From contig SAIW01000011.1 of NCBI GenBank assembly GCA_004028795.1, positions 62,001 through 126,000 on the forward strand: DNA of 64,000 nucleotides, read 5' to 3'. Position 1 is the stretch's first letter. Every line of letters starts with the position of its first letter. Positions 1 through 64,000 of this stretch are shown here, piece after piece. The stretch is from Chitinophagaceae bacterium. GTDB taxonomy: Bacteria > Bacteroidota > Bacteroidia > Chitinophagales > Chitinophagaceae. A program made the position numbers and the translations under genes. The notes beneath the pieces were generated by a model. It was given only the letters and a program-made list of their open reading frames with translations. It did not search any database and was not told the DNA's origin.

Positions 1-1142
1 AACACTTTTTCCCATGTTTCATGTTTCTTTTCAAGCTCCTGATAAATTTTTTCTTCAAAGAATATTTTTTCTAATGAAGTATAATGCCATTTATCCTCCA
101 ATTCACTCAACTTAATTTGTAACTCACGTTGCAGTAAGTTTTTGGTTAAATCAGTAGAAGTTTTTAATAATTCCGAAGCAGTTACAAATTTTGGTTTTTG
201 ACCTTCAATAATACATGCGTTCGGACTGATACTTACTTCACAATCTGTAAAAGCATACAATGCATCAATAGTAATATCACTCGAAATACCCGGTGCTAAA
301 TCAATTTGTATTTCTACATTTTTACCGGTGTACTCCGTTAATTTTTTAATTTTTATTTTACCTGCATCATTGGCTTTGGTAATACTTTCACACAACTGTG
401 CAACGGTTACACCGAAAGGCACATCACGAATAATTAAACTTTTTTTGTCTAACTCTTCAATTAAACAACGCACTTTAATTTTACCGCCACGTTTGCCATC
501 GTTATAATTACTTACATCAACTTGTCCGCCTGTTTGAAAATCGGGATATAACTCAAACTTTCTTCCTTTTAAGTATTTTATAGAAGCATCAATTAACTCG
601 CAAAAATTATGAGGTAAAATTTTAGTTGATAAACCCACGGCAATACCATCTGCACCATGTGCTAATAACAACGGAAACTTCATCGGTAAGGTAACCGGCT
701 CATTTTTTCTGCCATCGTAACTTAATTGCCATTCGGTTGTCTTGGCGTTAAAAGCCACTTCCAGAGCGAATTTGCTTAAACGTGCTTCAATATATCTTGG
801 TGCAGCAGCGTCATCACCTGTTCTTATGTCACCCCAGTTACCTTGCGTATCAATCAATAAATCTTTCTGCCCCATATTCACCAATGCATCACCAATACTG
901 GCATCTCCATGCGGATGATATTGCATTGCCTGACCGATAATATTGGCCACTTTATTAAACCTGCCATCATCCATTTCTTTCATAGCATGAAGAATACGAC
1001 GTTGTACAGGCTTTAAACCATCTTCAACGGCAGGTACTGCACGTTCTAATATGACATACGATGCATAATCCAAGAACCAGTTTTTGTACTGACCCTGTAC
1101 ACCGTTTTCATTACTATTTATTTGTTCAATTGAATCAGCCAT
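1..1142 (-). CDS. parC: DNA topoisomerase IV subunit A (partial, 3' end outside window)
   Basis: This is the N-terminal part, about 380 codons, of a type IIA topoisomerase A subunit; the reading frame is open to the window edge. Translation from the ATG at 1142 gives MADSIEQIN, then the breakage-reunion signatures ERAVPAVEDGLKPVQRRIL, YHPHGDASIGDALVNM and APRYIEARLSK. Tyr117 in the last motif is the expected DNA-linked catalytic tyrosine. The enzyme decatenates daughter chromosomes with ParE, which is encoded upstream on the same strand. I prefer parC over gyrA because parE is the neighbour, although the two A subunits look alike in this region. The 110 bp before the start is filled with repeats. 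Confidence is high for the family and good for ParC. Confidence 0.93.
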   Translation of the reverse strand, partial: MADSIEQINSNENGVQGQYKNWFLDYASYVILERAVPAVEDGLKPVQRRILHAMKEMDDGRFNKVANIIGQAMQYHPHGDASIGDALVNMGQKDLLIDTQGNWGDIRTGDDAAAPRYIEARLSKFALEVAFNAKTTEWQLSYDGRKNEPVTLPMKFPLLLAHGADGIAVGLSTKILPHNFCELIDASIKYLKGRKFELYPDFQTGGQVDVSNYNDGKRGGKIKVRCLIEELDKKSLIIRDVPFGVTVAQLCESITKANDAGKIKIKKLTEYTGKNVEIQIDLAPGISSDITIDALYAFTDCEVSISPNACIIEGQKPKFVTASELLKTSTDLTKNLLQRELQIKLSELEDKWHYTSLEKIFFEEKIYQELEKKHETWEKV

Positions 1143-1179
1143 TTTTGGTTACCAACTTTTAGTTATTAATGATACTCCC

Positions 1180-1218
1180 GTTGCGTCGCACACTTATACG
1201 TTCTGTTCACTATTCAAC
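1180..1218 (+). repeat. Dispersed repeat family A, copy 1
   Basis: The sequence carries GTTGCGTCGCACACTTATAC followed by a GTTCTGTTC block and TATTCAAC. The same core recurs at 4108, 10563 (reverse), 12172, 16742, 28409, 42317 (reverse), 56759 (reverse), 59411 and 63364 (reverse). All copies are intergenic. The core is not a palindrome. Confidence 0.85.
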
Positions 1219-1230
1219 TATTTATTTCAT

Positions 1231-1253
1231 GCAGCGTCGCAGAGAACGCAAAG
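1231..1253 (-). repeat. Dispersed repeat family B, copy 1
   Basis: GTCGCAGAGAACGCAAAG matches, in inverse orientation, the GTTCTCTGCGACTTTGCGGTT-type blocks near 7374 and 10521, and is related to the block at 32005. It sits between family A copy 1 and family D copy 1, so three repeat types are stacked in about 110 bp between parC and the DUF1835 gene. Confidence 0.65.
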
Positions 1254-2084
1254 TTATTCCCCTCCTTCGGAGGGGGTAGGGGGGGCTTTCTTTACCGCAA
1301 CTTCTTTCCATCCTTTGTTCCAATCGCCTTCTGCAACAAGGTTTCCGGCTTTTATTAATTCATTCATTCTCCAGACTAAAAACACATCACCAGTTTTTAT
1401 TTTCATTTTAGATTGTGTTTGATGCAAAACTTTATTCACTTTTTGAAAGTCTGTTGTTATATACATCAATAAATCTTTATCATAAAAATCTGCTTCTTTA
1501 CTAACAATCTTTTTACCTCCTTCTAAAATTCTGATTATTGCATTTTCGTTACACAGTTTTTTCCATTCATCAGGGTCAACTTCAAACTCACTTGGTGTAA
1601 TTGGTCTTGCTAATTTTTTTGCTTTTAAAAACTCTTTCGGTTGAATTTCATGCAAATGCTGCGGATAAAATATTTGCCCTTTCTCGTTTATAAATGGTAA
1701 ATTATTTAAATATAATACTTCAATTCTGCCCTGATAATCTTTTAACTGGCTCATCAGCCAATAGTAGCTGCATACATCGTGTTGATTTTGTGCCATCCAT
1801 ATCCAGACTTTTTCATTCGGTTGTTCATCTAACTTTTTTAAAAGATTATGCACCGCCATTTTATCATCAACAATATCTAATTGATCTAAGTATGGAGAAT
1901 TTTCCAATAATGCTTTGCACCAATCTCTTCTTTGTTGATAGCCTTCTGTTTCATAAATATTACGAATCGGCCCGACAGCATAATCATCTTTTATCTCAAT
2001 AATATCTCCCTGCATCTGTTCATCTAATTCAAATGCTTTCTGTAAAACTGCTACGTTTGCTTCTTCAAAAACTATGTGAATCAT
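1254..2084 (-). CDS. DUF1835 domain-containing protein
   Basis: This 276-residue cytoplasmic protein starts MIHIVFEEANVAVLQKAF and contains GDIIEIKDDYAVGPI, which I recognise as the DUF1835 pattern. The C-terminal half resembles the partner domain DUF3658. The biochemical role is unknown. It lies between parE and parC on the same strand, 94 bp from parE and 111 bp from parC. The last residues, PPTPSEGGE, and the stop region are encoded by a C/G-rich palindromic repeat (family D), so the native C-terminus has probably been replaced or extended by that element. No signal peptide or membrane segment is visible. Co-orientation with the topoisomerase genes does not by itself imply a role in DNA topology. 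Confidence 0.82.
   Translation of the reverse strand: MIHIVFEEANVAVLQKAFELDEQMQGDIIEIKDDYAVGPIRNIYETEGYQQRRDWCKALLENSPYLDQLDIVDDKMAVHNLLKKLDEQPNEKVWIWMAQNQHDVCSYYWLMSQLKDYQGRIEVLYLNNLPFINEKGQIFYPQHLHEIQPKEFLKAKKLARPITPSEFEVDPDEWKKLCNENAIIRILEGGKKIVSKEADFYDKDLLMYITTDFQKVNKVLHQTQSKMKIKTGDVFLVWRMNELIKAGNLVAEGDWNKGWKEVAVKKAPPTPSEGGE
1259..1287. repeat. C/G-rich palindromic repeat family D, single end inside a gene
   Basis: CCCCTCCTTCGGAGGGGGTAG and the following G run form a short hairpin. It belongs to the same family as the ends at 2086, 2156, 23205 and 23288. It encodes the C-terminal TPSEGGE of the DUF1835 protein. Confidence 0.7.
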
Positions 2085-2085
2085 A

Positions 2086-2178
2086 AGCCCCTAACCCCTA
2101 AAGGGGAATTTTATTTAAACTAAATAGTTTAAGGTTAATAAATATCTTAGCCTTACTCCCCTTCAGGGGATGGGGGCA
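2086..2178. repeat. Family D inverted-repeat element (MITE-like, 93 bp)
   Basis: The left end reads GCCCCTAACCCCTAAAGGGG. The reverse complement of the right end reads GCCCCCATCCCCTGAAGGGG. They are terminal inverted repeats around an AT-rich centre of about 45 bp. The element fills the parE-DUF1835 gap. A second copy with the same end-to-end design lies at 23205-23308. No transposase gene is present, so if it was mobile it depended on one elsewhere. Confidence 0.75.
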
Positions 2179-4062
2179 TTAGCTCTCCACCAAATCCAAC
2201 TCTACTCTTAAATTATCAATAATAAAATCCTGCCGTTGCGGTGTGTTTTTACCCATATAATATTCAAGCAATTGTTGAATATGGTCGCCTTGCTCTAAGA
2301 TTACAGGTTGTAAACGCATATCATTACCACCAATAAATCTTTCAAACTCATCCGGACTAATTTCTCCCAAACCTTTAAACCTTGTTATTTCGGGTTTGCC
2401 TGATAGTTTTTTTATAGCTGCCTGCTTTTCATTTTCATCATAACAATAAATGGTTTCCTGTTTATTTCTTACTCGGAATAAGGGTGTTTCTAAAATATAA
2501 ACATGCCCACGCTTCACTAAATCAGGAAAAAATTGTAAGAAGAAAGTCATTAACAACAAACGAATATGCATACCATCCACATCAGCATCTGTTGCAATAA
2601 CGATATTATTATAACGCAAGCTTTCTAAACCATCTTCAATATTTAAAGCGTGTTGCAACAAATTAAACTCTTCATTTTCGTACACCACTTTTTTGGTTAG
2701 TCCATAACTGTTTAAAGGTTTACCTCTTAAGCTGAAAACTGCCTGTGTATCTACATTTCTTGCTTTGGTAATACTACCGCTGGCACTATCGCCCTCCGTT
2801 ATAAAAATGGTGCTGTTGTTTTGTAAAGCAATAAACTCTTCTTTGTTTTTATTAGGTACATCATCATTCAAATGCACGCGACAATCACGCAATTTTTTAT
2901 TATGAAGGTTTGCTTTCTTAGCACGTTCATTCGCAAGTTTCCTGATACCGCTTAACTCTTTTCTTTCTTTCTCGCTCTGCTCAATTCTTTTCTTTAATGC
3001 TTCGGCTGTTTGCGGATTTCTGTGTAAGAAATTATCTAACTCTTTAGCCAAAAACTCTTCCACAAATTTCTTCATGCTCGGACCATTCTCATATACAAAT
3101 GAAGAACCTAATTTTGTTTTTGTCTGGCTTTCAAAAACAAGTTCCTGTACACGAACAGATACTGCTGCAACAATACTTGTACGGATGTCTGCCGCATCAT
3201 AATCTTTCTTAAAAAAATCGCGGATAACTTTTACATATGCTTCTCTGAAAGCCTGTTGATGCGTTCCACCCTGTGTGGTATATTGGCCATTTACAAAAGA
3301 AAAAATATCCTCACCATAATCGTTGTTATGAGAAACAGCAATTTCAATATCTTCTCCTTTTAAATGAATAATCGGGTAGCGAAGCTCATCTGCATTTGTT
3401 TTTCGAGTAAGCAAATCCAATAAACCGTTTTTACTTACATACCGTTTGTTGTTGAAGTTAATAACCAAACCTGCATTCAAATAACAATAATTCCAGAATT
3501 GATTATCTAAATACTCATGCAGGAATTTATAGTTATGAAAGATGCTTTCATCCGGCGTAAAAGTTACTTTTGTGCCGTTTTCTTCAGTGGTATTAGTTTC
3601 TTTATATTCTTTAGTAATGTTGCCTCTTTCAAACTCAGCAACTTTGGTTTTACCCTCTCTGAAACTTTCTACTTTAAAATAATTACTCAAAGCATTTACT
3701 GCTTTGGTACCCACACCATTTAAACCCACACTTTTCTGAAACGCTTTACTATCGTACTTGGCACCGGTATTTATTTTACTAACCACATCAACCACTTTAC
3801 CTAACGGAATGCCACGGCCATAATCTCTTATGGTTACAGATTTATTTTCAATAATTACATCAACATGTTTACCATAACCCATGGTATGTTCATCAATACA
3901 GTTATCAATCACTTCTTTTACCAATACATAAATACCATCATCCGGTGCAGAACCATCACCTAATTTACCAATGTACATACCGGGCCTTAAACGGATATGC
4001 TCCTTCCAATCGAGGCTTTTAATATCATCTTCCGTATATGCCACTTGTTTTATTTCAGCCAT
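2179..4062 (-). CDS. parE: DNA topoisomerase IV subunit B
   Basis: This 627-residue type IIA topoisomerase B subunit powers strand passage by ATP hydrolysis together with ParC. The N-terminal GHKL ATPase shows [10 protein letters not shown] (catalytic Glu and Mg-binding Asn), DYGRGIP, and [14 protein letters not shown]. The TOPRIM domain has [14 protein letters not shown] (Glu at about residue 423) and [12 protein letters not shown], followed by the C-terminal RFKGLGEI motif. Length and order fit the short ParE/GyrB form without an insert. The ATG at 4062 gives [19 protein letters not shown], a typical start. It is the first gene of the minus-strand parE-DUF1835-parC group, and a family A repeat lies in its upstream region. 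Confidence 0.95.
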
Positions 4063-4107
4063 AATCTTTTGTTTTTGTAACCAACGCCAATACTTATTTC
4101 AGCATCT

Positions 4108-4146
4108 GTTGCGTCGCACACTTGTACGTTCTGTTCGCTATTCAGC
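4108..4146 (+). repeat. Dispersed repeat family A, copy 2
   Basis: GTTGCGTCGCACACTTGTAC is followed by GTTCTGTTC and CTATTCAGC, nearly identical over 39 bp to the copy at 1180. It lies upstream of parE. A short hairpin, CCCGCAAGGCGGG, follows at about 4173-4187. Confidence 0.85.
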
Positions 4147-4251
4147 AAAAATGCACAACTCACAAATCTAACTAACCCGCAAGGCGGGCAAAATACAGGT
4201 TATGAACAAACACACTGCATTTGTGGATAAAACTTTTACGTTTGCAGTTAC

Positions 4252-4746
4252 ATGCTTACAGATTTATTTACCATTCAGCAACTGGCAAAAGAAAAAGAAA
4301 TTGAAAATGATTTGTTTACAGTTTTTCTGCAAAGCCAACACGCTGAAACTATTGATAACCTTGTATTTGAGCTGAATGAAAAAATTACCCCACAAATTAA
4401 TTGTACAACCTGCGGTAACTGTTGTAAAAGTTTATTAATTAATGTAACGGAAGAAGAAGCCGATATATTATCAAAATATCTTAACCAAACAAGAGAAGTA
4501 TTTGATAGCAATTATTTAGAGAAAAGCACTCATTTAATGGTAATTAATAAAGTTCCATGCCATTTTTTGAGTGATAATCAATGTACAGTTTATGAACATC
4601 GTTTTGCAGGATGCCGAGAGTTTCCTGCATTGCATTTGCCAAAGTTTGTTAAAAGATTGTTTACTGTATTTATGCATTATGAGCGTTGCCCGATAATTTT
4701 TAATGTTGTAGAAGCATTAAAACAAAAAACTAAGTTCATTCCCTAA
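4252..4746 (+). CDS. YkgJ-type cysteine-cluster protein
   Basis: The 164-residue protein contains CTTCGNCCKSLL, then PCHFLSDNQCTVYEHRFAGC and CREFPA. This is the CxxCxxCC plus downstream cysteine pattern of the YkgJ/UPF0153 family, thought to bind a metal or Fe-S cluster. No function has been assigned to the family that I can name with confidence. There is no signal peptide. It is transcribed divergently from parE and begins at ATG 4252. The DUF1343 gene follows after 78 bp on the same strand. Confidence 0.85.
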   Translation: MLTDLFTIQQLAKEKEIENDLFTVFLQSQHAETIDNLVFELNEKITPQINCTTCGNCCKSLLINVTEEEADILSKYLNQTREVFDSNYLEKSTHLMVINKVPCHFLSDNQCTVYEHRFAGCREFPALHLPKFVKRLFTVFMHYERCPIIFNVVEALKQKTKFIP

Positions 4747-4824
4747 ACCGCTGTAAAGGTTTTAAAAAGTTGACAGGATTTACAAGCCTGTAGTTGGTTA
4801 TAGAAATAGTAAAACTATAATGAT

Positions 4825-5970
4825 ATGATTTCGTTTGGAGTTGATGTTTTATTAAGTAAAAATGTTGAATGGAAGAAGCAACGCATCGCTTTAGTAACTA
4901 ATCATGCGGCAACTACCAATCAATTACAACCATCTCGTAAAGCATTGCTTGATACGGGTTTCAACATTATAAAACTATTTTCCCCTGAACATGGTTTAGA
5001 TGTTAAAGGTGTTGATGGTGCTACTATAAAAGATGGTATTGATGAATTAACGCAACTACCCGTTATTAGTTTATACAATGAAAAATTGCAGCCCGATGAA
5101 AATGATTTGAATGATGTTAATATTGTATTGTTCGATATTCCTGATATTGGCTGCCGTTGCTACACCTATTTGTGGACAATGACTTATGTTTTGGAAGCTT
5201 GTGTTACATATAAAAAGAGGTTTATCATTCTCGACAGACCCAATCCTGTTTCCGGTAGTTTTAGATTAGCCGAAGGTCCTATGCTTGATGAAGAAAACTG
5301 TACTTCTTTCATAGGCAGATGGAATATTCCTTTGCGTCATTCATGTACCATCGGAGAGCTGGCATTATACTTTAATACAACAAAAAATATTCACGCAGCT
5401 GTTGAAGTTATTAAATGCAGGAATTGGGGGAGAACCATGTTTCAACCAGATTGGCAAATACCTTTTGTATCTACTTCGCCCGCCATACAGAAATTTAATG
5501 CCATGATGCTCTATCCGGGTTTGGTTTTATTAGAAGCAACCAACATAAGTGAAGGAAGAGGAACCGATTTTCCTTTTCAGATGGCTGGGGCTCCGTGGAC
5601 AGATGCTAACTTACTAATCAAGACCAATAACTTTATGGCAACAGCCGTTTATTTTGTTCCAACAGAAAGTAAATATGCCAAAGAAGTTTGCTTTGGGTTA
5701 AAATTTGAGTCGGTTCACTTAGTAAGGTCTGTAATGAATGGTTTAATCTTTATTAAAAATGTATACGACTTATTTCCCGAACATTTTAAATGGAATACTT
5801 ACCCTACCAATGTAAACCCAACAGGAGCCAATCATTTAGATAAGTTGTTAGGCATTTATAAAAGCGAAGCATTGTTTGAAACAGGACCAAAAACTTTTGC
5901 AAGAGAAATGAATGAATTAACAACTGTAAAAAAATGGAGAAAAGAAGTAGAGCCATATTTATTGTATTAA
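4825..5970 (+). CDS. DUF1343 / NamZ-like exo-N-acetylmuramidase family protein
   Basis: The 381-residue protein has the DUF1343 landmarks: ALVTNHAAT near the N-terminus, LFSPEHGLDVKGVDGATI, VLFDIPDIGCRCYTYLWTM, DRPNP, and EATNISEGRGTDFPF. Characterised members (NamZ of Bacillus subtilis and Tannerella forsythia) remove N-acetylmuramic acid from the non-reducing end of peptidoglycan fragments, so a role in cell-wall turnover or recycling is inferred. Unlike the secreted members it has no signal peptide: an in-frame TAA at 4810 lies just upstream of the ATG at 4825, so no N-terminal extension is possible. It may act in the cytoplasm. The BNR-repeat gene starts 9 bp after its stop, suggesting co-transcription. 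Confidence 0.86.
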   Translation: MISFGVDVLLSKNVEWKKQRIALVTNHAATTNQLQPSRKALLDTGFNIIKLFSPEHGLDVKGVDGATIKDGIDELTQLPVISLYNEKLQPDENDLNDVNIVLFDIPDIGCRCYTYLWTMTYVLEACVTYKKRFIILDRPNPVSGSFRLAEGPMLDEENCTSFIGRWNIPLRHSCTIGELALYFNTTKNIHAAVEVIKCRNWGRTMFQPDWQIPFVSTSPAIQKFNAMMLYPGLVLLEATNISEGRGTDFPFQMAGAPWTDANLLIKTNNFMATAVYFVPTESKYAKEVCFGLKFESVHLVRSVMNGLIFIKNVYDLFPEHFKWNTYPTNVNPTGANHLDKLLGIYKSEALFETGPKTFAREMNELTTVKKWRKEVEPYLLY

Positions 5971-5979
5971 TTTAAACTA

Positions 5980-7050
5980 ATGAAAAAAATACTCGTTGCA
6001 TTCAGCATTATGCTTTCAGTTGTAAGCATTCAATCACAAACAATACAGGTATTAACAGAAGGTACTAAAACATCCATTCGCGGATTAAATGTAGTTAATG
6101 ATAATATCTTTTGGGCAAGCGGAAGCAGTGGCAAGGTTGCTAAAAGTACCGATGGCGGTAAAACCATTCAATGGCAACAGGTAAAGGGTTATGAGAAAAG
6201 AGACTTCAGAGATATTGAAGCATTTGACAGTAACACAGCTATTATTATGGGTGTTGATTGGCCTGCCATTATTTTAAAAACAAATGACGGTGGCAAAAAC
6301 TGGTATAAAGTTTTTGAAGATAGCACCAAAGGAATGTTTTTAGATGCGATGGTATTTGATAAGGTAAATCCATATCTTAATATTAATGATACTGCAAATA
6401 TTGAAGTTTTTGGAATTGTAATTGGGGATCCGATAAATGGTAAACCTTTTTTTGCAGTAACAACCAATGCAGGAAGTACATGGAAAAAGCCAATTGAAGA
6501 TAAAAAAGTGAAATTTCTTTCATTAAATGAAGGCGAAGCCTTTTTTGCATCAAGCGGTACCAATATTAAGATTACTGACTACAATGATTTTTCTCCGCCA
6601 TTTGCTGTTACCGGAGGAAAACAATCTCGGTTAATAGATTTTCTATATCATAAAGATTATGGAAAACTTCCCATTATTCAAGGAAAAGAAAGCACCGGTG
6701 CTAATTCAATTGACGTTAATAATAAAACAAAAAAGGGAGTTGTAGTTGGTGGCGATTTTGCCAATGATAAAGACACTACATTAAATTGTGTATTAATCAA
6801 TTTCAATTCAATTAAACCGCAATTCACTCATCCTCAAACACCACCACACGGTTATCGCTCCTGTGTTATTTATTTAACTGATAAAAAATTAATTACCTGC
6901 GGTACAAGCGGTATTGATATCAGTAACGATGGTGGTAAAAACTGGCAATTAATTTCCAACGAAAGTTTTCATGTTGTTCAAAAAGCTAAAAATGGCAGTG
7001 CTGTTTTCCTGGCAGGTGGTAAAGGAAGAATTGCCAAAGTAATTTTTTAG
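5980..7050 (+). CDS. Secreted BNR/Asp-box repeat (Ycf48-like) protein
   Basis: A 356-residue exported protein. The N-terminus MKKILVAFSIMLSVVSIQSQ is a signal peptide. Several Asp-box motifs are visible (STDGGKTIQWQQ, TNDGGKNWYKVF, SNDGGKNWQLIS), as in sialidase-type and Ycf48-type beta-propellers. The fold is therefore probably a periplasmic or surface beta-propeller; the ligand is unknown. It lies 9 bp after the NamZ-like gene. Glycosidase catalytic residues cannot be assigned, so I would not call it a sialidase. Confidence 0.75.
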   Translation: MKKILVAFSIMLSVVSIQSQTIQVLTEGTKTSIRGLNVVNDNIFWASGSSGKVAKSTDGGKTIQWQQVKGYEKRDFRDIEAFDSNTAIIMGVDWPAIILKTNDGGKNWYKVFEDSTKGMFLDAMVFDKVNPYLNINDTANIEVFGIVIGDPINGKPFFAVTTNAGSTWKKPIEDKKVKFLSLNEGEAFFASSGTNIKITDYNDFSPPFAVTGGKQSRLIDFLYHKDYGKLPIIQGKESTGANSIDVNNKTKKGVVVGGDFANDKDTTLNCVLINFNSIKPQFTHPQTPPHGYRSCVIYLTDKKLITCGTSGIDISNDGGKNWQLISNESFHVVQKAKNGSAVFLAGGKGRIAKVIF

Positions 7051-7124
7051 TTTTTTTTATCCCTGTTTAAACCATCCACATTTATAAAAGTCTTAAATCC
7101 GAATTTATCTAAAATTTTGTTGTA

Positions 7125-7316
7125 TTTGCAAAGGGTAGTATCAGACAGACTATACGACAAAAGCTGATGAATTTGCTTCTGCAGCAACTGCGGACAGCAG
7201 CTAAATATTCAACTAAAACACACAACTAAAACACGCAACTGATTATAAATTTAGTTTTTTTATGCAGCAGGGTTAAATAAAGGCTTTCCAATTTCTTGGA
7301 GAGCCTATTTTATTTC
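7125..7316 (+). ncRNA. Candidate structured non-coding RNA ending in an intrinsic terminator
   Basis: This 349-bp intergenic stretch (7051-7399) has no ORF, but visible structure. A hairpin pairs GTAGT (7135-7139) with ACTAT (7149-7153). A second pairs TCTGCAG (7178-7184) with CTGCGGA (7188-7194), and GCTG (7163) can pair with CAGC (7195) around it. Then comes an A/C-rich stretch with two near-repeats of AACTAAAACACRC, and finally a strong terminator at 7281. The preceding gene ends at 7050 and the next gene is convergent, so the terminator would serve either the BNR gene with a long 3' UTR or an independent RNA. I do not recognise an Rfam family. Confidence 0.4.
7279..7316 (+). terminator. 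Rho-independent terminator
   Basis: AGGCTTTCC pairs with GGAGAGCCT (one G-U pair) around the loop AATTTCTT and is followed by ATTTTATTT. It ends the transcript running rightward from the BNR gene or from the candidate RNA. Confidence 0.75.
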
Positions 7317-7373
7317 GCCGGGAAGAAAGGTAGTCGGTAAAATTATTTGCAACTAAACTTAGAATAGCTTGAT

Positions 7374-7398
7374 GTTCTCTGCGACTTATCGGTTAAAA
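7374..7398 (+). repeat. Dispersed repeat family B, copy 2
   Basis: GTTCTCTGCGACTTATCGGT matches the blocks at 10521 and 1231. It abuts the stop codon of the DMT-type gene. Confidence 0.6.
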
Positions 7399-7399
7399 A

Positions 7400-7729
7400 T
7401 TATTTTTTAAATGCAAAATATACAGCTCCTAAAATTAAGGTAAAGCTTACGGCGTAATTCCAGCGAACAGGTTCTTTTAGATATACTACTGCAAAAATGC
7501 AGAAGATAACCAATGTAATAACTTCCTGTACAATTTTAAGTTGAAAGCCAGACCAGCCGGTAGTGTAACCTATTCTGTTAGCAGGAACAGTAAGGCAATA
7601 TTCAAAAAAAGCAATACACCAGCTTATAATAATTGCTTTCCATAAAGGCAACCCTTTTTCTTTCAAATGCCAATACCAGGCAACCGTCATAAAAACATTA
7701 GAGCACACTAAAAGACCAATTGTTTTCAT
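7400..7729 (-). CDS. DMT-superfamily small membrane protein (DUF486)
   Basis: A 109-residue integral membrane protein with about four hydrophobic helices, starting MKTIGLLVCSNVFMTVAWYW. It contains SWCIAFFEYCLTVPANRIGY and ends with AVYFAFKK. This is the DUF486 family, related to small drug/metabolite transporters; the substrate is unknown. I chose the ATG at 7729: an upstream ATG at 7840 would add 37 residues that overlap the 3' end of the ABC transporter gene and do not resemble the family. It lies 16 bp after that gene on the same strand. Confidence 0.83.
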   Translation of the reverse strand: MKTIGLLVCSNVFMTVAWYWHLKEKGLPLWKAIIISWCIAFFEYCLTVPANRIGYTTGWSGFQLKIVQEVITLVIFCIFAVVYLKEPVRWNYAVSFTLILGAVYFAFKK

Positions 7730-7745
7730 CTTATTTATCTGATTT

Positions 7746-9452
7746 TTAAAAATTAATTTTTGGTATAGAGGCCAATAATTTTTGCGTATAATTTTTTTGT
7801 GGATGATTATACACATCTTCTGCATTACCCTGCTCTTCAATTTTTCCTTTATTCATTACAATAATTGTATCGCTTATATAACGCACTACACTTAAATCAT
7901 GAGAAATAAAAATAGTGGTAAAGCCGATTTCTTTTTTTAAATCGTTCAATAAATTCAAAATCTGTGCCTGCATACTAACATCTAATGCAGCAACGCTTTC
8001 ATCGCATATAACAAAAGAAGGTTGCATTATTAAAGCTCTTGCAATAACGATGCGTTGGCGTTGCCCACCGCTGAATTCATGAGGGTAACGATTGTAGAAA
8101 TCTGCATTAAGATTTACCTTCTCCAACCATTCAATTACTTTTTCTTTTCTTGTTTTTGCTGAAGAAAAAATGTTGTGAACAATTAATGGTTCTTCAATGG
8201 CTTCGCCTATTTTCATTCTTGGGTTAAGCGAAGAATAAGGGTCTTGAAAAATTAACTGCATATCTTTTCTTAATGCTTTCAGTGTTGAACTTTCAGCTTT
8301 AAGCAAGTCTTCTTTTTTATAAATTATATTTCCGCTTGTTGCATCAATCAATCTTAAAACAGCTCTGCCTAACGTGCTTTTACCACAACCACTTTCACCA
8401 ACCAGGCCGATTGTTTCCCCTTGTTGCACATCAAAACTTACATCATCAACCGCTTTAATATATGAGTTAGTTTTACCTAAGAAATTTTTTTCAGCAGGAA
8501 AATATACTTTCAGATTTTTTACGGAGAGAATAGTTACAGGTTGCTGATTTCCTGTTTCCGGTTGCTTGTTACTTGAAACCTGTAACTTATAACCGGAAAT
8601 TTGTTCTCCCAAAAAATCACTTACAATCGGTAATCTTTCTCCTTTAGCATGCATAACCGGTCTGCATTGCAGCAATGCTTTCGTGTAAGCATGTTGTGGA
8701 TTAGTGAAGATTTCTTTAGCAGTATTTTCTTCAGCAATATTGCCTTTATACATTACAATAATTCTGTCTGCAATTTCTGATACCACACTTAAATCATGCG
8801 ATATAAAAATTACACCCATATTATTTTGCTGCTTTAGATTATTAATCAGTTCCAGAATATTTTTTTGAACCGTAACATCTAAAGCAGTGGTAGGCTCATC
8901 ACATATTAACAAGTCAGGTTCGCAACTCATTGCCATAGCAATCATTACTCTTTGTTTCTGTCCGCCGCTTATTTCATGCGGATAGCGATTAAAGATTAAT
9001 GAAGGATCAGGCAGTTGAACTTTTTCAAATAAAGCAATGGTTCTTGCTTTGGCTGCCTGTTTTGTAATTTGTTGATGTGTAAGTAAAGCTTCCATTACTT
9101 GTTTGCCACAGGTAATAACAGGATTTAAAGAACTCATAGGCTCCTGAAAAATAACAGCAACTTTTTTCCCTCTTATGGTTCTTATTATTTTGTTTGAAGC
9201 ATGCAATAAATCAATCGCATCGGCTTCACTGTTTAAAATAATTTCGCCGCTTTCAAATACAGCAGGTGGGGAAGGAAGTAATTGTAGTATTGATAAAGAA
9301 GTAACAGATTTGCCGGAACCACTTTCGCCAACTACTGCAACGGTTTCCCCTTTTTTTACTTCAATTGAAATATTATGTAAAGCTGTACTTTTCTGTTCGT
9401 TGTTAATAAAACTTACCTGTAAATTTTTTATTGAAAGCAAAGCCTTATCCAT
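7746..9452 (-). CDS. Peptide/nickel-type ABC transporter ATPase with two fused nucleotide-binding domains
   Basis: About 568 residues with two ABC ATPase domains in tandem, as in DppD-DppF fusions such as YejF or GsiA. Domain 1 has Walker A GESGSGKS, signature SGGQKQR and Walker B LLICDEPTTALD. Domain 2 has GESGCGKS, SGGQRQR and FVICDESVAALD. It would energise import of oligopeptides or similar substrates, but no permease or binding protein is encoded nearby. I chose ATG 9452 (MDKALLSIKNLQVSF); an ATG at 9476 would add eight residues. The linker between the domains contains a low-complexity insertion, YKLQVSSNKQPETGNQQPVT, encoded by a short repetitive tract (see findings). Confidence 0.88.
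   Translation of the reverse strand: MDKALLSIKNLQVSFINNEQKSTALHNISIEVKKGETVAVVGESGSGKSVTSLSILQLLPSPPAVFESGEIILNSEADAIDLLHASNKIIRTIRGKKVAVIFQEPMSSLNPVITCGKQVMEALLTHQQITKQAAKARTIALFEKVQLPDPSLIFNRYPHEISGGQKQRVMIAMAMSCEPDLLICDEPTTALDVTVQKNILELINNLKQQNNMGVIFISHDLSVVSEIADRIIVMYKGNIAEENTAKEIFTNPQHAYTKALLQCRPVMHAKGERLPIVSDFLGEQISGYKLQVSSNKQPETGNQQPVTILSVKNLKVYFPAEKNFLGKTNSYIKAVDDVSFDVQQGETIGLVGESGCGKSTLGRAVLRLIDATSGNIIYKKEDLLKAESSTLKALRKDMQLIFQDPYSSLNPRMKIGEAIEEPLIVHNIFSSAKTRKEKVIEWLEKVNLNADFYNRYPHEFSGGQRQRIVIARALIMQPSFVICDESVAALDVSMQAQILNLLNDLKKEIGFTTIFISHDLSVVRYISDTIIVMNKGKIEEQGNAEDVYNHPQKNYTQKLLASIPKINF
8528..8606. repeat. In-gene low-complexity tract in the ABC ATPase linker
   Basis: The stretch is built of GTTACAGGTTGC, CCTGTTTCCGGTTGC, TTGTTACTTG and CCTGTAACTTATAACCGG variants. 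Read on the minus strand it encodes GYKLQV and the residues up to QQPVT between the two ATPase domains. A similar vocabulary occurs in waaA (19740) and between the kinase and regulator genes (56288). Confidence 0.65.
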
Positions 9453-9531
9453 ACTGCAATATAAGTCTGTAAACATTTTTTTTGTTAGCTAAATTTTAAT
9501 GAAGCTTTTATTTTAATGGAGCTTATTACCC

Positions 9532-9539
9532 TAATTTTG
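9532..9539 (+). promoter_or_regulatory. Probable -7 element of the ccsA promoter
   Basis: TAATTTTG fits the Bacteroidetes TAnnTTTG -7 consensus and lies 36 bp before the ccsA start. The -33 position has only a T-rich stretch without a clear TTG, so support is partial. Confidence 0.45.
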
Positions 9540-9575
9540 CCGCCACGAACAATTGTTAGTTTGTAAATTAATGTT

Positions 9576-10259
9576 ATGCTTCGGAAGACCTGGTGGAAGA
9601 TATTGTGTTTTGTATTGTTAATGTACTCCTGCTCAATGGGGTTTTTAATACGTGTACCTGAACCAAAAGGAGTACCCTTACAGCAAAGTATCAGAAATTT
9701 ATTTTTTCATGTGCCTATGTGGTTCAGTATGATGATTTTGTTTGGTACATCGCTGGTATATGCCATTAAATACTTACAAAATCCATTAGCTCAATATGAT
9801 TTTTATTCTTTAGAATTTGGAAGAACCGGTGTTGTGTATGGTTTATTAGGATTGATTACAGGAGCTATTTGGGCAAAATCTCAATGGGGTGCTTATTGGA
9901 GCGGCGATGCTAAACAAAACGGTGCAGCCATTGCGATACTTATTTACTTAGCCTATTTTGTTTTAAGGGGAAGTTTACAGGATGAAGAAAAGAAAGCGAG
10001 AATTAGTGCAGTATATAATGTATTTGCTTTCTTTATGTTATTTCCAACAATATGGATTTTACCCAGATTGGTAGAGAGTTTACACCCGGGCGGGCAGGGC
10101 AGCGAAGGCAACCCGGGATTGAACCCTAAAGATTCTTCACCGATAATGAAAGCGGTTTTCTGGCCGGCAGTTATAGGCTGGACTTTATTAGGAGTTTGGA
10201 TTACCACTTTAAGAATTCGTATTCAATTAGAAAAAGAAAAACGTTTTGCAAATGCTTAG
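9576..10259 (+). CDS. ccsA: Cytochrome c biogenesis protein CcsA/CcmC type
   Basis: A 227-residue, six-helix membrane protein that handles heme during cytochrome c maturation. The tryptophan-rich motif WGAYWSGDAKQN (about residues 104-115) is the heme-handling signature. Flanking histidines at about 45 (FFHVPMW) and 170 (SLHPGG) are the expected axial ligands. The loop after the second histidine is somewhat enlarged and GC-rich (SLHPGGQGSEGNPG), but related family members also have SLHP...GNPG there. The overlapping CcmD-like gene downstream supports the assignment. ccmB, encoding another component of the pathway, lies 6.5 kb away at 16780. Confidence 0.9.
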   Translation: MLRKTWWKILCFVLLMYSCSMGFLIRVPEPKGVPLQQSIRNLFFHVPMWFSMMILFGTSLVYAIKYLQNPLAQYDFYSLEFGRTGVVYGLLGLITGAIWAKSQWGAYWSGDAKQNGAAIAILIYLAYFVLRGSLQDEEKKARISAVYNVFAFFMLFPTIWILPRLVESLHPGGQGSEGNPGLNPKDSSPIMKAVFWPAVIGWTLLGVWITTLRIRIQLEKEKRFANA

Positions 10260-10470
10260 TATAAAAAAAATCAGTTTACTTTTTTGTTTAATGCTTACAA
10301 GCATTTTTTCTTTTGCACAAGACACAACCAATTCTACTGATGTGTTAAAAAGCAACGGAAAAATTTATGTTGTAATGATTATTGTAATTGTAATTGTAAC
10401 AGGCTTGTTTATTTACTTAATTAATCTGGACAGAAAAGTAACCAAGCTGGAGAAGGAAAGCGGGAAGTAG
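10252..10470 (+). CDS. CcmD family small membrane protein
   Basis: A 72-residue protein with an N-terminal signal-like segment (LFCLMLTSIFSFAQ), a short linker, one hydrophobic helix (VVMIIVIVIVTGLFIYLI) and a charged tail (LDRKVTKLEKESGK). This is the Bacteroidetes form of CcmD, the small partner of CcmABC in heme export. The ATG at 10252 overlaps the last codons and stop of ccsA, indicating translational coupling. A TTG two codons earlier is a weaker alternative. The assignment rests mainly on layout and neighbourhood, since such short proteins have little conserved sequence. Confidence 0.78.
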   Translation: MLSIKKISLLFCLMLTSIFSFAQDTTNSTDVLKSNGKIYVVMIIVIVIVTGLFIYLINLDRKVTKLEKESGK

Positions 10471-10510
10471 AAAGTAGTAATTAGTAATTAGGTATTTGGA
10501 ATTATTCTTA

Positions 10511-10546
10511 GCGAAACTCTCCGTTCTCTGCGACTTTGCGGTTTAA
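10511..10546 (+). repeat. Dispersed repeat family B, copy 3
   Basis: GTTCTCTGCGACTTTGCGGT is the clearest copy of this family. It lies between ccmD and gdhA, just left of a diverged reverse copy of family A. Confidence 0.65.
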
Positions 10547-10562
10547 AAATTTGCTCAACAAA

Positions 10563-10602
10563 GAACAGAAAGTATCCTGAAGTTTCGGGATGCGACACAA
10601 CG
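10563..10602 (-). repeat. Dispersed repeat family A, copy 3 (diverged)
   Basis: On the minus strand the copy reads CGTTGTGTCGCAT, then a 14-bp interruption, then GATACTTTCTGTTC. It matches the variant at 12172 (GTTGTGTCACTCAC and TTTCTGTTC). Confidence 0.55.
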
Positions 10603-10660
10603 AAAGCTAAATAACAGTACAAACGATTGCCTCATATAAAAACACACAAAATTAAATTTT

Positions 10661-12079
10661 ATGTCAAACACGAATTACAGTTTTTTTAAAAGTGTAGAGA
10701 AGAGTTTTGATAAAGCAGCCAAATTTACCAAGTGGGATAAGGGTTTGCTTGAACAGATTAAAGCCTGTAACAGTATTTACAGTATGCGTTTTCCGGTAAA
10801 AATGGATGATGGAAGAATTGAAGTTATTGAAGCGTATCGTGTGCAGCACAGTCAGCACAAAAGCCCGTGTAAAGGTGGTATTCGTTTCAGCGATGCAGTA
10901 AATCAGGATGAGGTGATGGCATTGGCAAGTTTAATGACGTACAAATGTGCTATTGTAAATGTGCCTTTTGGTGGCGGTAAAGGCGGTATAAAAATTAATC
11001 CACGCAATTACAGTGCTTACGAATTAGAAAAAATTACCAGACGTTATACCAGCGAATTGGTAAAGAAAAATTTCATCGGTCCGGGCATTGATGTTCCTGC
11101 ACCCGATTACGGAACCGGTGAAAGAGAAATGGCATGGATTGTTGATACTTATACTTCATTAAAACCCGGAGAAATAGATGCAGCAGGTTGTGTAACGGGT
11201 AAACCCATTTCGCAGGGTGGTGTAAGAGGAAGAAAAGAAGCTACAGGTTTAGGTGTTTTCTTTGGTGTACGTGAGGTTTGTAATATGCCAGATGTGATGA
11301 AAAGAGTAGGCTTGCCTACCGGCGTTGAGGGTAAAACTGTTGTGGTACAAGGTTTAGGAAATGTAGGTTATCACTCAGCAAAATTCTTTAGAGAAAACGG
11401 TTCAAAAGTTATTGCCATTGCCGAGTATGAAGGGGCCATTTTTAATGCCAATGGTTTAAATGAAGAAGAAGTTTTTCAACACAGAAAAGCAACAGGTTCT
11501 ATACTAAATTTTCCTAATGCAACTAATCTGGCAAAAAGTAATGATGCCTTAGAATTGGAATGCAATATTTTAATTCCTGCTGCTTTGGAAAATGTTATTA
11601 ACGGAGAGAACGCTCCTCGCGTTAAAGCAAAAATTATCGGTGAAGCTGCTAACGGTCCTTTAACCCCTGAAGCCGATGAAATATTTTCAGCAAAAGGAAC
11701 ATTGGTTGTGCCTGATATGTATTTGAATGCCGGCGGTGTAACGGTTAGTTATTTTGAATGGCTGAAAAACCTAAGCCACGTGCGTTACGGAAGAATGGAA
11801 AAACGTTTTACCGAAAATATGAACACACATATTCTTAACCAGATTGAAGAGTTAAGTGGCAAACAGGTAACCCAGAAAGAAAAACAATTTATTATGCACG
11901 GCCCTGAAGAAGTTGATTTAGTGCATAGCGGTTTGGAGGAAACCATGATTTCTGCAACAAGAGAAATTATGGATATCTGGCACAGCAACCCTGAAATTCC
12001 AGATATGCGTACCGCAGCTTATGTAAATGCAATTAATAAAGTAGCCACCAGTTATGGAGAGTTAGGAATTTTCCCATAG
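10661..12079 (+). CDS. gdhA: Glu/Leu/Phe/Val dehydrogenase (glutamate dehydrogenase)
   Basis: A 472-residue NAD(P)-dependent amino-acid dehydrogenase, probably interconverting glutamate with 2-oxoglutarate and ammonium. [16 protein letters not shown] and [14 protein letters not shown] contain the substrate and catalytic lysines. [20 protein letters not shown] and the Rossmann motif [16 protein letters not shown] follow. The sequence is of the shorter, Bacteroidetes/archaeal-like class. It starts at ATG 10661 and is followed by a strong terminator, so it is probably monocistronic. Cofactor preference cannot be decided from sequence reading. Confidence 0.92.
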
Positions 12080-12100
12080 TAAAAAGAATATTAAGTAAAC

Positions 12101-12134
12101 AAAAAAGTCCCGCCAATAAAGCGGGACTTTTTTC
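12101..12134 (+). terminator. Rho-independent terminator of gdhA
   Basis: AAAGTCCCGC pairs with GCGGGACTTT around the loop CAATAAA, followed by a T run. The A tract on the other side makes it potentially bidirectional. Confidence 0.85.
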
Positions 12135-12171
12135 TTTATGTACTTAGCTGTAATACTACTATTAAGCTTTA

Positions 12172-12210
12172 GTTGTGTCACTCACTTGTACTTTCTGTTC
12201 TTTATTCAAC
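12172..12210 (+). repeat. Dispersed repeat family A, copy 4
   Basis: GTTGTGTCACTCACTTGTAC is followed by TTTCTGTTC and TTTATTCAAC. Upstream, TACTTAGCT and GCTTTA correspond to the flank of the copies at 28409 and 59411, so the repeat is longer than its core. Confidence 0.7.
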
Positions 12211-12224
12211 AAATTGAAATCAAC

Positions 12225-12590
12225 TTATTTAGTTGCTGATAAAAAGGGCACAACTTCAGATAATTCTAAAGACTTTACCATTTGTTTTGTTGCTTCTTTA
12301 TACTTTTTAAAATGAGCAGTTTCTCTATGTGCTGAATAAGATTCATTATCTGCATATACTTCAACAATAGTTAATTTGTAAGGTTCAGTTTTATCAGCGT
12401 AAACAGTATAACTTACAACACCTTTCTCCAATTTTACAGCAGTTTCCATTTGTTCTTTTAAAAGAACTGAATATGCTTTCAATTGCAAAGAATCAATAGT
12501 AAGCCTTGCAATACGTGTTACTTTTTTATTTTGTGCCATAACGTTGCAACTAATAATGAATAATGTTATTAATAATAATATTTTTTTCAT
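12225..12590 (-). CDS. Exported antibiotic biosynthesis monooxygenase (ABM)-fold protein
   Basis: A 121-residue protein with a signal peptide (MKKILLLITLFIISCNVMAQ) and a small ABM/YgiN-like ferredoxin-fold domain: RIARLTIDSLQLKAYSVLLKEQ, GVVSYTVYADKTEPYKLTIVEVYAD, then HRETAHFKKYKEAT. Family members act as quinol or heme monooxygenases, or as dimeric stress proteins; the substrate here is unknown. The ATG at 12590 is preferred over one at 12644 because it gives a clean signal peptide. The Cys in the signal region is not in a good lipobox. Confidence 0.8.
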   Translation of the reverse strand: MKKILLLITLFIISCNVMAQNKKVTRIARLTIDSLQLKAYSVLLKEQMETAVKLEKGVVSYTVYADKTEPYKLTIVEVYADNESYSAHRETAHFKKYKEATKQMVKSLELSEVVPFLSATK

Positions 12591-12640
12591 AGAGTAATGA
12601 GTTATTCTAATTAAGTAATAATATAAAAAATTAGTTATCT

Positions 12641-12720
12641 TCATTTCGAGATTGGGTTCTTGCCCAACGGGAAATCTTTTCTTTATAAATGAGATTTCTC
12701 GGCAAGAACCTCGAAATGAC
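12641..12720. repeat. Palindromic repeat family C, copy 1 (80 bp)
   Basis: The left arm starts TCATTTCGAGATTGGG and continues TTCTTGCCCAACGGGAAATC. The right arm ends GAGATTTCTCGGCAAGAACC and TCGAAATGAC. The arms are inverted copies with mismatches, around an AT-rich loop. Related elements with the same ends are at 32068 and 52063. It lies between the aldo/keto reductase and ABM genes, both on the minus strand. Confidence 0.8.
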
Positions 12721-12729
12721 GTATCATAA

Positions 12730-13716
<987 letters not shown>

Positions 13717-13959
13717 TTATGATTTAAATTTTAATAAATTATTTTCGTAACTATCAGAAATTAAATTGCTCAGTTAAACTATTGCATAAGATATAGTAAA
13801 AAGTCAAGAATGTTATAATAGACTTTGCATTATACATTCCTGTAAAACTAATACTAACAGCTAAATATCTTTTCATGCAAAAACTAAAACCTTAAAATAC
13901 AAAGTTTTATAATGAATGCTTTTAATTTTTAACTTTAGCAATTATTGTATATGGCTTGA

Positions 13960-15420
13960 ATGTTACACAAACTTTTCATACTGCCATTTTTCATACTGCC
14001 AACACTACTTTCTGCACAGCACGATAGAATGTTGGATTCTGTATTGGATAATAAGATTATTCAGTTACCATTTTACAAACAATCAACTGTTGGTAATAAA
14101 AGTATCTTCTTAAAAATGAATTTCGGTAGACCTGAAATATTAGATACAACAGGTGTTTCGGCCTTATACAACGCAGAAATTTTATCAGTTGACTTAGTAT
14201 TTACAGATTATCCTTCAACACAAACATTAAAGCCGCTGAATAAAAAACGTTTTCAGAATCTTATTCAACTTTGTCCGAACATCGTGCAACAAAAACAGGC
14301 ACAATGGCAAATAATAAGGCAGATGGATGGAAGAGATAAAGCCACAGCCGAAAAATTGTTACATGGAATTGTGGTTAATTATCGTGATAAACCAGCCGAA
14401 GCCTTTCATCAAAAAGAAATAGCTGAAATAAAGCAATTTGAAAAACTAATTACAGTTGTTGAACCATCTAAACCTGCAGCAATCGCAGAACCGGCACCCA
14501 AAAAAAAAGTAAACTATTGGTCTGTAATTCATGGCGGTCAAATAACACAGCCGAGATATTATGCAAACAAACCCTTAAAAGAGGTAAGTAATAAACCTAT
14601 TGTTGTTGGAACAGATGAAGAGTTAATTCACACATCAACAAAAACTGTAAAGAATTTTGGTTTACTGACTAACGATGAACAGCAACGTTTCGGTAATACT
14701 GATTCAGTTTATTTATTGGTAGGAAAGCCAATCGACTCAAAAACAACTACAGCAAAAGAAATTGAGAATTATGTTGTTGCGAAAGAGCCCCTAAAAGATT
14801 CTTCTTTAATAAAACCATTGCTGAGAAGCAAGTGGGATAAGCCTTTGGTGGTGGCTGATGTAACTTTAAGTATGAGTCCTTACATTGTTCAGTTATTGAA
14901 TTGGTTGGGAAAGCCTGAACAAAAAAATGTAATTCAATATTTTGCCTGTTTTAATGATGGAGATGATATGGAAAATGAAAAGAAAAAAACCGGACAAACA
15001 GGTGGTATATATGGCTCAGCATTTACCAATATAAAAGCTATTACACAGTTGGTTGAATCAACCATGGAAAAGGGTAGCGGTGGTGATACACCAGAAAATG
15101 TTTGTGAGGCTATTATTAAATCATTAGCCATGCATAATGATTGTAATGAAGTTATTTTAATGGCAGATAATTGGGCAGCCGCAAGAGATATTGAATTGGT
15201 AAAACAAATTCATAAACCTGTAAGAGTTATTATTTGCGGTGGTTCAACAGGTACGCATGTTGATTATATTAATATTGCTTTACAAACCAATGGCAGCCTG
15301 CATTTTGAAGATAATGATGTTACTAATTTACAGAATTTAAAAGCAGGGAAAGAGGTAACTATTCGTGGTGTAAATTATAAATTGAATGAAGCAGGTAATG
15401 TTGTGGCAGTGAGAAAGTAA
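13960..15420 (+). CDS. Secreted protein with a vWA-like C-terminal domain
   Basis: A 486-residue protein of unknown function. MLHKLFILPFFILPTLLSAQ is a signal peptide. The first 300 residues show no domain I recognise. From about residue 300 the sequence PLVVADVTLSMSPYIVQLLNWLG resembles a von Willebrand A domain start, with DVTLSM in place of the usual DxSxS metal site. GSGGDTPENVCEAIIKSL and EVILMADNWAAARDIELVKQI then match the later strands. The domain may bind a divalent metal and a protein partner in the periplasm. The neighbours are unrelated. The start at ATG 13960 is supported by the signal peptide. Confidence 0.6.
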   Translation: MLHKLFILPFFILPTLLSAQHDRMLDSVLDNKIIQLPFYKQSTVGNKSIFLKMNFGRPEILDTTGVSALYNAEILSVDLVFTDYPSTQTLKPLNKKRFQNLIQLCPNIVQQKQAQWQIIRQMDGRDKATAEKLLHGIVVNYRDKPAEAFHQKEIAEIKQFEKLITVVEPSKPAAIAEPAPKKKVNYWSVIHGGQITQPRYYANKPLKEVSNKPIVVGTDEELIHTSTKTVKNFGLLTNDEQQRFGNTDSVYLLVGKPIDSKTTTAKEIENYVVAKEPLKDSSLIKPLLRSKWDKPLVVADVTLSMSPYIVQLLNWLGKPEQKNVIQYFACFNDGDDMENEKKKTGQTGGIYGSAFTNIKAITQLVESTMEKGSGGDTPENVCEAIIKSLAMHNDCNEVILMADNWAAARDIELVKQIHKPVRVIICGGSTGTHVDYINIALQTNGSLHFEDNDVTNLQNLKAGKEVTIRGVNYKLNEAGNVVAVRK

Positions 15421-15436
15421 TACTTCGAAATAACGT

Positions 15437-15862
15437 TTAATAATCAGGCAGTTCATTCAGTTGTATTTTGTGTATTGTGTCCAGACCAAAAGTTTCTTTT
15501 CCATTCGTAATAACTAAGTAGGGTACATTCAAGTGTTGATTATAATTAAAAACCTGTTCAACAACTTTATCATTCAAATCAACATTCATTTCTTTACATT
15601 CAATAATCATCCAGGGTATATTGTTTTTGTACACAATAATATCGCAACGCCTTTTTAATTCGCCTGCATTAATTTCTTTTTCAATAGCTAATAAACCTGC
15701 AGGATATTTTTTTGTTTGAATAAGGTATTGAATAAAGTTTTGACGTACCCATTCTTCCGGCGTTAGCCTGAGCCATTGTTTTCTTACTTCATCAAAAATA
15801 AATTCCTTCTTATCTGCTTCTTTAAAACGAAACGGGAAAGATGGAAATGAAATAGTAATCAT
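15437..15862 (-). CDS. Stand-alone type I restriction HSDR_N-like domain protein
   Basis: A 141-residue protein matching the N-terminal nuclease domain of HsdR subunits. PEEWVRQNFIQYLIQTKKYP precedes the PD-(D/E)XK core: acidic Glu in AIEKEI, then RRCDIIVYKNN and MIIECKE, where Asp and the Glu-x-Lys form the active site. No helicase, methylase or specificity gene is nearby, so it is not a restriction system as it stands. Such orphans are common in Bacteroidetes and their function is unknown to me. ATG 15862 (MITISFPSFPF) is preferred over one six codons upstream. Confidence 0.78.
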   Translation of the reverse strand: MITISFPSFPFRFKEADKKEFIFDEVRKQWLRLTPEEWVRQNFIQYLIQTKKYPAGLLAIEKEINAGELKRRCDIIVYKNNIPWMIIECKEMNVDLNDKVVEQVFNYNQHLNVPYLVITNGKETFGLDTIHKIQLNELPDY

Positions 15863-15931
15863 GCAATAAAATAAAACCATTATTTTTACTGATTAACTAT
15901 TTTTTTCAACCTATAAACAAAAGATGATTTT

Positions 15932-16702
15932 ATGAAAACAAAAGAAGAAATAGTAAACAATTGGTTGCCTCGTTATACAGGAGAAGAGTTAAAGAATTTT
16001 GGCAAGTATATTTTGCTTACCAATTTTGCGAACTATGTAGAAATGTTTGCCAAATGGAATAAAGTAAAAGTTATAGGAAAAGATAAACCCTTTCAATGTG
16101 CCACTGCTAATGGCATTACTATAATTAATTTCGGTATGGGCAGCCCCGGTGCAGCAACCGTTATGGATTTGCTGAGTGCCATACAACCCAAAGCAGTACT
16201 GTTTTTGGGCAAATGTGGTGGTTTGAAAAAACGTCATAAGTTGGGTGATTTAATTCTTCCTATTGCAGCTATAAGAGGTGAGGGTACAAGCAACGATTAC
16301 TTTCCCCCTGAAGTGCCGGCCTTGCCTGCATTTGCTTTGCAGAAAGCTATTTCAACAACTATTCGCGATTATAAAACTGATTATTGGACAGGTACTGTTT
16401 ACACAACCAACCGCAGAGTTTGGGAGCATGACGACGAGTTTAAAAAGAAACTACAGGTAGTTAGAGCTTACGCCATTGATATGGAAACTGCCACCATTTT
16501 TATGGTTGGTTTTTACAATCATATTCCAACGGGTGCATTGTTATTGGTAAGCGATAGTCCCATGATACCCGATGGCATTAAAACCGCAGCCAGCGATAAA
16601 AAAGTAACTTCAGAATTTGTTGAAAGGCATTTAAAAATCGGTATAGATTCTTTAAAACAATTGATTAATAACGGAGTAACCGTAAGGCATTTGAAATTTT
16701 AA
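15932..16702 (+). CDS. amn: AMP nucleosidase
   Basis: A 256-residue enzyme of the nucleoside phosphorylase fold that splits AMP into adenine and ribose 5-phosphate. GMGSPGAATVMDLL, LFLGKCGGLKKRH, YTTNRRVWEHDDEF, AYAIDMETATIFMVGF and LLVSDSPM are the visible signatures; the Glu in DMETA contacts the ribose. It is the short form common in Bacteroidetes, lacking the extra N-terminal domain of the E. coli enzyme. ATG 15932 gives MKTKEEIVNNWLPRYTG. It is divergent from the HSDR_N gene and apparently monocistronic. Confidence 0.9.
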   Translation: MKTKEEIVNNWLPRYTGEELKNFGKYILLTNFANYVEMFAKWNKVKVIGKDKPFQCATANGITIINFGMGSPGAATVMDLLSAIQPKAVLFLGKCGGLKKRHKLGDLILPIAAIRGEGTSNDYFPPEVPALPAFALQKAISTTIRDYKTDYWTGTVYTTNRRVWEHDDEFKKKLQVVRAYAIDMETATIFMVGFYNHIPTGALLLVSDSPMIPDGIKTAASDKKVTSEFVERHLKIGIDSLKQLINNGVTVRHLKF

Positions 16703-16741
16703 TGGTTGGTTTCCAACTTTAGTATTTTATGGAATCGTTCC

Positions 16742-16760
16742 TTGCGTCGCACACTTGTAC
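16742..16760 (+). repeat. Dispersed repeat family A, copy 5
   Basis: TTGCGTCGCACACTTGTAC is the bare core without the GTTCTGTTC block. The flank GGTTTCCAACTTTAGTATTT upstream resembles the flank of the copy at 1180. Confidence 0.75.
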
Positions 16761-16779
16761 TGTATAACATTGGGCAGCA

Positions 16780-17439
16780 TTAATCCTTCCACAAAAAAGG
16801 AAATAAAATCATTGCTAAAGCAACAACTAAAACATCCAATCCAATCATTAAAAAAATCATTTGCCTTAAACCTTCCTGTACAACCTGTGCAAAAGCTATG
16901 GTGGAGATTTTATTCAACAATAATAATTCAGGTACAATAACAGGAAAACCCATTATAGCCATCAACGCTGCTTGCTGTTGAGCTTTCGCAGCAATGGCAG
17001 CCAGAAATGTAAATACTAAACTTAAACTTCCGCCACCTAATAAAGCGATACCTATAAATGTAAACAGGTTGTTCAACGGATTACCAAGCAGCACGGTAAA
17101 TAAAACAATGCTTAATAAACTCATTAAAAGCATTAAAAGTAAATTGAAAACAAGCTTGGCAATTACAAAGTCAATGGCTCCTGCAATGGAATAGTAATAC
17201 AACATTCTGCCTTTGCTTTCTGCTAAAAAACTTTTGGCAACTGCATTTACACAAACAAATAATTGTATCACCCAAAATAAAGCGTTCCATATTTTTTCTT
17301 CAGGCTGCCCCAGCGATAAATACACAATAAAAATGGTAGAACATAAATAAAGCAGTATGCCATACAAAGTGTACTGCTGACGGGCTTCCAGCAAAATATC
17401 TTTTTTTATTAGGGTTGTTATATGTTTAAGGTTAGGCAT
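16780..17439 (-). CDS. ccmB: Heme exporter/ABC permease CcmB
   Basis: A 219-residue, six-helix membrane protein. KDILLEARQQYTLYGILLYL at the N-terminus, NAVAKSFLAESKGRMLYYY and LGNPLNNLFTFIGIALLGG are typical of CcmB, the permease of the cytochrome c maturation ABC complex. CcsA and CcmD of the same pathway are encoded at 9576-10470; no ccmA ATPase is evident in the window. Its ATG shares one base with the vapC stop codon (TAATG), so its translation may be coupled to the toxin gene. Confidence 0.87.
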   Translation of the reverse strand: MPNLKHITTLIKKDILLEARQQYTLYGILLYLCSTIFIVYLSLGQPEEKIWNALFWVIQLFVCVNAVAKSFLAESKGRMLYYYSIAGAIDFVIAKLVFNLLLMLLMSLLSIVLFTVLLGNPLNNLFTFIGIALLGGGSLSLVFTFLAAIAAKAQQQAALMAIMGFPVIVPELLLLNKISTIAFAQVVQEGLRQMIFLMIGLDVLVVALAMILFPFLWKD

Positions 17440-17816
17440 TAATAAGTTAGTGCCTGCAAAGTAGTTACTTTATCAAAGGCTTTATCGTTGGTAACCAATA
17501 TGCAGTTATTGATAACGGCAGATGCAGCAATAATAGCATCAGGAAGTTTGAGTTTATTGTGCTTTCTTATTGAAATGATTTCGGAAGCTAATTGAATATG
17601 ACTGTTAACCAAATTAACAACTTCAACTCTTTGCAAAAAAGTTGAAAACAACTGTTTATCCAACTCGGAAATTTTTGAATAACTTAAAAATTCTAATTGG
17701 CTGATAACTGAAATACCAATCCAATCAGCATTATTCAATCTTTTTTTCAAATAACTATTGCCGTTTAATAAATTAATGATAGCATTGGTATCTAAAAAAT
17801 ATTTAATCCCATTCAT
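17439..17816 (-). CDS. vapC: PIN-domain ribonuclease toxin (VapC type)
   Basis: A 125-residue PIN-domain protein. The four acidic positions are visible: Asp in FLDTN, Glu in SQLEFLS, Asp in KLPDAIIAASA and Asp in LVTNDKAF. VapC toxins are Mg-dependent endoribonucleases that often cleave tRNA or rRNA and are neutralised by the upstream antitoxin. The antitoxin gene overlaps its start by 14 bp, the normal arrangement. Its stop overlaps the ccmB start, so the module sits inside the tdk-ccmB gene string. Confidence 0.9.
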   Translation of the reverse strand: MNGIKYFLDTNAIINLLNGNSYLKKRLNNADWIGISVISQLEFLSYSKISELDKQLFSTFLQRVEVVNLVNSHIQLASEIISIRKHNKLKLPDAIIAASAVINNCILVTNDKAFDKVTTLQALTY

Positions 17817-18021
17817 CTCTTAACCTTCTTTGTTCTGCAACGGCATCACCCTTCCATTCTAATTTTCCGACTAAATCAGAAAAATCATATTTCTTTTTTG
17901 GCAGTTCTTCTACTTCTAAAGGCAATACAATTACCTCAACTTTTTTATCATTGTATTCTTCAGGTAATTCAACTGTTATTGAACCTGAATGGTGTTCAAT
18001 TATTTTTCTTACTGCATTCAT
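17803..18021 (-). CDS. Antitoxin of the VapBC module
   Basis: A 72-residue protein upstream of and overlapping vapC. The N-terminal part (RKIIEHHSGSITVELPEEYNDKKVEVIVLPL) looks like the short strand-rich DNA-binding or dimerisation module of DUF2281/AbrB-like antitoxins. The charged C-terminal part (LVGKLEWKGDAVAEQRRLRDEWD) would wrap the toxin. By analogy it neutralises VapC and represses the operon. Recognition rests mainly on its position and size. Confidence 0.78.
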   Translation of the reverse strand: MNAVRKIIEHHSGSITVELPEEYNDKKVEVIVLPLEVEELPKKKYDFSDLVGKLEWKGDAVAEQRRLRDEWD

Positions 18022-18034
18022 GCTTTAAAAATAA

Positions 18035-18601
18035 TCATTTTTCCTGAGAACATTTTCTGCAACGTGGTTCATAAATATCTTTTTCTCCAACCAAAACCTG
18101 TCCGCCTTGCCCTGTTTTCCTATAAGAAATATTTGCAATATTGCCGCATTTAACACAAATAGCATGCAGCTTGGTTATGTAATCTGCCTTTGCTAATAAA
18201 GCAGGCATTTGTCCGAAAGGGTTGCCTAAGTAATCCATATCCAAACCGGCAACAATAACACGGATACCACGCAGGGCAAGGGTTTCGCAGACGGTGCCAA
18301 TCTGGTCATCAAAAAATTGTGCTTCATCAATTCCAACAACATCAACATCCTGAGCTAATAATAAAATGGTTTGAGAATTATCAATAGGTGTAGATTGAAT
18401 GGCATTGGCATCATGACTTACCACTTTGCTTTCATCGTACCTTACATCAATGGCAGGTTTAAAAATCTCCACTTTTAAATTAGCAATCTTAACTCTTTTT
18501 AATCTGCGAATTAATTCTTCTGTTTTACCGCTAAACATACTTCCGCATATCACTTCAATCCAACCAATCTTCTCAGCTTTTAAATGTGGCTCTATAAACA
18601 T
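18035..18601 (-). CDS. tdk: Thymidine kinase
   Basis: A 188-residue type II thymidine kinase that phosphorylates deoxythymidine in the salvage pathway. [20 protein letters not shown] contains Walker [15 protein letters not shown] the Walker B and catalytic region, and the C-terminal zinc site is CVKCGN plus [18 protein letters not shown] is the lasso segment. The gene starts at ATG 18601 and is divergent from the hypothetical gene at 18622, with only 20 bp between the starts. It heads the minus-strand string tdk-antitoxin-vapC-ccmB. Confidence 0.95.
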
Positions 18602-18621
18602 AACCGAATTAAACTTTTAAT

Positions 18622-19347
18622 TTGAAAACCGTAACTTTAACAGCATTATTACAAACCCCAAATGTATTGCATGTTATGGAAAGAGTGGTAACTCTTATTA
18701 ACAAACTGAAAGAACAATTGGAGCAGCAGGCAGGCAATGATAAATTAATTATAACTGCACAAATGTTACTTGCTGAATTACAGGCAAATTATGCAGAACA
18801 AATTAATGGTAAAGTATCCGTGATTATGCCTCATGTAAGCTTTTCAACTGTTACAGCTATTAGCGAACCTTTATCCGTTTCAGCAAATGAAACTGTTGCT
18901 CAGGAATCTATAAAAGAAACAGTAAAAGAGCCTGAAACAATATGGTCATTCGATGCATTACAAGCAATACCAACATTGGCTCATCAAACAACACAAGAAG
19001 CAGCAAAAGAAGTTTTTGAATTAAACGAAAGCATTAGTGATACTGAACAAAGTCTGAATGATAAACTAAAAGAAGAAAAAACTGAAATTGCCAATATGCT
19101 GCAGGGTAGCCCTGTGAGGGATTTAAAGAAAGCTGTGGGTATAAACGACAAATATTTAATTATCAATGATTTATTCCGTGGCGATGAAATAATGTATGAA
19201 AGAAGTATTAAAACCATTAACGGATTTACTATTTATCCCGAAGCTGAATTTTGGATTAAACGTGAATTGAAAACCAAGTTAGGTTGGAATGATGATAATG
19301 AAACGGTTCAATTGTTTGAAACATTAGTTAAAAGGCGTTTCTCATAA
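18622..19347 (+). CDS. Conserved hypothetical protein
   Basis: A protein of up to 241 residues with no recognised domain. The first 70 residues (RVVTLINKLKEQLEQQ onward) look helical, the middle is acidic and low in complexity, and the last 75 residues are compact and look conserved: PVRDLKKAVGINDKYLIIND, LFRGDEIMYERSIKTINGFT, and LGWNDDNETVQLFETLVKRR. I recall similar C-termini in other Bacteroidetes but know no function. The start is uncertain: TTG at 18622 keeps the longest frame, and the first ATG is at 18676. Its 3' end overlaps the convergent waaA gene by 40 bp. Confidence 0.65.
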   Translation: MKTVTLTALLQTPNVLHVMERVVTLINKLKEQLEQQAGNDKLIITAQMLLAELQANYAEQINGKVSVIMPHVSFSTVTAISEPLSVSANETVAQESIKETVKEPETIWSFDALQAIPTLAHQTTQEAAKEVFELNESISDTEQSLNDKLKEEKTEIANMLQGSPVRDLKKAVGINDKYLIINDLFRGDEIMYERSIKTINGFTIYPEAEFWIKRELKTKLGWNDDNETVQLFETLVKRRFS

Positions 19348-20615
19348 ATAAATGAGACAATCTTATCGGTAGCACCCGATTTGTTTTTTACATATTCCCC
19401 TGCTTTGGTGCAAGTAACTTCATACTTACTTTCTTCTTTTAAAAGTTCATCGAAAACCTGCTCTAATTCTAAAGCATTCTCTACACTGAAACCACCTTCG
19501 GTATTAATCAGTTCAGCAGCTTCAACGTATTTTTCATATTCCGGTCCAAATACAACGGGTTTATGGTAAACTGCAGCCTCTAAAACATTATGCACACCAT
19601 CTCCGCCAAAAGCACCACCCACATAACAAATGGTTGCATATTTATACAACTTACTCAGCATACCAATATTGTCAATAATTAAGCAATTATATTTAACAAG
19701 TTGTGAATCGTGAGTCGTGAGTACTTCATCCTTTTTACCTGCAACCTGTAACTTGTAACTTGAAAACAACACTGCATTCTTATAAAATTGCAAACACTCA
19801 TCAATTCTTTCGTGCTGAATATCATGTGGTGCAATAATGAATTTAATTTCAGGATGTGTATTTACATAATGATGTAATTCTTCATCATCTTCAGTCCACG
19901 TGCTGCCTGCAACAATAACTTTATTAGTCTCACCAATAAACTGTTCAATTATTTCTATCGGTTGAAAGCTGTTGGCAATTTCAATTACTCTGTCAAATCT
20001 CGTATCTCCTGCAATGGTTACATTATCAGTAAAGCCAATGCCTGAAAGCAATTCAGCAGATGTTTCATTTTGAACAAAAAAATGTGTAAAGCAATGAAGC
20101 ATACTTTTATAAAAGCCTCCATACCATTTAAAAAAAGCCTGACTTTCTCTGAAAATTCCTGAAATGAGTAAGAGGGGGATATTTTGTTTTTTTATTTCAG
20201 TCAAATAATAAAACCAGAACTCATATTTCACGAAAAGCACCAATGAAGGTTTTGTAATTGACAGGAATTTTCTTGCGTTGGCAGGGCTATCCATCGGTAA
20301 GTAAAAAATCCAGTCAGCACCTTCATAATTCTTTCTTATTTCATAACCCGAGGGGGAAAAAAAAGTCAGTAATACTTTCCATTTTTCATTGTTCTTTTTC
20401 AACTTTTCAATCACAGGTCTTCCTTGTTCAAATTCGCCTAAAGAAGAGCAATGCAGCCATATTACCGGAGCCTCATTGTTTTGCAATGCTTTTTCAATTC
20501 TTTCAAAAATGTCTTTTCTTCCTTTTACCCATGCGGCGGCTTTGGCGTTATTACTGCTGATAACTTTCGCTATTACAGGATATAAGAAAATAAAAAGTCT
20601 GTAAAACAGTTTCAA
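19308..20615 (-). CDS. waaA: 3-deoxy-D-manno-octulosonic acid (Kdo) transferase
   Basis: A 435-residue inner-membrane glycosyltransferase that adds Kdo to lipid A. The N-terminus is a hydrophobic anchor (LFIFLYPVIAKVI). WLHCSSLGEFEQGRPVIEKL, LTFFSPSGYEIRK, DWIFYLPMDSP and FVKYEFWFYYL are hallmarks, and GGAFGGDGVHNVLEAAVYH with PVVFGPEY marks the CMP-Kdo-binding domain. The start is a TTG at 20615: an in-frame TAA lies four codons upstream with no ATG or GTG between. A low-complexity insertion (SYKLQVAGKKDEVLTTHDSQ) occupies about residues 282-305. Confidence 0.93.
   Translation of the reverse strand: MKLFYRLFIFLYPVIAKVISSNNAKAAAWVKGRKDIFERIEKALQNNEAPVIWLHCSSLGEFEQGRPVIEKLKKNNEKWKVLLTFFSPSGYEIRKNYEGADWIFYLPMDSPANARKFLSITKPSLVLFVKYEFWFYYLTEIKKQNIPLLLISGIFRESQAFFKWYGGFYKSMLHCFTHFFVQNETSAELLSGIGFTDNVTIAGDTRFDRVIEIANSFQPIEIIEQFIGETNKVIVAGSTWTEDDEELHHYVNTHPEIKFIIAPHDIQHERIDECLQFYKNAVLFSSYKLQVAGKKDEVLTTHDSQLVKYNCLIIDNIGMLSKLYKYATICYVGGAFGGDGVHNVLEAAVYHKPVVFGPEYEKYVEAAELINTEGGFSVENALELEQVFDELLKEESKYEVTCTKAGEYVKNKSGATDKIVSFIYEKRLLTNVSNN
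19690..19768. repeat. In-gene low-complexity tract in waaA
   Basis: The tract combines GTGAATCGTGAGTCGTGAGT with CCTGCAACCTGTAACTTGTA and ACTTG. On the minus strand it encodes SYKLQVAGKK and LTTHDSQLV. Both parts look like short reiterated motifs and resemble the tract at 8528. Confidence 0.65.
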
Positions 20616-20712
20616 TATAATGATTTATTGGTACAAAGAAAAGCATTAAAATAAACCATTGCTGCTTATACGTATAAAGGTTTTACAGAATCAATTGCAT
20701 TGGTTTTTAATG

Positions 20713-20720
20713 TATATTTG
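20713..20720 (+). promoter_or_regulatory. Probable -7 element for the nucleotide-sugar operon
   Basis: TATATTTG is a perfect TAnnTTTG match, 20 bp before the DegT start. A TTG at 20695 lies only 15 nt upstream, shorter than the usual 17-20, so the -33 element is uncertain. Confidence 0.5.
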
Positions 20721-20739
20721 TCCGCACTGAAAATTGATT

Positions 20740-21873
20740 ATGAGGCCAATACAAATGGTAGATACTAAAAATCAGTATCTGAAAATTAAAAACGATGTTG
20801 ATGCAGCTATTGAACAGGTTATAAGCAGTGCTGCATACATTGGTGGTAAAGCAGTTCAGGATTTTACAACAGCCTTAAATACCTATAACGGCTCTAAGCA
20901 TACAATACCTTGTGCCAATGGTACAGATGCTTTGCAAATAGCCATGATGGCGTTGGATTTACAGCCCGGTGATGAAGTAATTACCCCATCTTTTACTTAT
21001 ATAGCCACCACAGAAGTGGTTGCCTTATTAAGATTAAAACCTGTTTTTGTTGAGGTTGATGCTAAAACTTTTTGTATTGACGCAGCAGCTATTCGTAAAG
21101 CCATTACTCCAAAAACAAAAGCAATTGTTCCGGTGCATTTATATGGTCAGGCAGCACCAATGGAAGCAATCATGCAAATTGCGGATGAATACAATTTATA
21201 TGTAATTGAAGATAATGCTCAGGCTATCGGTTGCGACTATACATTTAGTAACGGCATAAAAAAGAAAACAGGCTCTATCGCGCATATTGGTTGTACTTCT
21301 TTTTACCCAAGCAAAAACTTAGGAGCCTTTGGTGATGGCGGTGCCATATTTACCAATGATGATGCATTGGCAGATAAAATAAAAATGATTGCCAATCATG
21401 GTCAGAGTAAAAGGTATTACCATGATGTTGTTGGTTGCAATAGTCGGTTAGATGGTATACAGGCTGCTATCTTAAACGAGAAATTAAAGTATTTAGATGA
21501 ATACATTGCTGCAAGGCAGGCTGCGGCTGCATTTTATAACAATGCATTTGTGAATCATCCAAAAATAACAACCCCTTTTGTTGCAGATTATTCAACGCAT
21601 GTTTACCATCAATATACTTTACAGTTAGAAGGAGTTAACAGAGATGGTTTAAATGCTTATTTAGCGGAGAAAAAAATTCCATCCATGATTTATTATCCTG
21701 TACCGGGTCATAAACAAAAAATGTTTGCAGCCTTTGGCTTGGATAATTATCATTTGCCAATAACTGATTGGCTAACTGAAAGAGTGATATCGTTACCGAT
21801 GCATACTGAATTAGATAATGAACAGTTAGGATATATTACAATGGAAATATTAAACTATATAAACAATAACTAA
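20740..21873 (+). CDS. DegT/DnrJ/EryC1/StrS-family sugar aminotransferase
   Basis: A 377-residue PLP-dependent enzyme that transaminates a keto-sugar nucleotide. CANGTDALQIAMMALDLQPG binds PLP phosphate, DNAQAIGCDY contains the Asp pairing with the pyridine nitrogen, and SFYPSKNLGAFGDGGAI contains the Schiff-base lysine. The N-terminus IQMVDTKNQYLKIK fits WbpE-like enzymes. I chose ATG 20740; a TTG two codons upstream is also possible. It is the first gene of a five-gene nucleotide-sugar operon, with 2 bp to ugd. The exact sugar substrate cannot be read from sequence. Confidence 0.9.
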   Translation: MRPIQMVDTKNQYLKIKNDVDAAIEQVISSAAYIGGKAVQDFTTALNTYNGSKHTIPCANGTDALQIAMMALDLQPGDEVITPSFTYIATTEVVALLRLKPVFVEVDAKTFCIDAAAIRKAITPKTKAIVPVHLYGQAAPMEAIMQIADEYNLYVIEDNAQAIGCDYTFSNGIKKKTGSIAHIGCTSFYPSKNLGAFGDGGAIFTNDDALADKIKMIANHGQSKRYYHDVVGCNSRLDGIQAAILNEKLKYLDEYIAARQAAAAFYNNAFVNHPKITTPFVADYSTHVYHQYTLQLEGVNRDGLNAYLAEKKIPSMIYYPVPGHKQKMFAAFGLDNYHLPITDWLTERVISLPMHTELDNEQLGYITMEILNYINNN

Positions 21874-21875
21874 TT

Positions 21876-23204
21876 ATGAAAATTGCTGTAGTTGGAACCG
21901 GATATGTTGGTTTGGTATCAGGAACCTGCTTTGCTGAAACCGGTAATACGGTAACTTGTATTGACATTGATAAAAACAAGGTTGATAAACTTTCTAATGG
22001 TGAAATAACCATTTATGAGCCCGGTCTTGAGAAATTATTCCTTAGAAATTTAAGAGAACATAGATTATTGTTTACTACCAATCTGACTGAAGGTGTAAAA
22101 GATGCACAGATTATTTTCTTAGCATTACCAACGCCTCCGGGAGAAGATGGCAGTGCAGATTTGAAATATGTATTAGGCGTTGCCAAAGACTTAGGTAAGA
22201 TTTTAAAGCCTACGGAATTTAAAGTTATTGTTGATAAAAGCACCGTACCTGTTGGAACAGCAGATAAAGTAAGTAATGCTGTTTTACAAAGCGGTAAAGA
22301 AATTGGAGTTGATTTAAGCGAAGCTTTCAGTGTAGTTAGCAACCCTGAATTTTTACGTGAAGGAGTTGCAGTTGATGATTTTATGAAACCTGACAGATTA
22401 GTTATCGGTACAAGTTCAGAAAAAGCCAAAAAAATAATGGGAGATTTATATGCCCCGTTTGTCCGCCAGGGTAACCCCGTTATTTATATGGATGAAAAAA
22501 GTGCCGAGTTAACTAAATATGCTGCTAACTCATTCTTAGCAACTAAAATTTCTTTCATGAATGAAATTGCACAGCTATGTGAAAGATTGGGTGCTGATGT
22601 TGATTTAGTAAGAAAAGGTGTGGGCAGTGATGAGCGTATCGGCAGAAGATTCTTGTTTCCGGGTATTGGTTACGGTGGAAGTTGTTTTCCTAAAGATGTG
22701 CAGGCATTGGTAAAATCTGCTGAAGAAGTTAAGTATGATTTTAAAATATTGAAGGCTGTTGAAGATGTAAACGAAAAACAAAAGCTTCATTTAATACCTA
22801 AAATTGAAAAGTATTTTAATGGTAATTTGAAAGGAAAACATTTTGCTTTGTGGGGTTTGGCATTTAAACCCAATACAGACGATATTCGTGAAGCACCTGC
22901 CTTATATATGATTGATGCATTAACTGCCGCAGGTGCTACTATTACTGCATTTGACCCCGAAGCAATGGCTAATGTAAAACGATTGATTGGCAATAAAATT
23001 AGCTTTGTAGAAAGTGAATACGATGCTTTAGACAATGCTGATGCATTAATTATTGCAACAGAATGGAGTGAGTTCCGTACGCCCGACTTTGATATTATAA
23101 ACAGCAAGCTTAAAAATAAAGTAGTATTTGATGGCAGAAATGTTTTTGAAGTGAAGCAAATGAAAGACTTGGGCTATCATTATGAAAGCATCGGAAGAAA
23201 TTAA
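21876..23204 (+). CDS. ugd: UDP-glucose 6-dehydrogenase
   Basis: A 442-residue NAD-dependent enzyme that oxidises UDP-glucose twice to UDP-glucuronate. The Rossmann motif is AVVGTGYVGLVSGTCFAE. FLALPTPPGEDGSADL, STVPVGTADK and NPEFLREGVAVDDFMKPDRL follow. The catalytic cysteine is in GIGYGGSCFPKDVQAL, and GLAFKPNTDDIREAPAL marks the UDP-binding domain. It lies directly before the UDP-glucuronate decarboxylase gene, which would use its product, so the two form a UDP-xylose branch. Confidence 0.95.
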   Translation: MKIAVVGTGYVGLVSGTCFAETGNTVTCIDIDKNKVDKLSNGEITIYEPGLEKLFLRNLREHRLLFTTNLTEGVKDAQIIFLALPTPPGEDGSADLKYVLGVAKDLGKILKPTEFKVIVDKSTVPVGTADKVSNAVLQSGKEIGVDLSEAFSVVSNPEFLREGVAVDDFMKPDRLVIGTSSEKAKKIMGDLYAPFVRQGNPVIYMDEKSAELTKYAANSFLATKISFMNEIAQLCERLGADVDLVRKGVGSDERIGRRFLFPGIGYGGSCFPKDVQALVKSAEEVKYDFKILKAVEDVNEKQKLHLIPKIEKYFNGNLKGKHFALWGLAFKPNTDDIREAPALYMIDALTAAGATITAFDPEAMANVKRLIGNKISFVESEYDALDNADALIIATEWSEFRTPDFDIINSKLKNKVVFDGRNVFEVKQMKDLGYHYESIGRN

Positions 23205-23308
23205 ATCCCTACCCCTAAAGGGGAGATAAAACAACTGGTAAAGATTTTTAATTTATGAACAAGAATAATAATAAGCAAAATAATAGCACCCCTTCAGGGG
23301 ATGGGTGC
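23205..23308. repeat. Family D inverted-repeat element (about 104 bp) covering the uxs start
   Basis: The left end is CCCTACCCCTAAAGGGGA and the right end is CACCCCTTCAGGGGATGGGT. They are inverted copies, as at 2086-2178. The AT-rich centre contains the ATG used by the downstream gene, and the right end encodes STPSGDGC. Confidence 0.75.
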
Positions 23309-24283
23309 AAAAGAATATTAATAACGGGAGCAGCAGGTTTTTTAGGCTCTCATTTATGTGATAGATTTATTAAAGAAGGTTATTATGTTATTGCAATGGA
23401 TAACCTGATAACAGGGGATTTAAAAAATATTGAGCATTTATTTCCTTTGGAAAATTTTGAGTACTACCATCATGATATTACTAAGTTTATTCATATCCCG
23501 GGTAGCTTAGATTATATACTGCATTTTGCATCGCCTGCAAGCCCGATAGATTATTTAAAAATTCCGATTCAAACATTAAAAGTAGGTGCTCATGGTACGC
23601 ATAACTGTTTGGGTTTGGCAAAAGATAAAGGTGCCAGAATTTTAGTGGCAAGTACGAGTGAAATTTATGGAGACCCATTAGTGCATCCGCAAACTGAAGA
23701 GTATTGGGGCAATGTAAATCCGATTGGCCCGCGTGGCGTTTATGACGAAGCCAAACGTTTTCAGGAAGCTATTACCATGGCTTATCATACATTTCATGGG
23801 GTTGAAACACGCATTGTAAGAATTTTTAATACTTATGGACCCAGAATGCGATTGAACGATGGAAGGGCTTTACCTGCATTCATAGGTCAGGCTTTACGCA
23901 GTGAAGACTTAACAGTGTTTGGTGATGGCTCTCAAACAAGAAGTTTTTGTTATGTTGATGATTTGATTGAAGGTATTTACAGATTATTATTAAGCGATTA
24001 TGTAAAGCCTGTAAACATTGGTAACCCTAATGAAATTTCATTAAAAGATTTTGCAGAAGAAGTGTTGAAGTTAACAGGTTCGTCAGTAAAAATTATTTAC
24101 AAATCTTTACCTGTTGATGATCCTAAACAACGCAAACCGGATATTACCAAGGCCAAAGAAATTTTAGGATGGCAGCCAACTGTTGATAGAGCTGAAGGTT
24201 TGAAAAAAACCTATGATTATTTTAAATCGCTTCCTAAAGAAGAGCTTTTAAAACAACCCAAAGAATTTCAAAGTAGAAAATAA
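23255..24283 (+). CDS. UDP-glucuronate decarboxylase (UDP-xylose synthase)
   Basis: A 342-residue short-chain dehydrogenase/epimerase. [19 protein letters not shown] binds [22 protein letters not shown] and [10 protein letters not shown] are typical of UXS, and [10 protein letters not shown] supplies the catalytic Tyr and Lys. [10 protein letters not shown] and [15 protein letters not shown] follow. It converts UDP-glucuronate from Ugd to UDP-xylose. The first 18 residues ([18 protein letters not shown]) are not part of the family; they and the start codon are encoded by a family D repeat element, and no ATG exists between it and the conserved core. The gene is otherwise intact. Confidence 0.92.
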
Positions 24284-24284
24284 T

Positions 24285-25577
24285 ATGCTTACCCAATCCT
24301 TGTTAAATAAAGAAGAAAAACTCGCTGTAATTGGTTTAGGTTATGTTGGCTTGCCCATAGCATTAGCTTTTGCAAGAAAAATTTCTGTTATAGGTTTTGA
24401 TATAAATGTAGAAAGAATTGAAATGATGAAGCAAGGTATAGACCCGAGTAATGAATTGGAAAAGGAAGACTTTGAAGGCTGTGATATAATTTTTACAAAT
24501 GATTTAGCAATTTTAAAGCAAGCCAAATTTTTTATTGTGGCTGTGCCAACCCCTGTGAATAAATATAATGTGCCGGATTTAACTCCCGTTTTAAAAGCCT
24601 CTGAAACAGTTGGTAAAGTAATTAAGAAAGGAGATTACATAGTGTTTGAATCAACTGTTTATCCTGGTTGTACTGAGGAAGATTGTTTACCAATTATTGA
24701 AAAATTAAGTGGTTTAAGAAGTATTATTGATTTTAAAACAGGTTACTCTCCCGAAAGAATTAACCCGGGAGATAAGCAGCACACATTGAAAAAAATTATA
24801 AAAATTGTTTCCGGTTGTGATGCGGAGTCTTTAAATGTGATAGCAGAAGTGTATTCAATTGTAGTGGAAGTCGGAGTTCATAAAGCATCTTCCATTAAAG
24901 TTGCAGAAGCAGCTAAAATTATTGAGAATACACAACGCGATTTGAATATTGGTTTAATGAACGAGTTGTCTATCATTTTTGATAAGATGAACATTAATAC
25001 TTATGAAGTGTTGGAAGCTGCCGGAACCAAATGGAACTTCCTGAAATTTTTTCCAGGCTTGGTTGGCGGTCATTGCATTGGTGTAGACCCATACTACCTA
25101 ACTTATAAAGCAGCACATTTAGGATACGATTCTAAAATTATTACGGCAGGTCGTTCTATTAATGATGGAATGGCGAAATACGTAGCAGATAAAGTATTAA
25201 AACATTTATTAGAATTTGCAGAAAATATCCGTCATTCTAAAGTGTTGATTATGGGAGCTACATTTAAAGAAAATGTAACTGATATTCGTAACAGCAAAGT
25301 AGCTGATGTTGTTAATACTTTACAATCTTATCATTTAAAAGTAGATGTTGTTGATGCTTTTGCAGACAGTGATGAGTTGCAGCATGAATATGGCTTTAGC
25401 CTGACAAAAAACATTGCTGATAATTATGATGCCGTAATTGTTACAGTTCCGCATAACCCTTATTTAGAATTAAATGATGCATACTTTGCTTCCATCACTA
25501 CAAACAATGCATTGATAGTTGATTTGAAAGGCATTTACCGCGATAAGGTTTCATCAAGAAAATATTGGAGTTTATAA
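24285..25577 (+). CDS. Nucleotide-sugar dehydrogenase, UDP-HexNAc type (WbpO/TviB-like)
   Basis: A 430-residue member of the UDP-glucose/GDP-mannose dehydrogenase family, distinct from ugd next door. KLAVIGLGYVGLPIALAFA binds NAD, AVPTPVNKYNVPDLTPV and ESTVYPGCTEEDCLP are typical of enzymes oxidising UDP-N-acetylhexosamines, and the catalytic cysteine is in GLVGGHCIGVDPYYL. KAAKIIENTQRDLNIGLMNE is the dimer-interface helix. It would make a UDP-N-acetylhexosaminuronic acid for surface polysaccharide. It starts 1 bp after the uxs stop. GalNAc versus ManNAc specificity is undecided. Confidence 0.9.
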   Translation: MLTQSLLNKEEKLAVIGLGYVGLPIALAFARKISVIGFDINVERIEMMKQGIDPSNELEKEDFEGCDIIFTNDLAILKQAKFFIVAVPTPVNKYNVPDLTPVLKASETVGKVIKKGDYIVFESTVYPGCTEEDCLPIIEKLSGLRSIIDFKTGYSPERINPGDKQHTLKKIIKIVSGCDAESLNVIAEVYSIVVEVGVHKASSIKVAEAAKIIENTQRDLNIGLMNELSIIFDKMNINTYEVLEAAGTKWNFLKFFPGLVGGHCIGVDPYYLTYKAAHLGYDSKIITAGRSINDGMAKYVADKVLKHLLEFAENIRHSKVLIMGATFKENVTDIRNSKVADVVNTLQSYHLKVDVVDAFADSDELQHEYGFSLTKNIADNYDAVIVTVPHNPYLELNDAYFASITTNNALIVDLKGIYRDKVSSRKYWSL

Positions 25578-25586
25578 TTCATTCAA

Positions 25587-26459
25587 ATGAGTAAACCATT
25601 AATTGTTATTACCGGAAAGAACGGTCAATTAGGCTGGGAATTGGAAAGATTACATACTCAATATAACAATCAATTTAATTTTTTATTTACAGGAAGAAAT
25701 GAGTTGGACTTGAATAATATACAGTCTATCCCTCTTTTCTTTCAACAATACCAACCATCATTTTTTATTAATTGTGCAGCTTATACTGCTGTTGATAAAG
25801 CCGAAACTGAAAAAGAAACAGCTTATAATAGTAATGCATCAGCAGTTGGCGAATTAGCTAAACAATGTGCAGCAATTAATTGCAGGTTTATTACCATTTC
25901 AACAGATTATGTTTTTGACGGAACAAAAAATGCTCCATATGAAACAACTGATGTAACCAACCCATTAAATGTATATGGTGCATCTAAAAGGGAAGGAGAG
26001 TTGTTAGCCATACAGAATAATCCTTCTGCTATCATCATCCGTACATCTTGGGTGTATAGCAGCTATGGTAATAATTTTGTAAAAACGATGCTGCGTTTAA
26101 TGAAGGAAAGAGAAAGTATAAATGTGGTCAATGATCAAATCGGTTCACCAACTTATGCCAAAGATTTAGCAACAGCCATATTAAATATTATTGTAAGGCT
26201 GTCATCTGAAATCAGTCATCAGTCATCTAACATCTATCATTACAGTAATGAAGGAATTATTTCATGGTATGATTTTGCTAATGAAATACAAGTCTTATCC
26301 GGCTTGAGTTGTAAGGTAAACGCCATTCCTTCTTCACAATATCCAACACCTGCAAAAAGACCTTTCTACACAGCAATGAGTAAAGCTGCCATTGCCAAAG
26401 ATTTCGGTATCGAAATTAAAAATTGGAAAGAAAGTTTAAAAGAATGTTTAGCAGATTAG
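25587..26459 (+). CDS. rfbD: dTDP-4-dehydrorhamnose reductase
   Basis: A 290-residue SDR-type reductase that makes dTDP-L-rhamnose. ITGKNGQLGWELER binds NADPH, NCAAYTAVDKAETE and STDYVFDGTKNAPYET are hallmarks, and YGASKREGE has the Tyr and Lys. No rfbA, rfbB or rfbC gene is in the window, so they lie elsewhere. Between the dimer region and HYSNEGIISWYDFA there is an extra segment, RLSSEISHQSSNIY, encoded by a short repetitive tract (about 26204-26240) that looks like an insertion. Confidence 0.93.
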   Translation: MSKPLIVITGKNGQLGWELERLHTQYNNQFNFLFTGRNELDLNNIQSIPLFFQQYQPSFFINCAAYTAVDKAETEKETAYNSNASAVGELAKQCAAINCRFITISTDYVFDGTKNAPYETTDVTNPLNVYGASKREGELLAIQNNPSAIIIRTSWVYSSYGNNFVKTMLRLMKERESINVVNDQIGSPTYAKDLATAILNIIVRLSSEISHQSSNIYHYSNEGIISWYDFANEIQVLSGLSCKVNAIPSSQYPTPAKRPFYTAMSKAAIAKDFGIEIKNWKESLKECLAD

Positions 26460-26471
26460 GATATTTATAGC

Positions 26472-27431
26472 ATGAAGTTCATCTTCGTTTTTATATTTCA
26501 TCTTACTCTAACAATCAAAAGCTTCGCTTCAAAAGATTCTCTGTTTTCATTTCGTTTCAGAAATGATGTAACTATTACAGTTGATTATCCATCTTCATTC
26601 AATAAAAAGAAGACAACACAGTTAATTATTTATGCTTTGCCCAATGGTAATACAACGGCACAAACTATGGGTAAGGTTTTAAAAGAAGGAGATGATTGGC
26701 ATTTTGATATTCAGCATATAGCAGCACAAACAAAATTTATTCGCAGTAAAATAGTAAACAAAAACATAGTTGTTGTTTATGTGGAGAATAATTTAAAAGC
26801 ATGGCCTGCCTGGAAGAAACAACATGCAGATTACATTACTATCATTCCATCATTAATTGATACTATTATTCAATCACTACATCTTAAAAAATATTATCTC
26901 CATTTGAATGGTCATAGTGGTGGTGGTTCCTTTATATTCGGGTATTTACAAGCTTTTCAGAGAGTTCCTTCAACTGTTAAACGCATTAGTTTTTTAGATA
27001 GTGATTATGGTTACGATTCTTCTTTTGATGGAGAATTGGGTCATTGGTTGAGTTTAAATAAAAAAACTTTCCTTTCAGTATTTGCTTATAATGATAGTGT
27101 TGTAATTTATAATGGCAAACCTTTGGTATCACCCACCGGGGGAACATGGTACAGAAGTAAGTTAATGATGAAAGACTTATCGAAGATTTTTACATTCGAA
27201 CAAAAAAGAAATGATTCTGTTATTCATTTTACTACAGCAGACAGGCAAATCAATTTCTTTTTAATTGATAACCCAGAAGGAAAAATCTTCCACACAGTTC
27301 AGGTAGAAAGAAATGGATTTATTCACTCAGTTTTAGTTGGTACAAAATATGAGAATGAAGGTTATTTTTACTGGGGCAAAAGAGCTTATGAAAAATATAT
27401 TTCAGATTCAGTAAACATTATAAAAAAATAA
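26472..27431 (+). CDS. Exported alpha/beta-hydrolase-like protein
   Basis: A 319-residue protein with a signal peptide (FIFVFIFHLTLTIKSFAS). The nucleophile elbow is NGHSGGGSFIFGY with Ser as the probable nucleophile, SFLDSDYGYDS could supply an acid, and a late His lies in ERNGFIHSVL. This suggests a periplasmic esterase- or peptidase-like hydrolase, but the substrate is unknown. It follows rfbD by 12 bp and precedes the peroxiredoxin by 5 bp, so it probably belongs to the same transcript. A role in processing the polysaccharide is a guess. Confidence 0.7.
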   Translation: MKFIFVFIFHLTLTIKSFASKDSLFSFRFRNDVTITVDYPSSFNKKKTTQLIIYALPNGNTTAQTMGKVLKEGDDWHFDIQHIAAQTKFIRSKIVNKNIVVVYVENNLKAWPAWKKQHADYITIIPSLIDTIIQSLHLKKYYLHLNGHSGGGSFIFGYLQAFQRVPSTVKRISFLDSDYGYDSSFDGELGHWLSLNKKTFLSVFAYNDSVVIYNGKPLVSPTGGTWYRSKLMMKDLSKIFTFEQKRNDSVIHFTTADRQINFFLIDNPEGKIFHTVQVERNGFIHSVLVGTKYENEGYFYWGKRAYEKYISDSVNIIKK

Positions 27432-27436
27432 AAACT

Positions 27437-27907
27437 ATGAGTATTCAAGTTGGTCAGGTTGCACCATTATTCACTTTACACGACACAGACAAAAAAGAAG
27501 TTAAGCTAAGCGATTATAAAGGTAAGAACGTATTATTACTTTTCTTCCCAATGGCATTTACAGGTGTTTGCACAAAAGAATTATGCAGCATAAGAGATAA
27601 TATTGCACTATACAATAATACCAATGCTGTAGTATTGGGTATATCTGTAGATTCTCCCTTTTCATTAGCAAAGTTTAAAGAAGAACAAGGCTTAAATTTT
27701 CCGTTATTAAGCGATTTTAATAAAGAAGCCACCGAAGCTTATGGAGCATCTTACGAATCCTTTATCGGCTGGATGAAAGGTGTAAGCAAACGCAGTGCTT
27801 TTTTAATTGATAAAGAAGGTATTGTGCAATATGCAGAAGTATTAGAAAATGCAGGTGAGTTGCCAAATTTTTCAGCAATCGAGGCAACGTTGGCTAACCT
27901 AAACTAA
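27437..27907 (+). CDS. Peroxiredoxin (AhpE/BCP-like)
   Basis: A 156-residue thiol peroxidase. PMAFTGVCTKELCSIRDN contains the peroxidatic Cys45, and Cys50 five residues later could resolve it, as in BCP-type atypical 2-Cys enzymes. VGQVAPLFTLHDTD at the start and GISVDSPFSLAKFKEEQGL are typical. It reduces hydrogen or organic peroxides in the cytoplasm using thioredoxin or a similar donor. It is the last gene of the plus-strand string that begins at 20740. Confidence 0.9.
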   Translation: MSIQVGQVAPLFTLHDTDKKEVKLSDYKGKNVLLLFFPMAFTGVCTKELCSIRDNIALYNNTNAVVLGISVDSPFSLAKFKEEQGLNFPLLSDFNKEATEAYGASYESFIGWMKGVSKRSAFLIDKEGIVQYAEVLENAGELPNFSAIEATLANLN

Positions 27908-28027
27908 TCTGTAAAACAGTATTTCAGGCAATAAATCAATTGTATTTTACGTTTACAAGATAGCCTTACCATAAAGGCACTGCTATTGTATTGGTAAAAA
28001 AACTTAATTTAGCTGTGTTTTAATGAA

Positions 28028-28372
28028 ATGAAAAAACTGTACACAATAATTTTAGTATCAACATTTATGCTCGCAACAAGTTTTATTGTGCCGGGCAGTA
28101 ATGATATAAATGATATTCAGCTTCGTACAGTACAATGCTATCCAAACCCAGCTACTTCTTTCGTAAACTTTGAGTTTGCTGCCAATACAGAAAAACAGAA
28201 TTACACATTAGCTATTTATAGTTTTATTGGTAATAAAATTTCTGAGAGTGCTGTTACCACTTCAAAAATTATTATAACCTTAGAAAATTATCAGCGTGGC
28301 TTGTATGTATTTCAATTAAAAAATAAAGCCAATCAAATTATTGAAAGCGGTAAATTTCAGGTAGTAAAATAA
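28028..28372 (+). CDS. Small secreted protein consisting mainly of a T9SS type A sorting domain
   Basis: A 114-residue protein: a signal peptide (KLYTIILVSTFMLATSFIV), a linker of some 15 residues, and a region matching the C-terminal domain of type IX secretion cargo: QCYPNPATSFVNFEF, LAIYSFIGNKI and GLYVFQLKNK, ending ESGKFQVVK. Normally this domain follows a large cargo domain; here there is essentially none. It could be a stand-alone domain with its own role or the remnant of a larger gene. The start ATG 28028 gives the signal peptide. No frameshifted cargo ORF is visible upstream. Confidence 0.75.
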   Translation: MKKLYTIILVSTFMLATSFIVPGSNDINDIQLRTVQCYPNPATSFVNFEFAANTEKQNYTLAIYSFIGNKISESAVTTSKIIITLENYQRGLYVFQLKNKANQIIESGKFQVVK

Positions 28373-28408
28373 TTTGGTACTAAGCTGCATCTTTTCAATT
28401 AAACTTTC

Positions 28409-28429
28409 GTTGCGTCGCACACTTGTACT
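28409..28429 (+). repeat. Dispersed repeat family A, copy 6
   Basis: GTTGCGTCGCACACTTGTAC is exact. Upstream, TACTAAGCT matches the flank of the copies at 59411 and (with one change) 12172. Confidence 0.8.
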
Positions 28430-28448
28430 GCAACAATTCTAATCAACA

Positions 28449-29273
28449 TTACTCATCAAAAAATATTCTTACTGTTTGGTAAAACCATTTATTCTGCATA
28501 GCAGCTGCATGCTGGTTCATACTTTCATTATAACTGTGCAAGCCGAATAAGCCGGCCATATTTCCTTTGTTAATAGCAATTTCTAAATAACCCGCACTAT
28601 TAAAAAAAGCTACTTTTTCAGATTCTGTTACTGATGCATAATTATCATGAATTGCATTAATTGTTTCGTTACGTTTAAAGATAATTTTAAACTTTCTGCC
28701 ATTGCATTGCTCATCAAAAACTGTTTTGGTAATGTTTACAATTACATTTTCAAAATGGTCTACAAATAAAATCTGGCCGTCAATCCAATTAGCACCTGTT
28801 GTTGGTTTTAAAGAAGTTTTTTCAACAATCTCTGTTGCTGCCTTACCAACCTCATTCAATACATTTCCTTTAATAATTTTATTTACAGCTTCGGCAATTG
28901 TTTCTGTAATTTCTAAAAATGTATTTTGTTTAGTTGTTCGTAAACTAACGATTTGCTCAGGTTTCGTTTGCGTAATTAATGTAAGAATACCATTATCAGG
29001 GCAAATAATAAACTGGTTGTTGAATGATGCCATTAAAATCCTGGCGTCTTTAGCCGAATAAACATCCAGCAAAACAATATGAATTGTTTTTTGAGGAAAA
29101 TATTTAAAAGCACTGCTGCAACTATAAGCAGCATGCGGAAAATTTGTTTGCACTAAATGGTGTGTAATATCAACTATTTGTAAAGATTCATGCTTACTTA
29201 ATAACTGCCCTTTAATAGCACCTGCAATATAATCCTGCAAGCCTAAATCTGTTGAAAGGGTTACAATTGGCAT
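28449..29273 (-). CDS. SAM hydroxide adenosyltransferase (DUF62 / SAM hydrolase family)
   Basis: A 274-residue protein. IVTLSTDLGLQDYIAGAIKG and VDITHHLVQTNFPHAAY at the N-terminus and FICPDNGILTLI match the DUF62 family, which hydrolyses S-adenosylmethionine to adenosine and methionine and is related to the fluorinase and chlorinase enzymes. The C-terminal domain contains DHFENVIVNI. The halogenase-specific features cannot be judged by eye, so the general hydrolase function is the safer call. It lies 19 bp downstream of an SDR gene on the same strand. Confidence 0.9.
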   Translation of the reverse strand: MPIVTLSTDLGLQDYIAGAIKGQLLSKHESLQIVDITHHLVQTNFPHAAYSCSSAFKYFPQKTIHIVLLDVYSAKDARILMASFNNQFIICPDNGILTLITQTKPEQIVSLRTTKQNTFLEITETIAEAVNKIIKGNVLNEVGKAATEIVEKTSLKPTTGANWIDGQILFVDHFENVIVNITKTVFDEQCNGRKFKIIFKRNETINAIHDNYASVTESEKVAFFNSAGYLEIAINKGNMAGLFGLHSYNESMNQHAAAMQNKWFYQTVRIFFDE

Positions 29274-29292
29274 AAATAATTTTAATAATATT

Positions 29293-30099
29293 TTACTTTA
29301 CCAATTCGCCGTTTTTAAAGAAAAATTTCTTAACCAATTTATCTGCTATAGATGGAAAAAATCTGTTCAGGAAAACAGTTTCTTTTCCCTGAAAAGTTAA
29401 TACCAATGTACGTTTGCTTTTAGTAATGGCATTAACAATATGTAAGGCACATGCTTCTGCGGTCATCATTTTGCCTTCATCCATTGGTGTTTCCCCATGT
29501 GCTTTTCCCTCTCTGTTCAATGCTACATTTCTTATGTTAGATGCTGTAAAGCCGGGGCAAACCCACATAACATTTACACCCGTTCCCAATAATTCAGTTC
29601 TTAAAGCTTCCATCCAACCATTCATTGCAAATTTTGATGCAGAATAACCGCTTCTTCCGGGCAAACCTCTATACCCCGCAATGGAAGAAACGCCAACAAT
29701 AGCTCCTTTATTTTTTAAGATGTATGGCAAAGAAAACTTAGTGCAGTAAACAGTTCCCCAAAAATTTATATCCATTATTTTTCTCAGTGTTGATAGTTCA
29801 ACATCTTTAAACAATGAACGCATACTCATACCGGCATTGTTAATTAAAATATCAATAGTGCCGTAGAGTTTAATGGTTGCATCAATAAAACTTTTACATT
29901 CATTTTCAACACTAACATCTGCTGTGTGAATTAGTAAAGGCTTACCTGCATTCTGCTGCTGCAGATTGTATAATTTATCATAATTACGGCCGCAGGTTGC
30001 CACTTTAGCACCTTTTGAAAGAAACAGTTCTACCAATGCTTTACCAATACCTTCAGAGCCACCTGTAATAACAACAATTTTATTTTGAAATGCACTCAT
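29293..30099 (-). CDS. Short-chain dehydrogenase/reductase
   Basis: A 268-residue classical SDR. VVITGGSEGIGKALVELFL is the TGxxxGIG cofactor motif, NNAGMSMRS the NNAG motif, VGVSSIAGYRG contains the catalytic Ser and SGYSASKFAMNG the Tyr and Lys. An Arg at CGRNYDK after strand 2 suggests NADPH. The substrate is unknown. It shares a strand and probably a transcript with the SAM hydrolase gene. Confidence 0.92.
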   Translation of the reverse strand: MSAFQNKIVVITGGSEGIGKALVELFLSKGAKVATCGRNYDKLYNLQQQNAGKPLLIHTADVSVENECKSFIDATIKLYGTIDILINNAGMSMRSLFKDVELSTLRKIMDINFWGTVYCTKFSLPYILKNKGAIVGVSSIAGYRGLPGRSGYSASKFAMNGWMEALRTELLGTGVNVMWVCPGFTASNIRNVALNREGKAHGETPMDEGKMMTAEACALHIVNAITKSKRTLVLTFQGKETVFLNRFFPSIADKLVKKFFFKNGELVK

Positions 30100-30187
30100 T
30101 TTCTGTGTTTGTAAACAAAAATAAGTTGAGTATGTTTTAATAGAACAAACTATTTGTAAATAAGTGAGGAAAAAAGTTTTTAAAAAT

Positions 30188-30217
30188 TTGGTGAGGAATT
30201 GAATTCTCCTATTTTTG
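30188..30217 (+). promoter_or_regulatory. Promoter of tRNA-Lys
   Basis: TTG at 30188-30190 and TATTTTTG at 30210-30217 are 19 nt apart, a full match to the Bacteroidetes -33/-7 consensus. The tRNA starts 25 bp downstream. Confidence 0.75.
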
Positions 30218-30241
30218 CACTCCCAAAAACAAAACGGGTGA

Positions 30242-30314
30242 GATCTCGTAGCTCAGTTGGTAGAGCACAACACTTTTAATGTTGGGGCCCTGGGTTCGAG
30301 TCCCAGCGGGATCA
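30242..30314 (+). tRNA. tRNA-Lys (UUU)
   Basis: A complete 73-nt cloverleaf can be drawn. The acceptor stem pairs GATCTCG with CGGGATC, the D stem is GCTC/GAGC, the anticodon stem CAACA/TGTTG encloses CTTTTAA (anticodon TTT), and the T arm is CTGGG-TTCGAGT-CCCAG. The discriminator base is A and CCA is not encoded. The surrounding gap (30100-30445) holds its promoter and terminator and nothing else I can support. Confidence 0.96.
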
Positions 30315-30323
30315 CTGAACAAA

Positions 30324-30351
30324 AGCCACTTAATTTAAGTGGTTTTTTTAT
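30324..30351 (+). terminator. Terminator of tRNA-Lys
   Basis: GCCACTT pairs with AAGTGG across AATTT and is followed by seven T residues. Confidence 0.8.
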
Positions 30352-30445
30352 TTGCTATAGCTATATAAAGTTTTATTAAGTGTTAATGATACACTTATAA
30401 ATTCATTGCTTACATTTACTTTCATAATTAAACATTATTGCAGCC

Positions 30446-31996
30446 ATGAAAAAATGTATTGTTATCCTTTTTGCAGTTTTTTTTACTTCTTGTTTATTAG
30501 CACAAAACACTGCACAATTAGTTGTTAACGGGTATAATCCTCAAACAACCATCAGCCGTCATATCTACGGGCATTTTTCAGAGCATTTAGGAAGATGTAT
30601 TTACGATGGCTTTTGGGTAAGCGATACATTGAATGTTAAAAAGCAAGGCCGCATTCGTTTAGATGTTGTTGATGCATTGAAAAAAATTCAGGTACCCAAT
30701 CTTCGATGGCCTGGTGGTTGCTTTGCAGATGAATATCACTGGAGAGATGGTATCGGTCCCCGCAACCAACGCCCGTATATGGTAAATACCAACTGGGGTG
30801 GTGTTTCAGAAGATAACAGCTTTGGTACACATGAATTTTTAGAATTATGTTCGCTGTTGAATTGTGAGCCTTATATAGCCGGCAATGTAGGCAGCGGCAC
30901 TGTTGAAGAAATGGCCAAATGGGTGGAATATTTAAACAGCGATGCTAAGAGTACCATGACTGATTTACGCAAACAAAACGGACGTAACGAACCCTGGCGT
31001 GTAAAATTCTGGGGAGTAGGAAATGAAAGCTGGGGTTGCGGTGGAAATATGACTGCCGATTTTTATGCAGACCAGTACAAACGTTATGCTGTTTACTGCA
31101 GAAATTATAATAATGCCCCCTTATTAAAAATTGCAAGCGGAGCCAATACCGCAGATTATAACTGGACAGAAACATTAATGAAAAATGTTGGTGCAGGAAG
31201 AATGTGGGGGCTAACATTGCATTATTATACTTTACCATCCGGTAGTTGGGTTACACAAGGAAAAGGCTCTGCCACTTCTTTTGATGAAAAAGAATATTTC
31301 ACTACCATGAAGAGTTGCCTGTATATGGAAGAATTAGTAACACGCCACAGCACGATTATGGATAAATATGACCCTGCAAAAAAATGTGCTTTGGTGGTAG
31401 ATGAGTGGGGCGTTTGGACAGATGTTGAACCAGGTACTAATCCCGGTTTTCTGTTTCAGCAGAACAGTTTGCGTGATGCTTTAATTGCAGGAACTACACT
31501 GAATATTTTTAACAATCACAGCGATAGAGTTCGCATGGCAAATCTTGCTCAAACAGTAAATGTGTTACAATCAATTGTTTTAACACAGGGCACTAAAATG
31601 TTGCTTACACCAACTTATTATGTTTTCGATTTGTATAAAGTACATCAGGATGCAAAACTGTTACCTGTTAATATCTCAAGCCCCGATTATGTTTCGGGCA
31701 ATGCGAAAATTCCTGCAGTAAATGTTTCTGCTTCGCAGGATTCAACAGGTGCAGTACATATTTCATTGGTAAATATTGATGCTGCTAAAAAAATAAATAT
31801 CAAAGCAGCACTTGGCGGAATCAATTTCAAAAACATCAAAGGTCAGATTATTACGTCAGGCAAATTCACAGACATTAATACTTTCGATAAACCATACAAT
31901 GTTATTATCAACGCATTCAATGGTGCTAAAAAAGAAGGTAATGATTTATTAGTTGAATTACCGCCATTAAGTGTTGTAATGTTAGAGTTGAAGTAA
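30446..31996 (+). CDS. Secreted alpha-L-arabinofuranosidase (GH51)
   Basis: A 516-residue glycoside hydrolase. The N-terminus ([17 protein letters not shown]) is a signal peptide, with a possible lipobox Cys in [36 protein letters not shown] and GPRNQRP are GH51 landmarks. The acid/base Glu is in [12 protein letters not shown] (about residue 194) and the nucleophile Glu in VVDEWGVW (about residue 320). It removes arabinofuranosyl residues from arabinan or arabinoxylan in the periplasm or outside the cell. No polysaccharide utilisation locus surrounds it. The C-terminal beta domain is complete. Confidence 0.94.
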
Positions 31997-32004
31997 GTTA
32001 CTTC

Positions 32005-32041
32005 ACCGCAAAGTCGCAAAGGCGGGGTGTTTCGCAAAGTG
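32005..32041 (+). repeat. Dispersed repeat family B, copy 4 (diverged)
   Basis: CACCGCAAAGTCGCAAAGGC is followed by TTTCGCAAAGTG. It is related to the inverse of the block at 10521 and sits directly after the GH51 gene. Confidence 0.55.
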
Positions 32042-32067
32042 TTATGGTAAATTTTTAATGTTCTGAT

Positions 32068-32203
32068 GTCATTCCGAGATTGGGTTCCTGCTCAACGAGG
32101 AATCCAATTGTATTTGGTAGAAAGAGATGTACAAACATCATGGCTATTGTTTTTGGTGTTTGTGTTGGCAAAGCCAATCTCGGGCACGAACCTTCGAAAT
32201 GAC
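32068..32203. repeat. Palindromic repeat family C, copy 2 (136 bp)
   Basis: The left arm GTCATTCCGAGATTGGGTTC is inverted in the right arm CAATCTCGGGCACGAACC with TTCGAAATGAC. The centre differs from copy 1. An open frame running through it (32066-32287) has no family resemblance and is treated as spurious. Confidence 0.75.
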
Positions 32204-32291
32204 GATGGAATAATCAAAAAACTCTTTCACATAATTATATTTTCGTTACTTTTCCAAACAATCAATTTTTACACTACTAAATGCTAATGCC

Positions 32292-32729
32292 ATGATTAAA
32301 TTACAGGTTATCGGCAACCTTGGAAAAGATGCCGTGGTAAACAACGTTAACGGAAAAAATGTCATCAACTTCACCGTAGCTCATACAGAAAAATACAGAG
32401 ATGCACAAGGCAATCAAAAAGACAAAACAACCTGGGTTGATTGTGCTTATTGGACAGACAGAACAGCTATTGCACCTTACTTAAAAAAAGGAACTCAGGT
32501 GTATGTTGAAGGCACCCCCGATGTTAGAACTTATACCAAACAAGATGGTACAAACGGTGCAGCACTAACCTTAAGAATTCTTAGTGTGCAATTATTAGGA
32601 AGTCGCCCGGCAGAAGGAAACAGCAACAGCAATGGTTCTTATAATCAAAGCAGTTACAGCCAGCCCGCAAGCGTTGCAGTGCAACAGCCTGCATCTATAA
32701 CAGAGCCTTTTGATGATTTACCGTTTTAA
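32292..32729 (+). CDS. ssb: Single-stranded DNA-binding protein
   Basis: A 145-residue OB-fold protein that coats single-stranded DNA. The OB fold runs from QVIGNLGKDAVVNNVNGKNV through FTVAHTEKYRDAQG and TTWVDCAYWTD to VYVEGTPDVRTYTKQDG. A Gly/Ser/Asn/Gln-rich linker leads to the acidic tip EPFDDLPF, the docking site for repair and replication partners. The length is normal for a bacterial SSB. It ends with a strong terminator. Confidence 0.95.
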   Translation: MIKLQVIGNLGKDAVVNNVNGKNVINFTVAHTEKYRDAQGNQKDKTTWVDCAYWTDRTAIAPYLKKGTQVYVEGTPDVRTYTKQDGTNGAALTLRILSVQLLGSRPAEGNSNSNGSYNQSSYSQPASVAVQQPASITEPFDDLPF

Positions 32730-32755
32730 TTAGCTATACTCACTCATTAGTCAAT

Positions 32756-32788
32756 GGCTGCATATACTTATGCAGCCATTTTTATTTT
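32756..32788 (+). terminator. Terminator of ssb
   Basis: GGCTGCATA pairs perfectly with TATGCAGCC around TACT, followed by ATTTTTATTTT. An ATG at 32770 falls inside the stem, which argues against using it as the start of the next gene. Confidence 0.88.
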
Positions 32789-32802
32789 ACATTGCAACCA
32801 TT

Positions 32803-33882
32803 ATGGCAGAGCAAATATTTTCTTATCAACAACTATATCAATTCACAGAAAAAATTTTCTTATCAATTGGTTGTTCTCAGCAGGATGCAACAACGGCAAC
32901 CAAAGTTTTATTATCGGCAGATGTTCGTGGTATTGATAGCCACGGTGTAGCAAGGTTAAGCGGTTATGTTCGTTTGTGGGAAGCCAAACGTATTAATGCA
33001 AATCCTCATATCAAAATCATTCACCAAACACCCTCTACTGCCACTGTTGATGGCGATGCAGGCCTAGGTTTAGTGGTAGCACCGCATGCCATGCAAATTG
33101 CTATTGATAAAGCCAAACAGGTTGGCACGGGTTGGGTAAGTGTAGGTAATAGTAATCATTTTGGCATAGCAGGTTATCATGCTATGATGGCTTTGGAACA
33201 TGATATGATTGGTATTGCTATGACGAATGCCAGTGCATTGGTAGCACCCACTTTTTCAACAGAAAAAATGTTAGGTACCAATCCTATTGCTGTTGTTATT
33301 CCTGCCCAACATCAACCGCCCTTTGTGGCAGATTTTGCAACCACTACAGCCGCCAACGGTAAATTAGAAATATTGCAACGCAAAAATGCAGATGCACCCT
33401 TGGGTTGGGTGCAGGATGAAAACGGTAATGCCAGTACCGATGCCAATATTTTAAAAAAGAAAGGAGCTTTATTGCCTTTGGGCAGCGATAGAGAACATGG
33501 CTCTCATAAAGGCTATGCATTGGGCAGTATTGTAGATATTTTTTCAGCGGTATTAAGTGGTGGCAGTTATGGTCCATGGGCCCCGCCTTTTCCTGCTTAT
33601 GTACCCATGCCCGAGAACATGCCTGGTAAGGGCTTAGGTCATTTTTTTGGTGCGATGCGTATTGATGCATTCAGACCTACCGAAGAGTTTAAACAGCATA
33701 TGGATAACTGGATTGAACGTTTCCGCAAAGCCAAGCCTGCTGCGGGTTTTGAGAAGGTACTCATTCCCGGCGACCCTGAACGGGAAACAGAAAAAGAAAG
33801 AATGCAAAACGGGATTCCTGTTGTAGAAGCTGTTGTTGAGGATTTAAAATTGGTGGGAGAGAAGTTTAATATCGAATTATAA
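32803..33882 (+). CDS. Ldh family oxidoreductase (malate/L-lactate/ureidoglycolate dehydrogenase type)
   Basis: A 359-residue NAD(P)-dependent 2-hydroxyacid dehydrogenase of the Ldh family, which is unrelated to classical lactate dehydrogenase. SADVRGIDSHGVARLSGYV contains the catalytic His, GNSNHFGIAGYHAMMAL and MTNASALVAPTFSTEKMLGT bind the cofactor and substrate, and EHGSHKGYALGSIVDIFS follows. The substrate is not identifiable. ATG 32803 (MAEQIFSYQQLYQF) is chosen because an upstream ATG at 32770 lies in the ssb terminator. Confidence 0.91.
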   Translation: MAEQIFSYQQLYQFTEKIFLSIGCSQQDATTATKVLLSADVRGIDSHGVARLSGYVRLWEAKRINANPHIKIIHQTPSTATVDGDAGLGLVVAPHAMQIAIDKAKQVGTGWVSVGNSNHFGIAGYHAMMALEHDMIGIAMTNASALVAPTFSTEKMLGTNPIAVVIPAQHQPPFVADFATTTAANGKLEILQRKNADAPLGWVQDENGNASTDANILKKKGALLPLGSDREHGSHKGYALGSIVDIFSAVLSGGSYGPWAPPFPAYVPMPENMPGKGLGHFFGAMRIDAFRPTEEFKQHMDNWIERFRKAKPAAGFEKVLIPGDPERETEKERMQNGIPVVEAVVEDLKLVGEKFNIEL

Positions 33883-33891
33883 AATACAGGT

Positions 33892-34374
33892 ATGCAATTA
33901 ATAAAATCTATTATTCTAATAAGCAGTATTTTCTTTTTACTTGGCTGTAATCAATCTGACATCAAACAAGAGATTTTTAAAAAGACTAATACATCAACTA
34001 AAACGGATAATAAGCCATCTAATAATGATACTTTATTGGTTGATGATAGTTGTGCCGTTTTTATTATAGCAGATTCGTTACAAATCAATAAGCGAAAGCA
34101 AGAATCAGGAGAAAGTTTTTATGAAGGAGTAGGTGATTATATGTTCTACCTAAACGAATCTCAACATTTCTTAGATAGTGTAAAACTCAAGACTGTTAGA
34201 TGCGAAGGAAAAAAGTTCTTGCAGTTTACCAACCATAAAAATTATACTGAAACCATCAACTTAAAAAATCCGGATGAGCTATGGCAAATCTATTTTTTCA
34301 AGCCTTCGGCTAAAGCATATAAAGTTGATATGGCTTTAATAGATGAAGCGTATAGCAAATACTTTGTGCAATAG
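33892..34374 (+). CDS. Hypothetical lipoprotein
   Basis: A 160-residue protein with a lipoprotein signal (LIKSIILISSIFFLLGC; the lipobox Cys is the last residue). After a polar linker rich in Lys, Thr and Asn comes a small domain of about 110 residues (SCAVFIIADSLQINKRK, then VGDYMFYLNESQHFLDS and ELWQIYFFKPSAKAYKVD). I do not recognise a family. It probably sits on the periplasmic face of a membrane. It is the last gene before the tandem repeat array. Confidence 0.6.
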   Translation: MQLIKSIILISSIFFLLGCNQSDIKQEIFKKTNTSTKTDNKPSNNDTLLVDDSCAVFIIADSLQINKRKQESGESFYEGVGDYMFYLNESQHFLDSVKLKTVRCEGKKFLQFTNHKNYTETINLKNPDELWQIYFFKPSAKAYKVDMALIDEAYSKYFVQ

Positions 34375-34394
34375 TTTTTTTATTTCGTTTCCTC

Positions 34395-35061
34395 AGAGCC
34401 CTGCTCGGCATGGACGGCTTTGAGGAGAGATGCTGCGGGAACTAAACCTAATATACTAAACGATGTTGGTGAAAAACATGCAAAATCGGCGGAGAACGAA
34501 GCTAAGATTATTGCGAAGAAGAACATTTAAGCATTACTCGCCGTTGTTGTGTCTTTCGACCAACAACAATTTTTACTTTATTTAATGCTGTTGGTGAAGA
34601 AGACCAACAGCGGTGTTAAGCGGCGTCAGACGGCTTGGAGGAGAGATGCTGCGGTAACTAAACTTAATATACTAAATGATGTTGGTGAAAAACACGCAAC
34701 ATCGGCGAAGAACGAAGCGAAGATTATTGCGAAGAGGAACACTTAAATATTACTCGCCGTTGTTGTGTCTTTCGACCAACAACGATTTGTACTTTATTTA
34801 ATGCTGTTGGTGAGAAGACCAACAGCGGCGTTAGAGAGCCCTTGCCTGGCACGGACGGCTTGGAAGAGAGATGCTGGGGGAACTGAATGTAATATATTAA
34901 ACGATGTTGGTGAAAAACACGCAACATCGGTGAAGAACGAAGCGAAGATTATTGCAAAGAGGAACACTTAAATATTACTCGCCGTTGTTGTGTCTTTCGA
35001 CCAACAACGATTTCTACTTTATTTGAATGCTGTTGGTGAAGAACACCTACAGCGGCGTTAA
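34395..35061. repeat. Three-unit tandem array of hairpin-rich repeats (about 216-225 bp per unit)
   Basis: Landmarks recur with fixed spacing: CGGCTT at 34415, 34631 and 34856; CTCGCCGTTGTTGTGTC at 34537, 34753 and 34978. Units therefore differ in length by 216 and 225 bp. Each unit contains three hairpins. GATGTTGGTG pairs with CACGCAACATC around AAAAA (one bulged base). GTTGTTGTGTC pairs with GACCAACAAC around TTTC. GCTGTTGGT pairs with ACCAACAGC. Units end in GCGGCGTTAAG or a close variant. Copy 1 is the most decayed. The last unit runs into the stop codon of the HEPN-like gene. This fills the 683-bp gap 34375-35057. Confidence 0.88.
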
Positions 35062-35995
35062 GGCTTTGCAATTTTGTCTCGTAAAAGATTAAAGCAACAT
35101 TGATATAAAAAAGAATTTACAGTTGCTAATTTTAATTTAATAGAAGCAGTATGATGGGCTTTGGCTTTAGTTGATGAAAAATGTGTTAGCTTATGTCTAA
35201 CATTTACAATATCAGCGATTAAACCTTTATAATTATTTTTACTTTCTGTAGGAAGCCCCATTTCAGTTAGAATAGCACTGAGTGAATTTATAAGTTTGGG
35301 GTCGTATGGAATATAATATCTCAGTTCAATTTCCTTTTTTAATAACTCTTTTCTAACGTCTTTTGCTCCAAAAGAAAAATAGCCATCTATAATTCTAAAA
35401 AATAAAAAAAAAGCGATTTCATTATCGTTATTGTTTAAGGATTTCAAAGCCTGAGAAAAAAAAGAGAATGCTGGTAAATGATTTGTCGAAGGGGCGATTA
35501 AATCAAACAAAGAGTTATCAATGTCGTAAGATTTTCTATCGGGCATCATAACATAGCCTGCTCCTCTTGTAATTGAGCCGTACTCAAGCATTGTTCTTTC
35601 AGTTTCTGTTTCAGCATGTAAATTTACAGAAGTTTTTGAAGTGTCAAAGTGTGGCGGTACAGTATTGTACATAAGAGCAAAAAGCCCTTCAAAAAGTTGA
35701 GCAACTTCAGTTAATATTATTTTATATGGCTTTAATTTTTCTTCTAATTGTTCTTCAACCGTTTCGAAGTTTTCTACGTCATGAACGACCCTCTTTGAAA
35801 ACCGCAATAACTCTTCTTCGGATAAAATTTTCGATGCCTGTAAAGTCAGATTTTGGTCAACAGGAAACAGGCTTACATTAAACCCTTTGAAATCTATATT
35901 TAAAGGACTTGGTGATATAGAAGAATTATTTGCAAAGCAATGAGCTACTATTTTCATTCTATTTTAATTAACGAATTGTTCCATTAGCCTTAACG
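35056..35995. repeat. 10-bp inverted repeats bracketing the HEPN-like gene
   Basis: CGTTAAGGCT at 35056-35065 is inverted exactly as AGCCTTAACG at 35986-35995. The left copy is also the terminal motif of the hairpin array. Ten bases is short enough that chance is not excluded. Confidence 0.5.
35058..35957 (-). CDS. HEPN-like protein of unknown function
   Basis: A 299-residue protein without signal peptide or membrane segment. The N-terminal 180 residues match nothing I know. The C-terminal part is helical and contains NVRHKLTHFSST, an R-x4-H motif (about Arg254 and His259), the signature of HEPN ribonucleases such as those of the Apea-like group and many defence or toxin proteins. FFLFFRIIDGYFSF could be the preceding helix. 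Ribonuclease activity is therefore possible but unproven. The stop codon overlaps the end of the hairpin array. A 10-bp inverted repeat, CGTTAAGGCT at 35056 and AGCCTTAACG at 35986, brackets the gene, which suggests a unit that moved as one piece. Confidence 0.6.
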   Translation of the reverse strand: MKIVAHCFANNSSISPSPLNIDFKGFNVSLFPVDQNLTLQASKILSEEELLRFSKRVVHDVENFETVEEQLEEKLKPYKIILTEVAQLFEGLFALMYNTVPPHFDTSKTSVNLHAETETERTMLEYGSITRGAGYVMMPDRKSYDIDNSLFDLIAPSTNHLPAFSFFSQALKSLNNNDNEIAFFLFFRIIDGYFSFGAKDVRKELLKKEIELRYYIPYDPKLINSLSAILTEMGLPTESKNNYKGLIADIVNVRHKLTHFSSTKAKAHHTASIKLKLATVNSFLYQCCFNLLRDKIAKP

Positions 35996-36056
35996 ATAAC
36001 ATACTAATCATCGCAGTAACTAAAATAACTATAAAATTTAAATACTTGATAATCAT

Positions 36057-36422
36057 CTACTTCGTAAAACTATACGCCCAATACATTAATAGTAATTGTA
36101 ACGGAAGTCTTATCCATGCTATAAAAGGAGTAATTACAAAAATGCCCATATTCATAGGAGCTTTTTGTATCATGTAAATATGTGCCGGTAAAAAAGCAAT
36201 CAGCATGGCTATTATTCCCCAGGCAGCAAAACTTCTTGTTACAGGAAAAAATAATAAAATACCTCCGATAATTTCTGCAAAGCCTGCTGCATAATTTAAT
36301 GCAATAGGATTGGGTAAATAAGGTGGTATTAATTTAAAATAGGCTCTTGGGTTAATAAAATGATTAACACCTGCTGCTATATACAATACTGCCATTATTA
36401 TTAAACCAATTTTATACAACAT
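36057..36422 (-). CDS. DoxX-like small membrane protein
   Basis: A 121-residue, four-helix membrane protein: IGLIIMAVLYIAAGVNHFIN, YAAGFAEIIGGILLFFP, IIAMLIAFLPAHIYMIQ and LPLQLLLMYWAY. The GVNHF and GFAEIIGGILL patterns are those of DoxX/MauE-type proteins, often linked to redox or thiol chemistry. The specific role is unknown. It lies downstream of tRNA-Gln on the same strand, separated by that gene's terminator. Confidence 0.82.
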   Translation of the reverse strand: MLYKIGLIIMAVLYIAAGVNHFINPRAYFKLIPPYLPNPIALNYAAGFAEIIGGILLFFPVTRSFAAWGIIAMLIAFLPAHIYMIQKAPMNMGIFVITPFIAWIRLPLQLLLMYWAYSFTK

Positions 36423-36459
36423 GAATTATTTTGTGTTGAAGATAACAAAGTTATAAAGC

Positions 36460-36492
36460 AAAAAATCCCGCTAAATTATAGCGGGATTTTTT
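36460..36492 (-). terminator. Terminator of tRNA-Gln
   Basis: On the minus strand AAATCCCGCT pairs with AGCGGGATTT around ATAATTT and is followed by a T run. A-tracts on both sides make it symmetrical. Confidence 0.82.
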
Positions 36493-36493
36493 G

Positions 36494-36564
36494 TTGGGTT
36501 ACTAGGATTCGAACCTAGACAGACAGAATCAAAATCTGTAGTGCTACCATTACACAATAACCCA
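36494..36564 (-). tRNA. tRNA-Gln (UUG)
   Basis: On the minus strand the acceptor stem is TGGGTTA/TAACCCA, the anticodon stem ACAGA/TCTGT encloses TTTTGAT (anticodon TTG), and the T arm is CTAGG-TTCGAAT-CCTAG. The D loop is short, as usual for tRNA-Gln. CCA is not fully encoded. Confidence 0.95.
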
Positions 36565-36596
36565 ATCACAACCTAATCCTATCTGGTTTCGGGGTG

Positions 36597-36627
36597 CGAA
36601 AATAAGGGCAGCCTTAAAATGTTCCAA
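36597..36627 (-). promoter_or_regulatory. Promoter of tRNA-Gln
   Basis: On the minus strand TTG (36627-36625) and TATTTTCG (36604-36597) are 20 nt apart. The -7 element has one mismatch to TAnnTTTG. It is positioned about 32 bp before the tRNA. Confidence 0.55.
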
Positions 36628-36636
36628 ATAAAATCT

Positions 36637-37296
36637 TTATTCTGCTAACTCTAATGCGGTAAACCAATAATGGCTATGCAATATCTTATCGGTAGTCTGC
36701 ACTTTTATCGGCTGTGTAAACAAAGGGCAATGCAACACCAATGTATGAAATTCACCGTTTTCGCCGCAGGCATCAATACCTAAACTTTCTAATTCTTCAA
36801 CCAATGCTGCAGTTATTATTTTTCCTAAAAATCTTTCACCCATCGGTTCATTGCAACTAACAATCATGGTTTCAATACCACTTGCCAGCATTTGCATTAC
36901 CAAACTTTTTCTTTCCTGTTGCCACAAGGGTAAAACAGCGGTAAGGCTGGCATTGGCACACACTTTTTCTTCCCAGTCTCTATGCGATTGTAAATCAATA
37001 TCACCAAAAACTGCATGTGTTAATTGATATTGATTTCGCAAAGCAGTTAATGCTGCTGTAAAATTTTTTTCATAATCGTTCCAACTACTGCTGATTAAAT
37101 GCATGGGCAGGTTGGCAGCAGCAGCCTGTGCTTTTAATACGGCTGACGGAATACCATGTGAGCGGGAAATTTTACCTTCCTCATTTAATACATTCAATAG
37201 TACTTTGGGTGTATAACCTTGTTGAATGGCTTGCATTAAAGCAAAACAACTATCCTTACCGCCGCTCCAACTGCATAAACTGTTTTTATTCTCCAT
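36637..37296 (-). CDS. Dph6-related ATP pyrophosphatase (diphthine-ammonia ligase family)
   Basis: A 219-residue PP-loop ATPase. LCSWSGGKDSCFALMQA holds the SGGKDS PP-loop, HGIPSAVLKAQA and AVFGDIDLQSHRDWEE follow, and VSCNEPMGERFLG and GENGEFHTLVLHCP are Dph6/DUF71 hallmarks. Eukaryotic Dph6 amidates diphthine, but bacteria have no diphthamide, so the bacterial role is different and unknown. ATG 37296 is chosen; it overlaps the rnhA stop by 11 bp, and a TTG at 37314 would only add six residues. Confidence 0.87.
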   Translation of the reverse strand: MENKNSLCSWSGGKDSCFALMQAIQQGYTPKVLLNVLNEEGKISRSHGIPSAVLKAQAAAANLPMHLISSSWNDYEKNFTAALTALRNQYQLTHAVFGDIDLQSHRDWEEKVCANASLTAVLPLWQQERKSLVMQMLASGIETMIVSCNEPMGERFLGKIITAALVEELESLGIDACGENGEFHTLVLHCPLFTQPIKVQTTDKILHSHYWFTALELAE

Positions 37297-37753
37297 GTTC
37301 GTAGCCTTCATCAATTAATAAATTATTTCCATCAGCAGCCTGTGTTGCCAATTCATCGCAACGGTTATTAAAAGGGTTATCGGCATGGCCTTTTACCCAT
37401 TTCATTTTTATTTGAAAATGCTTGGCTAATTCATAATACTGCAACCATAGATCTTTATTCTTTTTACCACCTTTAAAATTGGTTTTAACCCAGCCATCAA
37501 CCCATTTTTTTTCAATGCTGTTTACCACATATTGGCTATCAGTAAAAATGGTTAACGGAATATTTTTCTTTGTGAGCGATTGTAATGCAGTAACCACCGC
37601 TAATAATTCCATTCTGTTATTAGTGGTTAAACGGTAGCCTTGTGCTATTTCTTTTCGTTTATCGCCCCACAATAAAACAACACCAAACCCGCCGGGGCCG
37701 GGGTTTCCGCGGGATGCTCCGTCTGTATAAATATGTAAAGGATGAAGACTCAT
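37286..37753 (-). CDS. rnhA: Ribonuclease HI
   Basis: A 155-residue enzyme that cuts RNA in RNA-DNA hybrids. The catalytic acids are Asp in YTDGASRGNPGPGG, Glu in NNRMELLAVVTAL, Asp in IFTDSQYVVNSIEKKW and Asp in NNRCDELATQAA. KWVKGHADNPFNN has the conserved His. The length is that of the E. coli enzyme. It overlaps the Dph6-like gene by 11 bp and is probably co-transcribed with it. Confidence 0.95.
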   Translation of the reverse strand: MSLHPLHIYTDGASRGNPGPGGFGVVLLWGDKRKEIAQGYRLTTNNRMELLAVVTALQSLTKKNIPLTIFTDSQYVVNSIEKKWVDGWVKTNFKGGKKNKDLWLQYYELAKHFQIKMKWVKGHADNPFNNRCDELATQAADGNNLLIDEGYEHGE

Positions 37754-37822
37754 GTATGATTGATGAATGAAGAGTTATGAATTGGATTGGTATGATGATA
37801 ACTCATAATTTATAACATATCA

Positions 37823-38605
37823 TTAAAGAAAATATTCTCCTTTCATATATAAAACTGCTTTGCCTGCAATAGTAACTCTTTCGCCTTTATCCTCACACCA
37901 AAGCAGCCCGCCTCTTTTAGAAATCTGTTTGGCAACCAAAACTTTTTTATTCAATTTCTTACTCCAGTAAGGTGTTAATGTAGCATGTGCAGAACCGGTA
38001 ACAGGGTCTTCTCCAATAACGGAATTAGGCACAAAAAAACGGGAAACAAAATCGCAATCATTGCCTGGTGCTGTTACAATAATGCCTAATGTGTCTAACC
38101 TGTTTAGCCATTCAAAATCAGGTTTAAATTTTTTCACTTCTTCCGCAGTGTTATATACCAGCACAAAGTCTCTTGATTTTAAGATTTCCTGCGGTTGTTG
38201 GTTAATGCCTTCCATTAAAGCTATTTCATGATGCGGATGCGGCTTTGGCATTCTGGAAGGGAAATCCATTTCAAGCAAATCATCTTTTTTATGAACGATT
38301 AAAGAACCGCTCTTGCTTGTAAAATGAATGCTTGGTTCGTTATACCCCAGATAATTAAAAATTACAAATGCAGTAGCTAATGTAGGGTGACCTGCTAAGT
38401 CAATTTCCAATTCAGGCGTAAACCATCTTATATGAAAATGATTGCCTTCCTGTACAAAAAAAGCTGTTTCTGAAAGATTGTTTTCATTAGCAATCTGCTG
38501 CATGGTTTCTGCAGGCAACCATTCTGTTAAAGGACAAACAGCAGCAGGGTTTCCGCCAAATAAATGGTCTGTAAAAGCATCTACCTGATAAATGGGTAAG
38601 TTCAT
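37823..38605 (-). CDS. PhzF-family isomerase-like protein
   Basis: A 260-residue protein of the diaminopimelate-epimerase fold. YQVDAFTDHLFGGNPAAVC and NENNLSETAFFV (with the catalytic Glu), RWFTPELEIDLAGHPTLATA and EDPVTGSAHATLTPYW are typical of PhzF. PhzF itself isomerises an intermediate of phenazine synthesis, but no other phenazine genes are here and most family members have other, unknown substrates. Confidence 0.92.
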   Translation of the reverse strand: MNLPIYQVDAFTDHLFGGNPAAVCPLTEWLPAETMQQIANENNLSETAFFVQEGNHFHIRWFTPELEIDLAGHPTLATAFVIFNYLGYNEPSIHFTSKSGSLIVHKKDDLLEMDFPSRMPKPHPHHEIALMEGINQQPQEILKSRDFVLVYNTAEEVKKFKPDFEWLNRLDTLGIIVTAPGNDCDFVSRFFVPNSVIGEDPVTGSAHATLTPYWSKKLNKKVLVAKQISKRGGLLWCEDKGERVTIAGKAVLYMKGEYFL

Positions 38606-38671
38606 AAAATAGTAATTTATAGAACGTGAAATTAATTAGTAATTCCTGTTTAAGATATGATAATTTGATGC

Positions 38672-38700
38672 TTGAAATAAAACCCATTACCTTACATTTG
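38672..38700 (+). promoter_or_regulatory. Promoter of the SRP RNA gene
   Basis: TTG at 38672-38674 and TACATTTG at 38693-38700 are 18 nt apart, a full match to the Bacteroidetes consensus. The predicted start coincides with the first paired base of the SRP RNA. Confidence 0.75.
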
Positions 38701-38704
38701 CAGC

Positions 38705-38802
38705 CGGCAGGCCTTACGCGGCCAGCTCCTGCTGAACCTCCCCAGGGCAGGAATGCAGCAAGGATAAGCGGTTGTAGCGGTGCGATGTGAGAAGCCTGCC
38801 AT
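38705..38802 (+). ncRNA. ffs: Signal recognition particle RNA (4.5S type)
   Basis: The 5' GGCAGGC pairs with the 3' GCCTGCC. The apical domain includes CCCAGGGCAGGAATGCAGCA, whose GCAGGAA...GCAGCA arrangement corresponds to the symmetric and asymmetric loops bound by Ffh, and AGCGGTTGTAGC follows. There is no Alu domain. Its size of about 95 nt is that of a small bacterial SRP RNA. A run of five T follows, serving as terminator. It guides ribosomes making membrane proteins to SecYEG. Confidence 0.93.
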
Positions 38803-38826
38803 TTTTCTCTCAAAAAATATTGACTT

Positions 38827-39477
38827 ATGAAATTTTTTATAGATACAGCCAATCTTGCACAAATAAAAGAAGCCAACGATTTAGGAATTTTAGATGGCGT
38901 AACAACCAACCCCTCATTAATGGCTAAAGAAGGCATTAAAGGAACTGAAGCCATCAATAATCATTATAAAACCATTTGCGAAATGGTTGATGGCGATATC
39001 AGTGCCGAAGTTTTATCTACTACATTTAATGAAATTGTAGAAGAAGGAAAAAAATTAGCTGCCATACATCCGAACATAATCGTAAAAGTACCCATGATTA
39101 AAGAGGGTATTAAAGCCATTAAATGGTTTACTGATAATGGTATTAAAACCAATTGTACATTGGTGTTTAGTGCGGGTCAGGCAATACTGGCTGCAAAAGC
39201 AGGTGCCACTTATGTTTCACCGTTTATCGGCAGAATTGATGACAGCGGTTGGGATGGTGTACAATTAATTGCACAGATTGCAAACATTTACTCAATACAA
39301 GGTTTTAAAACAGAAGTGTTGGCAGCATCAATCCGCAATCCGAATCATATTATTCAATGTGCAGAAGCAGGAGCAGATGTTTGTACCTGCCCCTTAGAAC
39401 CGATTTTAGGTTTATTAAAACATCCGTTAACAGATATTGGCTTAGCTAAGTTTTTAGATGATGCTAAGAAAATGTAA
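38827..39477 (+). CDS. fsa: Fructose-6-phosphate aldolase / small transaldolase
   Basis: A 216-residue class I aldolase. MKFFIDTANLAQIKEA, GVTTNPSLMAKEG and IIVKVPMIKEGIKAI (Schiff-base Lys in VKVP) are typical, with NCTLVFSAGQAILAAKAGAT and YVSPFIGRIDDSGWDG following. Members cleave fructose 6-phosphate or act as transaldolases in the pentose phosphate pathway; the two cannot be told apart reliably by eye. It starts 25 bp after the SRP RNA and ends with a strong terminator. Confidence 0.91.
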   Translation: MKFFIDTANLAQIKEANDLGILDGVTTNPSLMAKEGIKGTEAINNHYKTICEMVDGDISAEVLSTTFNEIVEEGKKLAAIHPNIIVKVPMIKEGIKAIKWFTDNGIKTNCTLVFSAGQAILAAKAGATYVSPFIGRIDDSGWDGVQLIAQIANIYSIQGFKTEVLAASIRNPNHIIQCAEAGADVCTCPLEPILGLLKHPLTDIGLAKFLDDAKKM

Positions 39478-39499
39478 TAACTTATTATCATCTATCAAT

Positions 39500-39533
39500 A
39501 AAAAAGGTTCAACATTTGTTGAACCTTTTTTAT
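39500..39533 (+). terminator. Terminator of the transaldolase gene
   Basis: AAAAAAGGTTCAACA pairs with TGTTGAACCTTTTTT around TT, a near-perfect palindrome with A and T tracts. It lies between convergent genes and can serve both. Confidence 0.87.
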
Positions 39534-39555
39534 TGCATTATTGTCTTAATATTAA

Positions 39556-40290
39556 TTAGTTATTAAAAATTAATGATTGCCTTAAAGCTGAAGGGTTATG
39601 TGTTGTTCTGTAATCAACTAAAATTTTGTAATCACAGGTTTCGCATTTGGGCATTAATACCTTTCTGCTGTACGTACCATCTTTTATCTGGTACATATTC
39701 TGTGTTTTCCAGTTATTAAAGTTTCCCGTTACTTTAATGCCGGTAATAACAACGTTATTATATTTAATTTCCTGCCAAATCATATTAGTAGGTAAAGCAA
39801 TACTTAACGAGCGTTGATACCAATCGTAAGCTTTGTTTAAATCTTTCAGTTTGGTATAAGCAAATTCATAAGCTAAACAACCAATGTAAGGGTTCAATGA
39901 ATATATATAACTCGCATATTGCAAAGCAGAACCTGCAGTTCCGCCAACAAAATCTGCTGCACCGCTGTAATAGCGTAACAAAGCCCAATATAAACCTAAT
40001 GATTTTTTATTGCTGTGAACTAAATTTTCAAGACTGTTTCTTAAGCTTCTGGCTTCATCGTAAGTATAAACTTTATTTGGCGGTGTGTATAGGTCAGCTT
40101 CTGCATCAACCTCTGCCATCGTCATATTGTAAAAAACATTTTTATCTCCGTTGTCGTTAAAATTAAAAGAAGCATGCTCCGCCATAGTTGAAGCTGCTGA
40201 ATAATTTTCATTCAGATTAAGCAATACTTTATTTGCTCCCAAAGGAAGGAAAGAAATAATACTGATTAACCAAATTGACAGATACCTCAT
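39556..40290 (-). CDS. Exported protein with a tetratricopeptide-like region and an AMPK/CBM48-like C-terminal domain
   Basis: A 244-residue protein. The N-terminus (LSIWLISIISFLPLGANK) is a signal sequence. The middle (EARSLRNSLENLVHSNKKSL and SLNPYIGCLAYEFAYTKLKD, LNKAYDWYQRSL) looks like TPR helices. The end, GIKVTGNFNNWKTQNMYQIK with DGTYSRKVLMPKCETCDYKI, matches the G-x-FNxW carbohydrate-binding fold of the AMPK-beta/CBM48 type. It might bind a glucan or a partner in the periplasm. The function is unknown, and TPR and CBM calls are by pattern only. Confidence 0.55.
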   Translation of the reverse strand: MRYLSIWLISIISFLPLGANKVLLNLNENYSAASTMAEHASFNFNDNGDKNVFYNMTMAEVDAEADLYTPPNKVYTYDEARSLRNSLENLVHSNKKSLGLYWALLRYYSGAADFVGGTAGSALQYASYIYSLNPYIGCLAYEFAYTKLKDLNKAYDWYQRSLSIALPTNMIWQEIKYNNVVITGIKVTGNFNNWKTQNMYQIKDGTYSRKVLMPKCETCDYKILVDYRTTHNPSALRQSLIFNN

Positions 40291-40517
40291 AATTTCTCAT
40301 TTAAGCCAGTATAAAAAAACAGGCTAGGAAAGATTTAATAGGAGTATCAATAGGTATTGGATAGAATTGGAGCCAGAAACGGCGGATAATTAAATAAAAA
40401 TACAGAATTAACTTAAAAATGACAAAAACGAATCATTTCCACATTAATTCACCCTGTCTCAAATTGCTTTTTGAAACAAAAAATGAGTGAGAAATTTACG
40501 CTTAAAGGATTTTTTAA

Positions 40518-42158
40518 TTATTGAACGATTTCATTAATAACTTTTCCAATGCTTCCGCTCGGCATCTGAATATTTAGAAGAGCAGCCAAAGTTGGAGTAA
40601 TATCCGTCATAAAAGTTTCTCTGTGTGTGTTACCATGTTTAATGTCTGCACCATACCAAAGTAGAGGAATATGGCTATCATAAGCATTCCAAACGCCATG
40701 GCTCATACCTGTTTTACCTGCATCCATAATGCCCGTTTTTACTATAATCTGTAAATCGCCACTGCGGGTTGGGCTGTAACCATTCACAACCATATCTTTT
40801 ATTTTTTGCGGAATGGCAGCCTGAGAGGCATTGGGTTTATCTACTACCTGCAGTACTTTATTGTTTTTTAATAAATACTCAGTGATAGTTTGCTTTACAG
40901 TTTGAAGATTAAGTTTCAGCGAGTCAATAACTTTATGATTAAGATAAATATCATGTTCGTTTACAGCGTTAATTACAGAAGTGCCGTATTGTGCTTTTGT
41001 AAAATCACTCAAATCCTTTTTTATATCACCATCATCCCATCTGCCGCCTTCTATACCGTGTTTATTTAAAAATTCAGGAACATGTGCACCGGCATGGTCG
41101 GCTGTAAGGAAAACAGTGTATTGATTTTTACCCACTGTTTTATCTAAATAATCAAGCAGGTTACCTATAGTTTCATCTAAGCGAACATAAGTTTCTAATA
41201 ATTCCCATGAATTAGGACCGAAAGAATGCCCCACATAATCTGTTGATGAAAAACTTACTGCCAAGAAATCTGTAACAGTATGTTTACCCAAAGCTTCTTT
41301 TGCTATAGCAGTTTTAGCAGCTTCTGCCAACAAAGTATTGCCATAAGGTGTGGTAAGAATTTTAGAAAAATCTTTATCCTTAAACTGTTTTAAATTATAA
41401 GGAAAAGCTGCGTTATTACCGAAAGGCTTTGAAGTATACGCTTCGTAATTGGTATCGCAGTATTGTAAGTAAACATCTTTATTAAATAATAAGTTCCAGT
41501 CTTTATCGTATAAGCTGTCAGCCAGTTTTTTATTATTGAATTGCTGCATCCATTCAGGCAATTCTTTCATATAATATGTGCTGGTAATAAAGTTGCCGCT
41601 TTTACCATCGTACCAATAAGCTGCATTGGCTGAATGGCCTGCGGGAATAATAGAGCCTCGGTCTTTCATTGATAAGCCGATTACTTTACTTTTAAAATTG
41701 GTTGCCAATCTTAATTCATCTGTAATAGTAGTTGCCCAAACATTTTTGGGGCTCATTTGTCCCGCTTCTCCTGCATTGGCACCTACAGCAGTTACAGTTT
41801 TGTCTTCAACGCAATAAACTGCTTTGTTTAAATTATTATCCCACCAGTTATTGCCGGTAATGCCATGAATGGCGGGAACAGTTCCTGTGTAAACGCAGGT
41901 ATGTCCGCAGGCTGTTACAGTTGGCAGGTAAGGCACAAAAGTGTTATCGCAACTAAAACCTTCGCCTAATAAGCGTTTAAAGCCGCCATTAGGTTTATAT
42001 AAATCATTAAAGCGGTATAAATAATCCCAACGCATCTGGTCTACCACAATTCCCACTACCAATTTGGGTTTGTTGGGCTGTATATTTTTTGTATTAACTG
42101 TTTGAGCGGAAAGATTGAATACGATTAATGTTGAGAGAATAAATAAGAATTGCTTCAT
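40518..42158 (-). CDS. PafA-type alkaline phosphatase
   Basis: A 546-residue periplasmic phosphomonoesterase of the alkaline phosphatase superfamily, the same length as PafA of Elizabethkingia/Chryseobacterium. After a signal peptide (FLFILSTLIVFNLSAQ) come the metal Asp40 in GIVVDQMRWDY, the Thr82 nucleophile in PTVTACGHT, Asn103 in GNNWW, and Lys165 and Arg167 in MKDRGSI. These positions equal the PafA catalytic residues Thr79, Asn100, Lys162 and Arg164 shifted by three. SSTDYVGHSFGPNSWE and LTADHAGAHVPE supply zinc ligands. It releases phosphate from extracellular phosphomonoesters. Confidence 0.92.
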   Translation of the reverse strand: MKQFLFILSTLIVFNLSAQTVNTKNIQPNKPKLVVGIVVDQMRWDYLYRFNDLYKPNGGFKRLLGEGFSCDNTFVPYLPTVTACGHTCVYTGTVPAIHGITGNNWWDNNLNKAVYCVEDKTVTAVGANAGEAGQMSPKNVWATTITDELRLATNFKSKVIGLSMKDRGSIIPAGHSANAAYWYDGKSGNFITSTYYMKELPEWMQQFNNKKLADSLYDKDWNLLFNKDVYLQYCDTNYEAYTSKPFGNNAAFPYNLKQFKDKDFSKILTTPYGNTLLAEAAKTAIAKEALGKHTVTDFLAVSFSSTDYVGHSFGPNSWELLETYVRLDETIGNLLDYLDKTVGKNQYTVFLTADHAGAHVPEFLNKHGIEGGRWDDGDIKKDLSDFTKAQYGTSVINAVNEHDIYLNHKVIDSLKLNLQTVKQTITEYLLKNNKVLQVVDKPNASQAAIPQKIKDMVVNGYSPTRSGDLQIIVKTGIMDAGKTGMSHGVWNAYDSHIPLLWYGADIKHGNTHRETFMTDITPTLAALLNIQMPSGSIGKVINEIVQ

Positions 42159-42316
42159 ATTGGTTTAGTTAGAAAACAAATGTAATTGTTGTAATGGTTG
42201 CAATAATAACAATCGGTTAATAAATTGCAATCATTGTAAGGTTGGCTTATTGTTATCAAATGGTTACTTTTGCCGCAATTTTCTGTATTAGCAGTAGCAT
42301 TGAAATACTACTGTTG

Positions 42317-42333
42317 AAGTGTGCGACGCAACG
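42317..42333 (-). repeat. Dispersed repeat family A, copy 7
   Basis: On the minus strand it reads CGTTGCGTCGCACACTT. The flanks ACTTAGCT and CTATTAAACTT resemble those of the copies at 12172 and 28409. It lies in the divergent region between the PafA and serine palmitoyltransferase-like genes. Confidence 0.78.
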
Positions 42334-42425
42334 GAAGTTTAATAGCAGCAATAAAGCTAAGTTCATAATGACTTGTTTTACCAACTTTAAACTTTTAATA
42401 CTTTAAACTTTTTAAACTTTAATTA

Positions 42426-43685
42426 ATGGCAGACATTTTTGAGAAATTAGTTAAACATTATGGTCCTATTGGCCAACACAGAGAAAGATCTCATGGATAT
42501 TACACTTTTCCAAAATTAGAAGGACCTATCAGCAGCAGAATGCAATTTCGCGGAAAAGATGTTATTGTCTGGAGTTTGAATAATTATTTGGGTTTAGCTA
42601 ACCACCCCGAAATAAGAAAAGTTGATGCAGAAGCAAGTGAGCAATTTGGTTTGGCTTACCCGATGGGTGCAAGAATGATGAGCGGAAACAGTAATCAACA
42701 TGAACAATTAGAAGCCGAGCTGGCAGCTTTTGAAAATAAAGAAGATGCTATTTTATTAAACTATGGCTATCAGGGCATCATGAGTGCCATTGATGCTGTT
42801 TGCGGCAGACATGATGTAATTGTTTACGATGCTGAAAGCCATGCCTGTATTATTGATGGTTTGCGTTTGCACATTGGCCACAAATATGTTTATAAACACA
42901 ATGATGTTGAAGACCTGCAAAAACAATTAGAACGTGCAACTGCTTTAATTGAGAAACAAAAAGCAGGAGGCATTTTAGTTATTACAGAAGGTGTGTTTGG
43001 AATGGCAGGCGACCAGGGCAAGTTGAAAGAAATAGTTGATTTAAAATCGAAATATGATTTCAGGTTATTGGTTGATGATGCACATGGTTTTGGCACATTA
43101 GGTAAAACAGGTGCCGGTGCAGGAGAGGAGCAAGGTTGCCAGGATGGAATTGATTTATACTTCAGCACGTTTGCAAAAAGTATGGCAAGCATTGGTGCTT
43201 TTTTAGCAGGGCCGAGAATTATTATTGATTATATACGTTATAATATCCGTTCTCAAATTTTTGCAAAAAGTTTACCGATGCCTATTGTTATTGGTAATTT
43301 AAAGCGTTTGCACATGTTGAAGACTATGCCTGAATTGAAAGAAAAGTTATGGAGCAATGCCACTAAACTTCAACAGGGTTTAAAGGAACGTGGTTTTGAT
43401 ATCGGTAATACCAACACACCGGTTACACCTGTTTATATGAAAGGTGGTGTGGAAGAAGCAACAGCAATGGTTATGGATTTGAGAGAGCATTACGGTGTAT
43501 TTGCAAGTATTGTGGTGTACCCTGTAATACCAAAAGGGCATATCATTTATCGTTTAATACCAAGTGCTGCACATACCGATGAAGATATTGAGCAAACATT
43601 AAAAGCATTTTCTGCTACTAAAGAAAAATTAGATGCAGGTGTTTATAAAGTTGCTGAAATACCTGATATGGCGGAAGTGAAGTAG
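42426..43685 (+). CDS. Alpha-oxoamine synthase, probably serine palmitoyltransferase
   Basis: A 419-residue PLP enzyme. WSLNNYLGLANHPEI, GLAYPMGARMMSGNSNQHE, YDAESHACIIDGLRL and VDDAHGFGTLGKTGAG are fold signatures, and the PLP lysine is in FSTFAKSMASIGAF. The family joins an amino acid to an acyl-CoA with decarboxylation. Bacteroidetes make sphingolipids, and the length and the SHACIIDG and GARMMSG patterns fit serine palmitoyltransferase, the first step. KBL (glycine C-acetyltransferase) is the main alternative. It is monocistronic with its own terminator. Confidence 0.85.
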   Translation: MADIFEKLVKHYGPIGQHRERSHGYYTFPKLEGPISSRMQFRGKDVIVWSLNNYLGLANHPEIRKVDAEASEQFGLAYPMGARMMSGNSNQHEQLEAELAAFENKEDAILLNYGYQGIMSAIDAVCGRHDVIVYDAESHACIIDGLRLHIGHKYVYKHNDVEDLQKQLERATALIEKQKAGGILVITEGVFGMAGDQGKLKEIVDLKSKYDFRLLVDDAHGFGTLGKTGAGAGEEQGCQDGIDLYFSTFAKSMASIGAFLAGPRIIIDYIRYNIRSQIFAKSLPMPIVIGNLKRLHMLKTMPELKEKLWSNATKLQQGLKERGFDIGNTNTPVTPVYMKGGVEEATAMVMDLREHYGVFASIVVYPVIPKGHIIYRLIPSAAHTDEDIEQTLKAFSATKEKLDAGVYKVAEIPDMAEVK

Positions 43686-43728
43686 GTAGCGTAAAATAGA
43701 GTAAATAAAGTTTATAAAGTTGATAGGT

Positions 43729-43766
43729 AAAACCTTCTCAAAATTTTGAGAAGGTTTTTTATTTTT
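43729..43766 (+). terminator. Terminator of the serine palmitoyltransferase-like gene
   Basis: AACCTTCTCAAAA is followed directly by TTTTGAGAAGGTT and a T run, a 13-bp palindrome with a minimal loop. Confidence 0.88.
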
Positions 43767-43896
43767 TCCTTTAACAACTCTTTAGTAAACGTTTTTAATT
43801 TTTAAAGCATCTCTTGTAATGTTGGCTTAATTGTTGATTTTATAAACCCCATAAAATATTTCTTATTGCTCAATTGCTACGCTAAAACATTTACAA

Positions 43897-44775
43897 ATGA
43901 AAAAGCAACAATCACTTATCGGCGTAGCAGCCCTTGCAATTATTACTTCTGTTTTTTTTATCGCATGTTCTAAAAGCAGTTCTTCAGAAACACCGTCAGG
44001 AACACAGAATGTATCGTTATTAATGACAGACGGTCCGGGTATTTTTGATAAAGTTTACTTAGACATTAAAGATGTAAAAGTGCTGGTGGATACCTCAACC
44101 AATACAAGAAGACATGATAGCTGTGATTGGGATAGATTAGGTGATAGAGAACACCATAAACCCGATTCTTCTTTTGTTTGGGAGAATTTAAATGTTAGTG
44201 CAGGTGTATATGATTTATTGAGTTTGAAAAATGGTGTTGATACTGTATTGGCTTCTGCCAATATTAAAGCAGGAAGTATTCGTTTAATAAGAATTGATTT
44301 GGGAACAAAAAATTCTTTAGTAAAAGATAGTGTTACTTACCCGTTGAATTTATTACCTAATGCACCATCATATATTATTGTAAAACTGCAGGGTAATGAG
44401 TTTGAAAGATTTAATTCAGCATCATACAGATTATGGTTAGATTTTGATGTGCAACGTTCTATTATAAAATTAAGTAATAATACTTTCTATTTAAATCCGT
44501 TTATAAAAGCATTTATAGTTAGTAAAACAGGAACTATTGCGGGCAACTTACAACCTAAAGATGCATCGCCTGCTGTAATAACAATTTACAATAGTACAGA
44601 TACAGCTTATGGTATTACCAACAGAGACGGTATGTTTAAAATACGCGGATTGAAAGATGGTAAGTATTCTGTTTTCTTTAATGCTTCAAACAGTTATAAG
44701 GATACAACTATTACCAATGTTACGATAAGCAATGCCAATACAGTAAATCTCGGTACGCTTACACTGCATAAATAA
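43897..44775 (+). CDS. DUF4382 lipoprotein
   Basis: A 292-residue protein with a lipoprotein signal (LIGVAALAIITSVFFIAC). The DUF4382 domain follows: VSLLMTDGPGIFDKVYLDIK, DVKVLVD, then WENLNVSAGVYDLLSLKNG and SIRLIRIDLGTKNSL. The C-terminal 75 residues (GTIAGNLQPKDASPAVITIY and GITNRDGMFKIRGLKDGKYS) form a carboxypeptidase-regulatory-like beta domain. The protein is probably anchored in a membrane facing the periplasm; the function is unknown. Confidence 0.87.
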   Translation: MKKQQSLIGVAALAIITSVFFIACSKSSSSETPSGTQNVSLLMTDGPGIFDKVYLDIKDVKVLVDTSTNTRRHDSCDWDRLGDREHHKPDSSFVWENLNVSAGVYDLLSLKNGVDTVLASANIKAGSIRLIRIDLGTKNSLVKDSVTYPLNLLPNAPSYIIVKLQGNEFERFNSASYRLWLDFDVQRSIIKLSNNTFYLNPFIKAFIVSKTGTIAGNLQPKDASPAVITIYNSTDTAYGITNRDGMFKIRGLKDGKYSVFFNASNSYKDTTITNVTISNANTVNLGTLTLHK

Positions 44776-44807
44776 AACTTTTTTGGATTTTGGAAGGGAT
44801 ATTGGAA

Positions 44808-44842
44808 TAACGGGGCAGCATTTGTTGCCTCGTTATTTTTTT
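44808..44842 (+). terminator. Terminator of the DUF4382 gene
   Basis: AACGGGGCA pairs with TGCCTCGTT (one G-U pair) around GCATTTGT and is followed by ATTTTTTT. Confidence 0.85.
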
Positions 44843-44995
44843 AAACTTTAGTTTAATTTTTCAAGCATTTCTTAAATCGAAAATTGTTTTTCTGAATAAG
44901 CTTCTTACTTTACACTTTTATATAATCTGCCTGAGCATCGGGCTTAGCCTGAAATCGATTCTTACCATATCTTATTAAAGAAATTTAATTTATTA

Positions 44996-46318
44996 ATGAA
45001 GCAAATTATACTAAGCGGTATTGTTTTTATCAGTTGTTTTTTTTCGATTGAGAGTAAATCTCAACAAACCAAAGATTCTGTTTTGCAGCAAGCAACATTA
45101 TCTGCCTGCATTCAATATGCTATTAAACATCAACCAGTTTTGCAGCAATCTTTATTAGATGAAACTATCACTGAAAAAATTATTCAAAGCAAATTAGCAG
45201 ATTGGTATCCGCAACTGAATTTCAATTATAATCTGCAACACAATTTTGAATTGCCTGTTTCTTATTTTAGCGGAAATTATATACGCAACGGAACTTTTAA
45301 TACATCATACATAGGGTTAAGTGCTACACAAAATATTTTTAACAGAGATGTATTGTTAGCAAGCAGAACGGCAGATGAAATTCGCAAACAAACTAAACAA
45401 AGCACAACATTTAATTCAATTGATATTGCCTCCTCGGTAAGCAAAGCTTTTTTTGATGTATTGCTTACGCAGAAACAGGTGGCAGTGTTAGATGAATCAA
45501 TTATTCGCCTGCAAAGAAGTTTGAAAGATGCCTACAGTCAATACCAAGGAGGAGTGGTTGATAAGACAGATTATAAACGTGCAACTATTTCTTTGAATAA
45601 TGCTAAAGCTCAACGTAAACAGACAGCCGATTTAATTGATGCAAAATATGCTTATTTAAAACAATTGATGGGTTATCCGGACAGTACATCTTTAGTGTTA
45701 CAATACGATTCAACCCAAATGGAAAAAGAAGCTTTTGTAGATACGCTGCGAACTATTAATTACGACGACAGAATTGAGTTTCAACAAATTCAAACACAAA
45801 AAAAATTACAACTGGCTAATTTGAAATATTATAAATGGAGTTACCTGCCAACAGTATCGGCATTCGGTAATTATAACCTTGGTTTCTTAGATAATGATTT
45901 TGCAAAAACATACAATCAAAGTTTTGCAAATTCAAACATCGGCATTCAGTTATCGCTTCCCATTTTTCAGGGCAATAAAAGAGTTAATCAAATTAAGCAG
46001 GCAGAATTGCAGGTTAAGCGGTTGGATTGGGATGAAGTTTTATTAAGAAGTAAAATTAATACACAATATGCACAGGCAATAGCAGTATATAAAAGTAATT
46101 TGGCAAACTATCAATCATTAAAAGAAAATGTGCAGTTGGCAGATGAAGTATATAAAACAATAAGACTGCAATACACATCAGGAATAAAAACTTATTTAGA
46201 TGTAATTATTGCCGAAGCAGATTTGAATACTGCACAAATAAATTATTATAATTCTTTATTTCAATTGTTGCAAAGCAAAGTAGATGTTCAAAAAGCTTTG
46301 GGCAAAATTCAATATTAA
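44996..46318 (+). CDS. TolC-family outer-membrane efflux protein
   Basis: A 440-residue outer-membrane channel of a tripartite pump. A signal peptide (LSGIVFISCFFSIESKSQ) precedes two long helical repeats typical of TolC: LSACIQYAIKHQPVLQQSLL with SKLADWYPQLNFNYNLQ, and later KYYKWSYLPTVSAFGNYNLG and GIQLSLPIFQGNKRVNQI. It is the first gene of a three-gene operon with the adaptor and the RND pump. Confidence 0.92.
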   Translation: MKQIILSGIVFISCFFSIESKSQQTKDSVLQQATLSACIQYAIKHQPVLQQSLLDETITEKIIQSKLADWYPQLNFNYNLQHNFELPVSYFSGNYIRNGTFNTSYIGLSATQNIFNRDVLLASRTADEIRKQTKQSTTFNSIDIASSVSKAFFDVLLTQKQVAVLDESIIRLQRSLKDAYSQYQGGVVDKTDYKRATISLNNAKAQRKQTADLIDAKYAYLKQLMGYPDSTSLVLQYDSTQMEKEAFVDTLRTINYDDRIEFQQIQTQKKLQLANLKYYKWSYLPTVSAFGNYNLGFLDNDFAKTYNQSFANSNIGIQLSLPIFQGNKRVNQIKQAELQVKRLDWDEVLLRSKINTQYAQAIAVYKSNLANYQSLKENVQLADEVYKTIRLQYTSGIKTYLDVIIAEADLNTAQINYYNSLFQLLQSKVDVQKALGKIQY

Positions 46319-46343
46319 TTCAAACAAAAAATTTCATTGTTAT

Positions 46344-47468
46344 ATGATGAAAGTATTACTACATACATCTTGTTTTATCAGTGCATCTTTTTTAATAATT
46401 GCGTGCGGTGGCAATAAAGCACCGGAGCAAAAAGCACCTCCGCCACCTGCCGTTAATGTGTATGTTATAAAAAAAGAACCTGCTGTTTATTACGACCAGT
46501 ATCCTGCAACTGTTACACCACTAAACTCAGTTGATTTAAAAGCACAGGTAACCGGTTATATAACAGGTATTTATTTTAAAGATGGTCAGCGTGTTAGTAA
46601 GGGGCAGAAATTGTATGATATAGACAGGCAACAATATGAGGCAAACTACGAGCAGGCAGTTGCTAATATGAATGTTGCAAAATCGAATGTTGACAGAGCT
46701 CAAAAAGATGCAGACCGTTATAATGATTTATTAAAACAAGATGCCATTGCCAAGCAGGTAGTTGATCATGCGTTGGCAGATTTACAATCAGCCAAAATGC
46801 AATTGGCTGCTGCTAAAGCAAATGTTACAAGAGTTGAAACAGATTTAAAATATGCTGTAATCTATGCACCGTTTGAAGGAACAATCGGTATTTCTCAAAC
46901 TAAGATGGGAGCATTGGTTACCGCTAACCAAACATTATTAAATACGGTTTCTTCTGATAACCCGATGGCAGTTGATATTGCCGTAGACCAAAAGCAAATT
47001 CCACGTTTTACTTTATGGCAACAACATGCATCTAAAAATACAGATTCCATTTTTACATTAGCAATGCCCGATAATTCTATTTATCCGAATGTTGGAGCAG
47101 TTAGTTTAATAGATAGAGCTGTAGACCCTCAAACAGGTACTATTAAAATAAGGCTTGTTTATCTCAATGAAAATAATTTATTAAAAGCGGGAATGAATTG
47201 TACTGTTCGCATAAAAAACAATCAATCAACAGACAGATTTATTATGGCTCCATACAAAGCATTGGTTGAACAGATGGGCGAATATTTTATTTATGTAGTG
47301 AACGATAGCAGCCGTGCTATTCAACATAAATTAACATTAGGTGCAAGAGTTAATGATAAAGTAATTGTAAAAGACGGATTAAATGAAGGAGATAAAATTG
47401 TAATTGATGGTGTACAAAAATTAAAAGACAGTATAAAAGTTACAGTTACTCCTCCTAAAGTAAAATAA
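46344..47468 (+). CDS. RND efflux periplasmic adaptor (membrane fusion protein)
   Basis: A 374-residue adaptor with a lipoprotein signal ending LIIACGG. YPATVTPLNSVDLKAQVTGY and FKDGQRVSKGQKLYDIDRQQ form the lipoyl domain, a coiled-coil hairpin follows (AVANMNVAKSNVDRAQKDAD), then the second lipoyl half IYAPFEGTIGISQTKMGALV. It links the TolC-like channel and the RND pump. I chose ATG 46344 for the lipobox; the frame is open back to 46284, overlapping the tolC-like gene. It starts 25 bp after that gene. Confidence 0.92.
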   Translation: MMKVLLHTSCFISASFLIIACGGNKAPEQKAPPPPAVNVYVIKKEPAVYYDQYPATVTPLNSVDLKAQVTGYITGIYFKDGQRVSKGQKLYDIDRQQYEANYEQAVANMNVAKSNVDRAQKDADRYNDLLKQDAIAKQVVDHALADLQSAKMQLAAAKANVTRVETDLKYAVIYAPFEGTIGISQTKMGALVTANQTLLNTVSSDNPMAVDIAVDQKQIPRFTLWQQHASKNTDSIFTLAMPDNSIYPNVGAVSLIDRAVDPQTGTIKIRLVYLNENNLLKAGMNCTVRIKNNQSTDRFIMAPYKALVEQMGEYFIYVVNDSSRAIQHKLTLGARVNDKVIVKDGLNEGDKIVIDGVQKLKDSIKVTVTPPKVK

Positions 47469-47485
47469 ACAGCAATTAAAAAATT

Positions 47486-50400
47486 ATGATTGCAAATCTT
47501 TTTATAAGAAGGCCGGTTACGGCAATAGTAATATCAATTGTTATTGTTTTATTAGGTGTATTGTCTTTACTGAATTTGCCTATAAGCCAATATCCTGATA
47601 TTACTCCACCAACAGTACAAATAACAGGAAGCTTTAGTGGTGCAGATGCACAAACAGTTGAACAAACTGTTACTACACCCATTGAAACGCAGGTAAACGG
47701 AACACCGGGTATGGCTTATATGCAAAGCAACAGTACCAGCGATGGAAGAACCACTATTAATGTAATTTATAATGTTGGTGCAGATGTAAATATCGGAGCA
47801 TTAGATGTTCAAAACCGTGTAGGTATTGCTACACCTCAATTACCTGATGATGTAAAAAGGTTAGGCTTAACAACACGTAAACGTAACCCAAGCATTTTAA
47901 TGTTAGTGGCAATGTTTTCGCCTAATGCAACACATGGTGTTACTTTCTTAGATAACTACACGAATATTTTTGTAAAAGATGCATTGCTGCGTGTAAAAGG
48001 AGTGGGAGATATTTTTACAAGAGCAGATGATTTCAGTATGCGTGTTTGGTTGCAGGCAGATAAGTTGGCACAATTAGGTTTAACGGCTAATGAAGTATTG
48101 GCTGCATTGCAGGAACAGAATTTACAGATTGCTGCGGGGTCAGTCGGTGCTCCACCGCAAAATTCAGTGCAGGCTTTTGAGTATAATGTTTTTACCAACA
48201 GCAGATTAAATACGGAAGAACAATTCGGAAATATTATTGTTCGTTCACGCCCGCAGGATGGTTCAATTGTTTACCTGAAAGATGTTGCCAGAATTCAATT
48301 AGGTAAATTCAGTTATGCAAGTAATTCTTTTGTTGATGGAAAAAGAGCTTCTTATTTATTAGTATATCAGGCACCGGGAAGTAATGCATTAGAAACAGCA
48401 GATGGTGTTTATAAAGCAATGGATCAATTAAAAAAATCTTTTCCTAAAGATGTTGATTATATCGTTCCTTTTGAATCTGTTTCAGTAGTAAAAGTTTCTA
48501 TTGATGAAGTAGTAACAACATTAGTAGAAGCATTAGGGTTAGTTGTGTTGGTTGTGTTTTTATTCTTACAAAATTGGAGAGCTACATTAATTCCTGTTTT
48601 GGCTATCCCCGTTTCAATTATCGGAACATTTGCTTTTTTTGTGCCTCTTGGTTTTACGGTTAATACATTAACCATGTTTGGTTTTGTATTGGCTATTGGT
48701 ATTGTGGTAGATGATGCAATTGTGGTAGTTGAAGCAGTACAACATTATATTGACCATGAAAAACTAACACCTAAAGAAGCAACAGCCAGAGCTATGAAAG
48801 ATATATCGGGCCCGGTAGTTGCCATAGCCTTAATTCTGGCGGCAGTGTTTGTACCTGTTGGTTTTATTCCGGGTATTGTAGGAAGGTTGTATCAACAGTT
48901 TGCTATTACTATTGCTATTTCAGTTTTAATATCTGCGTTTGTAGCATTGTCATTAACACCTGCATTATGTACCATGTTATTAAAGCCAATGCATTTAGAT
49001 AATAAGTCGAGGGGCATTAATAAATTTTTCTATAAGTTTAATCAATGGTTTGAAAGAACATCAAACAATTATAAAAGCGGAGTTGGTAAAGCCATTAAAG
49101 CTGCACCTTATGCATTAGTATTATTAGCGTGTTTATTTGTTGGAACAGGTATTCTCTTTAAAAATAAACCTACAGGTTTTATTCCTACAGAAGATGAAGG
49201 AAGAATTTATATAACTTTTGAATTGCCTGAAGCATCATCAACTGCACGCAGCCTTGATTTACTGAATAAAGTAATGGCTACTGTAAAAGATGTTCCTGGT
49301 GTAGGCCACTTTGCAGCATTAGGCGGTTTGAATGTGGTAACCTTCGCAACAAAATCAAACAGCGGCACCATCTTCTGCCAATTAAAACCGTGGGATGAAA
49401 GAAAAGATAAAACACAACAACTACAGGCAATAATTGCAGAAATGCAAAAACGTTTTGCCGCATTTAAAGAAGCCAATATAAGAGTGATACAACCGCCTGC
49501 CATACCGGGTTTGGGACAAACAGCAGGTTTTACTTTTGAGTTGGAACAAAAAGAAAGTATTGATGATATTAAAGCTTTTGAAAAAACAGTAAACACTTTT
49601 GTTGCAGAAGTAAATAAACGCCCTGAAATAGCATCCGCCTTCTCATACTTTACTGCAAGAACACCGGGCTATCAAGTTGATGTTGACAGAGAGAAATGTA
49701 AAAAATTAGGAGTGTCTTTAGCTGATGTTTATAATACTATGCAAACATTTTTAGGCAGCCGATATGTAAATGATTTTACTGCTTACGGAAGAAACTTTCA
49801 CGTGGTGGCACAGGCAGATACGCTGTTCAGAGGAGATATAAAAAACTTAGAACAGTATTATGTTAAAAACCAGGCCGGCACTATGCTACCGCTTAGTACA
49901 CTAATCAACTATAAATTAGTGGAAAGTGCCCCGTTAATTACACATTATAACCTTTTCCGTACTGCCGAAATTAACGGTACACCAAAAGAAGGTTATAGTA
50001 GTGGTCAGGCAATTCAGGCATTAAGAGAAGTAGCTGCCAAAGTTTTACCCGCAGGCTATGGCTATGAATTTTCAGGATTAAGCAGAGAAGAAATTAATGC
50101 AGGCTCAAGTACAGTTTATATTTTTTCATTATCTATTTTATTTGTGTTTTTATTCTTAGCTGCTTTGTATGAAAGTTGGGCTGTACCTTTCTCGGTATTA
50201 CTTTCAGTACCTGTTGGTGCGTTTGGTGCCATATTAACATTAACTTTTCTCCCTAAATTAAGTAACAGTGTATATGCACAAATTGGTTTGGTAACCTTAA
50301 TAGGTTTGGCAGCAAAGAATGCTATTTTAATTGTTGAATTTGCCAAAGAACGTGTTGATAGTGGTATGGAAATTATTGCTGCAACATTAGAAGCTGTTAA

Positions 50401-50653
50401 ACTTCGGTTACGACCGATTATCATGACTTCATTAGCATTTATATTAGGTGTATTGCCATTGGCATTTGCAAGTGGTGCAGGGGCTGTAGCCCGCAGCACT
50501 ATTGGGTTTACAGTGTTAGGAGGTATGCTGGCTGCAACTTTGTTGGCAATATTTATAGTGCCTGTTTTATTTGTAGTAATTTCAAAAATTGCTTACAATA
50601 AAAAGAAGTTGGCAGAGTTGGAGAAAATAAAAGAGCATCATTTAGATTATTAG
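47486..50653 (+). CDS. RND multidrug efflux pump, HAE1 family (AcrB/MexB-like)
   Basis: A 1055-residue inner-membrane proton/drug antiporter with the usual 12 transmembrane helices and two large periplasmic loops. FIRRPVTAIVISIVIVLLG, LPISQYPDITPPTVQITGSF, GADAQTVEQTVTTPIE and GTPGMAYMQSNSTSDG are classic. GFVLAIGIVVDDAIVVVEAV has the paired acidic residues for proton transfer, and GLAAKNAILIVEFAKE the partner Lys. It is full length and last in the operon, so the window encodes a complete tripartite pump. No regulator gene is adjacent. Confidence 0.95.
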   Translation: MIANLFIRRPVTAIVISIVIVLLGVLSLLNLPISQYPDITPPTVQITGSFSGADAQTVEQTVTTPIETQVNGTPGMAYMQSNSTSDGRTTINVIYNVGADVNIGALDVQNRVGIATPQLPDDVKRLGLTTRKRNPSILMLVAMFSPNATHGVTFLDNYTNIFVKDALLRVKGVGDIFTRADDFSMRVWLQADKLAQLGLTANEVLAALQEQNLQIAAGSVGAPPQNSVQAFEYNVFTNSRLNTEEQFGNIIVRSRPQDGSIVYLKDVARIQLGKFSYASNSFVDGKRASYLLVYQAPGSNALETADGVYKAMDQLKKSFPKDVDYIVPFESVSVVKVSIDEVVTTLVEALGLVVLVVFLFLQNWRATLIPVLAIPVSIIGTFAFFVPLGFTVNTLTMFGFVLAIGIVVDDAIVVVEAVQHYIDHEKLTPKEATARAMKDISGPVVAIALILAAVFVPVGFIPGIVGRLYQQFAITIAISVLISAFVALSLTPALCTMLLKPMHLDNKSRGINKFFYKFNQWFERTSNNYKSGVGKAIKAAPYALVLLACLFVGTGILFKNKPTGFIPTEDEGRIYITFELPEASSTARSLDLLNKVMATVKDVPGVGHFAALGGLNVVTFATKSNSGTIFCQLKPWDERKDKTQQLQAIIAEMQKRFAAFKEANIRVIQPPAIPGLGQTAGFTFELEQKESIDDIKAFEKTVNTFVAEVNKRPEIASAFSYFTARTPGYQVDVDREKCKKLGVSLADVYNTMQTFLGSRYVNDFTAYGRNFHVVAQADTLFRGDIKNLEQYYVKNQAGTMLPLSTLINYKLVESAPLITHYNLFRTAEINGTPKEGYSSGQAIQALREVAAKVLPAGYGYEFSGLSREEINAGSSTVYIFSLSILFVFLFLAALYESWAVPFSVLLSVPVGAFGAILTLTFLPKLSNSVYAQIGLVTLIGLAAKNAILIVEFAKERVDSGMEIIAATLEAVKLRLRPIIMTSLAFILGVLPLAFASGAGAVARSTIGFTVLGGMLAATLLAIFIVPVLFVVISKIAYNKKKLAELEKIKEHHLDY

Positions 50654-50664
50654 AATATCATAAA

Positions 50665-50697
50665 CATAAAAGCCTCATAATTTGCGAGGCTTTTATG
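50665..50697. terminator. Bidirectional terminator between convergent genes
   Basis: CATAAAAGCCTC pairs with GAGGCTTTTATG around ATAATTTGC. It ends the RND operon on one strand and the M20 peptidase gene on the other. Confidence 0.83.
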
Positions 50698-50714
50698 TTG
50701 TGAATGTTTATGTT

Positions 50715-51998
50715 TTATTCTTTAATCAATCTATAAATCAATATGGCTGCACGTTGTATTAAATAAGGAAATTCTTTTAAGTTAATAGTTTCTCCGGGTG
50801 CATGAGCTCCATTACCTGAAGCACCTAAACCATCTAAGCAATCAACATATTTGGCTATATAAGAAATGTCTCCTGCACCACGATTGCCAGGGTCGCCTGC
50901 TTTGGTTTCACCAATACCTAAGTCTTTTGTTATCTTATCTAAAACAGTTACTAATTTATTATTGCCTTCTGTTGGTTCCATTGCAGGAATACCATCGCTG
51001 AAAGTAATTTTGGCATTGGTATTCTTTAAATGCTTTTCAACAATGGCTTTCATTTTAGCTCTTGCATTTTCTTTTTGTGCTTCAGTTAAAAAGCGTAAAT
51101 CACCTGTAACATAACAGGCAGGAGAAACAATATTTGTTTTACCGATAGTTTGTGCTGAAGCTTTTTCTTCATTATAAACAACATCCGAACCACCGGCAAT
51201 TAAACCTGGATTGAATGTTAAGTATTGTTCATTGCTTAACTGCTCTCTGAATTCATTTAAAATTCTGGCAGCTTCATAAATAGCTCCGTAACCGTTTTTA
51301 AAAACACCGCTTGAATGAAAAGTTGTACCTGTAACTGCCAACTTCCAGCCGCTGGCACCACGCCTCGCAGTAGCTACAGTGTGCAAGCCTTGTGCACCTT
51401 CAAAACCTAAAGCAATATCGCATTGTTTCGCTCTTTCAATAAAATCTTTTCTGCTTACATTGGTTGGTCTTCCTGCACTTTCTTCGTCTCCGGTAAAATA
51501 GGCAACAACCGTTGCATCATCAAGTAAATGCATATTGTTCAAGGCTTGAAGAGCCATAATAATAACCACATCGCCACCTTTCATATCGTTAGCACCTTGC
51601 CCTGTTGCAGTAGAATCATTTAATAAAGTCCATGGATTGGCGGGCATATCAGGTTCAAATACAGTATCTAAATGGCCAATTAAAAATAATTTTTTCCCTT
51701 TCTTTCCTTTATGTGTTGCCACTAAATGCCCGGCACGTTTTAATGAATCGGGTAAACTTACCCATTCTGTTTGCATACCTGCTTTTTGTAATGCTGTAGC
51801 AAACAAAGCACCTGTTTTTTTAACACCTTCTATATTTAATGAACCGCTGTTAATGTTCACAGATTCTTTCAACATAGCGGTTGCATCGTTCATGTGTTCT
51901 TTTAAGTAAGTAATAATTTTCTTTTCAGTATCTGATAATTGTGCATGACTGTTTGATGCGATGATTAGTGTCAGGAGTGAAGCGATAATTTTTCTCAT
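50715..51998 (-). CDS. Exported M20-family metallopeptidase (carboxypeptidase G2-like)
   Basis: A 427-residue zinc peptidase. The signal peptide is IIASLLTLIIASNSHAQ. FLIGHLDTVFEPDMPANPW gives the first zinc ligands, GQGANDMKGGDVVIIMALQ the bridging Asp, and FTGDEESAGR the catalytic Glu and next ligand. FHSSGVFKNGYGAIYE and the late HAPGE segment complete the site. It probably trims C-terminal amino acids or hydrolyses small amides in the periplasm. Confidence 0.92.
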   Translation of the reverse strand: MRKIIASLLTLIIASNSHAQLSDTEKKIITYLKEHMNDATAMLKESVNINSGSLNIEGVKKTGALFATALQKAGMQTEWVSLPDSLKRAGHLVATHKGKKGKKLFLIGHLDTVFEPDMPANPWTLLNDSTATGQGANDMKGGDVVIIMALQALNNMHLLDDATVVAYFTGDEESAGRPTNVSRKDFIERAKQCDIALGFEGAQGLHTVATARRGASGWKLAVTGTTFHSSGVFKNGYGAIYEAARILNEFREQLSNEQYLTFNPGLIAGGSDVVYNEEKASAQTIGKTNIVSPACYVTGDLRFLTEAQKENARAKMKAIVEKHLKNTNAKITFSDGIPAMEPTEGNNKLVTVLDKITKDLGIGETKAGDPGNRGAGDISYIAKYVDCLDGLGASGNGAHAPGETINLKEFPYLIQRAAILIYRLIKE

Positions 51999-52062
51999 AA
52001 TGCGGTTTTGAGAGTTGAATATAGATAAAAATTGAAGTTAACATTACCAGCGATAAGTAAAA

Positions 52063-52373
52063 TGTCATTTCGAGATTTGGTTCTTGCCAAACGAGAAATC
52101 TCGCCAATAAAAAAGAAAAAAATTTTTTGCTCAAGCCGCAAGGCTTCGTAATTGCAACGCCACTGATTTTTCTTCTTTGAAAAAATATGCTTCGCATTTT
52201 TCCAATCACGATTTCATCGTTACCGAAGAAAAAAAGGTGGCTTTTGCAATTACTGGTATTAATGAATAAAAAATGCAGACTGTAAAATCTGCATTTAGAT
52301 AGGTATAAAAATTACTCAGAGATTTCTCAGGCACAGCTTGCCCCAACTAATTCGGGGAACCTTCGAAATGACA
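52063..52373. repeat. Palindromic repeat family C, copy 3, with a nested inner palindrome (311 bp)
   Basis: The outer ends TGTCATTTCGA and TCGAAATGACA are perfect 11-bp inverted repeats. Inside them, GAGATTTGGTTCTTGCC and AAACGAGAAATCTCG mirror parts of the right arm. A second inverted repeat lies within, GTAATTGCAA plus CCAC at 52148 against GTGG plus TTGCAATTAC at 52240, enclosing smaller hairpins. No ORF is present. It fills most of the gap 51999-52382. Confidence 0.78.
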
Positions 52374-52382
52374 ACAATAATT

Positions 52383-53204
52383 TTACAGTTGTTTAACTAA
52401 TTCAGTAAAGATGGTTGTCAACTTTGGTTCTGCTTCTTTTGCTGCAGCCAATACTTCTTCATGTGTAATAATACTGTTATCTTCTCGGATACCTAAGTCT
52501 GTTACAACACTTACTGCAAAAACTTTTAAACCGCAATGTGCTGCTGCAATAGTTTCCTGCACGGTACTCATTCCAACCACATCACTACCTACAGTTTTTA
52601 TTAACCGGTATTCTGCATGTGTTTCAAATGTTGGTCCGGTTACAGCCGTGTAAACACCTTCATGAACGGGAATATTTTTTTCAGCAGCAATAGCTTTGGC
52701 TTTCTTTAATAATTCATGATTATAAGGTTCGCTCATATCAGGAAAACGTGTGCCTAATGCTTCTTCATTTTTACCCAACAAAGGGTTTACAGTAAAAAAA
52801 CTGATATGGTCGTTAATCAACATTAAATCTCCTACTTTATAAGTTGGATTAACTGCACCTGCTGCATTAGACAATAATAAATATTCTAACCCCAGCATCT
52901 TCATTACACGAACGGGATATACTACCTGTTGTGCAGAATAGCCTTCATAAAAATGAAAACGGCCACTCATTACAACAACTTTTACACCGCCTAATTCACC
53001 AAAAATTAATTTACCGCCATGCCCTTTTACAGTACTTACCGGAAAGTGCGGAATATCTGTATAAGGAATACTTACGTCTGCTTTAATCACTTCTGCAAGG
53101 TTGCCTAAACCACTGCCCAAAACAATTCCTGCTTTAGCAGTAATGTTTACTTTACTTTTTATGTAAGCTACAGTTTCGTGTAACTGTGTTAATAATTCAC
53201 TCAT
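52383..53204 (-). CDS. punA: Purine nucleoside phosphorylase (class I)
   Basis: A 273-residue trimeric-type phosphorylase that splits purine nucleosides with phosphate. GIVLGSGLGNLAEVI has the phosphate-binding Ser, then VKGHGGKLIFGELGG, MSGRFHFYEGYSAQQVVYPV, LLLSNAAGAVNPTYKVGDLM and TGPTFETHAEYR (Glu binding the base). ATG 53204 (MSELLTQLHETVAYI) is chosen. The frame is open back to 53360, but the extra 52 residues do not resemble the family and fall in a repeat-rich intergenic region. Confidence 0.93.
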   Translation of the reverse strand: MSELLTQLHETVAYIKSKVNITAKAGIVLGSGLGNLAEVIKADVSIPYTDIPHFPVSTVKGHGGKLIFGELGGVKVVVMSGRFHFYEGYSAQQVVYPVRVMKMLGLEYLLLSNAAGAVNPTYKVGDLMLINDHISFFTVNPLLGKNEEALGTRFPDMSEPYNHELLKKAKAIAAEKNIPVHEGVYTAVTGPTFETHAEYRLIKTVGSDVVGMSTVQETIAAAHCGLKVFAVSVVTDLGIREDNSIITHEEVLAAAKEAEPKLTTIFTELVKQL

Positions 53205-53739
53205 ACAAATAAGGTTAAACAACAAATATAATATGCACTCGTTGCCAACGAGCTTTTGTGTATAATTCATTATCCCTATTTCAAGGGATTGTACAGAGAG
53301 GTGAGTAGAGCGAAGTTTGTGTTGCAATGATTGATACACGATTTGCAACAGTTCTTTCAAATAACAAAAATAGAATCCCCTAATTCAAGGGATTGTATAA
53401 GGGATGAACGGATTGCAATTTTACAGTGTAATTACAAACAAGGGTTAGTAAGTTTTTAAAATTCAATATCAATATCCAATATCAAAAAAGTTTTATCGTA
53501 AAGTTCAATATTCCATGAAAAACCATTTTTAAAATCATTATCCAAACGTATTCAATCCAATATCTTATAAACGAATTAAAGAAGGTTTTTAGAATCCAAA
53601 TCCAGCATTCCGTGAAAAACTAAACCTCATCTGTGTAAATCAGAGTTTAGAATCCAATGTTGAAGAACCATGAAGGGGCGTTGCACAGAGCCCCTTCTTT
53701 TATGTAAATGAAAAACAACAGTTACTTTTAAAATAAAAA
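53205..53739. other. 535-bp intergenic region between divergent genes, with repeats and a plus-strand terminator
   Basis: No convincing ORF lies here. Two copies of a hairpin-forming motif are seen about 100 bp apart: ATCCCTATTTCAAGGGATTG at about 53273 and CCCCTAATTCAAGGGATTG at about 53376. Further right, AATATTCCATGAAAAACCA (53507) and CAGCATTCCGTGAAAAACTA (53604) are near-repeats. A terminator follows at 53672. A plus-strand terminator just before a plus-strand gene implies a short RNA or a leader that can be attenuated. Confidence 0.55.
53672..53701 (+). terminator. Intrinsic terminator upstream of the response-regulator gene
   Basis: GAAGGGGC pairs perfectly with GCCCCTTC around GTTGCACAGA, followed by TTTTATG. 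It lies 39 bp before the gene at 53740. The minus-strand side lacks a T run, so the orientation is plus. Confidence 0.78.
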
Positions 53740-54381
53740 ATGATAACAGTAGGTTTGATAGAAGATGATCCTAAGTTGAGACTAAACTTTGAAACCTTTT
53801 TTAAGTTAGATAAAGAGGTTGATTTGGTTTTCTCATACTCAAGTATAGAACAGTTTCTTGCTAACAGGAATAATATAACATACGATCCGTTTATTGTTTT
53901 TCTTGATATCGGTTTGCCGGGTATATCTGGTTTGGAAGGTGTAAGCATTATTAATAAGCAGTATAAAGAAACACACCTTGTTATTCTTAGCGGTAATAAT
54001 GATGAAGAAACAATCTGGCAGGCTATTTCAAAAGGTGCAAACGGTTATTTATTAAAGCCAGTTTCATTACAGGAAATAAAAAAGCAAATTGAAATTGTAA
54101 AGAATGGCGGTGCATTAATATCTCCTGAAATAGCACAAATAATCATCGGAAGAGTAAACAATCTCGGGCAGAAAAAGCAACAACCTGTGAGCGATAAACT
54201 AACTGCAAGAGAAAATGATGTAATTGAGCAATTGGTGAACGGGTTTACTTATAAAGAAATTGCCAATGTGTTAGGTATTTCTGCAACAACTGTTAACGAC
54301 CATTTGAAAAATATTTATAACAAACTGGGTGTAAACTCAAAAGCAGAGTTGATAAGCAAAATATTATCGGCTCGTGCATAA
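53740..54381 (+). CDS. NarL/LuxR-type response regulator
   Basis: A 213-residue transcription factor. The receiver domain starts ITVGLIEDDPKLR, with the phospho-acceptor Asp56 in VFLDIGLPGISG and Lys in YLLKPVSLQEI. The LuxR-type HTH is LTARENDVIEQLVNGFTYKE and IANVLGISATTVNDHLKNIY. It is followed after 9 bp by a sensor kinase that is its probable partner. Targets are unknown. Confidence 0.94.
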   Translation: MITVGLIEDDPKLRLNFETFFKLDKEVDLVFSYSSIEQFLANRNNITYDPFIVFLDIGLPGISGLEGVSIINKQYKETHLVILSGNNDEETIWQAISKGANGYLLKPVSLQEIKKQIEIVKNGGALISPEIAQIIIGRVNNLGQKKQQPVSDKLTARENDVIEQLVNGFTYKEIANVLGISATTVNDHLKNIYNKLGVNSKAELISKILSARA

Positions 54382-54390
54382 GCAATTATT

Positions 54391-56283
54391 ATGAATTGGC
54401 CTTTACATAATACAAACGCAGCTGCCTATGCAGATAAGCTGAGTTTTGTATTAGAACATATTAATAAAGCTGTTCTACTTATTGATGGCAACAATAAAAT
54501 AGAATATGTAAACGAAGGCTTTTGCCATTTATTTAACCTGCAGCAAACACCCTCTCAACTTACCGGCACCAACTCAACTGAATTATTGCAACAGCTTAAT
54601 AAGCAAATAGCCGAGCCTGAAAACATTATTGATTTTAATACAGAGATTAAGGAAAATAATTCAAAGCTTTATAATGCCGAACTGGTTTTAAATAACGGCA
54701 AAATAATTTCAGTTGATTATATACCTATGAGCAAAGAACAAGCTCATTTATGGTTATATAAAGATGTAAGCGATTATAAGCAATTAATTAATAAAAGCGA
54801 GCAGCAGCAGGCATTCTACGAAAAAGTATTAAATAATATACCTGCCGATATTACCATTTTCGATGCCAATCATAAATATCTTTTTGCCAATAAAAATGCT
54901 GTTAGCAAAGAAGATATGCGTAAGTGGTTAATTGGAAAAGATGATTTTGATTACAGTTTATCTAAAAGTGAAGGTTTTGAAAAAGCTATTTCAAGACGCA
55001 ATTATTTTGAGCAATCGCTGCAAACCAATCAAACAGTTCAGTTTGAAGAAAAGCATGTGAATAATCAAGGCAGAGAAATTTATAATCTTCGCCATTTTTA
55101 CCCTTATTTTAACGCTGATAAAAATGTAGAGTTTGTTGTTGGCTACGGAGTAGATATTTCTAAAATAAGGCAAAACGAAAAATTATTAGTGCGAAGTATT
55201 GAAACATATCAAAAATTATTGAACGATTTAGATGAAGCTGTTTTTATTATTGATGAAAATAATAAACTGCAATATGTAAACCCTTTGTGGGAAAAGGTTT
55301 GGGGTAAATCTTATTATGAAAGTGTGGGAGAATCTTTAGAAAAATTTTTCAGCGAAGAAAATAACCGCTTATTAAAAACGGACATAGCCGAATTAAGAAG
55401 CAATACAGAAACAGATAAAATAAAACGTGTAATTAAAGTAGTTTTTGATAAGGGCGATGAAAAACATTTTCAATATTACTTACGCAGATTTTATAGTTTA
55501 TACAAAGAGGAGTTAAGAGTATCAGGCTTTATGGTGGATATAACCGACCAGATAAAAGCTCAGGAAGAATTAATGAAAGTGCTGGAAAAAGAAAGACAGC
55601 TGAGTGATATGAAAACCGTTTTTGTAAACATGGTTTCGCATGAGTTAAGAACGCCGCTGTCTGTTATACAATCCAGTGCAGAAATATTAGAATTATTACA
55701 GCAAGATAAAACAACTGCTGAAGAAGAATTACAATCGTACACACAACGCATAAGCGAAGAAGTAAAACGTTTAAAAGATTTAATGGATGAGTTACTGTTG
55801 GTAAGCAGAATTGAAGCCAATAAAGTAAACTTTAACCCAAGTGAAGTTGATATGATTGTGTTTATACAGGAGTTAATTACTCAGCAGTATAATCCCTGGA
55901 AAGACGGACGCAGCCTGCATTTGGAAACAAGAGGGGCAAACAGATTGGTAAAGGCAGACAGGTTTATGATGCGTCATCTATTAAGTAATGTAATTGATAA
56001 TGCTTTTAAATATTCGCCCAATACCCCTGAGCCGAACATTCGTATTTTCTTTGGTAATGATAACTGGAGTATTGTATGCAGAGACTTTGGTATCGGTGTA
56101 CCGGAACATGATTTAAACGATTTAGGAACATCATTTAAAAGAGGAGCTAATGTTGGCGATATTCAGGGTACAGGTTTGGGGTTGGTTGTGGTAAGATACT
56201 TTGTAGAAAAACATAATGGTAAAATTGATTATCAAAGTACAGAAGGGCAGGGAACAGTGGTTAGATTACATTTTCCTTATTGA
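54391..56283 (+). CDS. PAS-domain sensor histidine kinase
   Basis: A 630-residue cytoplasmic kinase with no membrane helix. Three PAS domains are visible (near residues 15-120, 140-260 and 270-390): AVLLIDGNNKIEYVNEGFCH, ADITIFDANHKYLFANKNAV and AVFIIDENNKLQYVNPLWEK. The phospho-acceptor His417 is in VNMVSHELRTPLSVI. The ATPase shows NVIDNAFKYSPN, CRDFGIGVPEHD and GTGLGLVVVRYF. It would sense a soluble signal through PAS and pass phosphate to the flanking regulators. Confidence 0.93.
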   Translation: MNWPLHNTNAAAYADKLSFVLEHINKAVLLIDGNNKIEYVNEGFCHLFNLQQTPSQLTGTNSTELLQQLNKQIAEPENIIDFNTEIKENNSKLYNAELVLNNGKIISVDYIPMSKEQAHLWLYKDVSDYKQLINKSEQQQAFYEKVLNNIPADITIFDANHKYLFANKNAVSKEDMRKWLIGKDDFDYSLSKSEGFEKAISRRNYFEQSLQTNQTVQFEEKHVNNQGREIYNLRHFYPYFNADKNVEFVVGYGVDISKIRQNEKLLVRSIETYQKLLNDLDEAVFIIDENNKLQYVNPLWEKVWGKSYYESVGESLEKFFSEENNRLLKTDIAELRSNTETDKIKRVIKVVFDKGDEKHFQYYLRRFYSLYKEELRVSGFMVDITDQIKAQEELMKVLEKERQLSDMKTVFVNMVSHELRTPLSVIQSSAEILELLQQDKTTAEEELQSYTQRISEEVKRLKDLMDELLLVSRIEANKVNFNPSEVDMIVFIQELITQQYNPWKDGRSLHLETRGANRLVKADRFMMRHLLSNVIDNAFKYSPNTPEPNIRIFFGNDNWSIVCRDFGIGVPEHDLNDLGTSFKRGANVGDIQGTGLGLVVVRYFVEKHNGKIDYQSTEGQGTVVRLHFPY

Positions 56284-56367
56284 GTTACTGGTTACCGGTT
56301 GCAAGTTGCAAGTTTTGAAGCATTAATCCGACATTTAAAAATCATACATCATTCATCATACATTGCA

Positions 56368-56730
56368 ATGTCTACTGTTTTAGTAATAGAAGATGAAGAA
56401 TTTCTTCGCAATAACATTGTAAAAATGTTGCAGTTAAAAGGCTACACTTGTCATGCTGCTGTTAACGGAATTGATGGCGTTGCCAAAGCCAAACAGATTT
56501 TACCCGATATTATTGTAAGTGATGTTATGATGCCCGGTATTGATGGCTTTGAGGTATTGGCACAATTAAAAGCAGATACTGCCACACAAAATATTCCTTT
56601 TATTTTTCTTACTGCAAGAGCCGATGCCATTGATAAAAACCGCGGAAACGATTTAGGAGCCAATAAATATTTAACCAAACCATTTTCTATTGTTGATTTA
56701 TTGGCTGCGGTTAAAAGTTTGATTGGTTAA
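56368..56730 (+). CDS. Single-domain (CheY-like) response regulator
   Basis: A 120-residue receiver domain without an output domain. VLVIEDEEFLRNNIVKML has the acidic pair, Asp52 in VSDVMMPGIDGFEV is the phospho-acceptor, and Lys in YLTKPFSIVDLL is conserved. ATG 56368 is used; the frame is open upstream to a TTG at 56299, through repetitive sequence. It may be a phosphate sink or relay for the kinase upstream. Confidence 0.9.
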   Translation: MSTVLVIEDEEFLRNNIVKMLQLKGYTCHAAVNGIDGVAKAKQILPDIIVSDVMMPGIDGFEVLAQLKADTATQNIPFIFLTARADAIDKNRGNDLGANKYLTKPFSIVDLLAAVKSLIG

Positions 56731-56758
56731 GTTGTTGCCATGAAAGATAAACGTAAAA

Positions 56759-56773
56759 GAGTGCGACGCAACA
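56759..56773 (-). repeat. Dispersed repeat family A, copy 8 (core only)
   Basis: On the minus strand it reads TGTTGCGTCGCACTC. The flank GTATTTCATGGCATC recalls that of the copy at 16742. Confidence 0.65.
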
Positions 56774-56872
56774 GGTGATGCCATGAAATACCAAAGCCTG
56801 TTACCCAAACAAATTTCCTCTTAACGTTTTCATTAGCTGCTTTGCTGTTAATTTGCAGCATTATTTGTACTA

Positions 56873-58924
56873 ATGCATTCATTGTTACTCAGTAAAAAAA
56901 TAGGCTGTTTATTTATTGCAACTTTTGTTGTTGTGTTTGTTCGGGCTCAAAGAACGTTGGAAACAACTTCAGGCTCTACCAATAATACGGGCATTACTTA
57001 CGATAGAAACGGCAACCCTATAAAAAAGAAAAGTGGCAATGATTCTTTGCAACACAGAGATAGATATGCAGATTCTATTACCATTTTTTATCGCTTTTAC
57101 GATTCTACCAGAAACAGAACTTTAGATTCTTCTATTAATGATTTTACTACCCGTTTTCCTTTACAATACTGGATGAATGATTTAGGGAATTTCGGAACCG
57201 CTTCCCGTTCGTTAGTTTTTACGCCTGTACTAAAGTCGGGGTGGGATGCAGGTTTTCATCAATATGATGCCATTAATTATTCGATTGAAAACTCAAAGTT
57301 TTTTCAAACAACAAGACCTTATACAGAGCTTTCTTATCTATTGGGAAGCAAGAGTGAACAGATGGTAAATTTATTGCATACGCAAAACCGTAACCCGCGT
57401 TTCAACTTTGCAGTAGAATACAGATTTTCTAATTCTCCCGGATTATACAGATTACAGAATGCAAGTTTGAATAACATTAGGTTTACTTCACATTATCAAA
57501 CAGCTAATAAACGGTATGAAAGTTTTTTTGTGATTGTAAGTAATAAAAATGCTGCTTCAGAAAATGGCGGCTTGCAAAGTTTATCTCAACTAAATAGCTT
57601 AACTCTTGGTGACCCTTTTGAGGCTTTATCAAGATTAGGATTAGCAGGCACACAATCCCGCAATCCTTTCAATACAACAGTTAATACAGGAAATATTTAT
57701 CAAACTTCAACTATTCTTTACCGCCATCAATATGATTTCGGACAGAAAGATTCTATTGTTACTGATTCATCTGTTATTAAATTATTTTATGCACGTTTAA
57801 GGTTTCAACATACTTTATCTATAAGTACGCATCTGTATAATTTCAGAGATGTTAATGCAGTTGATTCTAACTATTTAACTTATTTTAATTATCAAATACC
57901 GGCAACACCAACAATCGGAGTTTATGATACCATAAGCTTTAAAGAAAAATGGAGTATTGTTAATAATGAGTTCAGTATCATTTCTTTTCCGGAAAAAAAC
58001 AACCAAAGCCAGTTTTTTAAAGTAGGTGCAGCTTTACAGAATTTAAAAGGCACATTTGGAGATACTGCTGTTCATAATTTTTACAATGTTTATGCATTGG
58101 CTGAATATAGAAACAGAACTCGTAATCAAGTTTGGGATATTGAAGCAACAGGCAATTTGTATTTAACAGGAATGAATGCAGGTGATTATAATGCTTTTAT
58201 TAGCTTAAAAAGAAAATTAAGTAAAACAGTGGGCAACCTGCAATTGGGTTTTCAAAATGTAAACAGAACTCCTTCGTTCATTTTTAATCCGTTAACCACT
58301 TTCCCTATAAAAAACAAGCAAAGTTTTAATAAAGAAAATACAACAAGATTATTTGCTGAATATGAAAACCCAAAGCTTGCTTTTAAGTTAAGCGGAGAGT
58401 ATTATTTAGTAAGCAACTATGTGTTTATGGATAGCTTTTTTACTGCAAGGCAGGAAACAGGTTTGTTCAATGTATTACATATCAGTGCAGAAAAAAAGTT
58501 TCGTTTAACCAAATACATTAATTGGTATAGCGAATTGCATTTGCAGCAAACAACAGGCGATGCTGTACATGTACCATCTTTGCTAGCCCGCAACAGAATT
58601 GCTTTTGAAGGTAATTTCTATAAAAACTTATTTCTTTCAACAGGTGTTGAAATAAGATATTACAGCAATTATCAGGCAGATAATTATTCGCCATTTACAG
58701 GCCAGTTCTTTTATCAATCAACTTATACAACATCTAACAGGCCCGATGTAAATGCTTTTTTTCATTTTCGCATAAAAGGCTTTAAAGCTTTTATACGTGC
58801 TGAAAATATAAATACATTAATAGTAACTACTTCAGAACTTGGTAAGTATAATGTTAGCCCGCAATCTTATCCACATCAAACATTCTGGTTCCGTTTTGGT
58901 GTGTGGTGGAGTTTTGTAAATTAA
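56873..58924 (+). CDS. Putative porin (Porin_10 family) outer-membrane protein
   Basis: A 683-residue protein with a signal peptide (GCLFIATFVVVFVRAQ). After a charged segment rich in Asp, Ser and Arg it has many alternating hydrophobic strands ending FWFRFGVWWSFVN, as expected of a beta-barrel with a C-terminal aromatic residue. PLQYWMNDLGNFGTASRSL and LSYLLGSKSEQMVNLLHTQN are recognisable features of the Bacteroidetes putative porin family. Its substrate is unknown. It is 58 bp upstream of the HYC_CC_PP gene on the same strand. Confidence 0.83.
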   Translation: MHSLLLSKKIGCLFIATFVVVFVRAQRTLETTSGSTNNTGITYDRNGNPIKKKSGNDSLQHRDRYADSITIFYRFYDSTRNRTLDSSINDFTTRFPLQYWMNDLGNFGTASRSLVFTPVLKSGWDAGFHQYDAINYSIENSKFFQTTRPYTELSYLLGSKSEQMVNLLHTQNRNPRFNFAVEYRFSNSPGLYRLQNASLNNIRFTSHYQTANKRYESFFVIVSNKNAASENGGLQSLSQLNSLTLGDPFEALSRLGLAGTQSRNPFNTTVNTGNIYQTSTILYRHQYDFGQKDSIVTDSSVIKLFYARLRFQHTLSISTHLYNFRDVNAVDSNYLTYFNYQIPATPTIGVYDTISFKEKWSIVNNEFSIISFPEKNNQSQFFKVGAALQNLKGTFGDTAVHNFYNVYALAEYRNRTRNQVWDIEATGNLYLTGMNAGDYNAFISLKRKLSKTVGNLQLGFQNVNRTPSFIFNPLTTFPIKNKQSFNKENTTRLFAEYENPKLAFKLSGEYYLVSNYVFMDSFFTARQETGLFNVLHISAEKKFRLTKYINWYSELHLQQTTGDAVHVPSLLARNRIAFEGNFYKNLFLSTGVEIRYYSNYQADNYSPFTGQFFYQSTYTTSNRPDVNAFFHFRIKGFKAFIRAENINTLIVTTSELGKYNVSPQSYPHQTFWFRFGVWWSFVN

Positions 58925-58982
58925 GCCGTTTAACAAATTTTTTGTTACATTCAATAATTTCAACGATAACTTTACACCCGTA

Positions 58983-59366
58983 ATGAAACGTATTATAGTA
59001 TTCATAATAACTGTTCTGTATTTCACTGTCAGCAGTGGTATGGTGGTTAGTATGCATTACTGTATGGGTAAACTAAAAACTACCAACGTTCAGCTTACCA
59101 ATAAAAAAGCCTGTTGCTGTAAAAAGGCTGATAGCAATAAAAGTTGTTGTAAAACAAAACATCATTTTGTTAAGTTAGAAGATAATCACAAAGCCTCTTA
59201 CGCAGATTTTAAAATTCAATTGCCTGTTACTGTTATAGAATCAGATTATTTTTTAGCAGAACAAAATAACATAATTAAGAAAAACCAAATTACTTACAGC
59301 CCTCATGCACCGCCTTTATTAAACGGGCAATCTACTTATCTGCTCAATTGCGTTTTCAGAATTTGA
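58983..59366 (+). CDS. HYC_CC_PP family protein
   Basis: A 127-residue exported protein. After a hydrophobic N-terminus it has SMHYCMGKL (the HYC motif, residues 25-27), the cysteine clusters ACCCKK and KSCCKTKHH (residues 44-61), and HAPPLLNG (the PP motif). The Cys/His content suggests metal binding, and the family is often near copper-related genes. It precedes the HMA-domain and TonB-receptor genes on the same strand, with 170 bp to the next, and is probably part of the same system. Confidence 0.85.
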   Translation: MKRIIVFIITVLYFTVSSGMVVSMHYCMGKLKTTNVQLTNKKACCCKKADSNKSCCKTKHHFVKLEDNHKASYADFKIQLPVTVIESDYFLAEQNNIIKKNQITYSPHAPPLLNGQSTYLLNCVFRI

Positions 59367-59410
59367 TTTTTTTATTTTGTACTAAGCTATAGAATACCTA
59401 TTTGGCTTTA

Positions 59411-59449
59411 GTTGCGTCGCACACTTGTGCGTTCTGTTCATTATTCAAC
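59411..59449 (+). repeat. Dispersed repeat family A, copy 9
   Basis: GTTGCGTCGCACACTTGTGC is followed by GTTCTGTTC and ATTATTCAAC, one of the most complete copies. The flank TACTAAGCT is shared with the copy at 28409. Confidence 0.83.
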
Positions 59450-59536
59450 TATAAATAAATACAACCGCCAACAAGGTTTTAACCGTTGTCGGGGTTCATC
59501 AAAACAAAATAATTCAAACAATTAAATTCATTCAAA

Positions 59537-59896
59537 ATGAAAACTCAATATATCTTATCAACAGTTATTGCATTAGTTATTGCTAATTTTTCTTTTGCTC
59601 AAAACGCAGTTAAAACAGACACCATCGCTGTAAACGGTAACTGCGGAAGTTGTAAAAAAAATATAGAAACTGCTGCAAAATCTGCCGGAGCTTCTTATGC
59701 AATATGGAATAAAGACACCAAACAATTAGTTGTAAAATATGCTGCCACTACTACGCCTTTAAAAATTGAGCAGGCTGTAGCTGCAAAAGGTTATGATACC
59801 AAAGATGTAAAGGCAACAGATGCAGCTTATAAAAAATTAGATGAATGCTGCCAATACGATAGAACAGCTTCTCCGGCAGTAAGTAAAAAACAATAA
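59537..59896 (+). CDS. Exported heavy-metal-associated (HMA) domain protein
   Basis: A 119-residue periplasmic protein. The signal peptide is ILSTVIALVIANFSFAQ. The HMA fold has VNGNCGSCKKNIETAA with Cys36 and Cys39 as metal ligands, then AIWNKDTKQLVVKY and AVAAKGYDTKDVKATD. A second pair, Cys104-Cys105, lies in LDECCQYD. The CxxC and CC spacing is almost identical to that in the N-terminus of the TonB receptor downstream, so the two are related modules. Copper or a similar soft metal is the likely ligand. Confidence 0.88.
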   Translation: MKTQYILSTVIALVIANFSFAQNAVKTDTIAVNGNCGSCKKNIETAAKSAGASYAIWNKDTKQLVVKYAATTTPLKIEQAVAAKGYDTKDVKATDAAYKKLDECCQYDRTASPAVSKKQ

Positions 59897-59913
59897 AGTT
59901 AAGTCAGGTATTT

Positions 59914-59950
59914 TCCTATGGAAGGGTTTAACGCTTCCATAGGTTATTAT
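59914..59950 (+). terminator. Hairpin between the HMA and TonB-receptor genes
   Basis: CCTATGGAAG pairs with CTTCCATAGG across GGTTTAACG and is followed by TTATTATT. The T run is weak, so it may only reduce read-through to the receptor gene or protect the upstream mRNA. Confidence 0.55.
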
Positions 59951-59988
59951 TCATGTTCAGAGAATATGCTTTGAAAAAATTATGAGCA

Positions 59989-62559
59989 ATGAAGTATTTA
60001 TATATGCTGCTCATTGGCTTCTTATGCTTTCATTTCACAATTGCCCAGTCAACAGAAAAAAATGATTCTTTTTTTGTTGCAGGTGTTTGTGAACAATGTA
60101 AAGCAAGAATACAAAACGCAGTAAAATTAAAAGGAGTAAGTAATGCTGTTTGGAATGTTGATAGCAAAATATTAAATGTTACTTACAATGAAAGCGTAAT
60201 TACACTCAATAAAATAAAAAATAAAATTCTGGCAGCCGGTCATGATTTGGAAGATAAAAAAGCAAAAGATATTATCTATAAACAACTGCCAAATTGTTGT
60301 CATTACAGAGAGTTGACTGTTAATGATGAGAAACAGCAAACAGTAAGTGATTCAACAGCTTCAATAACTATTAATAACGCTGAAACAATAAAAGGTGTGG
60401 TAGTAGAAGAAGATGCCAAAGGAAAATTTAATCCTCTGCAAAACGCAAGTGTATATTGGTTGGGCAGTGATAAAGGGGTAGTAACAGATAATTACGGAGT
60501 CTTCAACATTAAACCTATACAAAGCAATAATAAACTGATTGTTAGTTACACAGGTTATGTTTCAGATACTATTGATGTTGCAGATAAAAATGTTTTTAAA
60601 ATAGTGTTGGCTGCTAAGAAAAATTTCACTGAAGTAACGGTTAGTAGTAAAAGAAGAACAAGCTATGTTTCTTCTTTAGAAACCTTCAGAACACAGATAA
60701 TGACAGGAGGCGAATTACTGAAAGCAGCCTGTTGTAATTTGAGTGAAAGCTTTGAAACAAACCCTTCTGTAGATGTTTCTTATAACGATGCTGTTACCGG
60801 TTCAAAACAAATTCAGTTATTGGGTTTAAGTGGAAACTATAGTCAACTTACGGTTGAAAATCTTCCCGGCCCGCGTGGCTTGGCTACACCATTGGGATTA
60901 AATTCTATTGCAGGCCCGTGGATTGAAAGTATTCAATTAACAAAAGGTGTTGGCTCTGTTGCTAATGGTTATGAAAGTATTGCTGGGCAAATAAATGTTG
61001 AATTGAAGAAACCCGAATCATCAGAAAAATTATTAGCCAATGCATACGTAAATGATTTTGGTAAAACAGACTTGAATTTGAATGTATCAAAACGATTGAA
61101 TAAGAACTGGTCAACAGCTTTGTTATTGCATGATGATTTTTCTAATAATACTTCAATGGATGAAAACAAAGATGGTTTCAGAGATATGCCAACGGGTAAT
61201 TTATTCAGTTTAGTTAATCGTTATAAGTATGATAACAGCAAAGGCTTATTAGCACAAGTTGGTGTTAAAGCAATGATAGATGATAAGATTGCAGGCCAAA
61301 CAGCTTTTAACCCTTCTAAAGATAAAGGCACCACTAATGCTTATGGTGTTGGAATAAAAACAGAGCGTTATGAATTATTTGGAAAGCTGGGTTATGTGTT
61401 TCCTCAACAACGGTATAAAAGTGTTGGTTTGCAATTAGCTGCTATTAATCATCAACAAAATGCATACTTCGGCTTAACTGATTATAATGCAAAGCAAAAG
61501 AGTTTTTATACCAACTTTATTTACCAATCAATCATTAACACAACAGAGCATAAATTCAGAACAGGTATAAGCTTTAGTTATGATGATTATAATGAAATTT
61601 TTAAAAATCAATTGTACACAAGAACAGAAATTGTTCCCGGTGCTTTCTTTGAATACACATTTACGCCAAGTGATAAATTCAGTGCTGTAGCGGGTTTGCG
61701 GGTAGACAATAATAATTTATTCGGTTCATTTGTTACTCCGAGATTAAATATTCGTTATGAACCTTTTAAAGGGACAGTAATAAGAATGAGTGCCGGAAGA
61801 GGACAACGCACTGCCAATATTTTTGCAGAAAATACAAGTGTGTTTGTTAGTGCAAGGCAAGTAAATATTATTAACCCCCAGGCAGGAAAAGCTTACGGCT
61901 TAAACCCCGAAGTGGCTTGGAATAAAGGCATTACAGTTGATCAAAAATTTAAACTGTTTTCAAGAGATGCAACTGTAAGCATTGATTATTTCAGGAATGA
62001 TTTTACTAATCAGGTGGTAACAGATTTGGAGTATGCCAGAGCAATAAGGTTTTATAACCTGAACGGACCATCTTATTCCAACAGTTATCAGATAGAATTA
62101 AATGCAGAGCCCTTGAAAAAGTTTGAAGTGAGATTGGCTTACCGATATTTTGATGTTAAAACAACTTACAACAACGTGTTGTTAGAAAAACCATTGTTGG
62201 CACCGCACAGAGCTTTCTTAAGCTTAGATTATGCAACAACCAACGCATGGAAATTTAATTATACGGTTACTTATAATGGTGTGAAAAGATTACCGAATAC
62301 AAGTGCTAACACAACCCAATTTCAATTAGCTAATTACTCGCAGGATTATGTGCTGATGAATGTACAGGTTTCAAAATCTTTCGGTAAAAAATATCCGATG
62401 GATGTTTATGTTGGAGCAGAAAATATAACCGGCTTTACGCAACCAAATGCAATTGTTGCTGCCAATCAACCATTCGGGCAATACTTTGATGCATCCATGA
62501 TTTGGGGACCAATAACAGGAAGAATGTTGTATGTTGGATGGAGATTAAAATTGAAATAA
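59989..62559 (+). CDS. TonB-dependent receptor with an N-terminal HMA domain
   Basis: An 856-residue outer-membrane receptor. The signal peptide is MLLIGFLCFHFTIAQ. Residues 25-105 form an HMA-like domain with VAGVCEQCKARIQ (Cys34, Cys37) and PNCCHYRE (Cys103, Cys104). A carboxypeptidase-regulatory domain follows (IKGVVVEEDAKGKFNPLQNA). The plug has KAACCNLSESFETNPSVDVS and QIQLLGLSGNYSQLTVENLP. The remainder is a 22-strand barrel ending GWRLKLK. It probably imports a metal or metal complex, most likely copper, using TonB energy. The HMA part is paralogous to the protein encoded upstream. Confidence 0.88.
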   Translation: MKYLYMLLIGFLCFHFTIAQSTEKNDSFFVAGVCEQCKARIQNAVKLKGVSNAVWNVDSKILNVTYNESVITLNKIKNKILAAGHDLEDKKAKDIIYKQLPNCCHYRELTVNDEKQQTVSDSTASITINNAETIKGVVVEEDAKGKFNPLQNASVYWLGSDKGVVTDNYGVFNIKPIQSNNKLIVSYTGYVSDTIDVADKNVFKIVLAAKKNFTEVTVSSKRRTSYVSSLETFRTQIMTGGELLKAACCNLSESFETNPSVDVSYNDAVTGSKQIQLLGLSGNYSQLTVENLPGPRGLATPLGLNSIAGPWIESIQLTKGVGSVANGYESIAGQINVELKKPESSEKLLANAYVNDFGKTDLNLNVSKRLNKNWSTALLLHDDFSNNTSMDENKDGFRDMPTGNLFSLVNRYKYDNSKGLLAQVGVKAMIDDKIAGQTAFNPSKDKGTTNAYGVGIKTERYELFGKLGYVFPQQRYKSVGLQLAAINHQQNAYFGLTDYNAKQKSFYTNFIYQSIINTTEHKFRTGISFSYDDYNEIFKNQLYTRTEIVPGAFFEYTFTPSDKFSAVAGLRVDNNNLFGSFVTPRLNIRYEPFKGTVIRMSAGRGQRTANIFAENTSVFVSARQVNIINPQAGKAYGLNPEVAWNKGITVDQKFKLFSRDATVSIDYFRNDFTNQVVTDLEYARAIRFYNLNGPSYSNSYQIELNAEPLKKFEVRLAYRYFDVKTTYNNVLLEKPLLAPHRAFLSLDYATTNAWKFNYTVTYNGVKRLPNTSANTTQFQLANYSQDYVLMNVQVSKSFGKKYPMDVYVGAENITGFTQPNAIVAANQPFGQYFDASMIWGPITGRMLYVGWRLKLK

Positions 62560-63339
62560 TTATTTCTTCTTTTTTCCCCAGTTAATTCTTCTGCCAACTA
62601 ACATTTTAAAAACAAAACCTTCAGTAGCAGGTGTTAAGCCCCAACCGGGACCGATATTCAGTTCCCATTGGGGCGAACCTGTTAAATCGTATGCTAAATA
62701 AATAGCATGTGATTGGTCTGATAATTTAGCGAAATTATTTATGGGACCCTGACTTCCATAATATTCAATTCCTAAAAATGCTTTTTTAAAGAATTGATAA
62801 GATGCTTTAATATTCGGTTCAAAAACAGGAGTGTGGCCGCCATCAACACTTTGTAAAGCAATACCTAATGTTGGGTTGAATGACGCGTAAAACTTACCCC
62901 ATGTTTTATCAATAATCGGTCTCACTTCTACACTCCATGTTTGATCAGAATATTCAGGGCGTTGATAACCAACTTCTGCTGAAAGACTTATACCAACAGG
63001 TAAATGCCAACTTGCAGGAGCCATAATTCTGGGGCGGATATGTGTGCCTACAAATTGATAACCGTAAGGCGATGTGTAATTACTGAACAAATAAAAACCA
63101 ATTTCAAAATTGTTGGTTACACCTGTTGTAATTTCTAATGTTTCATGTAAAGCATGGTATGAAGGTCTTACACCTTTTACAAAATCTTTTTCACCAATAA
63201 AAGTATAGTTGCTGTGTAATTCAAAAATAGTTGATTTGGGAGCTTGCGTTTGTGAACCGTAGACTTGTATTTCGTAATTATCCTGTGCAAAAATGTTAAT
63301 TGAAAAAATTAAAAAATTGAGTAGTAAAATTTTCTTCAT
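62560..63339 (-). CDS. Exported beta-barrel-like protein
   Basis: A 259-residue protein with a signal peptide (ILLLNFLIFSINIFAQ). The rest is rich in alternating strands and aromatic residues (IFELHSNYTFIG, FEIGFYLFSNYTSPYGYQF, KASYQFFKKAFLGIEYYGSQ) and ends FKMLVGRRINWGKKKK. It is probably an outer-membrane barrel of unknown role. ATG 63339 is chosen over one eight codons upstream. Its stop codon abuts the convergent TonB-receptor stop with no gap. Confidence 0.7.
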   Translation of the reverse strand: MKKILLLNFLIFSINIFAQDNYEIQVYGSQTQAPKSTIFELHSNYTFIGEKDFVKGVRPSYHALHETLEITTGVTNNFEIGFYLFSNYTSPYGYQFVGTHIRPRIMAPASWHLPVGISLSAEVGYQRPEYSDQTWSVEVRPIIDKTWGKFYASFNPTLGIALQSVDGGHTPVFEPNIKASYQFFKKAFLGIEYYGSQGPINNFAKLSDQSHAIYLAYDLTGSPQWELNIGPGWGLTPATEGFVFKMLVGRRINWGKKKK

Positions 63340-63363
63340 GTTGAATTTATTGATACAGTACAA

Positions 63364-63377
63364 GAGTGCGACGCAAC
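63364..63377 (-). repeat. Dispersed repeat family A, copy 10 (core only)
   Basis: On the minus strand it reads GTTGCGTCGCACTC, upstream of the barrel gene. Confidence 0.6.
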
Positions 63378-63484
63378 ATAAGTATAAACAAAGAAACTGT
63401 AGCTTGGTTCAAAACAAATCGATTAAAATTTGCTTACAGAAAATACAAATAACACATAAAAATTCAGCGTTATTACCGAGGGAT

Positions 63485-64000
63485 TTATTTTTCAAAATAT
63501 ACCAAACTTCCGCCAACCCATTCTTTGTCTTTATTATAACGCACACCAATCATTTTACCCTTGCTTAAACGTGCTAAATTGTTGGTGGCAACTGGTCTTG
63601 CTTCTCCATCTTTCCAGAAATAAAATATGCGAACTTCTGCTTTGGCAGGAATATCAGGCGTTGTAATAACATCGGCGTACTTTACTTTCTTTTGTAAAAT
63701 CCAGTTATGCGGGTCGGTAATTCTTTTAATATCATCTTCAGTTACATCAATTACCACACCCTGCCCTGCAAAAGAAAACAAAGGTTTTAAAACATAATTC
63801 TCTAAATCGGCGGGCAGTGTTTTTATTTCATCTAAAAAGGTTGTTTCAGGAATGTATTTATGTTTTATGAAAGGTATAGTGTACTTACTTATTTTGTAAA
63901 ACCAGTTAGGGTGGGGCACCCACTCAACATTTAATTCTTCTAATAAAATTTTTCCTTTGTCTTGTATTTCTTTTGATTGTTGTTGAAGGTCATCAAAAAT
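63485..64000 (-). CDS. ATP-grasp-like protein (partial, 5' end outside window)
   Basis: The frame is open from the stop at 63485 to the window edge, giving the last 171 residues. A GTG at 63919 is in frame but lies mid-protein: the residues before it (GKILLEELNVEWVPHPNWFY) read as coding. NYVLKPLFSFAGQGVVIDVT and WILQKKVKYADVITTPD, followed by AEVRIFYFWKDGEARPVATN, resemble the ATP-binding and C-terminal parts of ATP-grasp enzymes. The reaction is unknown. Annotation should start from the neighbouring sequence. Confidence 0.65.
   Translation of the reverse strand: MFDDLQQQSKEIQDKGKILLEELNVEWVPHPNWFYKISKYTIPFIKHKYIPETTFLDEIKTLPADLENYVLKPLFSFAGQGVVIDVTEDDIKRITDPHNWILQKKVKYADVITTPDIPAKAEVRIFYFWKDGEARPVATNNLARLSKGKMIGVRYNKDKEWVGGSLVYFEK

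Follow-up and report, generated by a model that had tools for sequence, protein, structure and literature searches.

Gene order and domain composition of the locus

Three genes lie in tandem on the forward strand of the window, the whole stretch of 64,000 nucleotides of Chitinophagaceae DNA that was analysed. First, the HYC_CC_PP gene (58983-59366) encodes a protein of 127 aa that matches NCBIfam NF047658 with 53.8 bits, above the cut-off of 28. Second, beyond a spacer of 170 nt (59367-59536), an open reading frame at 59537-59896 encodes a free, exported HMA-type module of 119 aa. Third, the open reading frame at 59989-62559 encodes a TonB-dependent receptor of 856 aa, which carries an HMA-type module, a CarbopepD domain, a plug and a barrel in this order. 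The open reading frames and their NCBIfam and Pfam matches confirm the tandem arrangement of HYC_CC_PP protein, HMA protein and HMA-receptor fusion that had been described in an earlier note on this DNA. The ORF caller begins at the first ATG, GTG or TTG, and some N-termini are therefore overlong. Directly upstream of HYC_CC_PP, the gene of a Porin_10 protein was observed on the same strand (56873-58924; 266.5 bits). This order recurs often in the family: in 10 of the distinct loci fetched, that of the window included, a Porin_10 gene immediately precedes HYC_CC_PP.

In the receptor, the HMA-type module occupies residues 23-106 (60055-60306; HMA match at 28-86) and is followed by CarbopepD_reg_2 at residues 134-218 (60388-60642; 43.0 bits, cut-off 32.2), the plug at residues 235-333 (60691-60987; Plug, 25.3 bits, cut-off 23.9) and the barrel match at residues 368-813 (61090-62427; TonB_dep_Rec_b-barrel, 82.8 bits, cut-off 27). 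The plug and beta-barrel that define the TonB-dependent receptor class were found by these Pfam scores, the structure model and the fold matches. The receptor contains cysteines at positions 13, 34, 37, 103, 104, 248 and 249, and the plug pair Cys248/Cys249 (60730-60735) is present in 50 of 50 aligned receptors, as is His381 of the barrel.

The fused module scores 40.3 bits against Pfam HMA (PF00403), above the cut-off of 24.8, whereas the free protein reaches 21.3 bits and remains under it. A beta-alpha-beta-beta-alpha fold was modelled in the receptor only, at residues 23-82, and the best PDB matches of the receptor module are the HMA domains of copper ATPases (E 4.4e-05). The free protein has a signal-like N-terminus and is 41% identical to the receptor N-terminus over 108 residues (E 3e-25, in a single comparison). 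The CxxC metal motif of HMA domains is present in both, as Cys36/39 in the free protein and Cys34/37 in the receptor, and is followed by a CC pair at 104/105 and 103/104, respectively; these positions, like that of the CC in the plug, are as the earlier note had given them, and its claim that one module exists both free and fused is borne out. These cysteine layouts are beyond chance, because seven module positions (C36, C39, W57, G85, D87, C104 and C105 in the numbering of the free protein) are kept in 16 of 16 aligned modules and C248/C249 in all 50 receptors. Thus, the TonB-dependent receptor has a built-in HMA-type module, and the same module is also made free. CopZ and the HMA domains of copper ATPases share the HMA fold and CxxC with the modules of the window, but the latter differ in their signal-like N-terminus, the extra CC tail and the fusion to a TonB receptor. 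FpvA-type receptors carry a periplasmic signalling domain before the plug; the receptor of the window likewise has an extra periplasmic domain ahead of the plug, although this domain is HMA-type and not sigma-signalling.

Recurrence of the receptor-module pair in Bacteroidota

An orthologous receptor, found by plug and barrel alone, is present in 27 of 99 Bacteroidota genomes. The module was observed near 22 of these 27 receptors, fused in 5 and encoded beside the receptor in 17, and no module was found near the other 5. The receptor-module pair is thus kept in much of the phylum. The receptor tree, built from 79 receptors, shows several fusions or fissions of the module; L114 was left out because it is shorter than 700 aa, and L101, L126, L147, L155 and three paralogues, in which the motif of the script was unmatched, are also not contained in it. 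The module is a recurrent plug-in: it is fused at the C-terminus of one receptor (L067), stands in tandem in two others (L213 and L214), is joined to DUF3347 and, in L205, to CusB. Named loci and family loci overlap in this survey; for example, L089 and L053 lie on the same contig, as do L103 and L049. The recurrence of fusion or adjacency in 22 of the 27 receptors fits a direct metal hand-over between receptor and chaperone.

The two modules of the window fall in different clades, and a duplication at the locus, which the earlier note had wished to see tested by phylogeny, is therefore not supported. In a set of 67 distinct modules kept at E <= 1e-10, the fused module clusters with its fused counterparts from other genomes (5 rows, support 99/96), whereas the free module joins the free one of a congener (support 100/93), so that the two are not each other's closest relatives, the outcome that the earlier note had set against its own proposal. 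In a second module tree the free module again joins that of the congener, and the fused module belongs to no starred set; 20 of 138 inner branches are starred in this tree, and the trees rest on 122-124 columns.

HYC_CC_PP and nascent-chain copper sensors

The HYC_CC_PP protein consists of a signal helix, a small cysteine-rich unit (Cys 27, 44-46, 55 and 56) and a little-structured stretch, and it ends with Pro110-Pro111 (59310-59315) and a tail of 16 residues. Its structure model (pLDDT 70) has strands at 20-37 and 56-63 and none beyond 63, and Foldseek gave no match at E <= 0.001. HYC_CC_PP was found in 30 of 99 sampled Bacteroidota genomes, and in relatives it heads both receptor operons and CusA-type operons, with a CusA-like gene directly behind it in 9 of 20 loci, one of which (L200) was confirmed by the family model.

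The protein resembles a regulator more than a carrier, a point absent from the earlier note. An ordinary periplasmic metal-binding protein with no regulatory role is a serious possibility, if short of an even chance: such a protein would account for the signal helix, the invariant cysteines, the partly kept tail past the Pro-Pro, and the 9 of 87 family members that have no Pro-Pro in their last 25 residues. It would explain less well that, at a mean column identity of 21% (87 distinct of 92 proteins, with the three-member cluster 63 left out), little is conserved besides the cysteines and the C-proximal Pro-Pro, or that the length of about 55 residues from CC to PP is kept in the family while the sequence is not (77 of the 87 proteins). 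The upstream position of the gene also argues against it, as does the frequency of a Pro-Pro among the 25 C-terminal residues: 57 of 64 HYC-type ORFs have one, compared with 13 of 398 among the other ORFs that are 90-200 aa long. HYC_CC_PP is probably a regulator that is read during its own synthesis, not a carrier.

In this respect HYC_CC_PP resembles two described nascent-chain copper sensors, CruR and CutF, with no homology detected. According to the parts of the reports that treat the cruR-bfrG(crtA)-bp2921 operon of Bordetella pertussis, CruR is a DUF2946 protein with RAPP three residues from its end, encoded directly upstream of a TonB-dependent copper transporter (PMC9426467, PMC12914433). 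Like CruR as portrayed there, HYC_CC_PP is a small exported cysteine protein with a C-proximal Pro-Pro and a TonB-dependent gene downstream, and its Cys-to-PP distance is kept. Unlike in CruR, the Pro-Pro stands about 18 residues from the end and is preceded by A, S or G; moreover, the same parts of these reports mention no HMA module for the cruR operon. The HYC_CC_PP protein of the window had no Pfam match at E <= 1, DUF2946 (PF11162) included, and DUF2946 was not among the matches listed (25 of 32 families) for 60 members of the family. For cutFOG of Rhodobacter capsulatus and the CutF-like proteins, the relevant portion of the published survey describes exported cysteine proteins of <150 aa with a proline motif that head copper operons, many of them in Bacteroidota and some with TonB-like neighbours, and uses a Pro-Pro within the last 15 residues as criterion (PMC9973294). 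The protein of the window is exported, shorter than 150 aa, has a cysteine motif and is followed by a gene on the same strand, but its Pro-Pro (110-111 of 127) lies outside the last 15 residues, which contain a Pro-Pro in 8 of the 87 HYC_CC_PP proteins. We tentatively hypothesize, at not far below even chances, that HYC_CC_PP plays in Bacteroidota the role of the CruR and CutF nascent chains, to which no homology was detected. Its tiny cysteine unit would bind copper on leaving the ribosome, about 55 residues before a Pro-Pro pause, and thereby switch the module-receptor and CusA operons; the receptor so controlled would carry a metallochaperone of its own, a module that is used again at either receptor end, in doubled form, and on DUF3347 and CusB.

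Proposed copper handling and alternative readings

The earlier note had derived copper from the protein family, with zinc or another soft metal as possible. Copper is favoured by the neighbouring genes in relatives, although the window itself holds nothing that identifies the metal. CusA stands behind the receptor in the congener L041, L131 and L058 have a copper ATPase immediately after the receptor (ATPase-IB1_Cu above the cut-off in both), and MbnP and CCP_MauG are neighbours in L107. MbnP and MauG-type genes, as in L107 and L132, are copper-limitation genes of methanotrophs. No copper gene lies beside the set in the window, and Cu-type ATPases are located on other contigs. The RND permease at 47486-50650 was considered for copper efflux and rejected as multidrug type (RND_permease_1 1279.8, above 1250; CusA/CzcA 364.1, below 701.45); the CusA/CzcA models do not separate metals. 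Foldseek matched the receptor model to TonB receptors of many substrates, with ZnuD at rank 11, OprC at rank 50 and FpvA among the matches, and a substrate assignment by fold was set aside since no preference emerged. Copper TonB-dependent receptors include OprC of Pseudomonas aeruginosa and an OprC-like receptor of Bizionia argentinensis, a member of the Bacteroidota with HMA-domain proteins, and the portion of the report that deals with this system names no HMA-receptor pair (PMC11213822). Neither CxxxM nor HxM of the OprC-type CxxxM-HxM copper site occurs in the receptor of the window. A description of an HMA-receptor fusion or of HYC_CC_PP was not found among the open-licence PMC papers that the literature searches listed.

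We infer, at roughly even odds (about 0.5), that the genes of the locus together handle copper at the outer membrane and in the periplasm, in a TonB-dependent manner and with a chaperone tethered to the receptor; their control may resemble that by CruR or CutF. Copper, perhaps chelated, would enter through the TonB-driven barrel and meet, on the periplasmic side, the thiols of plug Cys248/249 and of Cys34/37, perhaps also Cys103/104, of the tethered module. By thiol exchange the free module might then take the copper and carry it onward, and with one module tethered, the periplasm would be kept clear of the free ion. Metal bound to the cysteine unit of HYC_CC_PP near the ribosome exit could change the Pro-Pro pause and so set the expression of the downstream genes. 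We counted against this reading the 5 of 27 receptors with no module nearby, the free module under the HMA cut-off, and the missing OprC motif, substrate preference by fold and copper gene in the window. In addition, the position of HYC_CC_PP before CusA-type efflux genes is a poor fit with a simple uptake regulon.

The latter observation agrees better with a detoxification role: receptor and module would then be part of the response to excess copper, in which the receptor clears or senses ligands loaded with copper, and export falls to CusA and the copper ATPases. The CusA and copper ATPase genes behind the receptor and the module joined to CusB are consistent with such a role; however, TonB receptors import, MbnP and MauG-type genes point to copper limitation, and an efflux gene is absent at many receptor loci, so that we consider detoxification unlikely. 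That this machinery serves zinc or some other soft metal, or several metals, is less likely still: CxxC HMA domains bind several metals, the window has no copper gene and ZnuD is among the fold matches, but the Cu-type ATPases and MbnP beside the receptors of relatives argue for copper. Finally, it is very improbable that the CxxC and CC pairs serve redox chemistry or folding instead of metal binding, the module aiding disulfide handling at the receptor: thioredoxin-like genes, which occur close to the receptor or the module in 7 of the fetched family loci (cluster 5; representative L050) and in 6 of the 80 named loci (cluster 14; representative L087), are set against the HMA fold in the receptor model, the modules joined to CusB and DUF3347, and the 74 of 80 named loci with no thioredoxin-like gene of cluster 14.

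Copper acquisition across the outer membrane has been called poorly characterized (PMC12914433). In a receptor whose chaperone is tethered and also has a free twin, the passing-on of a toxic ion could be tested directly, using two small proteins. Should HYC_CC_PP prove to be a nascent-chain sensor, a protein family that has a name but no explanation would turn into a metal switch that follows a simple rule: a cysteine unit, a linker of fixed length and a Pro-Pro.

Several features of the spacers and the RNA were also observed. C exceeds G towards the 3' end of HYC_CC_PP genes, which was looked at as a Rho-type C>G bubble like that of cruR, and the in-gene C-G at -80 falls from 0.093 to 0.006 once Pro codons are masked; a small C excess (0.04-0.05) stays in the spacer behind HYC_CC_PP genes and not behind free module genes. 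One copy of a dispersed repeat lies in the spacer between HYC_CC_PP and the free module (59411-59422). Promoter and terminator scans gave results at chance level, and Rfam had no match across 56000-64000. A stable hairpin is predicted by RNA folding between the module and receptor genes, not behind HYC_CC_PP: it has 10 pairs (59915-59943, forward strand), and the gap that holds it (59894-59992) has a fold z of -4.2, versus -1.6 for the HYC_CC_PP end and spacer (59364-59500). The congener L041 also has a hairpin at this position (z -3.5), with an unrelated sequence.

Three tandem genes and a module found free and fused

First, the earlier note had claimed that HYC_CC_PP, a free HMA-type protein and a TonB-dependent receptor stand together, and the ORF coordinates agree. 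The HYC_CC_PP gene (58983-59366, +) matches NCBIfam NF047658 with 53.8 bits (cut-off 28), the free protein (59537-59896, +) reaches 21.3 bits for HMA, below the Pfam cut-off of 24.8, and the receptor (59989-62559, +) exceeds the Pfam cut-offs for HMA, CarbopepD_reg_2, plug and barrel. The cysteine positions given for the free protein and the receptor were confirmed, and pairwise alignment of the free protein with the receptor N-terminus showed 41% identity across 108 residues. In the receptor model (mean pLDDT 85), an HMA fold is predicted at residues 23-82, and the CC pair is placed on a lower-confidence tail beyond it. The only other HMA matches above the cut-off in this genome were two P-type ATPases, both on other contigs; contig C18 encodes one distant HMA-like relative of the module (L006, 1486-1893), a 135-residue protein with a signal-like N-terminus, a CxxC and a YKKLPP..C tail. 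Stable hairpins were predicted in the gap separating the free module gene from the receptor gene, at 59915-59943 and, in the congener L041, at about 6377-6414; their sequences are unrelated, and the observation concerns two congeners. Behind the receptor lies a convergent gene (62560-63363, -; 267 aa) without a Pfam or NCBIfam match; a homologue of it (cluster 15) follows the receptor in one more of the family loci fetched, L057.

When 99 Bacteroidota genomes were searched by plug and barrel alone, so that loci were not picked via the module, the receptor was found in 27 (E <=1e-144), with the next matches only from 6e-90. Joining module matches with the plug-barrel matches of the same genomes placed a module fused to or near the receptor in 22 of the 27 (fused in 5, upstream in 9, downstream in 8), with none within 2 kb in the other 5; the window's genome is among the five fused cases and has a free copy upstream as well. 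In 18 of the 27, a same-strand HYC_CC_PP gene lies within 3 kb upstream. Two genomes (G157, G237) have a receptor with two tandem modules and, upstream in the place of HYC_CC_PP, another small Cys-rich protein with an IWQPPK.. end. Two tandem N-terminal modules are seen in the receptors of L213 (5605-8265) and L214 (3592-6261). A scan of GTDB genomes gave at least 585 relatives, of which the best 80, ranked by similarity to the window's receptor, were retained, a biased sample comprising one Ignavibacteriae MAG and Bacteroidota from various families (Chitinophagaceae, Sphingobacteriaceae, Cyclobacteriaceae, Flavobacteriaceae, Prolixibacteraceae, Saprospiraceae, Spirosomataceae and others). Among these best 80 of at least 585 loci, N-terminal fusion was found in 33, an unfused receptor with a module gene upstream in 30 or downstream in 14, and no module in the range examined in 3, although L115, among these three, does have one encoded farther upstream; HYC_CC_PP was within four genes upstream in 59. 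The module-receptor picture is the same in the named loci and the 99-genome sample. In the window's family, a two-row module profile matched 139 of 147 genomes (E <=0.001), a count that may include distant HMA domains, and the lengths of the module ORFs fell mostly into three groups: about 110-250 aa (free), 780-920 aa (receptor-fused) and 275-330 aa. Six loci of the last size were fetched, and the one tested, L068, joins the module to DUF3347 (87.6 bits, cut-off 25.5).

A receptor tree, built quickly from 79 rows, required five changes for N-terminal fusion, at least four of them forced by well-supported branches, and thus fusion or fission seems to have occurred repeatedly. The repeated fusion of adjacent genes is a classical sign of products working together. 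Gene order parallels the type of fusion, with an upstream module corresponding to N-terminal and a downstream module to C-terminal fusion; the latter form is present in L067, of the window's family. In a 67-row module tree, the window's fused module belongs to a group of five fused modules (99/96) and its free module pairs with the free module of a congener (100/93), a grouping that does not support local duplication, for which the earlier note had suggested a phylogeny as a test. In a 146-row tree, the free copy again falls among free modules, in a set of 28, 26 of the free kind (support 95); there is no starred set around the fused copy. As judged from these sequences, the two modules are old paralogues. 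The gene maps suggest that the locus joins two units, one being Porin_10 - HYC_CC_PP - free module and the other HYC_CC_PP - module-receptor. Both units are present in L050 and in L054, and each of these two loci has two HYC_CC_PP genes.

HYC_CC_PP and the nascent-chain copper sensors

Second, the sequence of HYC_CC_PP is laid out like those of CruR and CutF, nascent chains that sense copper, and by analogy it may stall, bind metal and regulate. CruR is reported to be exported, to belong to DUF2946 and to be 145 residues long, with a conserved spacing of 45 residues between CXXC and RAPP; it heads cruR-bfrG-bp2921, and copper relieves its translation arrest, leading to Rho-dependent termination ahead of the TonB transporter (PMC9426467). 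For CutF, the Cys and C-terminal proline-rich motifs are reported to be required for copper-dependent CutO production, and a survey in the same paper found that many CutF-like proteins come from Bacteroidota and that TonB-like proteins are common neighbours (PMC9973294). A further paper places RAPP/RGPP uORFs before TonB receptor genes across Gram-negative bacteria generally and lists Bacteroidota among the groups without such uORFs before copper genes (PMC12992588), and another describes proline-ended arrest peptides of Bacteroidota that precede sec genes (PMC10987492). HYC_CC_PP differs in that it has no DUF2946 match, its PP lies about 18 residues from the end with the tail partly kept, and the residue preceding PP is A, S or G in 52 of 79. 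In the 99-genome sample, HYC_CC_PP was above the cut-off in 27 genomes and at E <=0.001 in 30, and DUF2946 in 1 and 4.

The alignment of 60 members had a mean column identity of 21%, with C27, C55 and C56 invariant and C44, P110 and P111 nearly so. A Pro-Pro within the last 25 residues was present in 78 of 87 distinct members and absent from 9; in the 80-locus set it occurred in 57/64 HYC-type ORFs versus 13/398 other ORFs of 90-200 aa, 3 of these 13 (L122, L127, L152) being Cys-rich proteins, overlooked by the clustering, that directly precede a module or receptor. A looser look at the 80 loci left 16 with an upstream small Cys protein without PP and 11 without any small Cys protein upstream, a number to be read with the six receptors that start less than 1.2 kb from the edge of the stretch. 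In 77 rows, selected for having these residues aligned, the length from C56 to P110 was 55.2 +/- 1.3 residues (53-60), this being the least conserved part (mean pairwise identity 13%), and the C44-C55 stretch was more variable in length (11.6 +/- 2.5). Counted without alignment, the CC-to-PP distance was 54-59 in 73 of the 78 members that have both pairs; the remaining five measured 29-34, 61 or 85. The model (pLDDT 70, pTM 0.40) predicts a signal helix and strands at 20-37 and 56-63, with low confidence and no strands beyond.

A CusA-like gene stood directly behind HYC_CC_PP in 9 of 20 loci, mostly fetched for having HYC_CC_PP without an adjoining receptor, and was confirmed in L200 (746.6 bits, cut-off 701). 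Since HYC_CC_PP precedes both import- and export-type genes, either its operons would respond with different signs or the receptor would be part of a response to copper excess. Two further clusters of small proteins precede copper-type genes: cluster 12 (L068, L069, L071, L072, L073), ahead of module-DUF3347, has a PPK.. ending no more than five residues long in 5/5, and cluster 16 (L041, L058, L060), ahead of CusA-like genes, has an FQPPR.. end in 2/3, the PP being farther in from the end in L058. Near module genes in L054 (4853-5416), L070 (7051-7608) and others are AraC-type regulators whose N-terminal stretch contains CxxC or CxRC (cluster 8); the one tested, from L054, matched HTH_18 and HTH_AraC and not HMA.

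Metal, direction and proposed working order

Third, copper is likeliest to be the metal handled. Nothing in the window names it, the OprC motif is absent from the window's receptor and a fold comparison of that receptor gave no substrate preference; the sequence evidence for copper comes from relatives. In L041, CusA (TIGR00914, 1186.9 bits, cut-off 701) comes after the receptor with a short ORF between the two, and in L131 and L058 a copper-type ATPase (TIGR01511, 593.7 and 609.5, cut-off 397) follows the receptor directly. MbnP (140.7 bits, cut-off 27) and a CCP_MauG protein precede the receptor in L107, with the same clusters in L132, an HMA-MauE cluster (one member tested, L115) occurs in 8 of the best 80 of at least 585 loci, and the module is joined to CusB in L205. 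In that CusB-type adaptor (1763-3397), which has a heavy-metal binding domain, the module is C-terminal and scores 24.7 bits for Pfam HMA, just below the cut-off of 24.8. Uptake is the favoured direction because TonB receptors import, but the set may instead serve copper detoxification, given that CusA and copper ATPases adjoin the receptor in relatives.

Herein, we propose a working order for uptake. Copper would enter through the receptor, which has the fold for TonB-driven transport. At the periplasmic face, it might be captured by the conserved plug CC and tethered module. Plug Cys248/249 and barrel His381 were invariant in 50/50 aligned receptors, fused or unfused, and a strict script pattern found an ACC-type plug motif in 23 of the 27 orthologous receptors of the phylum sample, where the misses (L163, L164, L175, L183) may reflect that pattern or the stretch of sequence covered. 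The metal could then pass to the free module, a relative of the repeatedly fused one. The hairpin predicted at 59915-59943, as in L041, may cause the free module and the receptor to be made in different amounts, and nascent HYC_CC_PP, with its sensor-like layout, would control expression. TonB receptors, HMA chaperones and copper-sensing nascent chains are each already known as kinds, and the set would combine them in a new way; no description of an HMA-receptor fusion or of HYC_CC_PP was found in the open-licence literature.

Two minor observations were made. In L198 (4723-7895), a CusA-type RND permease is split over two adjoining ORFs (TIGR00914 profile positions 1-424 and 430-1041), with similar pairs, by clustering or BLAST likeness, in L075, L077, L202 and L210. 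A dispersed repeat around GTTGCGTCGCAC(A/T)CTT occurs eight times in the window with at most one mismatch versus 0.09 expected (1180, 4108, 16741, 28409, 42321, 56761, 59411 and 63366), the copy at 59411 falling within the HYC_CC_PP-module spacer.
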